Source: Mycobacterium barrassiae
GTDB lineage: Bacteria; Actinomycetota; Actinomycetes; Mycobacteriales; Mycobacteriaceae
Direction: 5' to 3'
NCBI RefSeq assembly: GCF_025822765.1
Contig: NZ_JACKUK010000025.1
Span: forward strand, 187,084-251,083
Length of the DNA: 64,000 bases
Shown: positions 1 through 64,000 of the stretch, piece by piece
Position numbering within the stretch: the first letter of the stretch is position 1
Layout: the number at the start of each line of letters is the position of its first letter
Program-made: the position numbers and the translations under genes
The notes under the pieces: generated by a model
The model's input: only the letters and a program-made list of their open reading frames with translations
Told to the model about the DNA's origin: nothing
The model's database searches: none

Positions 1-160
1 CCTGTTCGGCCACCTCTTCGAGTTGAGACTGGGTGCGGGCCGCAATGACCACGTCCGCACCGGCTTCCGCGAATGCCAGTGCCATCGCGGCACCGAGGCC
101 ACGGCCCGCTCCGGTCACCACCGCGACTTTGTCGTCCAGCCGAAATCTGTCGAGAATCAC
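1..160 (-). CDS. Short-chain dehydrogenase/reductase, N-terminal part
   Basis: Only the first 53 residues are present; the gene runs off the left edge. The translation [19 protein letters not shown] followed by GRGLG gives the Rossmann TGxxxGxG cofactor motif of classical SDRs, and the AART after the second strand suggests NADP(H). The GTG at 160 is preferred because GGAAGGA sits 7 nt upstream; an in-frame GTG at 166 would be too close to it. A perfect KstR-type operator lies 64 bp upstream, so a role in steroid or lipid catabolism is inferred. The substrate cannot be told from this fragment. Confidence 0.85.
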
Positions 161-223
161 GTGCACTTCCTTCCGTCGCCCGGCGAACCATAACAACCTC
201 CGGCGGCGGCGGTGAGCACTTTT

Positions 224-237
224 TGAAACACGTTCTA
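224..237. promoter_or_regulatory. KstR-like operator upstream of the SDR
   Basis: TGAAACACGTTCTA matches the 14-bp mycobacterial KstR consensus TnnAACnnGTTnnA at all eight fixed positions. It lies between the 3' end of mku and the SDR start, 64 bp before the SDR GTG. The assignment rests on sequence match only. Confidence 0.6.
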
Positions 238-276
238 ATTTCGTCAGAGGCTGGCGGACGCGCGCTCGGTCGCCGT

Positions 277-333
277 CGTTATCGACGAACTGCAGAGGAA
301 GTGCGAGTGGATCGCTGCAAAAAGCGGATAGCG
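277..333 (-). repeat. 57-bp dispersed palindromic repeat, copy 1 (3' of mku)
   Basis: Read on the minus strand this 57-bp block matches 40300-40356 at 49 of 57 positions. It starts CGCTATCCGC and ends GATAACG, so its terminal inverted repeat is imperfect here (perfect in the other copy). It begins 23 bp after the mku stop in the direction of mku transcription. It may act as a transcript-end hairpin; no known name is recognised. Confidence 0.85.
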
Positions 334-356
334 TTGGCCCGACGCGGACTGGGGCG

Positions 357-1292
357 CTACTTCTTCGCCGCGGACTTCTTCGCCGCCTTCTTGGCGGGCG
401 ATTTCTTCGCAGCTTTCTTGGCCGGCGCCTTCTTGCTTGCGGACTTCTTCGCGGGGGCCTTCTTCGCCGGCTTGTCCGAATCGCCACCACTGCTGCCTCC
501 ACCACGGCGGGCCTTCACACTGGCCTCCAGCTTGGCGAGCAGATCCGACACATCCTCGGTCTCGTCGAGTTCCTGCGGCTGCTCCTCGGTGGTAAACGCT
601 TCGCCACCTTCGAGTTTCGCCTGAATCAGCTCGTGCAGCTGCTCCTGGTAGTCGTCGTGGTAGCGGTCGGGGTTGAAGTCGTCGGTCATCGACTCCACCA
701 CCTGGCTCGCCATCTTGAGCTCGGCGGGTTTGATCTCGACCTTGGTATCGAGCGACGGGAAATCGGGATCGCGGATCTCGTCGGGCCACAGCAGCGTCTG
801 GACGATCATCACGTCGCGCTTCGAGAAGTCCTGCACCCGAAGCGCGGCCAGCCGGGTCTTGTTGCGCAACGCGAAATGAACGATCGCGACCCGGTCGGTC
901 TCCTTCAACGTCTTCGTCAGCAGCACATACGATTTCGTGGACTTGCCCTCGGGCTCGAGGAAGTAGCTCTTGTCGTACATCATCGGATCGATGTCACCGG
1001 CGGGCACGAACTCCAGCACCTCGATCTCGCGGCTGCGCTCCTCCGGCAGGGTGGCGATGTCCTCGTCGGTGATGATCACTGTCTGTCCGTCGTCGGATTC
1101 GTAGGCCTTGGCGATGTCGCGGTACTCCACGACCTCGCCGCAGACCTCGCAGACTCGCTTGTACCGGATGCGCCCGTTGTCCTTCGCGTGCACCTGGTGG
1201 AACTTGACGTCGTGATCCTCGGTCGCGCTGTAGACCTTGACCGGCACGTTCACCAGGCCGAAGGCGATTGAACCCTTCCATATGGAACGCAT
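357..1292 (-). CDS. mku: Ku, non-homologous end-joining DNA-end-binding protein
   Basis: The 311-residue product starts [20 protein letters not shown] and has the bacterial Ku core to about residue 255. A basic tail of roughly 45 residues made of PAKK/AKKS repeats follows. Bacterial Ku homodimers ring broken DNA ends and recruit LigD, which is encoded at 14.0 kb here. Core-only mycobacterial Ku proteins are shorter (about 273 residues in M. tuberculosis), so the Lys-rich extension is an additional DNA-contacting tail of the type seen in rapid growers. The ATG lies only 9 bp after the stop of the upstream sugar kinase gene on the same strand, so read-through from the polyol operon is likely. 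Confidence 0.97.
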
Positions 1293-1301
1293 AAGCCCAC
1301 G

Positions 1302-2249
1302 TTAGCCGGGTTGGGGCAGCAGTGGGCCGGAGCTCGCGGCCGCGGCGTCGCGTGTTGCGCGATCGGGCAGGTCAGCGCCCGCACGTCCGACGGTCAGCGC
1401 CGACGACAGCGCGGCCGTCCGCACCACTTGGGTCAACGTATCGGTGCTGATGGCGGCCAGATCGGCGCGCCGCTCGGCACCCAGCAGGTTGTGCTCCCAC
1501 AGTGCGTCGATCAGACCTGTCATGAACGCATCGCCGGCGCCGACGGTGTCCACGACGCGAACCTGATACGCCGGCACCCGGACCTCGCCCGCCGCGCACA
1601 TCGCCAATGCGCCGCGCTCGCCCATCGTCACCGCGACGATCGAAGGGCCCGCCTGCAGCCACGTCCGCGCGATCTGTGCGGGGGAGCGACTGGAGTCCAT
1701 CCACCGCAGGTCCTCATCGCTGGCCTTGACCACGTCACACCGCTCGATGAGCCGGTCGATCCGCCCGCGTGCGCCGTCGCCGTCCTCGATGAGACCCGGG
1801 CGCACATTCGGGTCGAACGTCAGCGTGGCCGCCGCATGGTAGGTGTCCAGCAGTGCCGCGGTGGCGCGGCAGCCCGGTTCGAGCACGGTGGCGATGGACC
1901 CGGTGTGCGCGACCAGCGGCGGCGTCACCTCCGGGGTGCCCGAGAGCTGCCAATCGATATCGAACGTGTACTGCGCCGAGCCGGACGCATCGAGGGTGGC
2001 CACCGCGGTCGGCGTGTGGGTTGCGGTCATGCTGCCCGAAACCAGTTGTACGCCAGAGCTTTCCACGTAGTCGACAATGCGGCGGCCGCGGGCGTCGTCG
2101 CCGATGTGGGTGAGGAAGTCGACGCTTCTGCCCAATCGGGCCAGGCCGACCGCCACATTGAGCGGACTGCCGCCGACGTGCTCACCGGTGACTCGACCGT
2201 CACGCTCGACGATGTCGATCAACGCCTCGCCGATGACCAGCGCTCTCAT
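1302..2249 (-). CDS. PfkB-family carbohydrate kinase (fructokinase-like)
   Basis: The 315-residue protein has both PfkB signatures: an N-terminal GGSPLNVAVGLARLG and a C-terminal DTVGAGDAFMTGL containing the catalytic Asp and anion hole. The ATG overlaps the stop of the mannitol dehydrogenase gene by 4 bp (ATGA), showing translational coupling. In this setting it most likely phosphorylates the ketose made by the two polyol dehydrogenases, for example fructose to fructose-6-phosphate. The sugar specificity is inferred from context, not read from the sequence. Confidence 0.92.
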   Translation of the reverse strand: MRALVIGEALIDIVERDGRVTGEHVGGSPLNVAVGLARLGRSVDFLTHIGDDARGRRIVDYVESSGVQLVSGSMTATHTPTAVATLDASGSAQYTFDIDWQLSGTPEVTPPLVAHTGSIATVLEPGCRATAALLDTYHAAATLTFDPNVRPGLIEDGDGARGRIDRLIERCDVVKASDEDLRWMDSSRSPAQIARTWLQAGPSIVAVTMGERGALAMCAAGEVRVPAYQVRVVDTVGAGDAFMTGLIDALWEHNLLGAERRADLAAISTDTLTQVVRTAALSSALTVGRAGADLPDRATRDAAAASSGPLLPQPG

Positions 2250-3640
2250 GGCGTGTCCTTACGCAGCAGCGTTTCCAGCGTCGCGCGTGCTCCGTCGCGA
2301 TGCAGTGATTCGAGTGCCCACACGTAGGCCTCGACAAACCGGGAATCGCTTGCGAGATCGCCGAACACCTCGGTGTTCTCGATGAACGCGGTCGGATGTT
2401 CGCGCTGCGATCTGGCCAGCGGGACCAACGTGGCGGCCAGCTGGTCCTGGACGTCGATCGGCTGACCCTGTTCGTCGACGCCTTCGGCGTACCGAGCCCA
2501 GCTGGCCACGGTCGCCGCCGACAGGCGTACGGGCGTGCCGGTCCTGAGGTTCTCCCGGATCACGGGGAGCAGCCACTTCGGAATGCGGTCCGACGAACCG
2601 AAGCAGAGTCGCACGATCGTGTCCTTCACGCCGGGATTGGCGAACCGTTCGATCAGCGTCCGCTTGTAGTCGGGCAGATCGATACCCGGTACCGGCTTCA
2701 GCGTCGGGGTGGCCTCGGTGTCCATGTATCTCATCAGAAACTCGGCGAACAACGGATCGCCCGCAGCATCGTGCACCAGTCGATAGCCCGCCAAATATGC
2801 GAAGTAGCAAAGACTTTGGTGGCTGGCGTTGAGCAGCCTCAGTTTCATCAACTCGTAGGGGGTGACGTCGTCCACCATCAGCACGTCGACCTTCTCCAGC
2901 GGCGGACGGCCATCGGAGAAGTCGTCCTCGAGTACCCAGGAGGTGAACGGTTCGGCGGCGACCGGCCATCGGTCCTTCTGGCCGAACTCCTGTTCCACGA
3001 CGGCGATGACGTCGGGTGTGGTGGCCGGCGTGATGCGATCCACCATCGAGTTGGGGAATCTGGTGTGCTCGCTCATCCACTCGCCGAGGCCCGGATACAG
3101 CCGCTCGGCGTAGGTGGTGAACGCATGACGGGCGACTTCGCCGTTGCCCTCGATGTTGTCGCAGGACACGATCGTCGGCGACGCGACACCGCGCTCACGC
3201 CGGCGCGCCAATGCCGCTGCGACGAGGCCGAATACGTGCACGCCCCCGTCGGGGAGGGCGTCGATGTTGTAGCCGCCCTCGGTGATGGTCATCGAGATGA
3301 TGCGGGTACTCGGCGCGGCGAGTAGCTCGATCACCGACTCTGGATCGTCGGGTGCGTAGCGGTAGTCGACGATCGATCCGATGACCCGTGCATCGCGGCT
3401 GCCGTCGGGATTCTCCAGCACCAGCGTGTACAGCCCGTCCTGCGCGGTCATCACCTCGGCCATCTTGCGGTCGGCGGGCATGACGCCGACACCGCAGATG
3501 CCCCAGTTCTTCGCGAGCCCCATCTCCAGCAGGCGGTCGATGTACATCGCCTGGTGGGCACGGTGAAACCCGCCGACTCCGAAATGGACTATGCCGACGC
3601 CGATCTCGTTGCGGTCGTAGCTCGGCTTACTGAGCGTCAT
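2246..3640 (-). CDS. Mannitol 2-dehydrogenase family polyol dehydrogenase
   Basis: This 464-residue member of the long-chain mannitol dehydrogenase family has the expected family length. It has the N-terminal nucleotide-binding GVGGFHRAHQA and the catalytic K-x4-N-x2-H pattern in MKLRLLNASHQSL. The family oxidises D-mannitol, D-arabinitol or related polyols to ketoses with NAD(P)+, in the cytoplasm. It overlaps its neighbours on both sides by 4 bp (alcohol dehydrogenase upstream, kinase downstream), giving a compact three-gene catabolic operon. Exact polyol preference is not determinable. Confidence 0.93.
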   Translation of the reverse strand: MTLSKPSYDRNEIGVGIVHFGVGGFHRAHQAMYIDRLLEMGLAKNWGICGVGVMPADRKMAEVMTAQDGLYTLVLENPDGSRDARVIGSIVDYRYAPDDPESVIELLAAPSTRIISMTITEGGYNIDALPDGGVHVFGLVAAALARRRERGVASPTIVSCDNIEGNGEVARHAFTTYAERLYPGLGEWMSEHTRFPNSMVDRITPATTPDVIAVVEQEFGQKDRWPVAAEPFTSWVLEDDFSDGRPPLEKVDVLMVDDVTPYELMKLRLLNASHQSLCYFAYLAGYRLVHDAAGDPLFAEFLMRYMDTEATPTLKPVPGIDLPDYKRTLIERFANPGVKDTIVRLCFGSSDRIPKWLLPVIRENLRTGTPVRLSAATVASWARYAEGVDEQGQPIDVQDQLAATLVPLARSQREHPTAFIENTEVFGDLASDSRFVEAYVWALESLHRDGARATLETLLRKDTP

Positions 3641-4638
3641 GACACCGTCACCACTGACTTCACGCTACCCGGGATCCGGTCTGAGTCCAGTGCCTCGGCG
3701 GCCTTCTCCAGCGGGAAGCGGGCGGTCACCATGGCGTCGAGGTCGACGCGACCGGATTCCACCAATGCGATCGCCGTCGGCCAGGTGTTGGCGTACCGGA
3801 AGACTCCGGTCAGCACCAGTTCGCGGTTCTGGATCAGCTGGGTCGGCAGTTCCATGGTCTCGGCGCCCGAGCCGACCAGGACCACACGGCCCGCGGGCCG
3901 CACCGCGCGAATGCCGGCGGCGACGGCCGCTGCTGCCCCGGACGCATCGATGAACGCATCGACCGTCAGTTCGTCGGTCTGTTCGACGGCGGGGTCGATG
4001 ACGGTGGTGGCACCGAACGCGGCGGCGCGGTCGCGGCGGGTCCGGTCGGGATCGCTGACCACGATGTCCGTCGCTCCGTAGGCCCGCGCCAGCTGCGTCA
4101 CGACGATGCCGATGGGACCCGCACCGGCGATCAGCACCCGCGAGTGGCCGTCGAGTTCCGCCTTTCGAATCGCGGCGATACCGACGGACAGCGGTTCGCA
4201 GAGTGCCGCGGCGTCGTCGGACATCGAGTCAGGTACCGGATGCGCGAACTCCGCGCCGATGGTCACGTAGTCGCAGAGCGCGCCGTCCACCGGCGGGGTG
4301 GCGAAGAACCGCATGTGCGGGCACAGGTTGTAGTGGCCGCGTCGCGTCTCGTCGCTGTCAGGATCGGGCCGTTGCGGTTCGATTGACACCCGCTGGCCGA
4401 TGCGCGTCGGGTTGACCGATTCGCCGACGCCGACGATGGTGCCTGCGGCCTCGTGCCCGAGGACCAGCGGCGCTTCCACGACAAAGCTGCCCACCCGCCC
4501 GTGCCGGTAGTAATGCGTGTCCGAGCCGCACACCCCGACCGACGAGACGCGTACCAGCACGTCACCCGGCCCCGGGTTCGGTATCGGCCGCTCCTCTATC
4601 TCGATCCGGCCCGGTTCGACGAGTACAGCCGCCCGCAT
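3637..4638 (-). CDS. Zinc-dependent sorbitol/xylitol-type alcohol dehydrogenase
   Basis: A medium-chain zinc dehydrogenase of 333 residues from the chosen ATG (MRAAVLVEPG). It has the catalytic zinc region GVCGSDTHYYRHG, the GHEAAG motif and the Rossmann GAGPIG. The usual four-Cys structural zinc lobe is reduced: only the Cys of YNLCPH is obvious. It would oxidise a polyol to a ketose as first gene of the minus-strand operon. An in-frame ATG at 4680 is possible, but that extension would cover the palindrome at 4660-4674 in the shared divergent promoter, so 4638 is preferred; neither start has a clear Shine-Dalgarno sequence. Confidence 0.9.
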   Translation of the reverse strand: MRAAVLVEPGRIEIEERPIPNPGPGDVLVRVSSVGVCGSDTHYYRHGRVGSFVVEAPLVLGHEAAGTIVGVGESVNPTRIGQRVSIEPQRPDPDSDETRRGHYNLCPHMRFFATPPVDGALCDYVTIGAEFAHPVPDSMSDDAAALCEPLSVGIAAIRKAELDGHSRVLIAGAGPIGIVVTQLARAYGATDIVVSDPDRTRRDRAAAFGATTVIDPAVEQTDELTVDAFIDASGAAAAVAAGIRAVRPAGRVVLVGSGAETMELPTQLIQNRELVLTGVFRYANTWPTAIALVESGRVDLDAMVTARFPLEKAAEALDSDRIPGSVKSVVTVS

Positions 4639-4659
4639 CCGGGTATCAGCCGAAAGTGT

Positions 4660-4724
4660 TGTGTGCGTCACACACCCCATGTTAGCGTTGTGAGCATCTA
4701 CTCGCACCCCTGAGCAAATGCTCA
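4660..4724. promoter_or_regulatory. Divergent operator region of the polyol locus
   Basis: The region separates the dehydrogenase operon from the regulator/transporter operon. It holds two perfect inverted repeats: TGTGTG-cgt-CACACA (4660-4674) and TGAGCA-AA-TGCTCA (4711-4724), with an extra half site TGAGCAT at 4691-4697. These are good candidates for the operators of the SorC-type regulator encoded next to them. Confidence 0.55.
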
Positions 4725-4729
4725 CGCGG

Positions 4730-5770
4730 ATGAGGGAAAGTGGGGCGGCGTTGACCGCATCGACGAACGGCGAGGTGGCCGGAACAGTCACCGCGCAGCA
4801 GCGTGGCTCGAGTCCAGAAGACCTCCGCCTGGCCCTGCGGGCGGCGACGCTGTACTACCTCGACGGATTGACCCAGGCCGAGATCGCCGCCCGGCTCGGG
4901 GTCTCGCGGCCGACGGCCGGCCGGCTGGTGGCGCGGGCCAAGGCCAAGGGTCTGGTGCGCATCGAGGTCGTCGTGCCGCCGAACATGAGCGACGATCTGC
5001 ATGCCGAGGAGGAGCGTGAGCTCGAGCGCCGGTTCGGTCTGACCGAAGCGGTGGTGGCCGGGCACGGCGTCGATGTCGGTTCGCCCGGACGACCGGCGGC
5101 GTTCGCCAGCGTGGGTCGCGCGGCGGCGGCCCTGCTGCTGCGACGCATCTCACCCGATGACGTCCTCGGATTCACCTGGGGGCCCGAGCAAGTCGCGGTG
5201 GCCACGGCGTTGACCCCCGGTGTGGCCAGCTGCAAGGCCGTGGTGCAGCTTGACGGTGCGATGTCCACCGCGGCGTATCAGACCGGCACGGAGCTCATCC
5301 TCAGCCGCTGCGCAGACGTATTGCGCGCCAGCACGATCCGGCTACCGGCACCGTTGTACGCCGATCCATCGACGGTCGCCTCGATGCGGAGCGACTCCGT
5401 GATCTCGCGAACCCTCGAGGCGGGTCGGCAGGCCGACGTCATGCTGTTCGGCGTCGGTGCCGTGTCGACGTCCACCACGCTGTTCGAAGGCAGTTATCTC
5501 GACATCCGCATGCTCGACGAGCTGATCTCGCTGGGCGCTGTCGGGGAGATCGGTGGTCGGTTCTTCGACGCGGACGGCGCGGCCGTCGACACCGAACTCC
5601 AGCAGCGCGCGGTGTCCGTCCCGCTCGAGGACATCCGCCGCTGCAAGAAGACGATCCTGATCTCCAGTGGCGAGACCAAATATGCCGCCACGCTCGGTGC
5701 GCTGCGCGGCCATCTGGCCAGGCTTCTGGTCTGTGACATCGATTGTGCCCGTTGGCTACTGGCCCAATGA
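4730..5770 (+). CDS. SorC/DeoR-type sugar-binding transcriptional regulator
   Basis: About 346 residues. An N-terminal helix-turn-helix (LTQAEIAARLGVSRPTAGRL) is followed by a SorC-like effector-binding domain resembling sugar-phosphate isomerases. Regulators of this family sense phosphorylated sugars or polyols and control the adjacent uptake operon. It is the first gene of the plus arm and its TGA overlaps an ATG at the head of the lipoprotein gene. Start is uncertain: an ATG at 4718 lies inside the palindrome at 4711-4724, so the next ATG is given. Confidence 0.9.
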   Translation: MRESGAALTASTNGEVAGTVTAQQRGSSPEDLRLALRAATLYYLDGLTQAEIAARLGVSRPTAGRLVARAKAKGLVRIEVVVPPNMSDDLHAEEERELERRFGLTEAVVAGHGVDVGSPGRPAAFASVGRAAAALLLRRISPDDVLGFTWGPEQVAVATALTPGVASCKAVVQLDGAMSTAAYQTGTELILSRCADVLRASTIRLPAPLYADPSTVASMRSDSVISRTLEAGRQADVMLFGVGAVSTSTTLFEGSYLDIRMLDELISLGAVGEIGGRFFDADGAAVDTELQQRAVSVPLEDIRRCKKTILISSGETKYAATLGALRGHLARLLVCDIDCARWLLAQ

Positions 5771-5781
5771 AAGGTGAAGTG

Positions 5782-7155
5782 ATGGTCAATTCGGTAAGGG
5801 GCCTGAAACGATGGGCCGCAGGCGCGGCCGTGGCGGGCCTGACATTGGCAGCCACCGGTTGTTCGGGCGCGGGCAGTCTGGGGGCGTCGGACAATCAGGT
5901 GACGATCGCGCTGGTCTCCAACTCGCAGATGACCGACGCGCAGCAGTTGTCCTCGGAGTTCGAGAAGGAGAACCCCGGAACGAAGCTGAAGTTCATCACG
6001 CTGTCGGAAAACCAGGCCCGCGCCAAGATCACCATGTCGACGGCGATGGGCGGCAGTGAGTTCGACGTCGTGATGATCAGCAACTTCGAAACGCCGCAGT
6101 GGGCGAAGGACGGTTGGCTGCTCAACCTCTCGGAGTTCGCCAGGAACACGCCGGGCTACGACGAGAACGACTTCATTCCCTCGCTGCGCGAGTCGTTGTC
6201 TTATGAGGGCGACATGTACGCGGTCCCCTTCTACGGCGAGTCCTCGTTCCTGATGTACCGCAAGGATCTGTTCGAGCAGGCCGGTATCACGGTCAACCAG
6301 GACCCCAACTATCAGCCGCAATGGCAAGAGGTCGCCGAGTGGGCCAAGAAGCTGAAGACCGACGACCGGGCGGGAATCTGCCTGCGCGGCAAGCCCGGTT
6401 GGGGCGAGGTGCTGGCACCGCTGGACACCGTCATCAACACCTTCGGTGGTCGCTGGTTCGACGAGCAGTGGAACGCCCAACTCAACACCCCTGAGGTGAG
6501 CAAGGCCGTCAACTTCTACGTCGACCTTATCAATGAGGCGGGTGAGCTGGGCGCGTCGTCGACGGGATTCCAGGAGTGCGCCAACCTGTTCGGCCAAGGA
6601 CAGACGGCGATGTGGTACGACGCGACGTCGGCGGTTTCGGTGCTCGAAGATCCCAAGACGTACCCCGAACTCGTCGGCAAGATCGGCTACCTTCCTGCAC
6701 CGATCGTCGAGAAGCCCGACGCGGGTTGGCTTTACACGTGGGCGCTGGGAATCCCGAAGCACGCCAAGAACCCCGAGGGGGCATGGAAGTTCATCTCGTG
6801 GATGACGAGCAAGGACTACATGAAGCTGGTCGGCGAGAAACTGGGGTGGGCCCGCGTTCCGCCCGGCAGTCGGACATCGACCTATGACGAACTGCCCGAG
6901 TACGAGGCGATTTCGCAGTCGTATGGCCCGCTGACGCTTCAGTCCATCGAGAACGCGACCCCGAACAAGCCCACGGTGCAGCCGGTTCCGTACACCGGAG
7001 TGCAGTTTGTCGGCATTCCTGAGTTCCAGGATCTGGGCACGCGGGTGAGCCAGCAGATCAGCGCGGCGATCGCCGGACAGAAACCGGTGGATGAAGCGCT
7101 CGCTCAAGCACAGGAATACGCCGAGGTCGTCGGCCGGACATACCAGGAGAAGTGA
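5782..7155 (+). CDS. Sugar ABC transporter substrate-binding lipoprotein
   Basis: A 457-residue family 1 extracellular solute-binding protein (MalE/UgpB type). A short basic N-terminus and hydrophobic stretch end in TLAATGC, so Cys27 is the likely lipidated residue that anchors the protein outside the membrane. The ATG at 5782 is preferred over 5767 because AAAGGTG lies about 5 nt upstream of it. It is followed without a gap by two permeases and an ATPase, and should deliver the polyol or sugar that the divergent dehydrogenases use. Confidence 0.95.
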   Translation: MVNSVRGLKRWAAGAAVAGLTLAATGCSGAGSLGASDNQVTIALVSNSQMTDAQQLSSEFEKENPGTKLKFITLSENQARAKITMSTAMGGSEFDVVMISNFETPQWAKDGWLLNLSEFARNTPGYDENDFIPSLRESLSYEGDMYAVPFYGESSFLMYRKDLFEQAGITVNQDPNYQPQWQEVAEWAKKLKTDDRAGICLRGKPGWGEVLAPLDTVINTFGGRWFDEQWNAQLNTPEVSKAVNFYVDLINEAGELGASSTGFQECANLFGQGQTAMWYDATSAVSVLEDPKTYPELVGKIGYLPAPIVEKPDAGWLYTWALGIPKHAKNPEGAWKFISWMTSKDYMKLVGEKLGWARVPPGSRTSTYDELPEYEAISQSYGPLTLQSIENATPNKPTVQPVPYTGVQFVGIPEFQDLGTRVSQQISAAIAGQKPVDEALAQAQEYAEVVGRTYQEK

Positions 7156-8132
7156 TGACTTCGCTAACCGCTGACACCCAAACTGAGGCCACACAGGACG
7201 CCGTGGCCGAACGGGTCCGCAAGATCAAGGAGTCCCAGGGCGTAGGGGTGAGCCGCGCCGAAGGCTGGCGTCGACGTGGGCCGCTGCTGCCCGCGCTGAT
7301 CTTCATGATCGCCGTCACGCAGGTCCCCTTCCTGTTCACGCTGTATTACTCGACGCTGTCGTGGAACCTGGTGCGGCCGGGCTCACGTCAATTCGTCGGG
7401 CTGAGCAACTATGTCGCGGTCGCAAAGGACAGTCAGTTCTGGCGGGTCGGCCTCAACACCGTCATCCTCATCGTCGGCGTGGTGTTGATCTCGGCGTTCC
7501 TCGGACTGTTGCTCGCACTGCTGCTGGATCGCGCGTTCCTCGGCCGGGGCGTCGTCCGTACCCTGTTGATCACCCCGTTCCTGGTGACACCCGTTGCGGC
7601 GGCGCTGATCTGGAAGACCACCATCCTCGACCCGACGAACGGCATCCTGAACTGGGTGCTCTCGCTGGTCGGCATCGGACCGGTGGACTGGATCGGTCAG
7701 TTCCCCCTGACCATGGTCATGGTCGAGCTGATCTGGCAGTGGACACCGTTCATGATGCTCCTGATCCTCGCCGGCCTCCAGTCGATGCCTCGCGACATCC
7801 TGGAGGCCGGCCGAGTGGACGGTGCGGGATCGTTCCAACTCTTCCGCGAGTTGACGCTGCCGCATCTGCGCCGCTTCATCGAACTGGGTGTCGTTCTCGG
7901 TGCGGTCTACCTGGTGAACACCTTCGACGCCATCTACATGATGACGCAGGGCGGGCCGGGCATCGCGAGCGCGAACCTGCCGTTCTACATCTATCAGCGC
8001 GCGTTCCTGGGCTTCGATATGGGCCAGGCCGCGGCGATGGGTGTGGTGGTGGTGATCTTCACGATGATCATCGCCAGCTTCGCACTTCGGTTGATCTTCA
8101 AATCGTTCTCCGGCAAGGAAGAGGCAGCCTGA
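7155..8132 (+). CDS. Sugar ABC transporter permease (MalF/UgpA type)
   Basis: A 325-residue polytopic membrane protein with about six transmembrane segments. It has the EAA loop EAGRVDGAGSFQLFRELTLP that docks on the ATPase. The ATG at 7155 overlaps the stop of the lipoprotein gene and has AGGAGAAG just upstream; a GTG 3 nt earlier is also possible. It forms the translocation channel with the next permease. Confidence 0.95.
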   Translation: MTSLTADTQTEATQDAVAERVRKIKESQGVGVSRAEGWRRRGPLLPALIFMIAVTQVPFLFTLYYSTLSWNLVRPGSRQFVGLSNYVAVAKDSQFWRVGLNTVILIVGVVLISAFLGLLLALLLDRAFLGRGVVRTLLITPFLVTPVAAALIWKTTILDPTNGILNWVLSLVGIGPVDWIGQFPLTMVMVELIWQWTPFMMLLILAGLQSMPRDILEAGRVDGAGSFQLFRELTLPHLRRFIELGVVLGAVYLVNTFDAIYMMTQGGPGIASANLPFYIYQRAFLGFDMGQAAAMGVVVVIFTMIIASFALRLIFKSFSGKEEAA

Positions 8133-9004
8133 TGACCACGACCACAGTTCAAAATGCCTCGGCGACAAGCACGCCGGCGGTATCTCCCAAGAAGAAACCC
8201 CGCAAGTTCGACGCCTGGGGAGCGGTAGCGTGGCTGGTCGGCCTCGGCTTCTTCTTCCCGGTGTTGTGGATGGTGCTGACGTCCTTCAAGCAGGAGGCCG
8301 ATGCGGCGACCAGTCCACCGACGCTGTTCTTTACACCGACGCTGGACCAGTACGGCAAGGTGTTCGATCAGGGCATCGGGCCCGCGATGCTGAACTCGGT
8401 ATGGGCCACCGGTATTTCGACACTGCTGGTGTTGCTGCTTGGTGTACCCGCCGCGTTCGCGCTGTCGTTGCGACCGGTGCGCAAGACGCAGGACGCGCTG
8501 TTCTTCTTCATGAGCACCAAGATGCTGCCGATCGTCGCGGCGATCCTGCCGCTGTACGTGATCGTGTCCAACATCGGTCTGCTGGACAACATCTGGGCCC
8601 TGGTGATCCTCTACACCGCGATGAACCTGCCGATCGCGGTGTGGATGATGCGGTCGTTCTTCCTCGAGGTTCCCGGGGAACTGCTCGAGGCCGCCAGCCT
8701 CGACGGGGCCAGCCTCTGGAGGTCGGTGCGCGAGGTCATCCTGCCGCTGGTGTCGCCGGGCATCGCGGCCACCGCACTGATCTGCGTCATCTTCGCGTGG
8801 AACGAGTTCTTCTTCGCGGTGAACCTGACCGCGGTGAACGCTCAGACCATGCCGGTGTACCTCGTCGGGTTCATCGCCGGTGAGGGTCAGTACTGGGCCG
8901 TGCTGTCGGCGGCCGCAACCATGGCCGCACTTCCCGTGATCCTCTGCGGGTGGTTCGCACAGAACAAGCTCGTCCGTGGACTTTCCTTCGGCGCAATCAA
9001 ATAG
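8132..9004 (+). CDS. Sugar ABC transporter permease (MalG/UgpE type)
   Basis: A 290-residue inner-membrane permease. A Lys-rich cytoplasmic N-terminus is followed by about six membrane spans and the EAA loop containing EAASLDGASLWRSVREVILP. Its ATG shares a base with the previous stop (TGATG), so the two channel subunits are translationally coupled. The same reading frame stays open upstream into the first permease, but only residues from MTTTTVQNAS onward look like a permease. Confidence 0.95.
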   Translation: MTTTTVQNASATSTPAVSPKKKPRKFDAWGAVAWLVGLGFFFPVLWMVLTSFKQEADAATSPPTLFFTPTLDQYGKVFDQGIGPAMLNSVWATGISTLLVLLLGVPAAFALSLRPVRKTQDALFFFMSTKMLPIVAAILPLYVIVSNIGLLDNIWALVILYTAMNLPIAVWMMRSFFLEVPGELLEAASLDGASLWRSVREVILPLVSPGIAATALICVIFAWNEFFFAVNLTAVNAQTMPVYLVGFIAGEGQYWAVLSAAATMAALPVILCGWFAQNKLVRGLSFGAIK

Positions 9005-9013
9005 GAGCAAGCA

Positions 9014-10093
9014 ATGGCATCGATCACCTACAACAACGCCACCTGCATCTACGAGGGTTCGGACAAGCTCGCGGTCGACTCGCTCAACCTCGATATCCAA
9101 GACGGCGAGTTCGTCGTCCTTGTCGGGCCGTCGGGATCCGGTAAGAGCACGGCGCTGCGCATGCTCGCCGGCCTCGAGGACATCGACGAGGGCACCATCG
9201 AGATCGGCGGCAAGAACATGGTCGGCGTGCCGTCCAAAGACCGCGACATCGCGATGGTGTTCCAGAACTACGCGCTGTACCCGAACAAGACCGTCGCCGA
9301 GAACATGGGCTTCGCGCTGAAGCTGCGCGGTGTGCCCGCCGACGAGCGGCGGCGCAAAGTCGAAGAGGCGGCCAAGATCCTCGACCTCACCGAATTCCTG
9401 GATCGCAAGCCGGCCAAGCTTTCCGGCGGACAGCGTCAGCGCGTCGCGATGGGTCGCGCGATCGTGCGTGAGCCGCAAGTGTTCTGCATGGACGAGCCGC
9501 TGTCCAACCTCGACGCCAAACTGCGCGTGCAGACACGCACCCAGATCGCCGCGCTGCAACGGCGTCTGGGCACCACCACCGTCTACGTCACCCACGATCA
9601 GGTGGAGGCGATGACGATGGGTGATCGAGTGGCGGTGCTGAGGTTCGGCAAGCTGCAGCAGTTCGCGTCGCCGAACGAGCTCTACGACCGACCGGCCAAC
9701 GCGTTCGTCGCCGGCTTCATCGGGTCGCCTGCGATGAACCTCGTGACATTGCCCGTCGCACCCGACGGCGTCAAGATCGGCGACTCCACACTGGAATTGG
9801 AGCGCGCCGACCTCAGCAAGATCAGCGAGGCAGGGCTGTCCGAAGTCACCTTCGGAATCCGGCCCGAGCAATTGGAGCTCAGCGATTCGGGTGGTGTGGA
9901 CGTCGTCGTCGACCTGGTCGAGGACCTTGGCAGCGAGGCATACGTCTACACCCACGCAGGGTCGGGCATCGAGCTCGTCGCGCGGTGCAACCCGCGCACC
10001 GCACCGAAACTCGCCGAGACGGTCAAGCTGCGCAAGCATCCCGACGGGGCGGTGCACCTGTTCCACCCCGAGTCGGGTGAGCGATTGAACTGA
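9014..10093 (+). CDS. Sugar ABC transporter ATP-binding protein (MsmK/UgpC type)
   Basis: A 359-residue ATPase with Walker A GPSGSGKST, signature LSGGQRQRVAMGRA, Walker B VFCMDEPLSNLD and the H-loop YVTHDQVEAMTM. A C-terminal regulatory TOBE-type domain occupies about residues 240-359. GGAGCAAGC precedes the ATG. It powers the importer encoded by the three genes before it. MalK-type ATPases with this tail are sometimes shared between sugar importers. Confidence 0.96.
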   Translation: MASITYNNATCIYEGSDKLAVDSLNLDIQDGEFVVLVGPSGSGKSTALRMLAGLEDIDEGTIEIGGKNMVGVPSKDRDIAMVFQNYALYPNKTVAENMGFALKLRGVPADERRRKVEEAAKILDLTEFLDRKPAKLSGGQRQRVAMGRAIVREPQVFCMDEPLSNLDAKLRVQTRTQIAALQRRLGTTTVYVTHDQVEAMTMGDRVAVLRFGKLQQFASPNELYDRPANAFVAGFIGSPAMNLVTLPVAPDGVKIGDSTLELERADLSKISEAGLSEVTFGIRPEQLELSDSGGVDVVVDLVEDLGSEAYVYTHAGSGIELVARCNPRTAPKLAETVKLRKHPDGAVHLFHPESGERLN

Positions 10094-10148
10094 GCATGCG
10101 GGCGCCGTCCGGCGGGCTGGGGCCACGCCCGGAGGGCAGGGGAGAGCG

Positions 10149-11453
10149 ATGGGCCCACGGGCGCAGCCCAGGGGACGACCCGGGAAGATGACCGAGTTCA
10201 AGCTCCGGACAGCGACTCCGGGGCTGCTGGCGCTGCCCTGGGACCGGCCTCTTGAGGGGTGGACCGTTCCCGACGTCCCGTTGCGCGACATCGCGGTGGG
10301 ACCCAGCCGGCATTTGGTGAAGTTCGTCGACGCCGACGGCGCACTGTGGGCCGTCAAGGACGTGCCGCCCCGGATCGCCGTCAAGGAGTACGACGTGCTG
10401 CGCCGGCTCGAGGAGATGGGCCTGCCCGCGGTGCGCCCCGCAGGCATTGTGCTGCAGCCCGAGTTCGACACCGCGATCCTCGTCACCCGGTACCTCGAGG
10501 GATCCTGGCAGTATCGCCGGCTGTTCATGCGTCTGCCGCCGGACCAACCCAAACACCGGGCCAGGCTTCTCGACGGGATGGCCGGCCTGCTGGTCGAATT
10601 GCATCGGCACGGTGTCTTCTGGGGCGACTGCTCGCTGGCCAACACGCTGTTCTCCCGTGACGGTCAGCTGCTGCAGGCATGGCTGGTCGACGCCGAGACG
10701 TCCGAGATCCACCCGTCGTTGAGCCGCGGGCAGCGCGAGCATGACCTCGACATCATGTCCGAGAACGTCGCGATGGGAGTGGTCGACCTTGCCGAGCGGC
10801 TCGGGCGGACGGCCTTGGAGGACGTGCTGATCGCCGAGGTGGACCAGGCCAGAGTGCGCTACGACATGCTCTGGGAGGCATTACACGCCGAACCTGTCTT
10901 CGATTTCACCGACCGCTACCGAGTCGAGGGGACCGTCCGCCGCCTCAACGAGCTCGGCTTCGCCGTTGACGAAGTAACGCTTGCCCCGGTGAGCGTAGAG
11001 CCGCAACAGCTCAGAATCCGTGTGGCCGTTGGCGATCGGCGATACCACGCCCAGCGGCTGCAGCAACTCACCGGACTGGATGTGGGAGAGGGGCAGGCCC
11101 AGATACTGCTCGGCGATCTGCTGGCCTACCAGGCGCAGCTGGCGCGCGAGGCCGGTCACGATGTCGACGAGTCGACCGCGGCGCGACTGTGGGTGATCGA
11201 GGTCCTCACCCCGTATGAACGTTTGGCGCATGACGTCGTCAACCGCAGGGGCACCCCCGTCCAGGCGTACTGCGACCTGCTCGAGGTGCGGTGGTTACTC
11301 AGCGAGCAGGCGGGCCAAGACGTCGGCACCAACAAGGCGCTCGCGGCGCTGGCACGCGACGTCATCCCCACCGACTCCGCGGCGAAGATGGCCATCGCCG
11401 AGACGCCGACTCAACCGTTCGAAGTGCTGCGGTTCGATGATGATGATGTGTGA
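10149..11453 (+). CDS. DUF4032-type kinase-like protein
   Basis: The 434-residue protein resembles lipopolysaccharide-kinase/RIO-like folds. Candidate catalytic residues are visible: Lys in WAVKDVPP, Asp and Asn in WGDCSLANTLF, and a second Asp in AWLVDAETSE. It ends in an acidic DDDDV tail. Its substrate is unknown. It starts 56 bp after the ABC ATPase and could be the last gene of that operon. GGGGAG lies just before the ATG at 10149; an ATG at 10188 (MTEFKLRT) is where similarity to the family should begin. Confidence 0.8.
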   Translation: MGPRAQPRGRPGKMTEFKLRTATPGLLALPWDRPLEGWTVPDVPLRDIAVGPSRHLVKFVDADGALWAVKDVPPRIAVKEYDVLRRLEEMGLPAVRPAGIVLQPEFDTAILVTRYLEGSWQYRRLFMRLPPDQPKHRARLLDGMAGLLVELHRHGVFWGDCSLANTLFSRDGQLLQAWLVDAETSEIHPSLSRGQREHDLDIMSENVAMGVVDLAERLGRTALEDVLIAEVDQARVRYDMLWEALHAEPVFDFTDRYRVEGTVRRLNELGFAVDEVTLAPVSVEPQQLRIRVAVGDRRYHAQRLQQLTGLDVGEGQAQILLGDLLAYQAQLAREAGHDVDESTAARLWVIEVLTPYERLAHDVVNRRGTPVQAYCDLLEVRWLLSEQAGQDVGTNKALAALARDVIPTDSAAKMAIAETPTQPFEVLRFDDDDV

Positions 11454-11466
11454 CAACGTGTTTCGG

Positions 11467-12243
11467 TTAAGGCGTTACTGCGTCCGGTGACTCGGGCAGC
11501 ACCTGACCGCCGTCGACCGCGATGGCCTGGCCCGTGATGTAACCGGCCTCGTCGGTCGCCAGGAACGCCGCCAGATGGCCGATGTCGGCGGGAGTGCCCA
11601 GCGCGCCGGCCGGGATCGCGCGCGCCATTCCGGCGAGATAGTCCTCGCCCATGTCCTTCAGTCCCTCGGTGAGGATGTTGCCCGGCATGATCGCGTTGAC
11701 TGTGATCGCATGCGGCGCAAGCTCGATGGCGGCCGTGCGCATGAACCCCAGCTGGGCGGCCTTAGACGCGCCGTAGTGCGACCACCGGGGAAATCCGGTG
11801 ATGGGACCCGTGATCGACGAAGTCAGGATCACCCGGCCCCGGCCCGACTCGATCAGCGATGGCAGACATGCCTGCACCGCGAACACCGTGCCCTTGACAT
11901 TGACGTCGAGCACTTGGGCGAGCTCGTCAGGCGTCATCGTCGCCAGCGGAGCTTCGGGGAAGATCCCCGCGTTGGCGCAGAGCACGTCGATACCGCCGAA
12001 AGCGTCCGCGACCTGGGAGGCCAACGCCGCGCAGGACGCCGGGTCGCTCACATCGGCGGCGACCCCGATCACCTTGCCGTCACCGATGCTGTCCAGCTCC
12101 GTCACGGCCGCGTCGAGGTCGCCCACCGACCGCGCGGCGACTGCGACGTTCGCGCCCGCCTCGGCGAAAACCGCGGCGATACCGCGCCCGATCCCCTTGC
12201 TGCCGCCGGTGACCACGACGGACTTTCCCACTAGCGAAAACAC
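11467..12243 (-). CDS. SDR family oxidoreductase
   Basis: A classical 258-residue SDR with [10 protein letters not shown] cofactor motif, NAG (CANAG), catalytic Ser in SSITG and YGASK (Tyr-x3-Lys). Position after strand 2 (AAR) suggests NADP(H). The GTG at 12243 gives the normal family length; a longer form from 12354 would overlap the divergent amidase start and adds 37 residues unlike SDRs. It is convergent with the DUF4032 gene, with a 13-bp gap. Substrate unknown; the C-terminal AVDGG is the family norm. Confidence 0.9.
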
Positions 12244-12341
12244 GACCCCAAGTCTGGGGCACCGCCGGTCGTTTCGCAGCGCGTGGGTCTCGCGATGGTC
12301 GGGTTGCCGGTCCACCCGGAAGCCGCGAGGATCTCGTACCA

Positions 12342-13793
12342 ATGGACGCCGCACAGGCCGCCGAACTCGCCGGCATCGACGCGATCGGGCAGGCGTCGCT
12401 GGTGGCTGCCGGCGAGCTGACCGCAGTCGAGCTGCTCGAGGCCGCGATCATCCGGCTAGAGGCGGCGCGCAGCCTCAATGCCGTGATCGACGACCTCTTC
12501 GAACATGGGCGTGCACAAGCCGCCGACCTGGACGCCGATTCGAGAAAATCTCCGCTGCACGGGGTTCCGTTCCTGCTCAAGGATCTCGATGCGTCTCTGG
12601 CGGGCACCCGGGAGGCGATGGGGTCGAGGGCCCTGCGCACTTATGTCGCGACAGAGACGGCGTGGATCGTCGACCGCTACCTGTCTGCCGGGTTGGTGGT
12701 CTTCGGCAAGACGAACACCCCGGAATGGGGCAACCACTGCACCACTGAGCCGTCGCTTTTCGGGCCGACGGTCAATCCTTGGTCACCTTCGATCACCCCA
12801 GGTGGATCCAGCGGGGGATCGGCGTCCGCGGTGGCCGCCGGCGTCGTGCCCGCGGCGTCCGGAGGCGACGGGACCGGCTCGATCCGGGTGCCGGCCTCGT
12901 GCTGCGGGCTCGTCGGCCTCAAACCCCGCCGCGGGCGAAGCTCGTTCGCGCCGGGAGCCGGTCACTCGCTGGAAGGTCTGGTCAACTCACACGCCCTCAC
13001 CCGCACCGTGCGCGACACCGCCGCCCTGCTCGACGTCATCGCAGGCACCGCACCCGGCGACCCGTACCACGCTGCGCCGCCTGCGACGAGCTACCTGAAT
13101 GCGATCGCCGAAGCGCCTGCGGTGCAACGAATCCTGATGACGACAGCTTCGCCGTTCCCGGGACCGGCGGCAGATCCCGTCGTGGTGTCGGCCGTCGAGG
13201 CGGCCGGACGCCTGCTCGGCGAGATCGGTCATATCGTCGAAACAGGGGCCCCGACAATAGATCCCGACGTCGTCGCGGACGCCATCGCGGTGCTGCACAA
13301 CGTCAGCAATGTCGGGCTGCATGCGCTGGCCACCAGCCATCTCGGCCGCGAGCCGGCCGAAGACGAGTTCGAACCCAGCACATGGGTGATGGTCCGCGAG
13401 GGCTTCACCACCAGCGGCGCCGCCTACGCGGGAGCCATCGACGCGGTGCACGCCCAGACTCGACGATTCGTGGCGGGGATGGCCGGACACGATGTGCTGC
13501 TGGTACCTACTCTGCTGACGACTCCGCCGCCGTACGGTCTGCTGGGTGAGCCGCGTGGCACCACTCGCGCATTCTTCGATGTCGAATTCGCCACAACGGG
13601 GTGGACCTCACTGGCGAATGTGACCGGATGGGCCGCGATTTCACTGCCGCTGGGCACCACCGACGACGGTCTTCCGATCGGTGTACAGCTCATGGCGCCC
13701 GACGAGACGGTCTTGCTGCAACTCGCCGCTCAGCTGGAAGCCGCCGCGCCGTGGGCCGGCAGGCATCCGCCGTTGTGGGTGGGTGTCAACTAG
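12342..13793 (+). CDS. Amidase-signature family hydrolase
   Basis: A 483-residue amidase with the Ser-cisSer-Lys triad of the family: Lys in PFLLKDLDA, the Gly/Ser loop PGGSSGGSA and the downstream GTGSIRVPA containing the nucleophile. Members hydrolyse carboxylic amides or act on aryl and acyl amides; the substrate here is unknown. It is transcribed divergently from the SDR and overlaps the 3' end of a small secreted-protein gene by 4 bp. Confidence 0.93.
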
Positions 13794-14017
13794 CCGACGA
13801 CGGCCGGGTTCGTCGGATCCAAACCGCTGGGGAGGTTCGGGCTGAGCCCGCTGCCGTGGGTGACCTCCTGGTGGGCCATCTGGCGGCAGTTGTTGTCCAT
13901 CGGCGTCTGATCGCCGGAACAGTAGGGGAGAAGATCTTGCGGGTCGGCGCCGGCCTGAGGCGCCGAGAAGACGATCGCCGCGCCGGCAAGCAGGCACGCC
14001 GCAAAGATTCTCGTCAT
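13790..14017 (-). CDS. Small secreted protein
   Basis: A 75-residue precursor with a clear signal peptide: MTRIF, a hydrophobic core and AGADP as the likely cleavage region. The mature part of about 50 residues has two cysteines (YCSGD and NNCRQM) that may form a disulfide. Function unknown; such short DPxDLLPYC-type exported proteins are common in mycobacteria. It is divergent from ligD, 31 bp away. Confidence 0.82.
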   Translation of the reverse strand: MTRIFAACLLAGAAIVFSAPQAGADPQDLLPYCSGDQTPMDNNCRQMAHQEVTHGSGLSPNLPSGLDPTNPAVVG

Positions 14018-14048
14018 AGTGCAACGCTACGCCGGGTAATACCTTGAT

Positions 14049-16340
14049 GTGGTGGATCAGTTCGGTCGGGTGAAGCTGACCAACCCCGACAAGGTGCTTT
14101 ATCCCGCGACGGGCACCACAAAGGCCGAGGTCTTCGACTACTACATCAATGTCGCCGCAGCGATGCTCCCGCACATCGCCGGCCGGGCCGTCACCCGCAA
14201 ACGCTGGCCCAACGGCGTCGACGAGCCCTCGTTCTTCGAAAAGCAGCTCGCCTCCTCGGCGCCGGACTGGCTCGAGCGGGGCTCGATCAAGCACAAGTCG
14301 GGCACCACGACCTACCCGATCATCAACACCGCCGAGGGGTTGGCTTGGATTGCGCAGCAGGCTGCGTTGGAAGTGCACGTGCCGCAATGGCGATTCGTCA
14401 GCACCTGGACCAGAGAAGAGGGAGCCGAACAGACGCCCGGGCTCGCCACCCGAGTGGTCTTCGACTTGGACCCCGGCGAAGGCGTCACGTTCCGGCAACT
14501 GTGCGAGGTGGCCCACGAAGTCCGCGAGCTCATCACCGGCATCGGCTTGAAAACCTTCCCGTTGACCAGCGGCAGCAAGGGATTACATCTGTATGTGCCG
14601 CTGGAGAAGCCGATCAGTTCACGAGGGGCTTCGGTGCTCGCCCGCCGGATCGCGGTGCAGCTCGAGAAGACCATGCCCAAGCGGGTGACGGCGACGATGA
14701 CGAAGAGCATGCGCAGCGGCAAGGTGTTCGTCGACTGGAGCCAGAACAACGGCAACAAGACGACCATCGCGCCGTACTCGCTGCGCGGGCGCGACGAGCC
14801 GACGGTTGCCGCGCCGCGCACCTGGAACGAGATCGAGGACCCCGATCTACGGCACCTGCGCTTCGATGAGGTGCTCGAGCGGGTGGAGCGCGACGGTGAC
14901 CTGCTGGCCGAGATGGATACCGACGCCCCAGTGGCGGACGCGCTCACCACCTATCGCAGCATGCGCGATCCCGGCAAGACGCCAGAGCCGGTTCCCAACG
15001 TCGCGCCCACGGTTGGTAACGATGACTTCTTCGTCATCCAGGAGCACCATGCCCGGCGACTGCACTACGACTTCAGGCTGGAGCGCAACGGTGTACTCGT
15101 CAGCTGGGCGGTGCCGAAGAACCTGCCCGACACACCGTCGGTCAACCACCTGGCCGTGCATACCGAGGACCACCCGCTGGAATACGGCAACTTCGAGGGC
15201 GAGATACCGAAGGGCGAGTACGGCGGCGGCACGGTGATCATCTGGGACACCGGCACATACGAGGCGGAGAAATTCCGTGACCACGGCCCGGACGGCCCGG
15301 CGAAGGGTGGCGAGGTCATCGTCACGCTGCACGGTAAGAAGATCGACGGCCGGTATGCGTTGATCCAGACCGACGGCAAGAACTGGCTGGCGCACCGGAT
15401 GAAGGAACAGCAGAACCCGCGGGCCAGCGATCTCGCGCCGATGCTGTCCACCGAGGGCTCGATCAAGAAGTTGACCTCAGCGCAGTGGGCGTTCGAGGGC
15501 AAGTGGGACGGCTACCGGGTGCTGGTCGACGCCAACCACGGCCGGCTCAACGTGCGCTCCCGCCGTGGCCGCGACGTCACCGACGAGTATCCGCAATTCG
15601 CCGCGCTCGCAGCCGATCTCGCCGACCATCAAGTGATTCTCGACGGCGAAGCGGTGGCCCTCGATGAGCGCGGGGTGCCGAGCTTCTCTGAGATGCAGAA
15701 CCGTAAGCGCTCCACCCGGGTGGAGTTCTGGGCGTTCGACATCCTCTATCTCGACGGGCGATCTCTTCTCAACGCCAAGTACTCCGACCGCCGCCGCGTG
15801 CTGGAGGCGCTGGCCGAAGGTGGCGCTCTGATCGTGCCGGAGCTGCTGCCCGGCGACGGCCCCGAAGCGCTCGAGCACGCCCGCGAAAAGCGTTGGGAGG
15901 GCGTGGTCGCGAAGAAGCTGGATTCGACCTATCAACCGGGCCGACGGTCGTCGTCATGGATCAAGGCCAAGATCTGGAACACCCAGGAGGTGGTGATCGG
16001 CGGCTGGCGGAAAGGTGAGGGCGGCCGGTCGAGCGGTATCGGGGCCTTGATGCTCGGTATCCCCGCCGAAGGTGGTCTGCAGTTCGTCGGTCGCGTCGGC
16101 ACGGGATTCACGGAGAAGGAGCTGACGAAGCTCAAGGGCATCCTGAAACCGTTGGAGACCGAGGAATCGCCCTTCAACGCACGCCTTTCCAAACTCGATT
16201 CCCGGGGTGTCACCTTTGTCCGACCCGAGCTGGTGGGCGAGGTCCGCTACAGCGAACGGACATCCGACGGCAGGTTGCGCCAGCCGAGTTGGCGAGGGCT
16301 GCGCCCCGACAAGGAACCCGACGAGGTGGTTTGGGAGTAG
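14049..16340 (+). CDS. ligD: Multifunctional NHEJ DNA ligase D
   Basis: At 763 residues it has the mycobacterial domain order polymerase-phosphoesterase-ligase. The primase-like polymerase shows the metal-binding DLD near residues 139-141 (VVFDLDPGEG). The 3'-phosphoesterase contains HHARRLHYDFRLE. The ATP-dependent ligase has nucleotidyl-accepting Lys near 485 in EGKWDGYRV. LigD trims, fills and seals double-strand breaks held by Ku. The start is GTG (GTGGTGGATCAG). Unlike the tight mku-ligD arrangement in M. tuberculosis, mku lies 12.8 kb away with the polyol locus between. Confidence 0.97.
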   Translation: MVDQFGRVKLTNPDKVLYPATGTTKAEVFDYYINVAAAMLPHIAGRAVTRKRWPNGVDEPSFFEKQLASSAPDWLERGSIKHKSGTTTYPIINTAEGLAWIAQQAALEVHVPQWRFVSTWTREEGAEQTPGLATRVVFDLDPGEGVTFRQLCEVAHEVRELITGIGLKTFPLTSGSKGLHLYVPLEKPISSRGASVLARRIAVQLEKTMPKRVTATMTKSMRSGKVFVDWSQNNGNKTTIAPYSLRGRDEPTVAAPRTWNEIEDPDLRHLRFDEVLERVERDGDLLAEMDTDAPVADALTTYRSMRDPGKTPEPVPNVAPTVGNDDFFVIQEHHARRLHYDFRLERNGVLVSWAVPKNLPDTPSVNHLAVHTEDHPLEYGNFEGEIPKGEYGGGTVIIWDTGTYEAEKFRDHGPDGPAKGGEVIVTLHGKKIDGRYALIQTDGKNWLAHRMKEQQNPRASDLAPMLSTEGSIKKLTSAQWAFEGKWDGYRVLVDANHGRLNVRSRRGRDVTDEYPQFAALAADLADHQVILDGEAVALDERGVPSFSEMQNRKRSTRVEFWAFDILYLDGRSLLNAKYSDRRRVLEALAEGGALIVPELLPGDGPEALEHAREKRWEGVVAKKLDSTYQPGRRSSSWIKAKIWNTQEVVIGGWRKGEGGRSSGIGALMLGIPAEGGLQFVGRVGTGFTEKELTKLKGILKPLETEESPFNARLSKLDSRGVTFVRPELVGEVRYSERTSDGRLRQPSWRGLRPDKEPDEVVWE

Positions 16341-16353
16341 GGCACGGCGCATT

Positions 16354-16396
16354 AACGGGTTGATTACCTGCACCAGGTACGTGCGATCAACCCGTT
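16354..16396. terminator. Nested hairpin after ligD
   Basis: AACGGGTTGAT (16354-16364) pairs perfectly with ATCAACCCGTT (16386-16396). The 21-nt loop itself contains ACCTG-cac-CAGGT. It starts 14 bp after the ligD stop and has no T-run, so it may be an intrinsic-like mycobacterial terminator or an operator for the SnoaL/TetR pair. Confidence 0.5.
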
Positions 16397-16430
16397 TAGG
16401 CAATCCACCGGGCACGCCCCCAGTTTCAGT

Positions 16431-16476
16431 TGACAATGTCATATTAAACACCGACACTCTTCACATGACAACGTCA
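16431..16476. promoter_or_regulatory. Paired operators before the SnoaL/TetR operon
   Basis: Two near-identical palindromes occur 35 bp apart: TGACAATGTCA (16431-16441) and TGACAACGTCA (16466-16476). The second overlaps the ATG of the SnoaL-like gene and the first follows a TTGACA that could be a -35 element. They are probable binding sites for the TetR regulator two genes downstream (autoregulation). Confidence 0.55.
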
Positions 16477-16953
16477 CATGAGTCGAGTGCCGCCCTGCTG
16501 CAACAGCTCGTCGATCGCACCGAGATCGAGTCCGTACAACTCCGCTACGCAACGGGGGTCGACTCACGCGACTGGGAGCTGTTCCGCACATGCTTCGCGG
16601 ACGAGATCGAGGGTGACTACAGCTCCGTGTTCGGCACCCCGCCCGCACGCCTCGGGGCGGACGAGTTCGTCGCGACGATCGCACCGGTGATGAGTGCCCT
16701 CACCGCGACTCAGCACATGATGACGAATCTCGCGATCACCTTCGACGATGCGGATCACGCGACCGTCGTGGCGTACGTCCGGGCGATCCACCACAACGCA
16801 GCGGCCGCCGGCGGCACCGAACAGACCGTCTACGGGTATTACACGAATACCTTCGTCCGCACTGATGACGGCTGGCGAATCGCGAAGGTGAAGCTCACCT
16901 CGAGGATCCAGACCGGCAACCCCGGGGTGTTCGGCGCGCTCCCGGCTGCATGA
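16465..16953 (+). CDS. SnoaL-like nuclear-transport-factor-2 fold protein
   Basis: A 162-residue NTF2-like protein. Typical features are the Arg-Tyr-x-x-x-x-D (LRYATGVDSRDWELFRTCF) of the N-terminal helices and the closing YGYYTNTFVRTDDGWRIAKV strand pair. Such proteins are isomerases, hydrolases or ligand binders; no specific catalytic set can be named. ATG at 16465 gives the normal family length. It overlaps the TetR gene by 4 bp, so both are one operon. Confidence 0.88.
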   Translation: MTTSHESSAALLQQLVDRTEIESVQLRYATGVDSRDWELFRTCFADEIEGDYSSVFGTPPARLGADEFVATIAPVMSALTATQHMMTNLAITFDDADHATVVAYVRAIHHNAAAAGGTEQTVYGYYTNTFVRTDDGWRIAKVKLTSRIQTGNPGVFGALPAA

Positions 16954-17531
16954 GCCGCGTCGAAACGGCGGCCGCGACGCGCCGCGCGCTGCTCGCCGAA
17001 GCTGCCGCGTTGCTGGAAAGCGGAGGCCCGGCCGCCGTCACGCTACGTGAGGTCGGGGCCCGTGCGGGCGTCAGCCGAGGCGCGCCGTATGGCCATTTCG
17101 CCGATAAAGAGAGCCTGTTGACGGCGGTTGCCGCCGAGGGGTGGAATCGGATCGGCGACGAGATGCAAAGGCTGCGAGACGATTCCGCGCTTGCGCCCGA
17201 AAAGACCCTTCGTGCGGCGTTACTCGCCATCATCACTGTCAGCCGCGAGAATCCCCATCTGTATCAGTTGATGTTCACTCGGCCCGTTGGCGATCCCGAA
17301 GCCGTCGTGCGTGCGGCGCAACGTACGTGCGAGCACTTCCACGACATCGTCGCCGCGGTCACCGGACAGGAGGAAGCGAGTCGCCATGCGGCCGTTCTGC
17401 TGACCGGCACCCACGGTGCTGCAGGCGTGGAGACCAGTGGTCTGCTCGACACCGACAAATGGCACACCACGGCCGAGGAACTCATCGACATGCTGCTCGC
17501 GACGGTCGCAAAACCTTCTCGCCGTCGGTGA
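16950..17531 (+). CDS. TetR-family transcriptional regulator
   Basis: A 193-residue TetR protein with helix-turn-helix VTLREVGARAGVSRGAPYGHF and a C-terminal ligand domain of the WHG type (HLYQLMF..., LLTGTHGAAG). It is translationally coupled to the SnoaL-like gene and is the natural candidate to bind the paired TGACAAyGTCA sites upstream. Ligand unknown. Confidence 0.92.
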   Translation: MSRVETAAATRRALLAEAAALLESGGPAAVTLREVGARAGVSRGAPYGHFADKESLLTAVAAEGWNRIGDEMQRLRDDSALAPEKTLRAALLAIITVSRENPHLYQLMFTRPVGDPEAVVRAAQRTCEHFHDIVAAVTGQEEASRHAAVLLTGTHGAAGVETSGLLDTDKWHTTAEELIDMLLATVAKPSRRR

Positions 17532-17708
17532 TCCCGGACCGCAGACTCGAGTTTGGCCGCTAGCGCGGGTGAACCATTCAGCCCCGAACGACGTGTCATC
17601 GGGGATGAAACAGCAAATGCGCTGTTCGCGATGACATTGCTAGGTACTTTGTTGAGCGAATCCAGGCATTTCCGAAATATCCGCTTTTCACCGGAGGACG
17701 ATGATCAC

Positions 17709-20700
17709 ATGGCGGGCGGGATAGCGTCAGAACTGGCGGCCGCCGGGTTCGACGACGCCGTCGAAGTTGGGCGCGGCGGTAGTGGCGTCGTCTATCGCTG
17801 CTACCAGCAATCGCTCGGGCGCAGCGTCGCCATCAAGGTTCTCGCCAATGATCTCGACGACAGCGACCGCGAGCGTTTCCTGCGTGAGGGCTACGCGATG
17901 GGCAAGCTCTCAGGCCATCCCAACATCGTGAACATCCTCCAGGTCGGCGTCACCGAAGGCGGCCGGCCGTTCATCGTGATGCCTTACCACTCAGTGGGTT
18001 CGCTGGCCGAGCGGGTGCGTCGTGAGGGCCGGATCGCGTGGCCCGAGGCGCTGCGCATGGGCGTGAAGCTGTGCGGGGCGCTGGAGACCGCCCATCGGGC
18101 GGGCACGTTGCACCGCGACATCAAACCCGCGAACGTTCTATTCAACGACTACGGCGAACCTCAGCTGAGCGACTTCGGGACCGCCCGCATCGCAGGCGGA
18201 TACAAGACGGTGACTGGATTCTTCACCGGCACGCTGTCCTACACCGCGCCCGAGGTTCTGGCGGGCAACCCGCCGACGGTGGCCGCCGACATCTACTCCC
18301 TCGGGGCCACCATCTACGCGTTGATCGCCGGCGGGCCGCCGCATGAGCGCAAGGCCGATGAAGATCTGATCGCGCACTATCTGCGGATCACCTCGACGCC
18401 CGTGCCGGACCTGCGTCCGCATGGAATCCCGACCGATGTGTGTGCCGCGATCGAGAGAGCGATGTCGCGCGAACCCGGCGAACGGCAGGTGTCAGTTGCC
18501 GAATTCGGGCGCGAGTTGCAACTGGCGCAGCGGCACAACGGGTTGACCGCGGATCCGATGGCGCTCAGCGAGCCCGGCGGTGAGCTGGAGCCGACTGGCG
18601 GCACCCAGGCGTTGCCGCTCTCGGGGGCTTCGGCTCCGGGCCGGACGGAGAAATCCGCGCCGGGGATTCCGGAATCTTCAGAGTCTGTCGTCGCTGCGCC
18701 CATCGTTCCGAAAGACGCTGCGCCGCAACTGGACCCGAACATGTTCGCGCACACTCGGTCGGTCAGCATGGGCAACGTGCCCTGGCAGGTCCCACCTCAG
18801 ATCCCGCCGGCGCCACCGTCAGAGCCGCCGCCGCCCGTCGCGCCGCCGCCTTATCAATCGCAACCGGGGCCTGGGGCCGGGCCCCAAAGGCGGGATCAGA
18901 AGCGCCTGCTGATCATCGCGGGCGCCATTGCGGGGGTCCTGGTGCTGGTGATCGGCAGCGTCTTCTTCTTCACGTCCTCGAGCGACAAGGACGGCGGCGG
19001 TGGGCAAGCCGCACCGCCGAGGCCGCCCGTCGAGATGCAGCCCGAATGGCAACCGATCGCGGATGCGCGAATCGCTCGTGGCGCGGTGGCGGCCACCGAG
19101 GCCGACGGGACCATCTGGGTCTTCGGCGGTTTGGGGGCAGGCAACCGTGTCAGCGGCGGCCACGAGGGCTACGACCCCGCGCTCGACAGTTGGAAGGGCG
19201 GGGCGGATCTGCCCGTCCCGGTGCAGCGCGCGAGCGCAGTGACGTGGCAGGACACCCCAGTCGTCCTCGGTGGGTGGCGCACCGAGGGGTCGAACCAGAA
19301 GGTGGCGACCGACAAAGTGTGGCGGGTGGTCAACAGCCGCTGGGTTGAGTTGCCGCCACTGCAGCAGCCCAGGGCGGCGGCCTCGGCCGCGGTCGTCGGC
19401 GATCTCCTCGTCGTCACCGGCGGTGTGGACGCCAACGGCAAGCTGCTGAACACCACCGAGATTTATGACGGCACCGGCTGGAAGCTCGGCGCACCCCTGC
19501 CCACGCCGCGTCAGTTGGCGGCTTCGGCGTCGGACGGGAAGCTCGTGTACGTGCTCGGCGGCAGCACCGGCACCTCGGACCTGACGGCAGTCGAGGCGTA
19601 CGACCCCGTCGCAGACACGTGGACCACGATGCCCGCGCTTGCGGAGCCGCGCAGCGACTTCGGCGTGGCGGTCACCGACTCCCGTTTGGTGGCCGTCGGA
19701 GGCATGTCGTCGGGGCAGGTTCTGATGAGTGTGGAAGCGCTCGATCTGACCACTGCAACGTGGACCGCTCTGCCGGACCTGGCGACGGGGCGCCATGGCC
19801 TGGCGGTCGCGGCGGTGGGGAAGACCGTCTACGCGATAGGCGGCTCGACGAGCCCGGCGGACAGTCAGGTCACGGCGTCCGCCGAATCCCTGAAGCTGGC
19901 GCCGCGTAAGCCGCAACCGGCGGCGGAGTGGCGGGCGCTGCCCGATGCTCCGACCGCGAGGCTGATGGCCGCCTCGACTGTGCTGGACGACAAGATCTAC
20001 ATCGCGGGCGGCATGCTGGGCCACGCCGAGACGCTCGACACCTTCGAGAGCTTCGAGCCGAAGACCGGCAAGTGGGAAACGCTGCCCCCGTTGCCCATTC
20101 CGCTCAATCACGCCGCCGCCGCCGCCTTTCGCGGTGAGGTCGTGGTCCTCGGCGGCGCCAGCGACACCGTCGCCGACGCGTCGAACAAGGTCTTCGCCTA
20201 CCGCGACGGGAAGTGGGAAGAGTTGCCGAGCATGCAACATGCAAGGGCGGCGCCTGCGGCGGCGGTCATCGACGACAAGCTCGTGGTGGTCGGTGGACAG
20301 GACAACAAGCAACTCGTCACCCAGACCGAGGTGTTCGACGGTGAGTCGTGGACGTCAGGTCCCGATATGCCAACTCCGCGCGAGCATTTGGCGGCGGTGT
20401 CGGACGGCGTCTACATGTACACGGTCGGTGGTCGGGTCCTCTCCGCGGACGAGAACCTGGGCGCCTTCGAACGTTTCGATCCGGTCGCCGGAAAGTGGGA
20501 CAAGTTGGACGACATGCCCACTCCGCGCGGAAGCTATGGCGCGGCATTGGTCGACGGCCGCATCGTCGCCGTGGGCGGAGAAGAGCCGACGCGAGTGCTG
20601 CCCACCGTCGAGATGTTTGACATCTCCACCGGGAAGTGGACGACGCAGGCGCCGATCAACACCCCGGTGCACGGACAGGTGGTGGCGGCCGTCGAGAACA

Positions 20701-20780
20701 CCGTCTACACCATCGGCGGCGCGGACCGGCCCACGCATGAAGGGCCGGTGGCGTTCGTCGAGGCGCTCGACTTCAGCTAG
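17709..20780 (+). CDS. Receptor Ser/Thr protein kinase with double Kelch propeller
   Basis: A 1023-residue membrane kinase. The cytoplasmic kinase domain (about 10-270) is intact: GRGGSGVVYRC loop, Lys in VAIKVL, HRDIKPANVL catalytic loop, SDFGTARI and APEVL. A Pro-rich linker (about 280-398) leads to one membrane span (399-421). Roughly 600 outer residues carry twelve Kelch repeats with diagnostic Gly-Gly pairs, e.g. WVFGG, VVLGG, YAIGG, YIAGG, YTVGG, YTIGG. These fall into two sets of six, the second beginning near AEWRALPDAPT. The design parallels PknD, which has one NHL propeller, but here it is two Kelch propellers. The ATG at 17709 has GGAGG 11 nt upstream. It overlaps the convergent FHA-HTH gene by 4 bp. 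Confidence 0.93.
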   Translation: MAGGIASELAAAGFDDAVEVGRGGSGVVYRCYQQSLGRSVAIKVLANDLDDSDRERFLREGYAMGKLSGHPNIVNILQVGVTEGGRPFIVMPYHSVGSLAERVRREGRIAWPEALRMGVKLCGALETAHRAGTLHRDIKPANVLFNDYGEPQLSDFGTARIAGGYKTVTGFFTGTLSYTAPEVLAGNPPTVAADIYSLGATIYALIAGGPPHERKADEDLIAHYLRITSTPVPDLRPHGIPTDVCAAIERAMSREPGERQVSVAEFGRELQLAQRHNGLTADPMALSEPGGELEPTGGTQALPLSGASAPGRTEKSAPGIPESSESVVAAPIVPKDAAPQLDPNMFAHTRSVSMGNVPWQVPPQIPPAPPSEPPPPVAPPPYQSQPGPGAGPQRRDQKRLLIIAGAIAGVLVLVIGSVFFFTSSSDKDGGGGQAAPPRPPVEMQPEWQPIADARIARGAVAATEADGTIWVFGGLGAGNRVSGGHEGYDPALDSWKGGADLPVPVQRASAVTWQDTPVVLGGWRTEGSNQKVATDKVWRVVNSRWVELPPLQQPRAAASAAVVGDLLVVTGGVDANGKLLNTTEIYDGTGWKLGAPLPTPRQLAASASDGKLVYVLGGSTGTSDLTAVEAYDPVADTWTTMPALAEPRSDFGVAVTDSRLVAVGGMSSGQVLMSVEALDLTTATWTALPDLATGRHGLAVAAVGKTVYAIGGSTSPADSQVTASAESLKLAPRKPQPAAEWRALPDAPTARLMAASTVLDDKIYIAGGMLGHAETLDTFESFEPKTGKWETLPPLPIPLNHAAAAAFRGEVVVLGGASDTVADASNKVFAYRDGKWEELPSMQHARAAPAAAVIDDKLVVVGGQDNKQLVTQTEVFDGESWTSGPDMPTPREHLAAVSDGVYMYTVGGRVLSADENLGAFERFDPVAGKWDKLDDMPTPRGSYGAALVDGRIVAVGGEEPTRVLPTVEMFDISTGKWTTQAPINTPVHGQVVAAVENTVYTIGGADRPTHEGPVAFVEALDFS

Positions 20781-21385
20781 CTCTCGCGCAGCTGGGCAAG
20801 CGTGACGGCGCCTCGCCTGAGCGCCTCGTTGGCGAGGCGTACCCGGCGGTCACCCTCGGGCGGGATGTCGAATTTGTCGTAGAGGTTCTGCAGATGCTGT
20901 TTGACGGCCGCCTCCGTGACATACAGTTCGCCGGCCATCCGCCGCACCGATGCCGGCTCGGGGAAGGGGTCGTCGGAAACCAGCGGTCGGCACAGCACCA
21001 TGAGCACGTCGACCTCGCGCCGGGTCAGCCTTGGTGGGAGCTGGCTGGCGTCGGGGACGATCGTCGCTTCGTCCGCCGGTTCGCCGGCCTGTCGTGCCTG
21101 TATGTACACCACCCGCGACTTTCCGATCCGCACTTCGTCACCGGAGCGCAGCACCCGTTCGGCGGTGATCTTCTCGCCGTTGACGAAAGTGCCGTTGCGG
21201 CTCCCCACATCGCGGATCGACCATGCCGAACCGTGGTTCTCCAGGATGGCGTGCAGGCGCGAGACGGTGGGGTCGTGCTCGAGGGCCACCGCGTTGGTCG
21301 AGGCCTTGCCGAGCGTCACCCGCTCACCGGTCAACGGGACGAGCTCGCGTCCCGTCGGCTTGAAGACTTCCAAGTGGGAAGACAT
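20777..21385 (-). CDS. FHA domain protein with C-terminal helix-turn-helix
   Basis: A 202-residue protein. The N-terminal FHA domain has the phosphothreonine-binding SRLHAIL and GSRNGTFVNG motifs. The C-terminal part (about 120-195) resembles a winged or LuxR-like helix-turn-helix (RMAGELYVTEAAVKQHLQNL). The ATG at 21385 is chosen because AGGAGG lies 6 nt upstream. It converges on the Kelch kinase gene. FHA domains read kinase output, so a kinase-to-regulator link is inferred from adjacency. Confidence 0.88.
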   Translation of the reverse strand: MSSHLEVFKPTGRELVPLTGERVTLGKASTNAVALEHDPTVSRLHAILENHGSAWSIRDVGSRNGTFVNGEKITAERVLRSGDEVRIGKSRVVYIQARQAGEPADEATIVPDASQLPPRLTRREVDVLMVLCRPLVSDDPFPEPASVRRMAGELYVTEAAVKQHLQNLYDKFDIPPEGDRRVRLANEALRRGAVTLAQLRES

Positions 21386-21457
21386 ACAGACCTCCTGTTG
21401 GGCCAATTTTGACCCAGAGAGTCGGTCCCTGGTCTCCGAACGCGCCGTGCAATGTCA

Positions 21458-21493
21458 CAGCGGGCCGTCGAAGAGCTCCTCGACGGCCCGCTG
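21458..21493 (-). terminator. Strong hairpin after the polytopic membrane gene
   Basis: Perfect 14-bp arms CAGCGGGCCGTCGA (21458-21471) and TCGACGGCCCGCTG (21480-21493) flank an 8-nt loop. It lies about 10 nt past the stop of the membrane gene at 21503 and before the FHA gene on the same strand. There is no T-run; probable transcript end or attenuation point between the two genes. Confidence 0.6.
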
Positions 21494-21502
21494 CACGGCT
21501 GC

Positions 21503-22522
21503 CTAGTGCGGCGAGTTGGTGATCTTCTTCTTGAAGCGGATGGCCCGCTTGACCGGTGCCGACTCCGTCAGCGGAGGCCACGGCCACCCGCTGTTCTTCC
21601 CGCGCGGCGCCTTCAGGAAGGCCAGGCCCAGGAATAGGCCGAAGATCACATGCCCGAGCAGAGTGATGATCACGGTCGCGGTGTTCAGCGGAAACATCCG
21701 CTCCTCGCCGTTCGGCGCCAGCGCCACAGTGGCCATCAGGCCGGCCCAGGTGGGAAAGACCCCGAAGGCCACCGCCGCCAGCACCGCGTAGACGTTCTTC
21801 CACCGATCGATGCCGATGGCGTACGCGACGACGAAGAAGGCCACACCCAGTCCACCGGCATCGCCGAGATACCGGTACACGTAACCCACTGCCGCACTGC
21901 CTGTGGTGTCCGGCTCGCCGGTGACGAACGATCCCATCTCGATGATGAAATCGCCCATCAGCCCCAGCACGTGCACCGCGAACAGTCGGGCCGCGTCGTA
22001 CACGATGCACGCGACCATGCCTGCGATCAGGCCGCGGCCCACGATCATGTCGATCCGGTGCGGCGCGAACGCGATCAGTGTTGCGAGCACGGCGACCAGC
22101 GTGATGGTCACCATGGTGACCGTGGCCTGCGAGACCAGGCCGAACACCTCACCCGAGATCGCCAGGATAGGCATCGACGCCAGCAACAGCACCAGGGCCA
22201 GCCGGGCGTACTCCCACTTGCTCGGCGGCTTGACCTCCGCCTTGTTCAGGTCGATGTAGCGCTGCCGGATCGTGTTGGTGACCTTGGCGACGACGGGCAC
22301 CTCGACGAGCGGGCGCAGCCGCACGGTCCCGCTGTCCGCGTCGCCGAGGACCAGTGCCTTGAAGCGGGTGGTCATCGGCTCATGAGCGATCGGCGGCTTC
22401 GGGGCGATCGGCGGGGCCTTCGGGGTCTGCGGCAGCAGTTTGATCGGCAGATCGCCTGGCCGCAGCCGCACTGTTTCTTCAGGAGCCGGCCTGGGGGTTC
22501 CGGGCGGTGCTGTCGTGTTCAT
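21503..22522 (-). CDS. Polytopic membrane protein of unknown function
   Basis: About 339 residues. A Pro-rich cytoplasmic head of roughly 85 residues (APPIAPKPPIAHEP) is followed by some six to seven hydrophobic spans and a basic tail (RAIRFKKKITNSPH). No family was recognised. ATG at 22522 is preferred over 22537 because GAGGAA lies 7 nt upstream. It precedes the FHA-HTH gene on the same strand and may belong with the kinase/FHA group by context only. Confidence 0.8.
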   Translation of the reverse strand: MNTTAPPGTPRPAPEETVRLRPGDLPIKLLPQTPKAPPIAPKPPIAHEPMTTRFKALVLGDADSGTVRLRPLVEVPVVAKVTNTIRQRYIDLNKAEVKPPSKWEYARLALVLLLASMPILAISGEVFGLVSQATVTMVTITLVAVLATLIAFAPHRIDMIVGRGLIAGMVACIVYDAARLFAVHVLGLMGDFIIEMGSFVTGEPDTTGSAAVGYVYRYLGDAGGLGVAFFVVAYAIGIDRWKNVYAVLAAVAFGVFPTWAGLMATVALAPNGEERMFPLNTATVIITLLGHVIFGLFLGLAFLKAPRGKNSGWPWPPLTESAPVKRAIRFKKKITNSPH

Positions 22523-22721
22523 CGGGGTTTTCCTCATCTCAGATGACCTTCGTGGTCGCTTTCAGTGGTCTATAACGACATTTATGATCGATTCCGAAGG
22601 AAAACTGTGTAATCGCTACGAAGTCAGTTTTCGGCATCATCGGGGGTAGGTTTTCCTAGCCGCCAGGCGAGGCCGAGCTGGCAAGCGGGGCTGACAACAG
22701 TGGGGAGGAAGAGGACGGCAT

Positions 22722-23687
22722 ATGTGCACACGGGTGCTCTGGAACACCGACGGTAGATATGTGATGGCTGGCCGGACCATGGACTGGCCCGAGTCGACGC
22801 AACCGACCATCGTCGCGTTTCCGCGTGGGCGTGAGCGAGACGGCGGGAAGATCGGCGAACTCGTCGTCGTTGCGGACAACCCGCTGCGCTGGACCAGTCG
22901 CCACGCCAGCCTGGTGACCACCGTGTACGGGATCGGCACCGTCGACGGCCTCAACGAGGCCGGACTCGGGATGCACGCCCTCTACCTCAAGTCGACGGAC
23001 GTCGGAACCCGTGACCCCAGCCGCCCCGGTATCCACATGGGATTGTTCGGCCAGTATCTGCTCGACCAGGCGGGCACCGTCGCCGAAGCCCTGGCGTTGC
23101 TGGATACGTTCCAGCCGGTGATGGTGGAAGCCCATGGGCGGAAGGCGACCCTGCATTTTGCGCTGGAAGACGCCAGCGGAGACTCGGCGATCATCGAGTT
23201 CGAGGCCGGAGAACCGGTCATCCACCACGGCCGTCAGTACACGATCATGACCAACGATCCCACCTACGACGAGCAGCTGGAATTGATGGCGAAGCAAGAC
23301 TTTTCGCATCCGAGTCGCGATATGCCGTTGCCCGGCAACGTCAATGCGGTCGACCGGTTCCAGCGCGCCAGCTACTATGCCGCGCTGCTGCCGGAGCCCA
23401 CCGATACCAGGCAGGCGGTGGCCAGCGTGATGGCGATCATGCGTAACGTGTCGGTTCCATTCGGTGCGCCGTACGCCGAATTCGGTGTCTACAACACCGA
23501 ATACCGGACAGTCGTCGATCTCACCCAGAAGCTGTACTTCTTCGAACTGTCGACGAGCCCGAACGTGATCTGGATCGACTTCGACGCGTTGAAGTTGACC
23601 GACGAACCGCTGGAGATCAACCCGTACGACACCACGTTGATGGGCGACGTCACGTCCCGGTTCGAACCGCAGAATGTCGCGTTCTGA
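22722..23687 (+). CDS. Choloylglycine hydrolase family Ntn amidohydrolase
   Basis: A 321-residue linear amide C-N hydrolase. It starts Met-Cys, so Cys2 becomes the N-terminal nucleophile after Met removal. The conserved RTMDW (with Arg and Asp), the Asn of TNDPTY, an NAVDRF motif and an Arg near MRNVSVPFG follow family order. There is no signal peptide. Family members cut conjugated bile salts, penicillin V or acyl-homoserine lactones; which applies here is open. GGAGGAAGAGG precedes the ATG. Confidence 0.93.
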   Translation: MCTRVLWNTDGRYVMAGRTMDWPESTQPTIVAFPRGRERDGGKIGELVVVADNPLRWTSRHASLVTTVYGIGTVDGLNEAGLGMHALYLKSTDVGTRDPSRPGIHMGLFGQYLLDQAGTVAEALALLDTFQPVMVEAHGRKATLHFALEDASGDSAIIEFEAGEPVIHHGRQYTIMTNDPTYDEQLELMAKQDFSHPSRDMPLPGNVNAVDRFQRASYYAALLPEPTDTRQAVASVMAIMRNVSVPFGAPYAEFGVYNTEYRTVVDLTQKLYFFELSTSPNVIWIDFDALKLTDEPLEINPYDTTLMGDVTSRFEPQNVAF

Positions 23688-23699
23688 CCTCGGACCGGA

Positions 23700-24575
23700 T
23701 CACACCTTCGAGATGACCTTCTCGGCGTACTTCTCGATGGCGCGAATCTTGTTCTCGAGGGGCTCGGGGTCGGGACCGACGGTGTAGGGCATCCGGAAGC
23801 CCACCATGATGTCGGTGACGCCCCGGTCCTCGAGGCGCCTGATGCCGTCGGGCTTGTAGGCGTCCAGCGACATCGCATGGATCTCGAACGGTCCCGTGCG
23901 GCCCTCCTCCGCGCGAAGTTGCTTGAGCCGGTTGATATATCGGTCGAGCTCGGCGGGGTCGCCCAGATCGCCGCCGCCGTGCATCCACCCGTCGTGGCGT
24001 GCGGCGCGACGAAGCGCGGCGTCCGCGTGGCCGCCGATGAGGATCGGGATCGGTTTGGTGGGCGCAGGCGACATCTTCGTCTTCGGGATGTCGTAGAACT
24101 CGCCGTGGAACTCGAAGTACTCGCCGGTGGTGAGGCCCTTGATGATCTCGATGCACTCGTCCATTCGCTTGCCTCGTCGGGCGAACGGCACGTTCATGAG
24201 TTCGTAGTCCTCGGGCCACGGGCTGGTGCCGACGCCGAGGCCGAGCCGGTTGTCGAAGAGCGCGGCCAGCGACCCGGCCTGCTTGGCGACGAGCGCGGGC
24301 GGACGGATGGGCAGTTTGAGGACGAACATGTTGAACTTCAGCGTCGTCGTCGCGGCGGACAGCGCGCTGGCGAGGACGAACGCCTCGATGATCTCCTTGC
24401 CGTCGAGGAACTCACGGCCGCCGTCATCGGTGTACGGATACTTCGAGTCCGACTCATAGGGATAGGCCACGCTGTCGGCGATCGTCATGGCGTGGAATCC
24501 GGCCGCCTCGGCGGCCTGCGCCAGCGGAATGTAGTACTTCGGGTGGGTCAGTGATTCCGCATAGGTGAAGCGCAC
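23700..24575 (-). CDS. Luciferase-like (probable F420-dependent) oxidoreductase
   Basis: A 291-residue LLM-class protein (MRFTYAESLTHP, LGLGVGTSPWPEDYE, ILIGGHADAALRRAARHDGW). Mycobacterial members of this type usually use coenzyme F420 rather than FMN. The start is a GTG that probably initiates a leaderless mRNA: TAGTAT lies 6 nt upstream as a -10 box. A perfect KstR-like operator overlaps that box, so steroid/lipid-linked control is likely. By position it corresponds to Rv0940c of M. tuberculosis. Confidence 0.92.
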   Translation of the reverse strand: MRFTYAESLTHPKYYIPLAQAAEAAGFHAMTIADSVAYPYESDSKYPYTDDGGREFLDGKEIIEAFVLASALSAATTTLKFNMFVLKLPIRPPALVAKQAGSLAALFDNRLGLGVGTSPWPEDYELMNVPFARRGKRMDECIEIIKGLTTGEYFEFHGEFYDIPKTKMSPAPTKPIPILIGGHADAALRRAARHDGWMHGGGDLGDPAELDRYINRLKQLRAEEGRTGPFEIHAMSLDAYKPDGIRRLEDRGVTDIMVGFRMPYTVGPDPEPLENKIRAIEKYAEKVISKV

Positions 24576-24581
24576 CGGGCA

Positions 24582-24599
24582 ATACTAGAACGTGTTCCA
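24582..24599 (-). promoter_or_regulatory. Promoter with overlapping KstR-like operator
   Basis: The 14-mer TAGAACGTGTTCCA (24586-24599) fits TnnAACnnGTTnnA at all eight fixed positions. Read on the minus strand it overlaps a TAGTAT -10 element (24582-24587) placed 6 nt before the GTG, a geometry that would allow direct repression. Confidence 0.65.
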
Positions 24600-24640
24600 G
24601 TTCTGGGTTAGGGGTTCGGCGCTACGGGAACGTGGCGGTC

Positions 24641-24913
24641 ATGAGCGCAACATCCAAGGCCCTGTACAAGCCGCTGTCGATCGCCACGAGTGTGGCGGGC
24701 GGCCTGTTGGCGGGCAAGGTCTTCACAGAAATCTGGCAGCGGGTCAGCCCGTCTGATCAGGAGCCGCCGGAACCGAAGGACCTCACCCGCTCGACGCGCG
24801 AGGCGCTGGTCGCCGCCGCGATCCAGGGGCTGATCTTCGGTCTGGTGCGCGCGGCGGTGGACCGGGCGGGCGCGAAGGGATACCGCGCAATCACGCACGA
24901 CGACCCGCGCTAG
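24641..24913 (+). CDS. DUF4235 membrane protein
   Basis: A 90-residue protein beginning MSATSKALYKPLSIATSVAGG, with a hydrophobic N-terminal segment and a second one (AAAIQGLIFGLVRAAVDRAG) near the end, as in DUF4235 proteins. The start KALYKP is the family norm; a GTG at 24632 is also in frame. Function unknown. The MFS gene starts 25 bp downstream and may be co-transcribed. Confidence 0.85.
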   Translation: MSATSKALYKPLSIATSVAGGLLAGKVFTEIWQRVSPSDQEPPEPKDLTRSTREALVAAAIQGLIFGLVRAAVDRAGAKGYRAITHDDPR

Positions 24914-24938
24914 CGGACACGACGGCATCATGGCGTAG

Positions 24939-26141
24939 GTGCCCAGCTGGCTGACCCGCAATGTGCGGGTGCTTTCGGCCGTGTCCTTTCTGCAGGACAC
25001 CGCCAGTGAGCTTCTCTATCCGCTGCTGCCGATCTACCTGACGAGCGTGCTCGGCGCGCCCGCGGCCGTCGTCGGTGCAGTGGAGGGGGCGGCCGAAGGC
25101 GCGGCATCGCTCACCAAACTCGCGGCCGGGCCGTTGGGCGACCGGTACTCGAAGCGCCCTCTGATCGCCACCGGCTACGGAATGGCGGCGCTGGGCAAGG
25201 TGATGGTGGCCGCCGCCGCCGGATGGCCGGGTGTGCTGGCCGGCCGGGTGGTCGACCGGCTGGGCAAGGGAATCCGCGGGGCGCCGCGCGATGCTCTGCT
25301 CGTCGCTGATATCGGAACGGCCGACCGCGGAAAGGTTTTCGGATTCCACCGCGCGATGGACACGTTCGGTGCCGTCGTGGGCCCGCTGCTCGGACTCGTC
25401 GGCTACGAGTTGTTGGACCACCAGATCGCGCCGTTGTTGTGGGTGGCCGTCGTGCCCGCGGTGCTCAGTGTGGCGTTGGTGTATCTGGCTCGAGAGAAGC
25501 GAACGCAGATACCGCATCGCCGCGCGGTGTTCGCGATGGTGGGCGAGTTGCCGCAACGCTATTGGCGGGTCGCGATTCTGGTCATCACATTCGGGCTCGT
25601 GAACTTTCCCGATGCGCTGTTGTTGCTGCGGCTCAACGAGATCGGGTTCTCGGTGGTCGAGGTGATTCTCGCGTATGTGACGTACAACGCGGTCTACGCG
25701 GTGGCGAGTTACCCCGCGGGTGTACTCGCCGACCGGATCGGTAAGCCTGCTGTGTTCGGTGTCGGCCTGGTGTTCTTCGCGGTCGGGTACACCGGGCTGG
25801 GGCTCACCTCCGACACGGTCACGGCGTGGCTGCTCATCGGCGTGTACGGACTGTTCACCGCATGTACGGATGGCGTTGGCAAGGCGTGGGTTTCGTCACT
25901 CGTCCGGTCCGACCTACAGGGCAGTGCACAGGGCGTGTTCCAAGGGCTCAGTGGCTTCGCGGTGCTTGCGGCGGGGTTGTGGGCGGGCTTCCTGTGGGGC
26001 AGTGACGGACAGCTTCCGCTGTTGATCTCTGGAGTCGCCGGCGCCGTGTTTGCCGTCGTGACGCTGGTGATCGCCGCCCGCTATCGCGGGACGAGCTCGT
26101 CGATCGGGAACGGCGGAGACCCGACGCCTGCCACCGAATAG
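24939..26141 (+). CDS. MFS transporter
   Basis: A 400-residue major facilitator with about twelve spans and the loop 2-3 signature in GPLGDRYSKRPLI. DRLGKGIRGAPRDALL in the middle of the N-half is typical of a bacterial MFS subgroup of unknown substrate. The start is GTG (GTGCCCAGCTGG). Its last 61 bp overlap antiparallel with the end of the DUF4873 gene. Confidence 0.9.
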   Translation: MPSWLTRNVRVLSAVSFLQDTASELLYPLLPIYLTSVLGAPAAVVGAVEGAAEGAASLTKLAAGPLGDRYSKRPLIATGYGMAALGKVMVAAAAGWPGVLAGRVVDRLGKGIRGAPRDALLVADIGTADRGKVFGFHRAMDTFGAVVGPLLGLVGYELLDHQIAPLLWVAVVPAVLSVALVYLAREKRTQIPHRRAVFAMVGELPQRYWRVAILVITFGLVNFPDALLLLRLNEIGFSVVEVILAYVTYNAVYAVASYPAGVLADRIGKPAVFGVGLVFFAVGYTGLGLTSDTVTAWLLIGVYGLFTACTDGVGKAWVSSLVRSDLQGSAQGVFQGLSGFAVLAAGLWAGFLWGSDGQLPLLISGVAGAVFAVVTLVIAARYRGTSSSIGNGGDPTPATE

Positions 26142-26368
26142 CCGCCCTGCGGCGGACGCTCGGTGATGCGCGCTGTGGCGCTGTTGTCTCCGACCGACAG
26201 TGTCGCGGGTTGCGGCAGTTTCAGAGCGTCGGGAAGCGCGTCGAAAACCGTTCCCTGCCAGTGATATCGGCCGTCGATCGGGTCGAGGTGGCCGCTGAGC
26301 CGCGCGCGCACCGTGCGCTCCACACCCCCGGTGGTGACCGTCGCCGGCCCGTCGTAGACATCGCTCAT
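26081..26368 (-). CDS. DUF4873 domain protein
   Basis: A 95-residue protein, MSDVYDGPATVTTGG to PIDELVPR, containing the HLDPIDGRYHWQGT core of DUF4873. These domains often accompany flavin or diiron oxidoreductases in mycobacteria. It overlaps the diiron gene upstream by 4 bp (ATGA), so they are one operon. Its 3' end overlaps the MFS gene by 61 bp on the other strand. Function unknown. Confidence 0.85.
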   Translation of the reverse strand: MSDVYDGPATVTTGGVERTVRARLSGHLDPIDGRYHWQGTVFDALPDALKLPQPATLSVGDNSATARITERPPQGGYSVAGVGSPPFPIDELVPR

Positions 26369-27255
26369 TGGGGGAGGAACCCCGATCGTCGCCACATGCG
26401 GCGGGCGATCGGGCCCATCAGCCCGACCTCCTCGAGGAAGGCCGCCAGCGGGGCGAGCCCCGCGATCTGGGTCTCGCGGCGGTGCGGGCTGCGGCGCGCC
26501 TCCCGACGGGCCGCGCGCGCATCCAGTCCGACCCTTCGGTACGGCGTGACGTTGGTGAACAGGTAGCGGAAGAAGTAGCCGCCGAGTCCGTTGATGTTGG
26601 CCACGAAGAACTTCGTCGTCCACCGCATGGTCGGGGTTCGCTTGCGTAAACCGTCGCGGGCGAACTGGATGTGGCGCGCCTCCTCGGTGACATGAATTCG
26701 CATGAGGCGTTGCACCATTGGCTGCAGTTCGGGGTCGTACATCATCTGCCGCTGCAGAGAGTCGAATATCTCCTCGCCGATCAGCGCGGCCATCCACAGC
26801 AGCGGACCCTGGAACGCGAACGGCAGTAGGTTGATGATGACGCGCTGGTAGTACCTGGGCCTCACCGGCTTGGCGCCCACCTGTTCGATCGCCTTGCCGA
26901 ACATCACCATGTGCCGGGTCTCGTCGCCGAGTTCGGTCAGCTCGTAGTGCGTGGCGCTGGCCGTCGGGTCCTGGTGCATCATCTTGCGCAGCAACGCCTG
27001 GTTGAGGATGTTCTCGAACCAGATGCCCGCTGACAGCGTGTTCACGAACTCCTGGCGGGACAACTCGATCTGCTGCTCGCGGGTCATCGCGTCCCACCGC
27101 GGAGTGCCGTAGAGCGAGACGGTTTTCGGCGGCAGGAAGAACTTGTCGGGATCCAGCGGTTGATCCCAGGCGATATCCACGACGGGCGCGTAGGACTTCT
27201 TGACGGAGCCCTTCAGTAGTCGCTCGGCGACCTGCTGGCGAGTGGGTGCGGTCAT
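26365..27255 (-). CDS. AurF-like diiron oxygenase
   Basis: A 296-residue ferritin-like protein. Candidate iron ligands follow family order: Glu in SRQEFVNT, ELTELGDETRHM (Glu...Glu-x-x-His), EEIFDS and HVTEEARHIQF (Glu-x-x-His). AurF-type enzymes oxidise aryl amines or other substrates with O2; the substrate here is unknown. AGGGAACG precedes the ATG at 27255. A tandem palindromic site at 27332-27358 lies between it and the divergent cobF. Confidence 0.87.
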   Translation of the reverse strand: MTAPTRQQVAERLLKGSVKKSYAPVVDIAWDQPLDPDKFFLPPKTVSLYGTPRWDAMTREQQIELSRQEFVNTLSAGIWFENILNQALLRKMMHQDPTASATHYELTELGDETRHMVMFGKAIEQVGAKPVRPRYYQRVIINLLPFAFQGPLLWMAALIGEEIFDSLQRQMMYDPELQPMVQRLMRIHVTEEARHIQFARDGLRKRTPTMRWTTKFFVANINGLGGYFFRYLFTNVTPYRRVGLDARAARREARRSPHRRETQIAGLAPLAAFLEEVGLMGPIARRMWRRSGFLPQ

Positions 27256-27331
27256 CAGCGACGTTCCCTTCGTCTGTGTTGAGGAAGTCGGCGTTGAGCC
27301 AAAGGTAAGTTCCACTGCATCAAGATGTCAA

Positions 27332-27358
27332 TACCCGCGGTACCGCATACCTGCGGTA
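27332..27358. promoter_or_regulatory. Tandem palindromic operator between the diiron gene and cobF
   Basis: TACCCGCGGTA (27332-27342) and TACCTGCGGTA (27348-27358) are two copies of an 11-bp near-palindrome 16 bp apart. TACCGCA/TGCGGTA (27341-27347/27352-27358) adds a further inverted pair. The layout suggests cooperative binding of a dimeric regulator, probably TetR-like. The regulator itself is not evident nearby. Confidence 0.45.
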
Positions 27359-27385
27359 TGTGCTGGTCATGGCATACTCGGCCGC

Positions 27386-28141
27386 GTGACTCGTCGGATC
27401 CACGTCATCGGTGTCGGTGCCGGAGATCCGGACTACGTGACGGTCCAGGCGGTCGATGCGCTGAACGACACGCAGGTGTTCTTCGCGATGGACAAGGGCG
27501 AAGCGAAGGATGATCTGGTCGCGCTGCGCAGGCTGATCTGTGAGCGGTTCATCCGCGAGCCCGCCTACCGCTTCGTCGAGTTGCCCGACCCGCCGAGGAC
27601 CCGAGTCGTCCCGGACAGTCCGGCCTACCGGCAGGTGGTCGCCGACTGGCATGCCCGGCGGGCGCAGGTGTGGGCCGCCGCGATCGAGAACGAGCTGGAA
27701 CCCGATGGGGTCGGCGCGTTTCTGGCGTGGGGGGACCCCTCGCTCTACGACAGCACCCTTCGCATCCTGGAGACCGTCGCGGCACACGTCGACATCGACT
27801 ACGACGTGATCCCCGGCATCACCGCCATCCAGGCGCTCACTGCCCGACATCGCATACCGCTCAACGACGTTGGCGAACCCGTGCTGATCACCACGGGTCG
27901 GCAGCTGCGCGACAACGGGCTGTCCGGCAGCGCGGTGGTGATGCTCGACGCGGAATGTTCCTTCCTACGCTGCCCCGCCGAGACCCGCATCTGGTGGGGG
28001 GCTTACCTCGGCACGGCGGACGAACTGTTGGTGGCGGGCACCGTCGGCGAGGTCGGGGACAAGATCGCCGAACTCCGTGCCGATGCCCGGTCGCGGCACG
28101 GTTGGATCATGGACACCTACCTGCTGCGTTCGGCAGACTGA
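27386..28141 (+). CDS. cobF: Precorrin-6A synthase (CobF)
   Basis: A 251-residue SAM-dependent methyltransferase of the tetrapyrrole methylase fold. It has an N-terminal VIGVGAGDPDYVTVQA, the AWGDPSLYDSTLRI loop and VIPGITAIQAL. CobF performs the C1 methylation with deacylation in the aerobic cobalamin pathway. The GTG at 27386 aligns with the family start, and GCATACT upstream could be a -10 box for a leaderless mRNA. cobF is reported missing from M. tuberculosis, so its presence points to a more complete B12 route here. No other cob gene lies in the window. Confidence 0.93.
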   Translation: MTRRIHVIGVGAGDPDYVTVQAVDALNDTQVFFAMDKGEAKDDLVALRRLICERFIREPAYRFVELPDPPRTRVVPDSPAYRQVVADWHARRAQVWAAAIENELEPDGVGAFLAWGDPSLYDSTLRILETVAAHVDIDYDVIPGITAIQALTARHRIPLNDVGEPVLITTGRQLRDNGLSGSAVVMLDAECSFLRCPAETRIWWGAYLGTADELLVAGTVGEVGDKIAELRADARSRHGWIMDTYLLRSAD

Positions 28142-28145
28142 CCGC

Positions 28146-28549
28146 ATGGGCTCATTCCTGCTGCGTGCAGCCTTGACGGGCTTCGCACTGTGGGTGGTCA
28201 CGCTGATCGTTCCCGGCATCCGGTTCACCGCTTCGACTCGACCCTGCAGGAGATCGGCGTCATCTTCGTCGTCGGTGTGATCTTCGGCCTGGTCAACGCG
28301 GTCATCAAGCCGATAGTGCAGGTCATCTCGATTCCGCTCTACATCCTCACGCTCGGCCTGATCCACGTCGTGATCAATGCGCTGATGCTGTGGATCACCG
28401 CGTGGATCACCGAGCACACCACCGGCTGGGGCCTGGTCATCGACAAGTTCTGGTGGACCGCGATCTGGGCCGCCATTGTGCTGTCGATCGTGGGCTGGCT
28501 GCTGTCGTTGATCATCGACGGCGACGACGACCGCGTCCTGCGGCGCTGA
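28146..28549 (+). pseudogene. Phage-holin-family membrane protein, frameshifted
   Basis: The ATG at 28146 opens MGSFLLRAALTGFALWVVTL, then VPGIRF, as in the mycobacterial phage holin family IV proteins. The homologous continuation TLQEIGVIFVVGVIFGLVNA through DGDDDRVLRR lies in another frame to 28549. The switch falls at about 28228-28242, and adding one base after ACCGC restores an unbroken reading (F-D-S-T-L-Q). So one base is missing: either a real frameshift or a sequencing error. Four spans are otherwise intact. Function of these proteins is unknown. Confidence 0.8.
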
Positions 28550-28565
28550 TCGGCACACTGGAAAC

Positions 28566-29429
28566 ATGCCAGAACTTCCCGAGATCGAAGCGCTCGCCGA
28601 TCACCTTCGTCGACACGCCGTCGGGTTGACCATCGGGCGCATCGACGTCTCGGCGCTGTCGGTGCTCAAGACGTTCGATCCGGCGATCTCGGTGCTGCAC
28701 GGGCAGACCGTCACCGGCGCCGACCGGTGGGGTAAGTATCTAGGGCTGCAGTGCGGCGAGCTGCATTTGATCACGCACCTGTCCCGTGCGGGTTGGCTGC
28801 GGTGGTCCGACAAGCTCGCGCCGGCCCCGCTGAAGCCGGGGAAGGGGCCGATCGCGTTCCGCGTCCACCTCGGAACCCCCGGGGAGGCACCGGGTTTCGA
28901 TCTCACCGAGGCAGGCACACAGAAGCGGTTGGCGGTCTGGCTGGTCGACGATCCGGCCAAGGTTCCTGGCATCGCCACCCTCGGACCCGACGCGCTGGAC
29001 CTCTCGCCTGAGGATCTCGCAGGCGTGCTCGGCAAGAACAGCGGGCGGATCAAGACCGTCATCACCGACCAGAAGGTCATCGCCGGCATCGGCAACGCCT
29101 ACAGCGACGAGATCCTGCACGTCGCGAAGATTTCGCCGTTCGCGACCGCGGGCAAGCTCACGGACGCGCAGCTGGCCGCGCTGCACGACGCGATGATCTC
29201 CGTACTCACAGATGCGGTGTCGCGATCCGTCGGCCAGCAGGCCGCGACGCTCAAGGGCGAGAAGCGCTCGGGCCTGCGCGTGCATGCCCGCACGGGTCTG
29301 CCATGCCCGGTGTGTGGCGACACCGTGCGCGAAGTGTCGTTCGCCGACAAGTCGTTTCAGTACTGCCCGACGTGTCAGACCGGGGGCAAGGTGCTTGCCG
29401 ACCGGCGGATGTCGCGGCTGCTCAAATAG
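28566..29429 (+). CDS. Fpg/Nei-family DNA glycosylase
   Basis: A full-length 287-residue protein with N-terminal PELPE (Pro2 nucleophile, Glu3), the beta-clamp Lys in RWGKYL, the helix-two-turn-helix region (NAYSDEILH) and a zinc finger CPVCG...CPTCQ. In E. coli Fpg the zinc-finger hairpin carries an Arg before the third Cys (QRATFYC). Here the matching position reads DKSFQYC, so it appears to be Lys. It excises oxidised bases. By position it matches Rv0944, which is truncated in M. tuberculosis. It overlaps the secreted chorismate mutase gene by 8 bp, convergently. Confidence 0.93.
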   Translation: MPELPEIEALADHLRRHAVGLTIGRIDVSALSVLKTFDPAISVLHGQTVTGADRWGKYLGLQCGELHLITHLSRAGWLRWSDKLAPAPLKPGKGPIAFRVHLGTPGEAPGFDLTEAGTQKRLAVWLVDDPAKVPGIATLGPDALDLSPEDLAGVLGKNSGRIKTVITDQKVIAGIGNAYSDEILHVAKISPFATAGKLTDAQLAALHDAMISVLTDAVSRSVGQQAATLKGEKRSGLRVHARTGLPCPVCGDTVREVSFADKSFQYCPTCQTGGKVLADRRMSRLLK

Positions 29430-30009
29430 GTTGGCAGTACGAGCGGGTCGCCGACGAGAGGGCCTGCTGATACAGCGGGTCCAGTCCGCGCGCGGCGACC
29501 ACGGCGGCTTTGGCGTCTGCGAGATCCTGACTGCACCCCTGGCTGTGCAGTGAATTCCAGTGCAGGGCAATCTCGCTCACCAACGCCTTGTTGAACTCGT
29601 CGATCTGCGCGCGTGAGGCCGAGAGGTCGGGCGCGGTGGTGGGGGCCGTCGTCGGGTCGAACTTCCACTGACCGAACCGCGTGTACTCGACGCCTTCGGT
29701 TGCGCCTATCTGGTCGGTGAAGACGGTGCGCACGTACTCCGGGTCGATGCCATGAGCGCTCGCGTCGGCCGCGACCGAGTCCAGCACCTGGTTGGCTCTC
29801 GCGGGGTCGGTCAGCGGGCCGCCGTTGATCCACTTGGCGGCCGCGATCGGATCGGCGGTCGCCAGGCGCTGCGCTGCGGTGTCGACCAGCTGGTAGAAGG
29901 GTTCGACGGGCTGGGCCGCGGCGGGTGCTGCCAGGACGATCTGGCCGGTTAACAGGGCTGCGCCCAGCAGAAGGGCACTTCGATTCGGGATCACACGACT
30001 ATCTTGCAT
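29422..30009 (-). CDS. Secreted chorismate mutase (AroQ-gamma type)
   Basis: A 195-residue precursor with a signal peptide ending near APAAAQ. The mature sequence strongly resembles the M. tuberculosis exported chorismate mutase Rv1885c: YQLVDTAAQRLATADPIAAAKW, QIGATEGVEYTRFGQWKF, LSASRAQIDEFN and LYQQALSSATRSYCQ. The conserved Arg, Lys and Glu/Gln active-site positions are present, and two cysteines (QGC, SYC) can form the known disulfide. It converts chorismate to prephenate outside the cytoplasm. The ATG at 30009 is 11 bp from the divergent SDR start; a GTG at 29994 would be a tighter signal-peptide start. Confidence 0.93.
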   Translation of the reverse strand: MQDSRVIPNRSALLLGAALLTGQIVLAAPAAAQPVEPFYQLVDTAAQRLATADPIAAAKWINGGPLTDPARANQVLDSVAADASAHGIDPEYVRTVFTDQIGATEGVEYTRFGQWKFDPTTAPTTAPDLSASRAQIDEFNKALVSEIALHWNSLHSQGCSQDLADAKAAVVAARGLDPLYQQALSSATRSYCQPI

Positions 30010-30020
30010 AAGCTGACCGC

Positions 30021-30770
30021 GTGACTCGGCAGAAGATCTTGATTACCGGTGCCAGCTCGGGGCTCGGAGAGGGTATGGCGCGCGCGTTCGCCGCCAAGGG
30101 CCGCGACCTCGCGCTGTGCGCGCGTCGCCTCGACCGGCTCGAAGAACTCCAACGCGAACTGCTCGAGCGGCATCCCGGCATCAAGGTGGCCGTGGCCGCT
30201 CTGGACGTCAACGACCACGAGCAGGTGCCCAAGGTATTCAACGAGCTGTCCGACGAACTGGGCGGCATCGACCGTGTGATCGTCAACGCGGGCATCGGCA
30301 AGGGCGCACCGCTGGGTTCGGGCAAGCTGTGGGCGAACAAGGCCACCATCGAAACGAATCTCGTTGCGGCGCTTGTGCAGATCGAGACTGCCATTGAAAT
30401 GTTCAACGCCGCCGGTGGCGGCCATCTGGTGCTGATCTCCTCGGTGCTCGGCAACAAGGGTGTGCCGGGAGTGAAGGCCGCCTACGCCGCGAGTAAGGCC
30501 GGTGTGTCGTCGCTCGGAGAGTCGCTGCGTGCCGAATACCTCAACGGCCCGATCAAGGTGACCACTCTGGAGCCCGGATACATCGAATCGGAGATGACGG
30601 CGAAGTCCGCGTCGACATTGTTGATGGTGGACAACGAGACCGGCGTCAAGGCGATGGTCGACGCCATGGAACGTGAGGCGGGCCGGGCCGCTGTCCCGTG
30701 GTGGCCGTGGGGACCGCTGGTTCAGTTGATGCGTGTCATGCCGCCGCGGCTCGCACGCCGTTTTGCTTAG
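30021..30770 (+). CDS. SDR family oxidoreductase
   Basis: A 249-residue SDR with TGASSGLGEG, NAG (VNAGIGKG), SSVLG and YAASK catalytic motifs and ARR after strand 2 (NADPH). The start is GTG, with GCATAAGCT 6 nt upstream as a possible -10 box of a leaderless mRNA. The C-terminal WWPWGPLVQLMRVMPPRLARR is amphipathic and could contact membrane. It corresponds by position to Rv0945. Substrate unknown. Confidence 0.92.
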   Translation: MTRQKILITGASSGLGEGMARAFAAKGRDLALCARRLDRLEELQRELLERHPGIKVAVAALDVNDHEQVPKVFNELSDELGGIDRVIVNAGIGKGAPLGSGKLWANKATIETNLVAALVQIETAIEMFNAAGGGHLVLISSVLGNKGVPGVKAAYAASKAGVSSLGESLRAEYLNGPIKVTTLEPGYIESEMTAKSASTLLMVDNETGVKAMVDAMEREAGRAAVPWWPWGPLVQLMRVMPPRLARRFA

Positions 30771-30816
30771 AAACGCTTCATGTTTAGTGGGTTCGCGCTC
30801 GTGGTAGCCCACATTC

Positions 30817-31197
30817 ATGAACACAAATCTGACGAAGATGACGCCTTTCCTGTTCGCGGGCGCTGTGGCCGCTGCGATCGCCGCCGCGCCCCTCGCCGGT
30901 GCTCAGCCGGCGCCGCCTCCGCCGTGTGTCAACGCTGACGGATCGCCGTGCGGCTCACTGGGCAACGTGAACGCCGGTCCCGGTGGCGGTGCCGAGGTGA
31001 ACATTCCCGGCGGCCCCGTTGGTACGGCTGACGGCGGCGGTGCCTCCGGTGTGATCCCCAATGGTCCTGGTGGCTCGGCGGGCCCGGGCGGTGCCAGCGG
31101 CTCGCTGTCGCCCGTCGGACCCGGCGGTTCGGCAGGCCCGGGTGGGGCCAGCGGGTGTCTCCCGAACGTCGGGTGCATCAACATCCCTGCCCCGTAA
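30817..31197 (+). CDS. Secreted Gly/Pro-rich repeat protein
   Basis: A 126-residue precursor with a signal peptide cleaved near LAGAQ. The mature chain is low complexity: PAPPPPC, then Gly/Asn-rich turns, and two copies of GPGGSAGPGGASG. Four cysteines are placed as two pairs near the two ends (PPC/SPC and SGC/VGC). No enzymatic motif is visible; an extracellular structural role is only a guess. It is followed by the 53-bp palindrome copy A and a strong terminator. Confidence 0.82.
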   Translation: MNTNLTKMTPFLFAGAVAAAIAAAPLAGAQPAPPPPCVNADGSPCGSLGNVNAGPGGGAEVNIPGGPVGTADGGGASGVIPNGPGGSAGPGGASGSLSPVGPGGSAGPGGASGCLPNVGCINIPAP

Positions 31198-31210
31198 CCC
31201 TGCATAACTT

Positions 31211-31263
31211 GCGATTTCGGCGTGTTAGGTCTCGCTGAGCGCGACTAAGCACGCCGAAATCGC
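31211..31263 (+). repeat. 53-bp dispersed palindromic repeat, copy A
   Basis: The arms GCGATTTCGGCGTG (31211-31224) and CACGCCGAAATCGC (31250-31263) are perfect inverted repeats. The core GTCTCGCTGAGCG is shared with copies at 32191 and 37433 in the same orientation. The stem can extend 2 bp further out. It lies after the secreted protein gene and 100 bp before the XRE gene. Confidence 0.9.
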
Positions 31264-31270
31264 AAATTCG

Positions 31271-31315
31271 CGTCGCGGCGTACGTCCACTTCGGGCGTAC
31301 GCCGCGGCGTTTTTT
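31271..31315 (+). terminator. Rho-independent terminator
   Basis: Arms at 31271-31284 (CGTCGCGGCGTACG) and 31296-31309 (CGTACGCCGCGGCG) pair with one mismatch around an 11-nt loop, followed directly by six Ts. This is the best canonical terminator in the window; it ends transcription from the secreted-protein gene. Confidence 0.88.
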
Positions 31316-31326
31316 GTTGGATTCAC

Positions 31327-31362
31327 TTGACAAGTCGTTGGGTTTTCACAACAGTATGTTGT
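31327..31362 (+). promoter_or_regulatory. Promoter/operator of the XRE cassette
   Basis: TTGACA (31327-31332) is a good -35 element. ACAAC-agtat-GTTGT (31348-31362) is a perfect inverted repeat covering the expected -10/start region and touching the ATG at 31363. This placement suggests autorepression by the XRE protein. Confidence 0.55.
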
Positions 31363-31665
31363 ATGAGTCCGGTGAGGCGAGGCGCAGCCCTCCCCATTCA
31401 CAACCGCATCGCCGTCCTGCGCGCGGAGCGGCAGATGAGCCGGGCGCAGCTCGCGGAGTTGGTGGACGTCAACCCGCAGACCGTCGGGGCGCTGGAACGA
31501 GGCGATCACTTTCCGAGCCTCGATCTGGCGTTTCGGATCTGCGATGTCTTCGGCCTGCCCGTGGAGGCGGTGTTTTCGCGCACGCCGTTTGCGCCCCTGT
31601 CCACCGAGCTCTACCGAAAGCCCACAAGCCAAGGAGGCGACGACGATGTCCCGCTCGCACAGTGA
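31363..31665 (+). CDS. XRE-family helix-turn-helix regulator
   Basis: A 100-residue protein whose core (IHNRIAVLRAERQMSRAQLA, then NPQTVGALERGDHFPSLDLA) is a Cro/C1-type DNA-binding domain, followed by PVEAVFSRTPF typical of small HTH regulators paired with membrane proteins. The ATG at 31363 abuts a palindromic operator. It overlaps the next gene by 20 bp, within which the AAGGAGG for that gene sits. The pair is bracketed by two copies of the 53-bp palindrome. Confidence 0.88.
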   Translation: MSPVRRGAALPIHNRIAVLRAERQMSRAQLAELVDVNPQTVGALERGDHFPSLDLAFRICDVFGLPVEAVFSRTPFAPLSTELYRKPTSQGGDDDVPLAQ

Positions 31666-32185
31666 TTCGACGCTCATCGACCGGTACCAGAACTACCGGA
31701 CCCGCCGATTCCTGAAGTACGAACGCACGTATTCCCATTCGCTACCGCGCTGGCGCACGCAACGTCGCCGTCGCGCCCTGGTGGTCGGGCTGGTGGTCAC
31801 GTTCACGTTGATGGCCGTCGTAAGTGTGATGTGCGCCTTCGGAATTCAATGGGCACCGTTGCTGTGGCTGCCCGCGTCTCTGGTGTTCTTCGTTCTGTGG
31901 ATCGTGCTGCAGGTCGTGTCCGGCAGGCAGGGCGACGCGCCCGAGGCGGCCCTCGACGAGTACGAGGTGCAGCAGCGCAACACTGCCCGATCGATCGGCC
32001 TCACGGTCACCCAGTACTTGATGCTCGTACCGATCGGCTATCTGATTTTCGGATCTGTCATCACCGGGGGCACCGATGTGGACATGGCGTACGCCGGCGG
32101 CCTGATGGTGACGACGGTGTTGGTGTTCGGCGGCTGCCTGCCCGCGATGATCCTGGGTTGGATCCGGCCGGACCCGGACGCCTAA
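31646..32185 (+). CDS. Membrane protein partner of the XRE regulator
   Basis: A 179-residue protein. A very basic, Tyr-rich head (about 45 residues with RYQNYRTRRFLKYER) precedes four hydrophobic segments in two hairpins. AAGGAGG sits 8 nt before the ATG. The pairing of a small XRE regulator with a four-span membrane protein is common in bacteria, and the membrane partner may control the regulator, but no function is established for this one. Confidence 0.85.
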   Translation: MSRSHSDSTLIDRYQNYRTRRFLKYERTYSHSLPRWRTQRRRRALVVGLVVTFTLMAVVSVMCAFGIQWAPLLWLPASLVFFVLWIVLQVVSGRQGDAPEAALDEYEVQQRNTARSIGLTVTQYLMLVPIGYLIFGSVITGGTDVDMAYAGGLMVTTVLVFGGCLPAMILGWIRPDPDA

Positions 32186-32190
32186 AGCCT

Positions 32191-32243
32191 GCGATTTCGG
32201 CGTGTTGAGTCTCGCTGAGCGTGACTTAGCACGCCGAAATCGC
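32191..32243 (+). repeat. 53-bp dispersed palindromic repeat, copy B
   Basis: It has the same perfect 14-bp arms as copy A (32191-32204 and 32230-32243) and nearly the same core. It fills the gap between the membrane gene (stop 32185) and the convergent pgi (stop 32251), so it may serve as a two-way transcript end. Confidence 0.9.
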
Positions 32244-32250
32244 TGTTTCG

Positions 32251-33918
32251 CTAGGCCGAGCGGCCGCGCTCGACGCGATAGTGCCGGACCAGGGCGTCGG
32301 TCGAGGAATCCGACTGTTCGGCGGGCGAGCCGTCGGCGGTGATCACCGGCAGCAGCGCCTTGGCCTGCGTCTTGCCGAGTTCGACGCCCCACTGGTCGAA
32401 CGAGTCGATACCCCAGACGACGCCTTCGGTGAACACCTGATGCTCGTAGAGTGCGATCAGCTGGCCCAGCGCCGACGGGGTCAGCTTGGTGGCCAGGATC
32501 GACGTGCTGGGCCGGTTGCCCGGCATCACCTTGTGCGGCACGACATCCGGCGGCGTGCCCTCGGCGGCGATCTCCTCGGCGGTCTTGCCGAACGCCAACA
32601 CCTGCGTCTGGGCGAAGAAGTTGCTCATCAACAGGTCGTGCATGCTGCCCGTACCGTCGGCGGTCGGCAGGTCGTCGGTCGGCTGCGAGAACCCGATGAA
32701 GTCGGCGGGTACCAGCCGCGTGCCCTGATGCAGCAGTTGATAGAAAGCGTGCTGACCGTTGGTTCCCGGTTCGCCCCAAAAGATTTCGCCGGTGCTCGTC
32801 GTCACCGGTGACCCGTCCGCACGCACCGACTTGCCGTTGGACTCCATGGTCAGCTGCTGCAGATAGGCCGCGAAACGCGACAGATCATTCGAATACGGCA
32901 GCACCGCACGGGTTTCCGCGCCGAAGAACTCGTTGTACCAGAGACCGATGAGGCCGAGCAGCGCCGGCGCGTTGGCCTCCAGCGGCGCGGTGCGGAAGTG
33001 TTCGTCGACGATGTGAAACCCGGACAGGAACTCAGCGAACCGCTCGCGGCCGATGACCGCCATCACGCTCAAACCGATTGCGCTGTCGACGGAGTAGCGG
33101 CCGCCGACCCAGTCCCAGAAGCCGAACATGTTGTCGGTGTTGATGCCGAAGTCGTCGACCAACTTCTTGTTTGTTGACACCGCCACGAAGTGATTCGACA
33201 CCGCGGCATCGCCGAGCGCATCGGTGAGCCAGCGGCGCGCCGCCGTCGCATTGGTCAGTGTCTCCAGCGTCGAGAACGTCTTGGACGCGATGATGAAAAG
33301 CGTTGTCGCGGGGTCGAGTCCGTCGAGCTTGGCCACCAGGTCGGCGGGGTCGACATTGGACACGAACCGTGCCGAGATGCCGGCGTCCGCGTAGTGGCGT
33401 AGGCCGAGGGTGACCATCGCGGGGCCGAGATCCGAGCCGCCGATTCCGATGTTGACGACCGTGGTGATGCGTTCCCCGGTGGCGCCGGTCCATTCGCCGC
33501 TGCGCAGCCGATCGGTGAAGTCGCCCATTTTGTCGAGCACTTCGTGCACGTCGGCGGCGACGTCCTGCCCGTCGACCGTCAGCTCGGCGCCGCGCGGCAG
33601 CCGCAGCGCAGTGTGCAGCACCGCCCGGTCTTCGGAGGTGTTGATGTGCACACCGGAGAACATCGCGTCGCGGCGCTGCTCCAGGCCCGCCGCGCGAGCG
33701 AGGTCCACCAGCAACGACAGGGTCTCGCGGGTGACGCGGTGCTTGCTGTAGTCGATGTACAGATCGCCGACCGTGAGCGCCAGTTCCGTCCCGCGGGCGG
33801 GATCTTCGGCGAACAGTTCACGCAGCGACTTGTCGCCGATATCGTCATGATGCCGTTGCAGGGCCTGCCATGCGGCAGTGGTGGTGATGTCGGGAATCTG
33901 CGAGGTGTCGGCGGTCAT
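32251..33918 (-). CDS. pgi: Glucose-6-phosphate isomerase
   Basis: A 555-residue cytoplasmic PGI starting [17 protein letters not shown]. The phosphate-binding [11 protein letters not shown], the [12 protein letters not shown] loop and the signature [10 protein letters not shown] with catalytic Lys are all present. It interconverts glucose-6-phosphate and fructose-6-phosphate, the point where the polyol locus at 1-10 kb would join central metabolism. The frame is open further upstream, but the chosen ATG at 33918 gives the family length and leaves a 49-bp divergent promoter region to the aldehyde dehydrogenase gene. Confidence 0.97.
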
Positions 33919-33967
33919 GTAGCCGACACTAATGCGGCTCAATGGCCAAAGGAGTAATGAAGTAGTT

Positions 33968-35416
33968 ATGGATACCGCCAAGCTGCTGTCGTCTGTGCCC
34001 ACCGGTCTGTGGATCGGGGGCGAGGAGCGCCAGGGTTCGTCGACGTTCGACGTGCTCGACCCCTCTGATGACAAGGTTCTGATTTCGGTCGCGAACGCCA
34101 CGGCCGAGGATGCCGTCGCCGCGCTGGACGCCGCCTGCGCGGTGCAGGCCGACTGGGCCGCCACCCCGGCGCGTGAGCGCGGCGAGATTCTGCGTTCGGT
34201 GTTCGAGACGATCACCGCCCGCGCCGAAGACCTCGCCACCTTGATGACCCTCGAGATGGGCAAGGTGCTGCCGGAGAGCATGGGAGAGGTCAAGTACGGC
34301 GCCGAGTTCTTCCGGTGGTTCGCCGAGGAGGCGGTGCGCATCGCGGGCCGGTTCACCCCGAGCCCGGCGGGTACCGGACGCATCCTCGTCACCAAGCAGC
34401 CGGTCGGGCCGTGTTACGCGATCACACCGTGGAACTTCCCGCTGGCCATGGGCACCCGCAAGATCGGCCCGGCGTTCGCCGCGGGCTGCACGATGATCGT
34501 CAAGCCGGCCCAGGAGACGCCGCTGACGATGCTGCTGCTGGCCAAGCTGATGGACGAGGCGGGCCTGCCCAAGGGTGTGCTGTCGGTGCTGCCGACCAGC
34601 AGCCCCGGCCCGGTCACCGAGGCGCTGATCAACGACGGCCGGCTGCGCAAGCTGACGTTCACCGGATCCACCGGCGTCGGCAAGGCGTTGGTGAAGCAGT
34701 CGGCGGACAAACTGTTGCGCACCTCGATGGAGCTCGGTGGCAATGCACCGTTCATCGTGTTCGACGACGCCGATGTCGATGCCGCCGTCGACGGCGCGAT
34801 CCTCGCCAAGATGCGCAACGGCGGTGAGGCGTGCACGGCGGCCAACCGCTTCCACGTCGCCAACGCGGTGCGCGAGGAGTTCACCGAGAAGCTCGTGAAG
34901 CGGATGAGCGAGTTCACCCTCGGCAAGGGCCTCGACGAGAAGTCGACGCTGGGCCCGCTGATCAACGCCAAGCAGGTCGCCACGGTCACCGAGCTGGTCT
35001 CCGACGCGGTGTCGCGCGGCGCCACCGTCGCCGTGGGTGGGGTCGCTCCCGGCGGCCCGGGCAACTTCTATCCCGCCACCGTGCTCGCCGACGTGCCCGC
35101 CGACGCCCGCATCCTCAAGGAGGAGGTGTTCGGCCCCGTCGCGCCGATCACCGGCTTCGACACCGAGGAACAGGGCATCGCGGCGGCCAACGACACCGAA
35201 TACGGGCTGGCGGCCTACGTCTACACCCAGTCGCTGGACCGCGCGCTCCGCGTGGCCGAAGCCATCCAATCCGGGATGGTCGGCATCAATCGCGGTGTCA
35301 TCTCCGACCCTGCCGCCCCGTTCGGCGGCGTCAAGGAATCCGGCTTCGGGCGTGAGGGCGGCATCGAAGGCATCGAGGAATACCTCGATACGAAATACAT
35401 CGCGCTGACGAAGTAG
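33968..35416 (+). CDS. NAD(P)-dependent aldehyde dehydrogenase (succinate-semialdehyde type)
   Basis: A 482-residue class I ALDH. It has the cofactor motif TPWNFPLAM, catalytic Glu in MELGGNAPF and nucleophilic Cys in [10 protein letters not shown]. The GEACTAANR form and the overall length fit succinate-semialdehyde dehydrogenases (GabD). The ATG at 33968 has AAAGGAG 13 nt upstream; a nearer ATG at 33957 opens only Met-Lys-stop. A large stem-loop follows the stop. Aldehyde specificity is inferred from family resemblance. Confidence 0.93.
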
Positions 35417-35425
35417 GTCACTTGT

Positions 35426-35487
35426 CGCGAACAGACGCGAAAACCCCCCAATTCTCGGCGTGTCGGGGGTTTTCGCGTCTGCTCGCG
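35426..35487 (+). terminator. 23-bp-arm stem-loop after the aldehyde dehydrogenase gene
   Basis: The arm at 35426-35448 (CGCGAaCAGACGCG then AAAACCCCC) is complementary to 35465-35487 with one mismatch, around a 16-nt loop. It starts 10 bp past the stop and runs to just before the chosen acyltransferase start. Likely a transcript end; possibly another dispersed palindrome type, but only one copy is in the window. Confidence 0.75.
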
Positions 35488-35504
35488 CGGGAAAAATCGC
35501 GGCA

Positions 35505-37436
35505 GTGCGCACCGCTGAAAGCCGTCGGGGCATTCCCGCGTTGGACGGCATCAGGGCCGTCGCGGTTGCGCTCGTGCTCGCCGACCACGGCGGCATCCCG
35601 GGAGTGCCCGGCGGGTTCCTCGGCGTCGACGTGTTCTTCGTCCTCAGCGGGTTCCTGATCACCTCGCTGCTGCTGGACGAACACCGCACCACCGGGCGCG
35701 TCGGGCTGACCGCGTTCTGGATCCGGCGCGCCCGTCGCCTGCTGCCCGCACTGCTCGTGATGGTGCTGGCCGTGGTGGCCGCGCGCGAGTTGTTCTCGCC
35801 CGAATCCACGGCGTCCCTGCGCGACGACGCCGTCGCCGCGTTCTTCTGGGTTTCGAACTGGGCCTTCGTCGCGCAGCGGACCGACTACTTCGCGCAGGGC
35901 GCGCCGCCGTCGCCGCTTCAGCACACCTGGTCGCTCGGCGTCGAGGAGCAGTACTACGTGCTGTGGCCGTTGCTGCTCATCGCCGTCGCCGCATTCTTCT
36001 GGGCACAGATGCGACTGGCGGTCTTCCTGCTGGCGACCGCCGGCGTCATCGCGTCGGCAACGGCGTCCATCGTGCTCACCACCGACACGACGCTGAACCG
36101 CATCTACTTCGGCACCGACTCGCGGGCGCAGGCGCTCCTCGTCGGTGCGGCCGCGGCGGCGCTTCTGGTGCGCGACTGGTCGGTGCTCAACGACCGCGGC
36201 ACGCTGATCCGGACGCGCTGGGGTCACATCGTCGCGCGGATCGTCCCGTTCGTCGGCGTCGCGGTGCTGGCGGCCGCGGCGCACTACGCGACGGGCAGCG
36301 TCGGCGACTTCCGTCACGGCCTGCTGATCGTGGTCGCGATCGGGGCGGTCCTCGTCATCGCGCCGGTGGCGCTGGAGCAGGAGGGGCCCGTCGCCCGCGT
36401 CCTCGCCTGGCGGCCGCTCGTTGCGCTCGGCACCATCTCCTACGGCGTGTACCTCTGGCACTGGCCGGTCTTCCTGGCCCTCAATGGGCAGCGCACGGGA
36501 TGGACGGGCTGGCCGCTGTTCGTGGCGCGCTGCGCGGTGACGGTCGCACTGGCCGCGGCGTCGTGGTGGCTGGTGGAGCAGCCGATCCGGCGCTGGCGCC
36601 CGGTGTTCGTGCCGATGCTGCCGCTGGCGGGTGCGACGGCCGCCACTGCGGCGGTCGTGACGATGACGGTGCTTCCGGTGGGCGTGAAGTCCGAGGTGCC
36701 GCTGGGTCCGTCGATCGATTCCGCCGCGCTGGTGGCCCCCGAGATACCCGTCGAAGTTCGCAGACCGACAGCGCGCGAGCCCGGTACCCGGACCGTCGCG
36801 GTGTTCGGCGACTCGATCGCGTGGACGCTGATGCGCTACCTGCCGCCGACGCCGGGGCTCGCGTTCACCAACTACACGACGATCGGCTGCGGTATCGCCC
36901 GCGGCGGGCCCTACCGCTACGTCGGTCAGACCCTGAACCAGAAGCCGGAGTGCGACGCGTGGCCGAGCCGGTGGTCACAGCGCATCAACCACGACCGGCC
37001 GGATGTGGTGCTGTTGATCGTCGGCCGCTGGGAGGTCGTCGACCGGATGAGCGAGGGCCGGTGGACGAATATCACCGAGTCCGGCTACGAGGACTATCTG
37101 CGCGTCGAACTCAACCGTGCGCTGGACATTCTCGGCTCGACCGGCGCGGAGATCGTCGTCACCACCGAGCCCTACAACCGGCGGGCGGAAAAGCCGGACG
37201 GCAGCCTGTATCCCGAAGACGACCCCGACCGTGTCGACGAGTGGAACGCGTTGCTGCGCAGCGTCGTCAAGAAGCGCCCGAACGTCACCCTGCTCGATCT
37301 GAACGACAAGCTGGGGCCCAACGGGGTGTACACCAACTGGGTCGACGGCATCCGCATGCGCAGCGACGGCGTGCATCCGACACCGCAGGCCGTGGAATGG
37401 TTGACGCCGTGGCTGACCGACGCGCTCCGTGAGTGA
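35505..37436 (+). CDS. Acyltransferase-3/SGNH membrane protein (OafA-like)
   Basis: A 643-residue protein. An N-terminal acyltransferase_3 domain has about ten spans, starting RGIPALDGIRAVAVALVLADHGG with the FFVLSGFLI motif. A C-terminal SGNH domain has the Ser nucleophile in VFGDSIAW and the Asp-x-x-His in SDGVHPT. Such two-domain proteins O-acetylate or succinylate cell-envelope glycans or lipids. The GTG at 35505 is chosen because the earlier GTG at 35460 lies inside the stem-loop at 35426-35487. Its TGA is inside copy C of the 53-bp repeat. Confidence 0.93.
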   Translation: MRTAESRRGIPALDGIRAVAVALVLADHGGIPGVPGGFLGVDVFFVLSGFLITSLLLDEHRTTGRVGLTAFWIRRARRLLPALLVMVLAVVAARELFSPESTASLRDDAVAAFFWVSNWAFVAQRTDYFAQGAPPSPLQHTWSLGVEEQYYVLWPLLLIAVAAFFWAQMRLAVFLLATAGVIASATASIVLTTDTTLNRIYFGTDSRAQALLVGAAAAALLVRDWSVLNDRGTLIRTRWGHIVARIVPFVGVAVLAAAAHYATGSVGDFRHGLLIVVAIGAVLVIAPVALEQEGPVARVLAWRPLVALGTISYGVYLWHWPVFLALNGQRTGWTGWPLFVARCAVTVALAAASWWLVEQPIRRWRPVFVPMLPLAGATAATAAVVTMTVLPVGVKSEVPLGPSIDSAALVAPEIPVEVRRPTAREPGTRTVAVFGDSIAWTLMRYLPPTPGLAFTNYTTIGCGIARGGPYRYVGQTLNQKPECDAWPSRWSQRINHDRPDVVLLIVGRWEVVDRMSEGRWTNITESGYEDYLRVELNRALDILGSTGAEIVVTTEPYNRRAEKPDGSLYPEDDPDRVDEWNALLRSVVKKRPNVTLLDLNDKLGPNGVYTNWVDGIRMRSDGVHPTPQAVEWLTPWLTDALRE

Positions 37437-37485
37437 TTTCGGCGTGCGCAGTCTCGCTAAGCGTGACCCAGCACGCCCAAATCGC
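37433..37485 (+). repeat. 53-bp dispersed palindromic repeat, copy C
   Basis: This is a more diverged copy: arms GTGATTTCGGCGTG (37433-37446) and CACGCCCAAATCGC (37472-37485), with the conserved GTCTCGCT core and the same 53-bp length and orientation. It overlaps the acyltransferase stop codon and fills the gap to the convergent chorismate mutase gene (stop at 37497). Confidence 0.88.
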
Positions 37486-37496
37486 AGAGGTGGCGG

Positions 37497-37760
37497 CTAG
37501 TGGCCGAGGCGACCGCGGCCCAGGCGCAGCAGCAGCATCGCCAGGTCTTTGCCGTCGGGTCCGAGTTCGCTGTAGCGCTCGATGACCTTCATTTCACGGC
37601 TGTGCACCAGGCGGGTACCGCCGGACGCCATCCTGGCCTTGCCGATGAGCTTGGACACCTCGGTGCGGCGCTTCACCGCTTCGAGGATCGCCGCGTCCAG
37701 CTGGTCGATCTCTTGACGCAGCTCGTCGATGGTTTGCAAGTGTTCAGCTTCGATCGTCAT
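37497..37760 (-). CDS. aroQ: Intracellular chorismate mutase
   Basis: An 87-residue AroQ-delta chorismate mutase, nearly identical in its last 40 residues to Rv0948c: KARMASGGTRLVHSREMKV, then ERYSELGPDGKDL and the ending GRGRLGH. In the family this C-terminus docks onto DAHP synthase, which raises activity and brings feedback control by aromatic amino acids. The active-site Arg residues (RQEIDQLDAAILEAVKRR, GTRLVHSREM) are present. AGAAGG lies upstream of the ATG. A leader peptide rich in Phe/Tyr and mutually exclusive hairpins precede it. Confidence 0.95.
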   Translation of the reverse strand: MTIEAEHLQTIDELRQEIDQLDAAILEAVKRRTEVSKLIGKARMASGGTRLVHSREMKVIERYSELGPDGKDLAMLLLRLGRGRLGH

Positions 37761-37772
37761 AGTCGTGTCTCG

Positions 37773-37856
37773 CCTTCTCTTGTGTGGGTATCCGGTCCGT
37801 CCGGATGCGGGCCTCACACAAGAGACGAGCCCCGGATCCGGAAGGGACCGGGGCTC
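37773..37856 (-). promoter_or_regulatory. Candidate attenuator RNA of the chorismate mutase gene
   Basis: In transcript order there is first a 9-bp hairpin (37848-37856 with 37827-37835). A second, perfect 11-bp hairpin follows (37815-37825 with 37776-37786), whose 3' arm overlaps the presumed Shine-Dalgarno AGAAGG (37773-37778). The 15 nt at 37827-37841 can instead pair with 37801-37815 at 13 of 15 positions, which would compete with both hairpins. There is no T-run, so translational or Rho-linked control is as likely as intrinsic termination. Confidence 0.6.
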
Positions 37857-37866
37857 TGCTGAGCAG

Positions 37867-37926
37867 CTAGACCACGGGCACCGCCGGCGGAGACCCGTAG
37901 AAAAATCGTCCTTGCTGCATGAGCAT
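37867..37926 (-). CDS. Phe/Tyr leader peptide
   Basis: A short frame reads MQQGRFFYGSPPAVPVV from the ATG at 37920, or two residues longer (Met-Leu first) from 37926. The consecutive Phe-Phe-Tyr codons at 37897-37905 sit upstream of chorismate mutase, the entry step to Phe and Tyr. The stop is 10 nt before the first hairpin of the leader. TAGATG at 37940-37945 is a plausible -10 box. No strong Shine-Dalgarno is seen, so initiation may be leaderless. Confidence 0.65.
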   Translation of the reverse strand: MLMQQGRFFYGSPPAVPVV

Positions 37927-37997
37927 GTAAAGAGTGTGCCATCTAGGGCCACGCCCGCGCAAAGATGTCGCTGGACAGCGGTAAGTTCAGTGATGAC

Positions 37998-40298
37998 ATG
38001 TCTGTATCTTCCGCGACCAACGAGACCGATCAGTTGCTCGACGGGCTGAATCCCCAGCAGCGCCAGGCCGTGCTGCACGAGGGTTCGCCGCTGCTCATCG
38101 TCGCTGGCGCGGGGTCGGGCAAGACGGCCGTGCTGACCCGCCGGATCGCTTATCTGCTTGCCGCTCGCGAGGTGGGCGTCGGGCAGGTACTGGCCATCAC
38201 GTTCACCAACAAAGCCGCCGCCGAGATGCGCGAGCGGGTGGTCGGATTGGTGGGGCCCCGGGCCAGGAACATGTGGATTTCCACCTTCCATTCCTCGTGT
38301 GTGCGGATCCTGCGCAACCAGGCGTCCCTTATCAAGGGCCTCAACTCGAACTTCTCGATCTACGACGCTGACGACTCGCGTCGGTTGCTGCTGATGATCG
38401 GCAAGGACATGGGCCTGGACACCAAGCGTTACTCGCCGCGTTTGCTGGCCAACGGCATCTCGAACCACAAGAACGAGCTGATCGGACCCGAGCAGGCCGC
38501 GGCCGAGGCGTCGGAGGCGGGCGAGGACCTGCCCCGCATCATCGCCGAGGTGTACGGCGAGTACCAGCGACGGCTACGTGCGGCCAACGCGCTCGACTTC
38601 GACGACCTCATCGGTGAGACGGTCGCGGTGCTGCAGGCCTTCCCGCAGATCGCGCAGTACTACCGGCGGCGGTTCCGGCACATCCTGGTCGACGAATACC
38701 AGGACACCAACCACGCGCAGTACGTCCTCGTGCGTGAGCTCGTGGGCCGGGAGACCGAAGACGGGGTGCCTCCGGCCGAGCTGTGCGTCGTCGGCGACGC
38801 CGACCAGTCGATCTACGCCTTCCGCGGCGCCACCATCCGCAACATCGAGGACTTCGAGCGCGACTTCCCGAACGCCACAACGATTCTGCTCGAGCAGAAC
38901 TACCGCTCGACGCAGAACATCCTGTCGGCCGCGAACTCGGTGATCTCACGGAACGCCGGTCGCCGCGAGAAGCGGCTGTGGACCGATTCCGGCGAGGGTG
39001 AGCTGATCGTCGGCTACGTCGCAGACAACGAGCACGACGAGGCGCGCTTCGTCGCCGGGGAGATCGACGCCCTGGCCGACCGGGGCGAGATCAACTACAA
39101 CGACGTCGCGGTCTTCTATCGCACCAACAACTCGTCGCGCGCCCTCGAGGAAGTGTTCATCCGCGCCGGCATTCCCTACAAAGTCGTTGGGGGAGTTCGC
39201 TTTTACGAGCGCAGGGAAATCCGCGACATCGTCGCCTACCTTCGCGTGCTGGACAATCCCGGCGACTCGGTCAGCATGCGGCGCATCCTGAACACCCCGC
39301 GTCGCGGTATCGGCGACCGCGCCGAGGCGTGCGTGGCGGTGTACGCCGAGAACACCGGCGGCAGTTTCAACGACGCGCTGCAGGCGGCCGCCGAGGGCAA
39401 GGTGCCGATGCTGAACACCCGCTCGGAGAAGGCCATCGCGGGTTTCGTCGCCATGCTCGACGAACTGCGCGGAGGCCTCGACGGGGAGCTGGGCGAGCTC
39501 GTCGAAGCGGTGCTCGACCGCACCGGATACCGCACCGAGCTGGAGTCCTCGAGCGATCCGCAGGATCTTGCGCGGTTGGACAACCTCAACGAATTGGTCA
39601 GCGTCGCACACGAATTCAGCACCGATCTGGCCAACGCCGAGGCGCTGGGTGAAATCGAGGACGAGGATGTCCCCGACACCGGGGTGCTTGCCAAGTTCCT
39701 GGAGCGGGTGTCGCTGGTCGCCGACGCCGACGAGCTCCCCGAGCACGGCGCCGGTGTGGTGACCATGATGACGTTGCACACCGCCAAGGGGCTGGAGTTT
39801 CCCGTCGTGTTCGTGACCGGCTGGGAGGACGGCATGTTCCCGCACATGCGGGCGCTGGGCGATCCGACCGAACTGTCCGAGGAGCGTCGCCTGGCCTATG
39901 TCGGCATCACCCGCGCGCGTCAGCGGCTCTACGTCAGCCGGGCCAAGGTCCGCTCGTCGTGGGGGCAGCCGATGCTCAATCCGGAATCGCGCTTCCTCAA
40001 AGAGATTCCGCAGCATCTCATCGACTGGCGCCGTCCGGATCCGGGTCCGTCAATGCCCGCGCCGGTCAGTGGGGCGGGTCGATTCGGCACGCCGCGCCCA
40101 TCGCCCACCCGCTCGGGTGCCGGAAAGCGTCCGCTGCTGGTGCTCGAGCCCGGCGACCGGGTCAACCACGACAAGTACGGTCTCGGCCGCGTCGAGGAGG
40201 TCTCCGGCGTCGGCGAATCGGCGATGTCGCTCATCGACTTCGGCAGCGCGGGTCGGGTCAAGCTGATGCACAACCACGCCCCGGTGTCCAAGCTTTGA
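37998..40298 (+). CDS. uvrD1: ATP-dependent DNA helicase UvrD1/PcrA
   Basis: A 766-residue superfamily 1A helicase: Walker A AGAGSGKTAVLTRR, FTNKAAAEM, motif II VDEYQDTNHAQ, QNYRST and motif VI VAYVGITRARQRLY. A C-terminal Tudor-like domain (GDRVNHDKYGLGRVEEV) is present, as in PcrA/UvrD1, where it contacts RNA polymerase or Ku. M. tuberculosis UvrD1 unwinds DNA in nucleotide excision repair and is activated by Ku. The ATG at 37998 (MSVSSATNETDQLL) aligns with the homologue start; 37965 is an in-frame alternative. Confidence 0.96.
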   Translation: MSVSSATNETDQLLDGLNPQQRQAVLHEGSPLLIVAGAGSGKTAVLTRRIAYLLAAREVGVGQVLAITFTNKAAAEMRERVVGLVGPRARNMWISTFHSSCVRILRNQASLIKGLNSNFSIYDADDSRRLLLMIGKDMGLDTKRYSPRLLANGISNHKNELIGPEQAAAEASEAGEDLPRIIAEVYGEYQRRLRAANALDFDDLIGETVAVLQAFPQIAQYYRRRFRHILVDEYQDTNHAQYVLVRELVGRETEDGVPPAELCVVGDADQSIYAFRGATIRNIEDFERDFPNATTILLEQNYRSTQNILSAANSVISRNAGRREKRLWTDSGEGELIVGYVADNEHDEARFVAGEIDALADRGEINYNDVAVFYRTNNSSRALEEVFIRAGIPYKVVGGVRFYERREIRDIVAYLRVLDNPGDSVSMRRILNTPRRGIGDRAEACVAVYAENTGGSFNDALQAAAEGKVPMLNTRSEKAIAGFVAMLDELRGGLDGELGELVEAVLDRTGYRTELESSSDPQDLARLDNLNELVSVAHEFSTDLANAEALGEIEDEDVPDTGVLAKFLERVSLVADADELPEHGAGVVTMMTLHTAKGLEFPVVFVTGWEDGMFPHMRALGDPTELSEERRLAYVGITRARQRLYVSRAKVRSSWGQPMLNPESRFLKEIPQHLIDWRRPDPGPSMPAPVSGAGRFGTPRPSPTRSGAGKRPLLVLEPGDRVNHDKYGLGRVEEVSGVGESAMSLIDFGSAGRVKLMHNHAPVSKL

Positions 40299-40299
40299 T

Positions 40300-40356
40300 C
40301 GCTATCCGCTTTTTGCAGACCCCCACTCGCACTTCCTCTGCACTTCGCGGATAGCG
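40300..40356 (+). repeat. 57-bp dispersed palindromic repeat, copy 2 (3' of uvrD1)
   Basis: Terminal inverted repeat CGCTATCCGC (40300-40309) / GCGGATAGCG (40347-40356) is perfect, with an inner TGCAGA/TCTGCA stem. It begins 2 bp after the uvrD1 stop, in the same orientation relative to its gene as copy 1 has to mku. It lies between uvrD1 and a convergent membrane-protein gene. Confidence 0.88.
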
Positions 40357-40365
40357 TTGCGCTGC

Positions 40366-40965
40366 TTACGGTCTGGCCCACCGTCCCGTGGCGGGCAGCA
40401 GCGCCGACACGATGGTGGCCAGCGGTAGCACCGGGATCGCGTAGACGACCGGCGGCAGTTTGGCGCCGGCCACGAACAGACTCGAGAAGATCAGCAGCGC
40501 GACGACGGCGCCGACGATGATCAGCAGGCGACTCACGCGGCGGCGCAGCAGCAGCCCGATCAACCCCGCGATGAGGGCGGCCGCGGAGATCGCGGTCAGA
40601 AACGCGACGGCGACACAGAACAACATGTCGGACTCCCACCAACCGGTGATCAGGTCGGTGGCGATGACCGCGGTCGCCCAGCCGCTGAGGATGCTGAGGA
40701 CGGCGGTCGCGATCGCGGTCCGCGGATTGGGCCACGGCGTCTTGGGGACGACGGCCGACGGCCTGGCGCGTGGAATGTAATCCCCCTGCCCTTCGGGCGG
40801 GAGGTGCCCCCACGTCTGCGGGTCTGCGCCCTCGGCGATCGGGAACTCGCCGGTGGGATGGCGACGGATGATCGACGTCTGCGGCTCCGCGGCGGCGGGG
40901 ATTTCACCCGTGGGGTGCCGACGGATTATGCGAGCGGAGCTGGGTTCGTCGTCGTCGCTGGCCAC
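40366..40965 (-). CDS. Membrane protein with IIRRHPTGE repeats
   Basis: A 199-residue protein. The cytoplasmic head contains two copies of IIRRHPTGE(I/F)P about 20 residues apart. Four hydrophobic spans follow from about residue 85. The start is a GTG (MASDDDEPSS), 9 bp after the stop of the M23 gene upstream, so both may be co-transcribed. Function unknown; the repeated basic motif could be a docking site. Confidence 0.85.
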   Translation of the reverse strand: MASDDDEPSSARIIRRHPTGEIPAAAEPQTSIIRRHPTGEFPIAEGADPQTWGHLPPEGQGDYIPRARPSAVVPKTPWPNPRTAIATAVLSILSGWATAVIATDLITGWWESDMLFCVAVAFLTAISAAALIAGLIGLLLRRRVSRLLIIVGAVVALLIFSSLFVAGAKLPPVVYAIPVLPLATIVSALLPATGRWARP

Positions 40966-40974
40966 TCAGCCAGA

Positions 40975-42030
40975 CTAATTGGACGGCGAGAGTCCGCGTT
41001 TTGCGAGCCAGCCGACGGGGTCCACCCGGTCGGTGCCGTTGAGGAGCACCTCGAAGTGCAGATGCGGGCCCGTGGAGTTACCGGTGTTGCCCATCTTGGC
41101 GATCTGGTCGCCGGCCCACACGCGCTGCCCGATCTCGACATTCCATGCGCTGAGATGGCCGTACAACGTGACGGTGCCATCGGAGTGCCGAAGCTTGACC
41201 CAGTTCCCGTAGCCGCCCGTCGGTCCTACGTCGATGACGACGCCGTCGGAAGCCGCGAGGATCGGGGTGCCGATCGAGTTGGCGATGTCGATGCCGCCGT
41301 GCAGCACGCCCCAGCGGTATCCGAAGCCAGACGTCCAGGCGCCCTTGGTGGGCATCACGAACATGGGTCGCTGCAGCCGCGCCTCGCGCTCGGCGCGCTC
41401 CTGTGCGAACGCGGCGGCCTTGGTGACCTCTTCGGCGTGCACGGCCGAGTTGGCGGTGGAGGACACGCTCACGATCTGCATGCCGTCGGTCGAACCGACG
41501 ATCGCGCCGCCGCCCATCACGTCCTGATCCGCCGCCAGGACGGTGCTCGGAGCTTCCTTGGACGAGTTGGCCATCGTGTACGCGCCCGCGGCGGTTGCTC
41601 CGACCGCCATGGCGGCGACCATCAACCGGCCCCTGATGGGCACTTCCTGCTTGCGGTGTGCACCACCGCGGCCGGCGATGGCGATGACGTCGGTCGCGGC
41701 GACGCCGTCGCTGACGTCGGTGTGGCTGTCGCGGTAGGCGTGAGACGACCGGCGTTCGTCGCGTGCAACGCGGCGAAACTCGGACGGCACGGCCAGTGGA
41801 AGCGGTAGCTGGTCGTCTGTGTCGTTCAGGTCGTCGAGCTCGGGTGCGCGGTTGATCCGCGCCTCGCGATCGAAGGCACTGTTCTCGTAGAAGTCGAGGT
41901 CAGTGAGGTCGCCGAATTCGTTGAACGGAATGATGTCGGTGACTTCGGCAGCCTGCTCAGGGATGCGGCCGGTGGTTTGCCGTTTCGTCGCTAGTCCTCT
42001 CGGAGACCGGGACGAACGGTGCTGGGCCAA
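40975..42030 (-). CDS. M23 (LytM-type) peptidase-domain envelope protein
   Basis: A 351-residue protein corresponding to Rv0950c. An acidic/polar cytoplasmic head of about 130 residues leads to one membrane span (RLMVAAMAVGATAAGAY). The C-terminal LytM domain (about 240-345) has zinc ligands HGGID and HLHFEV. It probably cleaves or helps cleave peptidoglycan cross-links outside the membrane. The start is TTG (TTGGCCCAGCAC) with GAGGGA about 10 nt upstream. The 274-bp region to sucC is shared and divergent, with a CRP-like site. Confidence 0.9.
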   Translation of the reverse strand: MAQHRSSRSPRGLATKRQTTGRIPEQAAEVTDIIPFNEFGDLTDLDFYENSAFDREARINRAPELDDLNDTDDQLPLPLAVPSEFRRVARDERRSSHAYRDSHTDVSDGVAATDVIAIAGRGGAHRKQEVPIRGRLMVAAMAVGATAAGAYTMANSSKEAPSTVLAADQDVMGGGAIVGSTDGMQIVSVSSTANSAVHAEEVTKAAAFAQERAEREARLQRPMFVMPTKGAWTSGFGYRWGVLHGGIDIANSIGTPILAASDGVVIDVGPTGGYGNWVKLRHSDGTVTLYGHLSAWNVEIGQRVWAGDQIAKMGNTGNSTGPHLHFEVLLNGTDRVDPVGWLAKRGLSPSN

Positions 42031-42137
42031 CCTGGAATTCCCTCTGCTCGTGATCAGTTCGTTATCTACCTAGACCACAGGCACGTTAACCAAATCCCAA
42101 TGTTGGTGGCAACCCAAGGGAGTATTCCGCCGATTAA

Positions 42138-42153
42138 TGTGACGTGTATCACC
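42138..42153. promoter_or_regulatory. CRP-like binding site between the M23 gene and sucC
   Basis: TGTGACGTGTATCACC matches the mycobacterial CRP consensus TGTGAnnnnnnTCACA at nine of ten fixed positions (last base C). It is 108 bp from the M23 start and about 150 bp from the sucC start, so it could affect either gene. Confidence 0.6.
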
Positions 42154-42304
42154 TAGGCCATGCGGTGAGATCCACCACATGACAGGTGGGCGGTTCAGAG
42201 GTCTCGACCCCGTGTGGATAAAGTTCCCCCGAGCCCGCCAGGGGTAAACCTTCGACCTCATGCTCGACTGACACGCTTCACAGACAAGGGATGTTCCAGA
42301 GCCC

Positions 42305-43468
<1,164 letters not shown>

Positions 43469-43480
43469 GGGACGCAAGCT

Positions 43481-44383
43481 ATGTCGATTTTTCTGAACAA
43501 GGACTCCAAGGTCATCGTCCAGGGCATCACCGGCGGTGAGGGCACCAAGCACACCGCGCTGATGCTCAAGGCTGGCACGCAGCTGGTCGGTGGCGTCAAC
43601 GCGCGCAAGGCCGGAACGACCGTGTCGCACAAGGACAAAGACGGTAACGACGTCGAGCTGCCGGTGTTCGGCACCGTCGCCGAGGCCATCAAGGAGACGG
43701 GCGCCGACGTGTCGGTCGTCTTCGTGCCGCCGAAGTTCGCCAAGGACGCGATCATCGAGGCCATCGACGCCGAGATTCCGCTGCTGGTGGTCATCACCGA
43801 GGGAATTCCGGTGCAGGACAGCGCATATGCGTGGGCCTATAACGTCGAGAAGGGCCAGAAGACCCGCATCATCGGCCCGAACTGCCCCGGCATCATCACG
43901 CCTGGCGAGGCGCTGGCGGGTATCACGCCGGCCAACATCACCGGCTCCGGTCCGGTCGGCCTGGTGTCGAAGTCGGGCACGCTGACCTACCAGATGATGT
44001 TCGAGTTGCGCGACTTCGGCTTCTCTACGGCCATCGGCATCGGCGGTGACCCGGTCATCGGCACCACCCACATCGATGCCATCGAGGCGTTCGAGAAGGA
44101 TCCCGAGACCAAGATCATCGTGATGATCGGCGAGATCGGCGGCGACGCCGAGGAGCGGGCGGCCGACTACATCAAGGCCAACGTCTCCAAGCCGGTCGTC
44201 GGCTACGTCGCGGGCTTCACCGCGCCGGAGGGCAAGACGATGGGCCACGCGGGTGCGATCGTGTCGGGTTCGTCGGGCACCGCCGCCGCGAAGAAGGAAG
44301 CGCTGGAGGCCGCCGGCGTCAAGGTCGGTAAGACCCCGTCGGAGACCGCCAACCTGGCGCGGGAGATCCTGCAGAGCCTCTAA
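43481..44383 (+). CDS. sucD: Succinyl-CoA synthetase alpha subunit
   Basis: A 300-residue subunit with an N-terminal CoA-binding Rossmann domain ([11 protein letters not shown]), the [12 protein letters not shown] loop and the phosphorylated active-site His in [10 protein letters not shown]. It forms the alpha-beta pair with SucC. A long perfect hairpin follows 8 bp after the stop, ending the operon. Confidence 0.97.
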
Positions 44384-44391
44384 GGCCTCAT

Positions 44392-44429
44392 CGAAACTGT
44401 CCCCTACCTCCAGGTAGGGGACAGTTTCG
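44392..44429. terminator. 38-bp perfect palindrome after sucD
   Basis: CGAAACTGTCCCCTACCT (44392-44409) and its exact complement (44412-44429) leave a 2-nt centre. It begins 8 bp past the sucD stop. Both the lack of a T-run and the near-zero loop are unlike a textbook terminator; it may be another mobile palindrome serving as a transcript end. Confidence 0.7.
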
Positions 44430-44460
44430 CGTTCGGGGGCGTGACGTGCGCCGCAGAATT

Positions 44461-44474
44461 AGGAACACGTTCTA
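44461..44474. promoter_or_regulatory. KstR-like operator upstream of the thiolase-like gene
   Basis: AGGAACACGTTCTA fits TnnAACnnGTTnnA at seven of eight fixed positions (first base A instead of T). It is 45 bp before the ATG of the thiolase-like gene. Confidence 0.55.
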
Positions 44475-44519
44475 ACAATCCGTTAGCCTGACGAATTAAC
44501 ACGTGTCAGGAGGTCTGTA

Positions 44520-46055
44520 ATGGCAGTCGATCCGCGTACGCCGGTGTTGGTCGGTGTCGGCCAGTTCACCGAGCGCATCGACGACCCCTCCTATCGGGGC
44601 ATGTCGTCCGTGGAGTTGGCGACGGCGGCGGCGGAGGCCGCGCTAGCCGACACCGGCGTGGATTCGGCCGCCGTTGCGGGTGCGATCGAGGTGTTCGCCG
44701 GACTGCGGCAGTTCGAGATCTGCACGCCCTACACCAAGCCGCCGCTCGGCTGCTCCGACAACTATTTGCGGTCGGTGGCGCGCCGGATCGGGGCCGACCC
44801 GAAGCGTGCCGTGCTGGAACCCATCGGCGGCAACGGCCCGCAGAAGCTGGTGACGGAATTCGCCGGGGCGATCGCCGCAGGCGACGTCGAGGTCGCGTTG
44901 GTACTGGGTTCCGAGAACGGTTCCACGCTGCGGACTTTTGCGCGCCGCGATGACAAGCCAGACCACAGTGAGACCGTCGGCGGCCAGCTCGAGGACCGCG
45001 GCTACGGCTTCGAGCAGTACATGAGCGAATACACCGCGACCCACGGTCTCACCGGCGCCCCCGTCCAGTACGGGCTGTTGGACAATGCGCGCCGCGCGCG
45101 GCTGGGCCTCAGCGTCGAGGACTACCTTCGCAGCATGGCAGAGCTCTTCTCGCCGTTCTCCAAAGTTGCTGCCAAGAACCCGTTTTCGTCTTCACCGGTG
45201 GAGCGTTCGGTCGACGAGTTGATGACGGTCACCGACGAGAACCGGATGATCTGCGATCCGTATCCGCGCCTGATGGTGGCGCGCGATCAGGTGAACCAGG
45301 GTGCGGCCGTGCTGCTGATGTCGGTGTCGGCCGCGCGCCGGCTCGGTGTGGCCGAGGAGAAGTGGGTGTATCTGCACGGTCACGCGGATCAAACCGAGCA
45401 GGATCTCCTGAACCGCGTTGACCTCAGTGTGAGCATTTCGGCGAAACAGGCGGTGGCAGAGGCGCTTCGGGTGGCAGACATCGGTATCGACGATGTGGCG
45501 TCATTCGATCTCTACAGCTGCTTCCCGTTCCCCGTCTTCGCGGTGTGCGACGAGTTCGGCTTGGCGCCGAACGATCCGCGCGGAATGACGCTGACCGGCG
45601 GCCTGCCCTATTTCGGTGGCCCGGGCAACAGCTACTCCCTGCACGGTATCGGCGAGACGGTTGCCGAAATGCGGGACAAGCCAGGCACATTCGGTCTCGT
45701 CGGCGCCAACGGCGGAATCATGTCCAAGTACTCGGTAGGGGTGTACTCGACCGAACCACGCGACTGGGCCCCCGACCGCAGCAAGGAGCTGCAGGCCGAT
45801 ATCGCTGCGCTCCCCAAGGTCGCGGTGACCCGTAACGTCGAGGGGCGCGGCACCATCGAGACGTACTCGGTGCGCTACGACTGGCCCGTCCGAACCGGCG
45901 TCATCATCGGGCGCCTGGACGCCGACGGCAGCCGATTCATGGCGCTGACCACCGACGAGGAGTTGGTGGGGTTGATGAGCGACGGTGACCCGATCGGTGC
46001 GGCGATCTCCGTCACCTGCGACGGCAAGAAGAACACCGCCTCGCTCAGCGTTTAG
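44520..46055 (+). CDS. Thiolase-like protein (TLP1-type), probable non-classical thiolase
   Basis: A 511-residue thiolase-fold protein (MAVDPRTPVLVGVGQFTE, GANGGIMSKYSVGVYS) with an extra C-terminal domain of about 100 residues (RNVEGRGTIETYSV...). At the usual first nucleophile region it reads EPIGGNGPQKLVTEF, without Cys, and the HDAF-type motif is DLYSCFPF. This fits the thiolase-like proteins that lack classical thiolase activity. AGGAGG lies 6 nt before the ATG and a KstR-like site is upstream, so a part in steroid or fatty-acyl metabolism is inferred. It overlaps the convergent luciferase-like gene by 4 bp. Confidence 0.88.
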   Translation: MAVDPRTPVLVGVGQFTERIDDPSYRGMSSVELATAAAEAALADTGVDSAAVAGAIEVFAGLRQFEICTPYTKPPLGCSDNYLRSVARRIGADPKRAVLEPIGGNGPQKLVTEFAGAIAAGDVEVALVLGSENGSTLRTFARRDDKPDHSETVGGQLEDRGYGFEQYMSEYTATHGLTGAPVQYGLLDNARRARLGLSVEDYLRSMAELFSPFSKVAAKNPFSSSPVERSVDELMTVTDENRMICDPYPRLMVARDQVNQGAAVLLMSVSAARRLGVAEEKWVYLHGHADQTEQDLLNRVDLSVSISAKQAVAEALRVADIGIDDVASFDLYSCFPFPVFAVCDEFGLAPNDPRGMTLTGGLPYFGGPGNSYSLHGIGETVAEMRDKPGTFGLVGANGGIMSKYSVGVYSTEPRDWAPDRSKELQADIAALPKVAVTRNVEGRGTIETYSVRYDWPVRTGVIIGRLDADGSRFMALTTDEELVGLMSDGDPIGAAISVTCDGKKNTASLSV

Positions 46056-46900
46056 ACCAGCGCGGCGAGCTTGCCCGCCAGGCGCTCCACGTAGGCCGCG
46101 ACCTCGTCCGCCGATTTGTCGGGCAGGCCGAACAGCACCTCGGTGACCCCGAGATCGGCCCACCGCGCCAGCTTGTCGGGGTCGGGCTTGAAGTCCAGCG
46201 CGACGATCTGCGGTGCGCCGTCGCGGCCCGCCGCCGCCCAGGTGTCCTGCAGCAGCTTGACCGGCGCGTCTATGTCGAAGTCACGCGGTGTGGTGATCCA
46301 GCCGTCGGCCGAGCGCGCGATCCACTTGAAGTTCTTCTCGTTCCCGGCTGCGCCCACCAGCACCGGGATGTGCGCCTGGACCGGCTTCGGCCAGGCCCAG
46401 CTGGGCCCGAACTTGACGAACTCGCCGTCGTAGGAGGCTTCCTCCTGAGTCCACAGCGCGCGCATGGCCTCCAGGTATTCGCGCAACATCGTGCGGCGCC
46501 GGCCGGGCGGGACGTTATGGTCGGCCAATTCGTCTGTGTTCCAACCGAATCCGACGCCGAGGGATACGCGGCCGCCGGAAAGATGATCCAGCGTGGCGAT
46601 CGACTTCGCCAGGGTGATCGGGTCGTGTTCGACCGGCAGCGCCACCGCCGTGGACAGCCGCACCCGCGAGGTCACCGCGCAGGCGGCGCCCAACGACACC
46701 CAGGGATCGAGGGTGCGCATATAGCGGTCATCGGGCAGTGATTCGTCACCCGTCGTGGGGTGCGCGGCCTCTCGCTTGACCGGGATATGCGTGTGTTCGG
46801 GCACGTAGAACGTGGTGAAGCCATGTTCGTCGGCCAGCTTGGCAGCGGATGCCGGGTCGATGCCCCGGTCGCTGGTGAAAAGTACGAGCCCGTAGTCCAT
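46052..46900 (-). CDS. Luciferase-like (probable F420-dependent) oxidoreductase
   Basis: A 282-residue LLM protein from the internal ATG (MDYGLVLFTSDRGIDPASA), which corresponds in place to Rv0953c. It has the family features YVPEHTHIP, GRVSLGVGFGWNTDEL and VLVGAAGNEKNFKWIARSADGW. The frame continues upstream to 47512 but that part has no LLM character and would cover the intergenic region. A perfect KstR-like site ends 8 bp before the ATG. Substrate unknown. Confidence 0.92.
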   Translation of the reverse strand: MDYGLVLFTSDRGIDPASAAKLADEHGFTTFYVPEHTHIPVKREAAHPTTGDESLPDDRYMRTLDPWVSLGAACAVTSRVRLSTAVALPVEHDPITLAKSIATLDHLSGGRVSLGVGFGWNTDELADHNVPPGRRRTMLREYLEAMRALWTQEEASYDGEFVKFGPSWAWPKPVQAHIPVLVGAAGNEKNFKWIARSADGWITTPRDFDIDAPVKLLQDTWAAAGRDGAPQIVALDFKPDPDKLARWADLGVTEVLFGLPDKSADEVAAYVERLAGKLAALV

Positions 46901-46908
46901 AGCTGAAT

Positions 46909-46922
46909 TAGAACGTGTTCTA
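46909..46922 (-). promoter_or_regulatory. KstR-like operator at the second luciferase-like gene
   Basis: TAGAACGTGTTCTA is a perfect match to TnnAACnnGTTnnA and almost a full palindrome. It ends 8 bp upstream of the ATG at 46900, where it would cover the promoter. The remaining 270 bp to the glycosyltransferase gene contain no recognisable RNA or gene. Confidence 0.65.
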
Positions 46923-47192
46923 GTCTGAAGGGCAAGACCGGGGTCCCCAACCGCAGACGAGGCCCTGGTGGCCGTTCGCTGCGGTGGTGTGAACCATTTC
47001 GCATTCTGCCGTGACACCCCGCGTGAGCGCCGGGTATCCGCCTTTGGCAAGCACGACGAATTACTTTGCCGGGTAACGGCATCGGTCCGGCGCCCGACAT
47101 AGTCCAGGAAAGCTCCATTCGATTCGATTGCATGTTGAGCACGAATGCCCGGCGCAGTCGCCGGTGCAAAAACCAAATCCTGAGGCAAATTC

Positions 47193-48770
47193 ATGGCCCG
47201 CGTTAACCGTGGCGGCGTCGTATTCGGCGCCGTTTTATTGATGTTCATCGCGTTCGTCGTCTTCGGCGGACGCCTGCTGGGAGGCGAGAGCCATTCCGGC
47301 GCACCACCATCGGTGCCCTCGTCGACCACCGACGAAGGCTCCTCCGGCTTCCAGCAGGTACCCGTGCCCCGCGCGCCCGGCGATCGCAGTGTCGGCGCCT
47401 CAGGAGGTGCGTTACCCCAGGCCGACGGCGTCCAGGCGGTCTCAGCGGAACCCCCGTCGTCGTCGGTGCCGCAGGCGCAGCGCCAGGATGACGCATCCTG
47501 GCCGCAGTTCATCCTCTACGGCCTGCTGATCGCGGTGTCGTCGGCGCTGTTCATCGTGGCCGCCACCACGCTCTGGTGGATGCTGCATGCCTGGCGCAGT
47601 CCAGACGTGTTGGCATCGACAGGGTTTCGCCGACGGTCCGCGCGGAGCCCACGCTCGTTCTCACTGCTGTTGCCCGCGAGACACGAAGAAGATGTGCTCG
47701 GCGACACCGTCGATGCGCTGGCGCGGCTGGACCATCCCTCCTACGAGGTGATCGTCATCATCGGCCATGACGACCCCGACACTGAGCGGGTGGCCCGTGC
47801 CGCCGCCGCGCGGCACCGCCGGACAGTGCGGGTGGTCATCGACGACAACATCCCGAAGAACAAGCCGAAGGCGCTCAACACGGCGCTGCCGGCCTGTCGC
47901 GGCGAGATCGTCGGGGTGTTCGACGCGGAGGACGAGGTACACCCGCGCCTACTGCGGCTCGTCGAGGCGCGGTTCGAGGAGTCCCGCGCCGACGTCGTCC
48001 AGGCCGGCGTGCAGCTGATGAACGTGCGGTCGACGTGGTGGTCGCTGCGCAACTGTCTGGAGTACTACTTCTGGTTCCGGTCGCGCCTGCACTTCCACGC
48101 CGACCAGCGGTTCATTCCGCTTGGTGGCAACACGGTGTTCGTCCGCACCGAGCTGTTGCGTGCGGTGGGGGGCTGGGACCGCAATTGTCTGGCCGAGGAC
48201 TGCGAGATCGGGGTGCGACTGTCGACCCGCGGGGCGCGCGTCGCCGTGGCCTACGACCCCAAGGTCGTGACGCGGGAGGAGACGCCCGGATCCGTCCGTG
48301 CTCTGGTCAAACAGCGCACCCGCTGGGATCAGGGCTTCATGCAGGTGTACCGCAAGGGGGAATGGCGCAGGCTGCCCAGCAGGCGTCAGCGCCTGCTGGC
48401 GCGCTACACGCTGGCGATGCCGTTCCTGCAGGCGGCCACCGGTGCACTGCTACCGATCGCGATCGCTTCGATGTTCGTGCTCAAGGTTCCGGTTCCGATG
48501 ACCCTCCTGACGTTCCTGCCGTTGGCGCCGACGCTCGTCACAGTGGCCGTCGAGTCGGCGGCACTCAGCGAGTTCGGCAAGGAGTTCGGCATCCGGATCC
48601 GGCTCTGGGATCACCTTCGGCTCGTGTTGGGCGCGTTTCCTTACCAGCTCCTACTCGCCGCGGCCGCTGTTCGCTCGGTGTGGCGTCAGAGCAGGGGACA
48701 GGGCGGCTGGGAGAAGACATCACACGCCAACGCCCACCGCACCGCAGAACCGGAACGGATCGCGGCATGA
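47193..48770 (+). CDS. Family 2 glycosyltransferase, cellulose-synthase-like
   Basis: A 525-residue membrane synthase. One N-terminal span, a Ser/Pro/Gln-rich linker (about 30-100) and a second span (about 106-130) precede the GT-A catalytic domain. The processive GT2 markers are present in order: Asp in PARHEED..., DAEDE near 243, AEDCE near 335 and QRTRWDQG near 374 (QxxRW). Several C-terminal spans follow. It probably polymerises a beta-linked glycan across the membrane. GAGG lies just before the ATG. It overlaps the next gene by 4 bp. Confidence 0.9.
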   Translation: MARVNRGGVVFGAVLLMFIAFVVFGGRLLGGESHSGAPPSVPSSTTDEGSSGFQQVPVPRAPGDRSVGASGGALPQADGVQAVSAEPPSSSVPQAQRQDDASWPQFILYGLLIAVSSALFIVAATTLWWMLHAWRSPDVLASTGFRRRSARSPRSFSLLLPARHEEDVLGDTVDALARLDHPSYEVIVIIGHDDPDTERVARAAAARHRRTVRVVIDDNIPKNKPKALNTALPACRGEIVGVFDAEDEVHPRLLRLVEARFEESRADVVQAGVQLMNVRSTWWSLRNCLEYYFWFRSRLHFHADQRFIPLGGNTVFVRTELLRAVGGWDRNCLAEDCEIGVRLSTRGARVAVAYDPKVVTREETPGSVRALVKQRTRWDQGFMQVYRKGEWRRLPSRRQRLLARYTLAMPFLQAATGALLPIAIASMFVLKVPVPMTLLTFLPLAPTLVTVAVESAALSEFGKEFGIRIRLWDHLRLVLGAFPYQLLLAAAAVRSVWRQSRGQGGWEKTSHANAHRTAEPERIAA

Positions 48771-51430
48771 ACCGACTGAGAAGGCTGAATCCGTCGATCC
48801 CGGTCGTTGCAATCCTGTTGCTGCTGACCGCGATACCGCGGTTGGTCAATCTGACCGGATCGCCGACCCGCCTCGACGACGAGGGAACCTATGTCGCACA
48901 GGCGTTTGCGGTCTCCGAATGGGGTGAGCTCGCCCACTACACCTACTGGTATGACCACCCGCCCGCCGGCTGGCTGCAGCTGGCCGCGTGGAACATGGTC
49001 GTCGGCAACGAATTCGGTGGCAGCGCGGTGGTCGCGGGCCGGTACCTGATGGTCCTGGTCGCGGTGCTCACGGCGACGCTGCTCTGGATGCTGGGCCGAC
49101 GGATCGGGATGTCGCGCCTGGCCGTTGCGGCCGCGGTGACCATCTACGCGGTGTCGCCGTTGGCGATCTCGCTCAGCCGCTCGGTCTATCTCGACAACCT
49201 GGCGATCGCGTGGCTGCTGGGCGCGCTGGTGCTGGTGTGCTCTCCGCGGCACCGGTTGTCCGCGATCTTCGGCGCCGCAGCATGTTTCGGCATCTGTGTG
49301 TTGACCAAAGAGACGATGATGCTGCTCGTGCCGATGTTGGCATGGCTGGTGTGGATCAAGACTGCCCCCGCCACCCGTCGATACGCGTTGACCGTCTTTG
49401 CCGCGGTCTTCGGTGTGGCCGTCAGCACCTATCTACTGATGGCCGTGGTGCGAGGCGAGCTCCTGCCGGGTCCTGGCCACGTGAGCCTGTGGGAAGGCAT
49501 CAAGTTTCAGCTGTGGCAGCGTGAGGACAGCGGTGCGCTCGGCGATCCCCAGTCGCTCAAACGTCACACCATCGACGAGTGGCTGGCACTCGACCCCGCT
49601 CTGCCATGGCTCGCCGCACCGATCGCCTTGACCGGCTTGCTCATTGAGCGCATCAGGCCGTTCGCAGTCGGACTGCTGATCCTCGTCGTCACGGTTGTCC
49701 GACCGGGCTACCTACCGGTGCCGTTTGTGATCGCCGCCCTACCGTTCATCGCGCTTTTGGCCGCGGGTATCGGCGAGGCCGGGGTGGCTCGATTGCGCCA
49801 ACGTGCCGAGGCGCCGCGGCCCAGTGCCGCCCGGTACCTGCGCACCGCGGCCGTGGCGGCGACGGCGCTGGTCGCTTCCGTGGTGGTGTCGCTGTGGCTG
49901 CCCAGCTATCACAGTGTGCTTGTCGCCGACAACGATGCGTCGATGCGCCAAGCGCAGCAATGGATCACCCAGAATGTGCCCAAACCGGACCGGCTCATCG
50001 TCGACGACGCATTGTGGGTGGACCTGGTCGACGACGGACGCGACAGGCGCAACGTCATCTGGTCCTACAAGGTCGACACCGACCAGCAGGTGCAGAACTG
50101 GGCACCGCGCGGCTGGGCCGACTACGAGTGGGTGGTGTCGACGGCGTCGATGCGCGCCAACATGCCCGATGAAGGCGTCCTCACCGATGCGATGTCCCAC
50201 GCCCGCCCCGTGGCGACCTTCGGTTCCGGCGGTAAGCGGGTCGACGTGTTACGTGTTGACACCGGATCCTCGTCCGAACCCGGGGCTCCCGCGCTGCCCT
50301 CGTTCGGTGGGCAGGTCGCGGCCCGTCTCGACGCGGCAAGCAACCCCGATGCGGTTGCGGCGCTGCAGTCACGCACCGTCGACCAGCGGGTGGTCGCCGC
50401 GCTCGCGGTTCTGTCATCCACACAACCCGTTGTGCTCGATGGGTTTTCGGCCATCGACGCGGAGAGGGTCGCAGGAACGCCGCAACGGGAGTTCACACTG
50501 AGGGGCGCGCCGGGACAGCTGCAGACGTTCGTCGCCTTCTTCGAACGGCAGAGTGAGCCATTCGCAGTCGAGTCCGCCAAAATCGACGGCGACAAACTCC
50601 GGGTCCGATTCCCGGCCCGCGCAACGGATGTCGGTCTCGGCGAGGGACAGGCCGCGCCCGCCGAGGGGACGGCCGCGGTGCGGGTCGCCGATGTGCGCAG
50701 GACCGTCCCGGCCGATCACATCGAGTTCGTCCGCATCGACGGGGGCGCGGACGGATCGGTCCACGCCGGGCCGGACCCGGCGACGTATCGGACGTTGCCG
50801 GCGGGCGCCTACGTCATGCTGACGGTGGGCGATCGCGGCGCTGCCCCGAAGATGCGCCAGGCGTTCACCGTGGCGCCCGGTGGTGTCTACACGCTCGCAT
50901 TGTTCTCCGCAGCCGAATCCACCGATTTGGCAGCACAACTCGCTCCCGACAGTGCGCCGGGCGGTCCTGGGGTGCGGCTGCTGCACGCGGCCGGTGTCGC
51001 AGGAGCTGTCCGACTCACGTTGACGCCGCCGGGCGGCGAGCCCACCGTTCTCGCCGACAACGCGCAGTACGGACTGATCACCGGTTACGCCCCGATGCCC
51101 GCGGGCCGTTACGACGCGACGGTGACGGCCAACGGCCACGAATGGCGGATACCCGTTGAGGTGGCCGACGGTGGACCGACGACGCTGGTGCTCAACGACG
51201 GCCAGGACGGCCCGCTGCTGCACGGGATGCATGACGTGCCCGGTGCCGCCGCGCCGCTGGATCCGCCGAACCTGACGATGCCCGCTGCGGGTGCCGTCCC
51301 CGAGAAGACGCCATCGCAGGACGTGCATGCAGATACGTGGCGCGGCAAGATGATCCCCGTCGTGCTGTGCGCCGTCGTCATCGTCGGCGCGTCCGTCGTG
51401 TTCGCGAAAACCCGAGGGAGGCAGCGATGA
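48767..51430 (+). CDS. Polytopic GT39/ArnT-like glycosyltransferase with DUF4397-like tail
   Basis: An 887-residue protein. The N-terminal half (about 1-370) has some ten spans and, in the first outer loop, PTRLDDEGTYVAQAF and YDHPPAGW, typical of lipid-linked-sugar transferases of the GT-C class (Asp-Glu motif). The large outer C-terminal part contains a DUF4397-like region (VRLLHAAGVAGAVRL, YAPMPAGRYDATV) and ends with one more span and a basic tail. It is coupled by 4-bp overlaps to both the GT2 and the GH8 genes. Donor and acceptor are unknown. Confidence 0.85.
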   Translation: MNRLRRLNPSIPVVAILLLLTAIPRLVNLTGSPTRLDDEGTYVAQAFAVSEWGELAHYTYWYDHPPAGWLQLAAWNMVVGNEFGGSAVVAGRYLMVLVAVLTATLLWMLGRRIGMSRLAVAAAVTIYAVSPLAISLSRSVYLDNLAIAWLLGALVLVCSPRHRLSAIFGAAACFGICVLTKETMMLLVPMLAWLVWIKTAPATRRYALTVFAAVFGVAVSTYLLMAVVRGELLPGPGHVSLWEGIKFQLWQREDSGALGDPQSLKRHTIDEWLALDPALPWLAAPIALTGLLIERIRPFAVGLLILVVTVVRPGYLPVPFVIAALPFIALLAAGIGEAGVARLRQRAEAPRPSAARYLRTAAVAATALVASVVVSLWLPSYHSVLVADNDASMRQAQQWITQNVPKPDRLIVDDALWVDLVDDGRDRRNVIWSYKVDTDQQVQNWAPRGWADYEWVVSTASMRANMPDEGVLTDAMSHARPVATFGSGGKRVDVLRVDTGSSSEPGAPALPSFGGQVAARLDAASNPDAVAALQSRTVDQRVVAALAVLSSTQPVVLDGFSAIDAERVAGTPQREFTLRGAPGQLQTFVAFFERQSEPFAVESAKIDGDKLRVRFPARATDVGLGEGQAAPAEGTAAVRVADVRRTVPADHIEFVRIDGGADGSVHAGPDPATYRTLPAGAYVMLTVGDRGAAPKMRQAFTVAPGGVYTLALFSAAESTDLAAQLAPDSAPGGPGVRLLHAAGVAGAVRLTLTPPGGEPTVLADNAQYGLITGYAPMPAGRYDATVTANGHEWRIPVEVADGGPTTLVLNDGQDGPLLHGMHDVPGAAAPLDPPNLTMPAAGAVPEKTPSQDVHADTWRGKMIPVVLCAVVIVGASVVFAKTRGRQR

Positions 51431-52596
51431 TGAGCAAGCTACGGATCGGTGCCCTGTACGCCCTGGCGCTCATCGTGATCGTCGGCGCGGGATGGGGAAT
51501 CGCGCAGGCGGTCGACCCGAGGATCACCGCCAGTGACATTCAGGGCATGCGTGAAGCGGCCGCAGTGCAAGCCGGTCGGGAATTCCTCGACGAATACGTC
51601 GAGGACGACGGCAGGGTGGTCCGCCGGGACGAGGGCGGCGACGTCGTCAGCGAGGGACAGGCCTACGGCATGCTGATCGCCGTCGCGGTCGGCGACGAGG
51701 CCTGCTTCCGGAAGATCTGGGACTGGACCAAGACGCACCTGAGCAGACCCGACGGGTTGCTGTCGTGGCGTTGGGCCGACGGCGCCGTCACCGACGCCAA
51801 CAGCGCCGCCGATGCAGATCTGGACGTGGCAAGATCACTTCTATTGGCGGGCAACCGATTTGAGGATAACGGTCTTGCGGAGGACGGCAAGCAGCTCGGT
51901 CGACACATCCTGGATGCCGAGAGCATCCCCGTCGGTGGTCGCACCGCACCCAGTGAGCAGGTGGTGGTGCCGGGCCGGATGGTGGTCGCAGGCAACTGGG
52001 CGACCGCACCGCCGTTCTCCGTCAACCCGGGATATTTCAGTCCCCGCGCCGAGCTTGAGCTCTTCCAGGTGTCTGCGGACCAACGATGGCGGGAGATCAG
52101 CCGATCCCAGCGAGTGCTCAGCTGGCAGCTGATCGGCGGGGGAGCGCTGCCGCCGGACTGGGCAGTCGTCGATGAGGCCGGCCATGCAGTGCCGATGCCG
52201 GCGCCGGGGGGCGGACCCGTGCACTTCGGCCTCGACGCCGCGCGCGTGCCGATCCGGTTCGCCGAATCCTGCGATCCCGCCGACCGCGAAGTGGCCGCCG
52301 GGATGCGCACCGTCGTCGCGGCGCCCGGCGATGTCCCCGGTCTGCGCAACCTCGACGGGACGCCGGCAGGAGACTGGCAGCATCCGGTGGCACTGGTGGC
52401 CGCTGCGGCGGCCGACGACGCGGCGGGGGACGACGACGCCGCGGCGACCCGTCTCGATGAGGCGACGGCGCTGCAGCGGCAGTACCCGACGTACTTCGGC
52501 TCCGCCTGGGTGGCGCTGGGCCGGATCATGTTGGCCACCTCGTTGCTGGGCGAATGCCCGCAGAACGGCGGACGTTTCCTTCATCGCGATCCATAA
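51427..52596 (+). CDS. Glycoside hydrolase family 8-like protein
   Basis: A 389-residue exported or membrane-anchored protein. The N-terminal segment LYALALIVIVGAGWGIAQA is a signal anchor or signal peptide. GH8 markers are SEGQAYGML (general-acid Glu near 76) and SWRWADGAVTDANSAADADL with the catalytic-region Asp residues. GH8 enzymes such as BcsZ trim beta-1,4-glucans during cellulose export. Its coupling to a GT2 synthase gives a bcs-like logic. AGGGAGG precedes the ATG. Confidence 0.88.
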   Translation: MMSKLRIGALYALALIVIVGAGWGIAQAVDPRITASDIQGMREAAAVQAGREFLDEYVEDDGRVVRRDEGGDVVSEGQAYGMLIAVAVGDEACFRKIWDWTKTHLSRPDGLLSWRWADGAVTDANSAADADLDVARSLLLAGNRFEDNGLAEDGKQLGRHILDAESIPVGGRTAPSEQVVVPGRMVVAGNWATAPPFSVNPGYFSPRAELELFQVSADQRWREISRSQRVLSWQLIGGGALPPDWAVVDEAGHAVPMPAPGGGPVHFGLDAARVPIRFAESCDPADREVAAGMRTVVAAPGDVPGLRNLDGTPAGDWQHPVALVAAAAADDAAGDDDAAATRLDEATALQRQYPTYFGSAWVALGRIMLATSLLGECPQNGGRFLHRDP

Positions 52597-52635
52597 CGAT
52601 GACCAACAGGCCGCCCGGCGATGGGATGGCTTCCC

Positions 52636-53775
52636 ATGACGACCGAACGCATCGCAGACCACATCAAGTTCGCGTACTGGGTGCCCAACGTCAGCGGGGG
52701 CCTGGTGACCAGCGATATCGAACAGCGCACCGACTGGAACTACGAATACAACGCCAAACTCGCTCAGACGGCGGAGAACAACGGCTTCGAGTACGCGCTG
52801 TCGCAGGTGCGCTACGAGGCCAGCTACGGCGCGGAGTACCAGCACGAATCGACCAGTTTCTCGCTGGCGCTGCTGCTGGCCACGCAGCGGCTCAAGGTGA
52901 TCGCCGCGGTTCATCCGGGTCTGTGGCAGCCGGCCGTGCTCGCGAAACTCGGTGCGACGGCCGACCATCTGTCCAACGGCCGCTTCGCCGTCAACGTCGT
53001 ATCAGGCTGGTTCAAGGACGAATTCACGCATCTGGGTGAACCATGGCTCGAACACGACGAGCGGTACCGCCGCAGCGCGGAGTTCCTGCAGGTGCTGCGC
53101 AAGATCTGGACCGAGGACGACGTGGATTTCCGCGGCGACTTCTACCGCATCCACGACTTCACGCTCAAGCCCAAACCCGTTACCACCCCCGATCGGCCGA
53201 ATCCCGAAATTTTCCAGGGCGGCAATTCAACGGCCGCGCGGCGTAACGGCGGCCGCTACGCCGACTGGTACTTCTCCAACGGCAAGGACTTCGACGGCGT
53301 CACCGAACAAATTGTGGAGGTCCGCGATCACGCCCGCGACGCGGGACGCGAGGTGCGATTCGGCCTCAATGGATTCATCATCGCGCGCGACACCGAGAAA
53401 GAAGCCCGCGACGTCCTCCGCGAGATCATCGAGAAGGCCAATCGTCCGGCGGTGGCGGGGTTCCACGCCGCTGTGCAGCAGGCAGGCAACTCGACCGCGG
53501 ACAAGCGCGGAATGTGGGCCGACTCGACGTTCGAGGACTTGGTCCAGTACAACGACGGGTTCCGCACCCAATTGATCGGCACTCCCGAGCAGATCGCGGA
53601 ACGCATTGCGGCGTATCGCAAACGCGGAGTCGACCTCATTCTCGGAGGCTTCCTGCACTTCCAGGAGGAGATCGAGTACTTCGGCTCGCATGTGCTGCCG
53701 TTGGTTCGCGAAATCGAGGAATCCGAGAAGGACGCAGGGGGTGCGCCGGCCGAACCCTTGCTGGCTTCTCTCTAA
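52636..53775 (+). CDS. SfnG-like FMNH2-dependent (dimethylsulfone) monooxygenase
   Basis: A 379-residue LLM-class flavin monooxygenase. KFAYWVPNVSGGLVTSDIEQ closely follows the SfnG start, and RFAVNVVSGWFKDEF plus NPEIFQGGNSTAARRNGGRY are typical of the alkanesulfonate/dimethylsulfone branch. These enzymes release sulfur from sulfones using reduced FMN from a partner reductase, which is not encoded nearby. The ATG at 52636 is used; 52621 is an in-frame alternative. It is 39 bp after the GH8 gene but functionally unrelated. Confidence 0.9.
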   Translation: MTTERIADHIKFAYWVPNVSGGLVTSDIEQRTDWNYEYNAKLAQTAENNGFEYALSQVRYEASYGAEYQHESTSFSLALLLATQRLKVIAAVHPGLWQPAVLAKLGATADHLSNGRFAVNVVSGWFKDEFTHLGEPWLEHDERYRRSAEFLQVLRKIWTEDDVDFRGDFYRIHDFTLKPKPVTTPDRPNPEIFQGGNSTAARRNGGRYADWYFSNGKDFDGVTEQIVEVRDHARDAGREVRFGLNGFIIARDTEKEARDVLREIIEKANRPAVAGFHAAVQQAGNSTADKRGMWADSTFEDLVQYNDGFRTQLIGTPEQIAERIAAYRKRGVDLILGGFLHFQEEIEYFGSHVLPLVREIEESEKDAGGAPAEPLLASL

Positions 53776-53823
53776 CCGTCGGTGCGCTAGCGTGGGTTGA
53801 AGCCGTCGAGCACAGGAGAGGTC

Positions 53824-54657
53824 ATGTCGTACCCGCAAGGTCCGCCCGGAAACCCCGGATACCCGCCCGCGCAGCAGCCGACGACTCAGTTCGCCGCGCC
53901 GACCCAACAATTCGGAAGGACGCCCGAACCCGCACCCGCCGGACCTGCGGGCGCCAGCCCGCTGCCGATGTACCTGACGATCGCGGTCGCGGTGCTCGGA
54001 CTCGGCGTGTACCTGTCCAGCTTCGGCCCGCTGTTCACGGCCGGCGCGGACTACTTCACGCCGACACTGCTCGACCTCGCGGTGGTCGCGTCGATCGCCG
54101 CCGGGTTGATCGCGGGTGTCTCCCTGCTGCCCAAGCAGAAGGCTCTGCCCGCGGTGCTCGCCGTCCTCTCGGTGCTTGCGTTTCTGCTCGTGATCGCGAT
54201 CGTGCTGACGGCGCCGCAAGGGGTGTCCCTCGACTGGGGTCTCTACCTGATCATCGCGTTCACCATGTTCCAGGCCATCGTCGCGGTGGCGATCCTGCTG
54301 TTCGACGCGGGCATCATCAGCCCGCCCGCGCCGCGGCAACCTCGATACGAGCAGCAGCAGTACGGCCAGTACGGCGCGCCGGGCGGGCAATATTACGGAC
54401 ACGCCCAGCACGGCGGTCCGCCGCAGCAGCAGGGCCCGCCACAGCGTCAGGGCTATCCATCGCAGTACGGCGGATATCAGAGCAGCGGTCCGTCGACCGG
54501 CGGATACGGCGGCGCTCATCAGAGCGGACCCCCGACACCCCCGACCGGCTTCCCGGCCTACGGCCAGCCGCCGTCGAGCTCCGCGCCGACCACCGAGACG
54601 CAGTCGCCGTCGCAATCGGGGGCGTCTTCCACGCAGTCGGGCCTCCCGCCGTCGTAG
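53824..54657 (+). CDS. Rv0954-like DUF5336 membrane antigen
   Basis: A 277-residue homologue of the 34-kDa antigenic protein Rv0954. A Pro/Gln-rich cytoplasmic head (MSYPQGPPGNPGYPP) is followed by four spans (about 48-165) and a long Gln/Gly/Tyr/Ser-rich tail with QQYGQYGAPGG repeats. AGGAGAGG lies just before the ATG. In M. tuberculosis the protein has been linked to the cell-division machinery. It precedes perM in the conserved order. Confidence 0.93.
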   Translation: MSYPQGPPGNPGYPPAQQPTTQFAAPTQQFGRTPEPAPAGPAGASPLPMYLTIAVAVLGLGVYLSSFGPLFTAGADYFTPTLLDLAVVASIAAGLIAGVSLLPKQKALPAVLAVLSVLAFLLVIAIVLTAPQGVSLDWGLYLIIAFTMFQAIVAVAILLFDAGIISPPAPRQPRYEQQQYGQYGAPGGQYYGHAQHGGPPQQQGPPQRQGYPSQYGGYQSSGPSTGGYGGAHQSGPPTPPTGFPAYGQPPSSSAPTTETQSPSQSGASSTQSGLPPS

Positions 54658-54716
54658 TCTGAGCCGCGCGTGCGTCAACTTCGCGCGCGCGTGAGCTTGC
54701 GCGAGGAGCGGCCTTA

Positions 54717-56198
54717 GTGGAAAACCGGCCAGTCGGCACACGTCAGGCGCGTGAGCTGCTTCGGGTCGCGTTCGGGCCGTCCGTCGTGGCACTGGGCATC
54801 ATCGCGGCGGTGGTGTTGCTGCAGCTGCTGATCGCCAACAGCGACATGACCGGCGCGCTGGGTGCGATCGCGAGCATGTGGTTGGGCGTGCACCTGGTGC
54901 CGATCTCGATCGGCGGCAGTGAGCTCGGCGTGATGCCGCTGCTGCCCATGCTCGCGATGGTGTGGGGCACCGCACGCTCCACAGCGGGGGCCACGTCGCC
55001 GCAAGGCTCCTGGTTCGTCACGCGCTGGGTCGTCGCATCCGCCTTGGGCGGCCCGCTGCTGATCGCCGCGATCTCGCTGGCCGTCATCCACGACGCCGCG
55101 TCCGTGCTCACCAAGCTCCAGACTCCCGACGCGCTGCGCGCATTCGGCTGCGTGCTGGCGGTGCACGCGGTCGGCGCGGTGATCGGGGTCGGATCGAGGA
55201 TCGGCCGACGAGTGCTTGCGGACTCGCCACTGCCCGACTGGCTGCCCGACGCGTTTCGTGCGGCTGCCGCCGGCGTGCTGGCGCTGGTCGGGCTGTCCGG
55301 CGTCGTGGTGGCGGGGTCGCTGATCGTGCACTGGGCGACGATGGACGATCTCTACGGCGTCACCAACTCGGTGTTCGGGCAGTTCAGCCTGACGCTGTTG
55401 GCGGCGCTGTACATCCCCAACGTGCTCGTCGGCGCAGCCGCGGTCGCCGTCGGGTCCAGTGCGCACATCGGGCTGGCGACATTCAGTGCGTTCACCGTGT
55501 TCGGCGGGGACATCCCGGCGCTGCCGGTGCTGGCGGCCGTTCCTACGCCACCGCTGGGCCCAGTGTGGGTGGCGCTGCTCATCGTCGCGGCGGCCTCCGG
55601 TGTGGCATTGGGCCAACAGTCGGCGCGCAAACCGCTGCCGCTGGTACCGGCCATCGGCAAGCTCCTCGTCGCCGCCGCGCTCGCCGCACTGGTCATGGCG
55701 CTGCTCGGCTACGCCGGGGGCGGTCGGCTGGGTAACTTCGGGCCGGTCGGTGTCGACCAGGCGACGTTCGGGCCGGCCGTCTTCCTCTGGTTTGCCGGGA
55801 TCGGAGCGTTGACCGTGGCGATGACCGGCGGTATCGCGCGGCGGGTCAAGGCGCCCAAACCGGCTCCGGACCCCGAGCCAGAGCCCGAGTCGGAGCCGGA
55901 CGCAGACGAGCCTGAGCCGCGGGAGGACCAGGAGCCGGTGGCCGCCGAGCTGGTGGCCGAGGGGCCGGACGTCGAGCCGGAGATCGAGGAGGCCGAGGAG
56001 TTCGAGGAGCCCGAGGCCGCAGACCTCGACCTCCCGCCTGCCCCCGCCGAGCCGCCGGGCGTCTTCACCGACACCCCGGCGGACCCAATTGCAGACCCGT
56101 CGGCGGACCCCTTCGAGGACCCCGAGGAGCACTTCGTCGCGGACAACGACGGCGATCCGGACCCGACCACAGGTCGCGCACCTGACGGCGATGACTAG
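54717..56198 (+). CDS. perM: PerM-like polytopic membrane protein (DUF6350)
   Basis: A 493-residue protein with about ten spans to residue 380 and a highly acidic cytoplasmic tail ([31 protein letters not shown]). It corresponds to Rv0955/PerM, which stabilises the divisome and is needed for persistence. The start is GTG with GAGGAG about 9 nt upstream. Its stop precedes the purN GTG by 10 bp. Confidence 0.93.
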
Positions 56199-56208
56199 GC
56201 TGCCAGGC

Positions 56209-56838
56209 GTGCAGCAACCGGTTCATGTGCCCCCGAAGGTGCCTGCACGGGTTGTCGTGCTGGCATCTGGCACCGGTTCGCTGTTGCGATCACTTCTCGA
56301 TGCCACCAGCGGCGACTACCCGGCCAGCATCGTCGCGGTCGGCGTCGACCGCGACTGCCCGGCCGTCCGCATCGCCGCGGAGGCATCCGTGCCGAGCTAT
56401 GCCGTTCGGCTGCGCGACCATGCCGACCGCGACGCGTGGGACGTCGCCATCACCGAGGCCACCGCAGCCCACGAGCCCGACCTGATCGTGTCCGCCGGGT
56501 TCATGAAAATACTTGGCCCCCATTTTCTTTCCCGCTTCATGGGCAGGATCATCAACACTCATCCCGCGCTGTTGCCCGCCTTCCCGGGCGCGCACGCGGT
56601 TCCCGATGCGCTCGAGTACGGCGTCAAGGTGACGGGCTGCAGCGTGCACCTCGTCGATGCCGGAACCGACACCGGCCCGTTGCTGGCCCAGGAAGCCGTG
56701 CCCGTACTCGACGATGACGACGAAGCCGCCCTGCACGAGCGGATCAAGGTCGTCGAACGGCGACTGCTCGTGGATGTGCTGGCCGCGGTGGCGACCCGCG
56801 GTGTGACCTGGACCGGACGAAAGGCGAAAATAGGATGA
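56209..56838 (+). CDS. purN: Phosphoribosylglycinamide formyltransferase
   Basis: A 209-residue PurN transferring formyl from 10-formyl-THF to GAR, step 3 of purine synthesis. Motifs are [15 protein letters not shown] (phosphate), [13 protein letters not shown] (catalytic Asn-x-His) and [16 protein letters not shown] (catalytic Asp). The GTG at 56209 (MQQPVHVPP) matches the M. tuberculosis start; an ATG at 56191 is in frame and overlaps perM. It overlaps purH by 4 bp. Confidence 0.96.
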
Positions 56839-58403
56839 CTGACCGTAGGGCTATTCGGCGCGCATTGATCAGCGTGTACGACAAGACCGGTCTCGCCGAC
56901 CTCGCGCGCGGTCTGCACGAGGCGGGCGTCGAACTAGTCTCGACCGGTTCGACCGCGAAAACCATTGCCGACGCTGGGGTTCCGGTCACCTCCGTCGAAC
57001 AGGTCACCGGGTTCCCCGAGGTGCTCGACGGCAGGGTCAAGACGCTGCATCCGCATGTGCACGCGGGGTTGCTCGCCGATCAGCGCAAGCCCGCCCACGT
57101 GGCGGCGCTCGCCGAACTCGGTGTCGCACCATTCGAATTGGTGGTCGTCAACCTCTACCCGTTCAGTCAGACCGTCGATTCCGGCGCCGGTGAGGACGAA
57201 TGCGTCGAACAGATCGACATCGGCGGTCCATCGATGGTGCGTGCGGCCGCCAAGAATCATCCGAGCGTCGCGGTGGTCGTCGATCCGCTGGGTTACGACG
57301 GTGTGCTCGCCGCGGTGCGGGCCGGCGGGTTCACGCTCGAGGAGCGGAAGAAGCTGGCGGCCTTGGCATTCCGGCATACCGCTGAGTACGACGTCGCGGT
57401 GGCGGGTTGGATGTCGTCTGTGCTGGTGTCCGAAGGCGATTCGGCTCCAGCGTCGTTGCCCGTTTGGGCGGGCGCGACATGGCGTCGTGAAGCCGTGCTG
57501 CGGTACGGCGAGAATCCACATCAGCAGGCGGCGTTGTATCGCAACGACGTGGACTGGCCGGGACTCGCGCAGGCCCAGCAGCTGCACGGAAAAGAGATGT
57601 CCTACAACAACTACACCGATGCCGACGCCGCATGGCGGGCCGCATTCGACCACGAAGAGATCTGCGTGGCGATCATCAAGCACGCCAATCCGTGCGGGAT
57701 CGCGATCTCGTCGGTGTCGGTGGCCGACGCCCACCGCAAGGCCCACGAATGCGATCCGCTGTCCGCGTTCGGCGGGGTGATCGCGGCCAACACCGAAGTG
57801 ACCGTCGAGATGGCCGAGACGGTCGCCGACATCTTCACCGAGGTGATCATCGCGCCCGCATACGAACCGGGTGCGGTGGAAGTCCTTGCGCGCAAGAAGA
57901 ACATCCGCGTCTTGTTGGCGTCCGAGCCGCAGACCGGTGGCACCGAGTTCCGTCAGATCAGCGGTGGGCTGCTGATTCAGCAGCGCGACGAGTTCACCGC
58001 GCCCGGCGACGATGCCGACAACTGGACGCTGGCCACCGGCTCACCCGCGGACCCGGCGACGCTCGCCGACCTCAAGTTCGCGTGGCGGACGTGCCGCGCG
58101 GTGAAATCCAACGCGATCGTGGTCGCCGCCGACGGCGCGACCGTCGGGGTCGGCATGGGACAGGTCAATCGGGTGGACGCCGCCAAGCTCGCCGTGCAGC
58201 GCGCCGGCGACCGCGTCCGCGGCGCCGTCGCCGCATCCGACGCCTTCTTCCCGTTCCCCGACGGGCTCGAGGTGCTGACGGAGGCCGGCGTGAAGGCGAT
58301 CGTGCACCCGGGCGGGTCGGTGCGTGACGAAGAAGTCACGGCGGCGGCCGCCAATGCGGGCATCACGCTGTACCTGACCGGCGCCCGCCACTTCGCGCAC
58401 TGA
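56835..58403 (+). CDS. purH: Bifunctional AICAR transformylase/IMP cyclohydrolase
   Basis: A 522-residue enzyme catalysing the last two purine steps to IMP. The N-terminal MGS-like cyclohydrolase ([28 protein letters not shown]) is followed by the transformylase ([39 protein letters not shown]). The length is normal. The ATGA overlap with purN indicates coupling. Confidence 0.97.
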
Positions 58404-58412
58404 CGTTTCGCG

Positions 58413-58670
58413 CTAGGAGTTGCGGATCTTGTCGATCAGCTTCGACTTGGTGAGAGCCGAGTAGCCGGAGATGCCGATCTCCTTGGCCCGCTTCTTCAGC
58501 TCCGGAACCGTCCAGTCGTCGTAGGAACCGGACTTCCCGCCCTTGCGGCCCACGGCCGAGGTCCCGCGAGCAGCGGCGGCATTGGCGATCCTGGCGGACT
58601 TCTGCTTCGAGTTGCCCTCCTCGCGCAGGTCCTCGTACAGCTTTTCGTTCTTGATAGACGGATTTGGCAT
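58413..58670 (-). CDS. Small Rho-N/SAP-like DNA-binding protein (DUF7218-like)
   Basis: An 85-residue basic protein. The N-terminal MPNPSIKNEKLYEDLREEG with NSKQKSARIANAAA resembles DUF7218. The C-terminal WTVPELKKRAKEIGISGYS with LTKSKLIDKIRNS is a Rho N-terminal or SAP-type helix-extended-helix likely to bind nucleic acid. AGGGAG lies 7 nt before the ATG. It is convergent with purH, 9 bp away. Confidence 0.88.
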   Translation of the reverse strand: MPNPSIKNEKLYEDLREEGNSKQKSARIANAAAARGTSAVGRKGGKSGSYDDWTVPELKKRAKEIGISGYSALTKSKLIDKIRNS

Positions 58671-58791
58671 TCCGATGCTCCCTATCTGATTGCTCACCGA
58701 AGAGTGCCCGTTGCCTCGCCTTTTATGCAGGGATTGAGCGGTTGTGTCGACCGGGGGACACGCGCATGCGCGGCACACGTCGTAGCGTGGA

Positions 58792-60177
58792 GTGGTGACT
58801 TCACCGAACGACCTGCCCCGCACCGTCGGAGAGCTGCGCGCCTCCGGTCACGTCGAACGGGGCGTCAAAGCCGAGATCCGAGAGAACCTGCTGGCTGCGC
58901 TAGCCGAGGGGCGAGACGCATGGCCAGGCATCCTGGGCTTCGAGGACACCGTGATCCCGCAGCTGGAACGAGCCCTGATCGCCGGGCACGACGTGGTGCT
59001 CCTCGGCGAACGCGGACAGGGCAAGACGCGGCTGCTGCGGGCGCTGACCGGTCTGCTCGACGAGTGGACTCCCGTCATCGCGGGTGCGGAACTGAACGAG
59101 CACCCGTACTCGCCGATCACGCCCGAGTCGATCCGGCGGGCCGCGGACTCCGGGGACGACCTGCCCGTCGAGTGGCGGCACCGCAGCGAGCGCTACACCG
59201 AGAAGCTGGCGACCCCCGACACCAGCGTGGCCGACCTCGTCGGCGACATCGACCCCATCAAGGTGGCCGAGGGCCGCAGCCTCGGTGACCCCGAGACCAT
59301 CGCCTACGGTCTGATCCCGCGCGCGCACCGCGGCATCGTCGCGATCAACGAGCTGCCCGACCTAGCCGAGCGCATCCAGGTGTCGATGCTGAACGTGATG
59401 GAGGAGCGCGACATCCAGGTGCGCGGCTACACGCTGCGGCTGCCGCTGGACGTGATCGTCGTCGCCAGCGCCAACCCCGAGGACTACACCAACCGCGGGC
59501 GCATCATCACACCGCTCAAGGACCGCTTCGGCGCTGAGATCCGCACGCACTACCCGTACGAACTCGAGGCCGAGGTAGGCGTCATCCGTCAGGAGGCGCA
59601 TCTGGCCGCCGAGGTTCCCGAGTACCTGCTGCACGTGCTCGCCCGGTTCGCGCGCTACCTGCGCGAGTCGCGCTCGATCGACCAGCGTTCCGGTGTCTCG
59701 GCGCGCTTCGCGATTGCGGCGGCCGAGACCGTCGCGGCTTCGGCCCGGCACCGCGCGGCCCTGCTCGGCGAAGAGGATCCGGTGGCCCGAGTGGTCGACC
59801 TGTCGACCGTGATCGACGTGCTGCGCGGCAAATTGGAGTTCGAATCCGGCGAGGAGGGCCGCGAGCAGGCCGTGCTCGAACACCTCCTGCGCCGTGCCAC
59901 CGCCGACACCGCGCAGCGACTGCTCGGCGGCATCGACGTCGGTCCGCTGGTCGTCGCGATCGAGAACGGTTCCGCGGTCACCACCGGCGAGCGGGTGTCC
60001 TCCCGCGAGGTGCTCGCCGCGGTGCCGGAGGTCCCGGCGATCGCGGAGATCCAGAAACGGCTCGGGGCGACCAGCGACGGTCAGCGTGCGGCCGCCGTCG
60101 AGCTGGCGCTCGAGGCGCTGTATTTGGCCAAACGCATCGACAAGGTGTCCTCAGAGGGCGAAACCGTTTATGGCTAA
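58792..60177 (+). CDS. AAA+ ATPase, Mg-chelatase ChlI/MoxR-like
   Basis: A 461-residue AAA+ ATPase corresponding to Rv0958. It has Walker A GERGQGKTRLL, Walker B region GIVAINELPDL, sensor VASANPEDYTNRGR and DRFGAEIRTHYP. These ATPases work with a VWA protein, here the next gene, to remodel or insert metal into partners; the target is unknown. The start is GTG at 58792 or the adjacent GTG at 58795. It overlaps the VWA gene by 8 bp. Confidence 0.93.
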   Translation: MVTSPNDLPRTVGELRASGHVERGVKAEIRENLLAALAEGRDAWPGILGFEDTVIPQLERALIAGHDVVLLGERGQGKTRLLRALTGLLDEWTPVIAGAELNEHPYSPITPESIRRAADSGDDLPVEWRHRSERYTEKLATPDTSVADLVGDIDPIKVAEGRSLGDPETIAYGLIPRAHRGIVAINELPDLAERIQVSMLNVMEERDIQVRGYTLRLPLDVIVVASANPEDYTNRGRIITPLKDRFGAEIRTHYPYELEAEVGVIRQEAHLAAEVPEYLLHVLARFARYLRESRSIDQRSGVSARFAIAAAETVAASARHRAALLGEEDPVARVVDLSTVIDVLRGKLEFESGEEGREQAVLEHLLRRATADTAQRLLGGIDVGPLVVAIENGSAVTTGERVSSREVLAAVPEVPAIAEIQKRLGATSDGQRAAAVELALEALYLAKRIDKVSSEGETVYG

Positions 60178-62146
60178 ACGCACTTCGCGGTATTCGCGAT
60201 ACACCGGCGGCCCCGACCCCCTGGCTCCGCCGATCGATCTGCGCGAGGCGCTCGAGCAGATCGGCCAGGACGTGATGGAGGGCAGCTCGCCCCGTCGCGC
60301 ACTGTCGGAGTTGTTGCGGCGCGGCACGCAGAATATGCGTGGCGCGGACAAGCTCGCCGCCGAGGCCAACCGTCGCCGCCGGGAACTGTTACAGCGCAAT
60401 AATCTCGACGGCACCCTACAGGAGATCAAGAAGCTGCTCGACGAGGCGGTGCTGGCCGAGCGTAAGGAACTGGCGCGGGCGCTCGACGACGATGCGCGGT
60501 TCAACGAGATGCGGATCGAGTCGTTGCCGCCGTCGCCCGCGAAGGCCGTGCAAGAGCTCTCCGACTACGACTGGCGAAGTGCCGAGGCGCGCGAAAAGTA
60601 CGAGCAGATCAAGGATCTCCTCGGTCGCGAAATGCTCGACCAGCGATTCGCCGGTATGAAGCAGGCCCTTGAGAACGCCACCGACGAGGATCGCCAGCGG
60701 GTCAACGACATGCTGGATGACCTCAACGACCTGCTGGACAAACACGCCCAGGGCACCGATACGCCCGAGGATTTCCAGAACTTCATGGACAAGCACGGCG
60801 AGTTCTTTCCGGAGAATCCGCGCAATGTCGAGGAGTTGCTGGACTCCCTGGCCAAGCGGGCCGCCGCCGCGCAGCGTTTCCGCAACAGCTTGTCTGCCGA
60901 TCAGCGCGCCGAGCTGGATGCGTTGGCGCAGCAGGCATTCGGTTCGCCTTCGTTGATGAATGCGCTCAACCGGCTCGACGGTCATCTGCAGGCGGCACGG
61001 CCAGGGGAGGACTGGGAAGGCTCGTCACGGTTCTCCGGCGACAACCCAATGGGCATGGGTGAGGGCACCCAGGCGATGGCCGACATCGCCGAACTCGAAG
61101 AGCTCGCCGAGGCGCTCTCGCAGAGCTATGCCGGCGCCACGATGGAGGACGTCGACCTCGACATGCTCGCCCGGCAGCTCGGCGATGACGCCGCAGTCGA
61201 TGCCAAGACCCTGGCCGAACTGGAACGAGCGCTGATGGACCAGGGCTTCCTGGACCGCGGGTCGGACGGACAGTGGCGATTGTCGCCGAAGGCGATGCGC
61301 CAGCTCGGTCAGGCCGCGCTTAGGGATGTGGCGCAACAGCTTTCAGGGCGACACGGCGAACGCGATACCCGTCGCGCAGGGGCTGCAGGTGAGCTGACCG
61401 GCGCGACGCGGCCATGGGCGTTCGGCGACACCGAACCGTGGAATGTCACCCGCACCCTGACGAACTCGGTGCTGCGCCAGGCCGGCGGCGGTGGCGTCGA
61501 CATGCCGTTGAAGATCACCGTCGACGACGTCGAGATCTCTGAGACGGAGACCCGTACGCAGGCGGCGGTGGCGCTGCTGGTGGACACCTCGTTCTCGATG
61601 GTGATGGAGAATCGCTGGCTGCCGATGAAGCGCACGGCGCTGGCCTTGAGCCACCTCATCAGCACCCGGTTCCGCTCGGATGCGTTGCAGATCATCGCTT
61701 TCGGCCGCTATGCCCGCACCGTGACGACCGCCGAACTGACCGGGCTGGAGGGCGTCTACGAGCAGGGCACCAACCTGCATCACGCGCTGGCACTGGCGGG
61801 CAGGCATCTGCGCCGCCATCCCAATGCGCAACCGGTGGTGCTCGTGGTGACCGACGGTGAACCGACCGCGCACCTGGAGTCATACGGTGAGGGCGGCGAC
61901 GGAACGTCGGTGTTCTTCGACTACCCGCCGCATCCGCGGACCATCGCTCACACCGTCAAGGGCTTCGACGACATGGCGGGATTGGGTGCGCAGGTGACGA
62001 TCTTCCGGCTGGGCAACGATCCTGGGCTCGCGAAGTTCATCGATCAGGTCGCGCGTCGCGTGGAGGGGCGCGTCGTGGTGCCCGATCTCGACGGTTTGGG
62101 CGCCGCCGTCGTCGGCGATTATTTACGTTCGCGTCGACGCCGCTAG
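60170..62146 (+). CDS. VWA-domain partner of the AAA+ ATPase
   Basis: A 658-residue protein corresponding to Rv0959. A long, charged, helical N-terminal region (about 1-380, with EMRIESLPPSPAKAVQELSD) precedes a VWA domain (about 460-650). That domain has an intact MIDAS: VDTSFS near 470, the Thr of QGTNLHHAL and VVTDGEPT. It is translationally coupled to the ATPase, as in CoxE/BchD-type pairs. The ATG at 60170 gives MAKRTSRYSRY. Confidence 0.93.
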   Translation: MAKRTSRYSRYTGGPDPLAPPIDLREALEQIGQDVMEGSSPRRALSELLRRGTQNMRGADKLAAEANRRRRELLQRNNLDGTLQEIKKLLDEAVLAERKELARALDDDARFNEMRIESLPPSPAKAVQELSDYDWRSAEAREKYEQIKDLLGREMLDQRFAGMKQALENATDEDRQRVNDMLDDLNDLLDKHAQGTDTPEDFQNFMDKHGEFFPENPRNVEELLDSLAKRAAAAQRFRNSLSADQRAELDALAQQAFGSPSLMNALNRLDGHLQAARPGEDWEGSSRFSGDNPMGMGEGTQAMADIAELEELAEALSQSYAGATMEDVDLDMLARQLGDDAAVDAKTLAELERALMDQGFLDRGSDGQWRLSPKAMRQLGQAALRDVAQQLSGRHGERDTRRAGAAGELTGATRPWAFGDTEPWNVTRTLTNSVLRQAGGGGVDMPLKITVDDVEISETETRTQAAVALLVDTSFSMVMENRWLPMKRTALALSHLISTRFRSDALQIIAFGRYARTVTTAELTGLEGVYEQGTNLHHALALAGRHLRRHPNAQPVVLVVTDGEPTAHLESYGEGGDGTSVFFDYPPHPRTIAHTVKGFDDMAGLGAQVTIFRLGNDPGLAKFIDQVARRVEGRVVVPDLDGLGAAVVGDYLRSRRRR

Positions 62147-62218
62147 GCCTTCTACCTGCACTTTTGGGGTGTCCAGGCAACCTCTGCGGACCCCGGTCTT
62201 GCCCGGTATGGTTTCGGC

Positions 62219-62704
62219 GTGCTGAGCAGATTTCTGACGGGCCTCGGGATGGCTGGATTCGTCGCGATAATCGGTGTCCCGGCGACCGCCCTTGCTGATC
62301 CTGAGCCGGCGCCCGGCCCGCCGAACGTCGACGCCTTCGCACCGGTGAAGCCGTCGGACTATTCGGTGAATGACGGCGCCTGGTACGCCTTCAGCGCCCC
62401 CAGTGGCTTGACGTGCGTGCTGGACCGCCAGACGGGTGGCTATGGCTGCAGTGGGCCGCTGCCCGCGGCGCCGGGCGGAGCCAACCTGGTCAGCGCGGGC
62501 CCCGTCGGTGGGCCCGGCTTCGCGAACTCGGCTCGCCCGCTGTACGGCGTGAGCGACGGGGCCAAGCCGCTGCCGCCGAACACACGGCTGTCGTTTCGCA
62601 CCGTCAGCTGCGGTACCGACGGTGTGGCGACGATGTGCACGAACAGCATCGACCAAACCGGCTTCGTGCTCAGCCCGGCAGGCAGCTTCGTCTTCGGGGC
62701 CTAA
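62219..62704 (+). CDS. Secreted protein of unknown function
   Basis: A 161-residue precursor with a signal peptide cleaved near ALADPEP. The mature part has four cysteines (LTCVL, YGCSG, VSCGT, TMCTN) that could form two disulfides, and SFRTVSCGTDGVATMC near the end, as in a common mycobacterial exported family. The start is GTG; TATGGT 6 nt upstream may be the -10 box of a leaderless mRNA. It overlaps the convergent DUF1707 gene by 4 bp. Confidence 0.85.
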   Translation: MLSRFLTGLGMAGFVAIIGVPATALADPEPAPGPPNVDAFAPVKPSDYSVNDGAWYAFSAPSGLTCVLDRQTGGYGCSGPLPAAPGGANLVSAGPVGGPGFANSARPLYGVSDGAKPLPPNTRLSFRTVSCGTDGVATMCTNSIDQTGFVLSPAGSFVFGA

Positions 62705-63285
62705 TTACTGGTTTTGCGCGGCTTGCGCTTGACGCCGACGCTGCCCCACAGCGAGAACCCGCGGATTCGCACGCACGGTGCGCCGGGCGTGCCTTCACCG
62801 CTGACGGTCTGGTCGAAGGTGCCCATCACCCCGATGCCGCGCAGGTCCACGTTCACCTCGGGCGGCACCAGGATCGTCTGACCGCCGAAGATCGAGTACG
62901 AATGGATCTCGACTTCCGGCGCCGTGAAGTCCGCATAGCGCAAATCCAGCACTCCGCCGCCGAACAGAGCAAACGTGGTCATCCGTTTGGGGACGTTCCA
63001 GCGGCCGCGGCGCTCGAAGCCGCTCATGATCGCCAGCAGCAGGGTCGACGGCGCGGGCCGGACGGGGCCGCCGCTCGGGCCGCGGGTGAACGCCCCGGGC
63101 AGGTCGGCGGAGAGCCGGTCGAGCTCGTCGTACGTCTGGGCGGCGTATGCCTTCGTCAGGCGCGCTTCGTACTCGCTCAGCGGCAATCGGCCCTGAGCCG
63201 CGGCATCACTGAGCAACTGCGCCATCTGGATCCGATCAGTATCTGCAGCGCGCATCGAGCCGTTCCGCGACGCTGGAGTGCTCAT
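62701..63285 (-). CDS. DUF1707 protein with LiaF-like C-terminal domain
   Basis: A 194-residue protein corresponding to Rv0966c. The N-terminal DUF1707 motif spans MRAADTDRIQMAQLLSDAAA and ARLTKAYAAQTYDEL. A C-terminal beta-rich domain (TFALFGGGVLDLRYADF, IFGGQTILVPPEV) resembles the LiaF/cell-wall-active-antibiotic response family. No membrane span is evident. The ATG at 63285 is preferred to 63366. Function unknown. Confidence 0.88.
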   Translation of the reverse strand: MSTPASRNGSMRAADTDRIQMAQLLSDAAAQGRLPLSEYEARLTKAYAAQTYDELDRLSADLPGAFTRGPSGGPVRPAPSTLLLAIMSGFERRGRWNVPKRMTTFALFGGGVLDLRYADFTAPEVEIHSYSIFGGQTILVPPEVNVDLRGIGVMGTFDQTVSGEGTPGAPCVRIRGFSLWGSVGVKRKPRKTSN

Positions 63286-63411
63286 CCCGGCCAACTGTTC
63301 TTTGCCAAAACGCTCATCACTGACGAGCCTACGACGAACGCTGGCACATGCAAGGCCGTTGCCCAAAGTGCGATGTCATCGTTGCCGGCGAATCAGCTAG
63401 CTGAACAAACT

Positions 63412-64000
63412 TTATTGTCTCGCCGACAGGTATTCGGCAAACCCGATGGTGCCGACCGGGTTCTCGGGTGCCAGGTTCGCACCCGCGCGGTAGCCGGCCG
63501 CAATACGTCCGGGCACCGGCACCGACACCACTTTCCGGCGGCTGCCGCGTGCCTTGAGGTACATCCGCGCCAGCTCCGCGTGGGTGTGGACCGTGGGGCC
63601 GCCGATGTCCGGGACACGGCCCATGGGCTCGGAGTCGATGAGCTCTACGAGCCGGTTGGCGACGTCGCGGGTGTCGATCGGTTGGAAGCGGATATCGCGC
63701 ACGGCCCACAGCACCGGCGAGTACCGCTGAATCGAGAAGATGGTTTCGATCAGCTCGTGGAACTGGGTGGCGCGCAGCACGGTGTGACCCACGCCGCAGT
63801 CCCTCAGCACTTCTTCGACGCGGAGCTTCGTCTGGTAGTAGGGCAACGGGATGCGGTCGATCCCGACGATCGACACGTGCACGAGGTGCGCGACGCCTGC
63901 CCGCTGCGCCCCCGCGCCTGCGAGCAGATCGCCGCGCCGCCACTGCACTGCAGTGTCGTCGGTCCGGTCCCTGCGGCTCAGCCCGTAGACCTGATGACCG
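63412..64000 (-). CDS. NmrA/SDR-a type NAD(P)-binding protein, partial and possibly internally deleted
   Basis: The frame is open to the right edge, so the N-terminus is outside the window. GHQVYGLSRR-like sequence (HQVYGLSRRDRTDD) belongs to the end of the first Rossmann strand pair. VQWRRGDL is then joined directly to LAGAGAQRAGVAHLVHVSIVG. In intact relatives some 45-50 residues, containing the middle of the cofactor domain, separate these blocks. The C-terminal half (YYQTKLRVEEVLRD, LRATQFHELI, PIDTRDVANRLVELI) is normal. It may be a non-functional in-frame deletion. Confidence 0.75.
   Translation of the reverse strand, partial: GHQVYGLSRRDRTDDTAVQWRRGDLLAGAGAQRAGVAHLVHVSIVGIDRIPLPYYQTKLRVEEVLRDCGVGHTVLRATQFHELIETIFSIQRYSPVLWAVRDIRFQPIDTRDVANRLVELIDSEPMGRVPDIGGPTVHTHAELARMYLKARGSRRKVVSVPVPGRIAAGYRAGANLAPENPVGTIGFAEYLSARQ

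What the first reader, a model, noticed from the sequence alone, without database searches (positions are those of the whole stretch)
37760..37926. Phe/Tyr leader-peptide attenuator in front of the intracellular chorismate mutase
On the minus strand, upstream of the 87-residue chorismate mutase, a short frame reads MQQGRFFYGSPPAVPVV with three consecutive Phe/Tyr codons. It is followed by two perfect hairpins (9 bp and 11 bp) and a 13-of-15-bp alternative pairing (37827-37841 with 37801-37815) that competes with both. The second hairpin overlaps the Shine-Dalgarno region. This is the layout of a ribosome-mediated attenuator sensing Phe/Tyr for a gene at the entry to Phe/Tyr synthesis. The direction of the switch cannot be settled by eye: a simple model would need the stalled ribosome to free the SD, and there is no T-run.
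Basis: partly seen in the sequence, partly recalled or inferred. Interest (0 to 1): 0.82.

Follow-up and report, generated by a model that had tools for sequence, protein, structure and literature searches.

The report
Ancient Phe/Tyr attenuator for chorismate mutase
A short peptide rich in phenylalanine and tyrosine codons, with RNA hairpins behind it, sits in front of the chorismate mutase gene in this mycobacterium and in many relatives, and probably lets the cell switch the gene up when these amino acids run short.

Summary
The leader ORF is two codons longer than stated (37926-37867, MLMQQGRFFYGSPPAVPVV). 199 of 225 genus loci keep 8 or more residues of RFFYGYRPAVPVV. This gives the classical layout: 1:2 = P1, 2:3 antiterminator (likely, not shown), 3:4 = A. 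P1 and A show compensatory changes. A covariance model matches 147 of 249 genomes of the order at E<=0.001; of 59 fetched loci 51 precede a chorismate mutase gene, 8 weak hits do not. A GGCACACT-like box 6-7 nt before the start in 159 of 175 leaders suggests a leaderless leader. Hairpin B over the SD is not a conserved switch. Predicted: stalling turns the gene on. In the window itself P1, 2:3 and the T tract are weak. No Rfam leader family and no printed report were found in my searches; no experiment was possible.

The parts
37933..37940 (-). GGCACACT, -10-like promoter box; its last T lies 6 nt before the leader start codon
   Evidence: spacing 6 nt in 118, 7 nt in 41, 3 nt in 3 of 175 distinct leaders (genus and a few family), no box found in 13; box, 6 nt and GTG kept in 7 loci where the leader is gone
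37867..37926 (-). leader ORF MLMQQGRFFYGSPPAVPVV, probably leaderless (predicted transcription start 37926)
   Evidence: conservation
37897..37905 (-). sensor codons Phe-Phe-Tyr (TTT TTC TAC); the usual second Tyr two codons on is Ser here
   Evidence: F 167, F 152, Y 151 and, two codons on, Y 160 of 168 distinct genus leaders scoring 8 or more
37873..37899 (-). hairpin P1 (regions 1:2) inside the ORF; imperfect in this genome (7 bp, internal loop, 3 bp; -14.0 kcal/mol)
   Evidence: in 79 sequences 94.6% of 790 cells pair and 7 of 10 pairs have changes on both sides
37872..37884 (-). region 2, 3' arm of P1 plus GG; proposed antiterminator partner of region 3
   Evidence: weak in this genome (-8.4 kcal/mol)
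37827..37856 (-). hairpin A (regions 3:4), terminator stem; arms 37856-37848 and 37835-37827
   Evidence: followed by T runs in related genera
37815..37826 (-). T-rich tract GTCTCTTGTGTG after A
   Evidence: mean 6.1 T of 12 over 151 genus leaders against 2.2 in background windows
37776..37825 (-). hairpin B (5:6), overlaps the SD; strong here, not conserved as a helix in the genus
37801..37841 (-). alternative 4:5 pairing, 37841-37827 with 37815-37801 (13 of 15)
   Evidence: RNAalifold forms a related pairing when region 3 is left out
37497..37760 (-). intracellular chorismate mutase (CM), 87 aa

Best explanation
This is a ribosome-mediated transcription attenuator that senses charged tRNA-Phe (and tRNA-Tyr) and controls chorismate mutase. 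RNA polymerase starts at the leader's own start codon and a ribosome follows it into the 19-codon leader. If Phe/Tyr are plentiful the ribosome reaches the stop codon; it then covers region 2 but ends just short of hairpin A, so A (3:4) forms and transcription ends at the T-rich tract: off. If charged Phe/Tyr-tRNA is short it stalls on FFY and covers the 5' arm of P1; region 2 is released, pairs with region 3 as it emerges, and keeps A from forming: on. Without a ribosome P1 and A both form: off. Shown by comparison: conserved leader, aromatic codons, P1, A, T-rich tract, promoter-box spacing, stop-to-A spacing, linkage to CM. Inferred: the transcription start, that the leader is translated, that 2:3 wins the race, that A terminates in mycobacteria, and the amino-acid response. 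In the window's lineage hairpin B may add occlusion of the SD.
For: (1) Leader kept in 199 of 225 genus loci and outside the genus. (2) Aromatic identity, not only bases, is kept: F-Y-Y (L317), F-Y-F (L329), Y-F (L364-L366, L373), F-Y (L112) in place of F-F. (3) P1: 35 cells and 7 of 10 pairs changed on both sides; 0 and 1 of 500 shuffles reach this. P1 is rewritten yet paired in L273 and L284. (4) P1+A on 56 sequences: 94.5% paired against 36.6-47.5% when slid. (5) A is followed by T runs in relatives, e.g. GGGGCTTTTTT in L271, L275, L320. (6) RNAalifold of 179 sequences: ribosome on FF and RNA ending before region 4 gives 2:3; ribosome at the stop gives A. (7) Swap test: native 2:3 partners fit better than exchanged ones (P 0.0075), as do 1:2 and 3:4 (0.0005); 1:3, 2:4, 1:4 do not. 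(8) A starts 9 nt or more after the stop in 154 of 155 leaders, median 11. (9) 51 of 59 examined loci precede a CM gene.
Against: 2:3 is no better than shuffles by duplex energy (median z -0.69, 155 leaders) and shows no significant covariation; in the swap test its effect is small (mean rank 0.44-0.46, chance 0.5) and relatedness is ignored. At equilibrium A wins even with the ribosome stalled, so 2:3 must act kinetically. Mycobacterial T tracts are broken: 12% of 151 have four T in a row. In the window P1 is imperfect and 2:3 weak. A home-made phylogenetic covariation test on the near-invariant genus alignment found nothing above its null. 17 of the 26 low-scoring genus loci have no model match, and over the family only 102 of 301 genomes have one. 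No expression data.
Confidence: 0.72

Rival explanations
1. Translational attenuation: stalling lets 4:5 form, which opens hairpin B and frees the Shine-Dalgarno of CM.
For: In the window B is an 11-bp helix overlapping the SD and 4:5 pairs 13 of 15; 4:5 is somewhat stronger than shuffles over 155 leaders (median z -1.99, 48% below -2). Translational attenuation of Cys genes in M. smegmatis is cited in PMC13236596 (the cited paper was not held).
Against: B is not longer than shuffles over 133 leaders (mean P 0.48); RBS opening energy does not depend on region 4 in 151 leaders and shows no clear trend with ribosome position in 70 (stop minus stalled median 0.36 kcal/mol; 29% above +1, 20% below -1); relatives carry a terminator with a T run.
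Confidence: 0.13
2. RFFYG is an arrest peptide: the nascent chain itself stalls the ribosome in response to a small molecule or drug, rather than tRNA charging.
For: The peptide is conserved beyond the aromatic codons, and the codon before FF is CGA in 165 of 168 genus leaders.
Against: The conserved tail is explained at base level by P1 and region 2: the last codon varies over Val, Ala, Gly and Glu but always begins with G in the listed codons. Outside the genus the Arg is replaced by Gln, Ser, Glu, Tyr or Gly and F/Y swap.
Confidence: 0.07
3. P1 is a DNA operator for a repressor and the reading frame is incidental.
For: P1 is a near-palindrome close to the promoter-like box.
Against: Its commonest form holds a G-U pair and changes compensate, some to G-U; residues and stop-to-A spacing are kept; P1 is largely rewritten in L273 and L284 while staying paired.
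Confidence: 0.03

Closest known systems
pheL-pheA attenuator of Escherichia coli (passages of PMC11802643; details otherwise recalled)
   Same: Leader peptide and Phe-tRNA control in front of a gene with chorismate mutase activity
   Different: There the gene is the bifunctional CM-prephenate dehydratase; here a separate small CM, an actinobacterium, a probably leaderless leader ORF, and in mycobacteria a degenerate T tract. Homology of the RNAs was not tested
aroR-aroF attenuator of Corynebacterium glutamicum (Neshat 2014, seen only as described in passages of PMC11802643 and PMC4046766)
   Same: Phe-Tyr-Phe leader that responds to Phe limitation; an actinobacterium of (recalled) the same order
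   Different: Controls a DAHP synthase, not CM; homology of the RNA was not tested.
ilvB1 transcription attenuator of M. tuberculosis (passages of PMC13236596)
   Same: Ribosome-controlled terminator in a mycobacterial biosynthetic leader
   Different: Branched-chain codons; described with a U tract
Cys-rich short ORFs of mycobacteria (first candidates in passages of PMC4633059; Canestrari 2020 seen only as cited in PMC13236596)
   Same: Leaderless leader ORF with clustered codons of the end product
   Different: Cysteine; cited as translation attenuation; details not seen

Membership tests
Ribosome-mediated amino-acid transcription attenuators (trp/phe/his type) | Leader ORF with clustered codons of the pathway's end product | tested here: met
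Ribosome-mediated amino-acid transcription attenuators (trp/phe/his type) | Hairpin 1:2 starting at the regulatory codons | tested here: met
   P1
Ribosome-mediated amino-acid transcription attenuators (trp/phe/his type) | Antiterminator 2:3 that excludes 1:2 and 3:4 | tested here: inconclusive
   for; against; weak in the window
Ribosome-mediated amino-acid transcription attenuators (trp/phe/his type) | Terminator hairpin 3:4 followed by a U tract | tested here: inconclusive
   met in related genera; in Mycobacterium the stem is met but the T tract is interrupted
Ribosome-mediated amino-acid transcription attenuators (trp/phe/his type) | Downstream gene belongs to the pathway of that amino acid | tested here: met
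   chorismate mutase
Ribosome-mediated amino-acid transcription attenuators (trp/phe/his type) | Read-through rises when the amino acid is short | not testable with these tools
   no expression data available
Translational attenuators (SD-sequestering) | Conserved hairpin occluding the SD, opened by ribosome position | tested here: not met
   not conserved in the genus; the window itself has such a hairpin
Known Rfam leader families | Match at the curated threshold | tested here: not met
   window 30000-45000: 0 matches; six relatives at E up to 0.5: two matches below their curated scores, suhB (E 0.0028, overlapping the leader of L335) and asX2, neither a leader family

The most novel reading that the evidence does not exclude
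The mycobacterial version is not an eroded terminator but a distinct one: the tract after A is kept position by position as GTCTCTTGTGTG (T at six set places in 88-99% of leaders), which suggests a ribosome-controlled terminator or pause site that needs no U run. In at least seven loci, perhaps two lineages, the leader was cut out exactly, so that chorismate mutase itself took over the leaderless start.
Probability: 0.25. Interest if true: 0.72.

Novelty: new member of a known kind. Interest (0 to 1): 0.6.

Why it matters
A 2005 survey of Actinobacteria reported no conserved RNA regulatory structures upstream of phenylalanine or tyrosine operons (PMC1262725, passages). This element seems to be one that reaches across the order and, in one fetched case, beyond it. 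It would control chorismate mutase, which the listed abstract of PMC7762937 calls an essential enzyme for Phe and Tyr synthesis. It would add a Phe/Tyr sensor to the few mycobacterial attenuators I found described in print, give a natural series (intact, rewritten, lost) for testing how such switches evolve, and offer a test of whether a mycobacterial terminator can work without a U run.

Tried and rejected
SD accessibility under different ribosome positions (70 leaders) and with region 4 free or hidden (151 leaders): no consistent effect, so SD control was dropped as the main mechanism. Home-made phylogenetic covariation test: every observed score lay below the mean null maximum (87 against 113); judged powerless on a near-invariant alignment and replaced by wider sampling. 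Duplex energies against shuffles: support 1:2 and 3:4, partly 4:5, not 2:3 or 5:6. A five-pair stem GCAGC/GCTGC around P1, suggested by RNAalifold, pairs in 126-149 of 178-179 sequences per pair and was not followed. Model hits: 8 of 59 examined loci were not upstream of CM (L367-L372, L375, L376; E 9e-8 to 4e-5); other hits of the same strength were (for example L335, L336, L373), so the tallies at E<=0.001 contain both. The loci fetched were chosen from the stronger hits and from different genera, not at random. Second copy in the window's genome: none (pattern; model, one match). Rows dropped before counts: 4 of 60 listed references left out of alignment A1 (L185, L126, L128, L216); the 8 misses and L360, L361, L363 left out of A2; L354 left out; 21 of 176 leaders without a recognisable A stem left out of the set of 155.

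Full report
What is there. On the minus strand a 19-codon ORF, 37926-37867, reads MLMQQGRFFYGSPPAVPVV and is followed by hairpin A (9 bp), hairpin B (11 bp, overlapping an SD-like AGAAGG) and the CM gene at 37760. The CM is confirmed by Pfam PF01817.

Conservation in the genus. 195 of 198 sampled genus genomes have the CM; the three without are 63-73% complete. I examined 225 genus loci (80 of them are named contigs taken with the genus, some species occur twice). Against RFFYGYRPAVPVV 199 score 8 or more of 13. The 26 low scorers were searched with the covariance model: 9 still carry the RNA (E 1.8e-6 or better: L182, L024, L105, L205, L185, L011, L088, L235, L191), 17 do not; 16 of the low scorers were read by eye, among them L235, which keeps A without the ORF. 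In 168 distinct leaders scoring 8 or more, the sensor positions are F 167, F 152, Y 151 and, two codons on, Y 160; the first Tyr is otherwise Cys, Asp, His and others. The window and its sister L002 have lost the last Tyr (Ser and Cys).

The bases around the sensor codons are conserved even at third positions because they fold: ACGGGTACCG...CGGTGCCCGT is a hairpin, P1, that begins in the Tyr codon. In 179 sequences (171 genus, 8 family) 97.0% of its cells pair, against 31-46% when slid. In a wider set of 79 sequences (aligned by MAFFT without the structure) 94.6% of 790 cells pair, 7 of 10 pairs change on both sides in 35 cells, and 1 and 0 of 500 shuffles reach these values; cells count sequences, not events. 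In L273 and L284 much of the stem is rewritten and still pairs. The window's own P1 is imperfect (7 bp, internal loop, 3 bp, -14.0 kcal/mol).

Hairpin A is a terminator in relatives. A stem of 14 pairs pairs in 93.2% of cells over 56 sequences, 4 of its pairs changing on both sides (helix 2). In related genera it is followed directly by a T run: GGGGCTTTTTT in L271 and L275, GGGGCTTTTT in L267 and L284, GGGGCTCATTTTTCTT in L164, and GGGGCGTTTTT or similar in order-level loci such as L317, L324 and L335. Four T in a row occur in 10 of 16 family and 15 of 40 order-or-wider sequences of alignment A2 (62.5% and 37.5%). Within Mycobacterium the tract is T-rich but interrupted: 6.1 T of 12 on average in 151 leaders against 2.2 in background windows, yet only 12% have four T in a row. 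So 'no T-run' is right in the letter, but a conserved T-rich tract is there.

Antiterminator. Regions 2 and 3 can pair. The ten proposed pairs form in 95.6% of cells in the 179 sequences (slid controls 37-58%) and in 90.4% in the 56 (slid 32-55%), there without significant covariation. RNAalifold, given the RNA from a ribosome stalled on FF up to just before region 4, forms 2:3; given the whole RNA without a ribosome it forms P1 (with an outer stem), A and B; with the ribosome at the stop it forms A and B; with the ribosome stalled and the full RNA it again forms A. Native 2:3 partners fit each other better than partners exchanged between species (interaction -0.58 kcal/mol, P 0.0075, 73 combinations), as do 1:2 and 3:4 (P 0.0005), while 1:3, 2:4 and 1:4 do not. 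That permutation ignores relatedness and the effect on rank is small (0.44-0.46). Against it stand the duplex test (median z -0.69) and the greater stability of A. I rate 2:3 as likely, not shown.

Geometry. The 5' arm of A begins 9 nt or more after the stop codon in 154 of 155 leaders, median 11. With the usual footprint (recalled: about 15 nt beyond the first base of the P site) a ribosome at the stop ends just before A and covers region 2, so A can form. A ribosome stalled on FF covers the 5' arm of P1 and frees region 2. Hence the direction: stalling on, completion off. For the order-level set the same count gave 41 of 48 (85%), with negative values that show frames mis-set there, so I do not lean on it.

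Promoter and leaderless start. A GGCACACT-like box (GGC[AG][CG]AC) stands 6 nt (118), 7 nt (41) or 3 nt (3) before the first in-frame ATG/GTG in 175 distinct leaders, with no box in 13. A at -11 and T at -7 of a start codon, the place of a -10 element (recalled) if transcription starts at the start codon, is met in 123 of 175. A natural experiment agrees: in 7 loci (L062, L174, L177, L178, L197, L201, L209) the leader is gone and a GTG that opens the CM frame lies exactly 6 nt after the box; L076, L119, L120 and L133, also without a leader, do not show this. No start-site map was available to me.

Hairpin B and the SD. B is strong in the window, but over 133 leaders the longest helix there is no longer than in shuffled sequence (mean P 0.48; 9% below 0.05). 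RBS opening energy is the same whether region 4 is free or held in A (151 leaders, median difference -0.03 kcal/mol, p 0.21), and shows no clear trend with ribosome position in 70 leaders. In 85 of 151 leaders an in-frame ATG lies in the loop of B. SD control can be real in the window's lineage but is not the conserved mechanism.

How far it reaches. A covariance model from 56 sequences matched, at E<=0.001, 102 of 301 genomes drawn over the family, 147 of 249 over the order and 25 of 246 over the class (13 of these are of the window's own genus and 3 of its family). I fetched 60 loci from these hits, chosen from stronger hits and different genera, and looked at 59: 46 precede a CM by tblastn, 4 by Pfam (L324, L326, L333, L334) and L350 by reading its ORF; 8 do not. 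L374, from another order of the class, is a true one. Aromatic runs there include FFYGN, FYYGY, FYFGY, FSYGH and FLYGS, so aromatic identity rather than a fixed U-rich string is kept. The window's genome has a single copy. A further search round a small-genome member of the genus gave 32 of 41.

Print. Searches for CM with leader peptide and attenuation, aromatic attenuators in Corynebacterium, mycobacterial uORFs and attenuation, Rv0948c and actinobacterial attenuation gave no report of this element. These are capped listings of open papers (for instance 20 of 501 shown, 20 of 27). Nine papers were opened, all as passages found by terms: PMC1262725, PMC11802643, PMC13236596, PMC9094748, PMC4633059, PMC6437058, PMC8079986, PMC4046766, PMC12125101. 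PMC1262725 states that no conserved RNA structures were seen before Phe or Tyr operons of Actinobacteria. PMC8079986 lists eight leader peptides of Streptomyces lividans, none for Phe or Tyr. Subscription papers and supplements could not be seen, so a report or table entry elsewhere remains possible.

Verdict. A real aromatic-codon leader of CM, conserved across the order and most simply read as a transcription attenuator; known kind, apparently new member.

Noticed in passing
L062, L174, L177, L178, L197, L201, L209: The leader is gone and chorismate mutase begins with GTG exactly 6 nt after the promoter-like box, i.e. it took over the leader's start and is probably leaderless.
   Followed up: partly
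window 37906-37908 and genus leaders: The Arg codon before FF is CGA in 165 of 168 distinct leaders; neither P1 nor the sensor explains this.
   Followed up: no
leaders of the genus and a few family members, loop of hairpin B: 85 of 151 leaders have an in-frame ATG, typically 25-26 nt after hairpin A, a possible cause of longer annotated CM starts.
   Followed up: no
L243:330-431: A single-contig genome of 3,268,203 bp, the recalled size of M. leprae, keeps the leader as RFFYGYGLTVPVV.
   Followed up: no
window 37926-37965: A divergent gene (ATG 37965, plus strand, 777 aa, UvrD/PcrA-like by recall, not searched) starts only 39 nt from the predicted leader start, so the two promoters share a very short region.
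   Followed up: no
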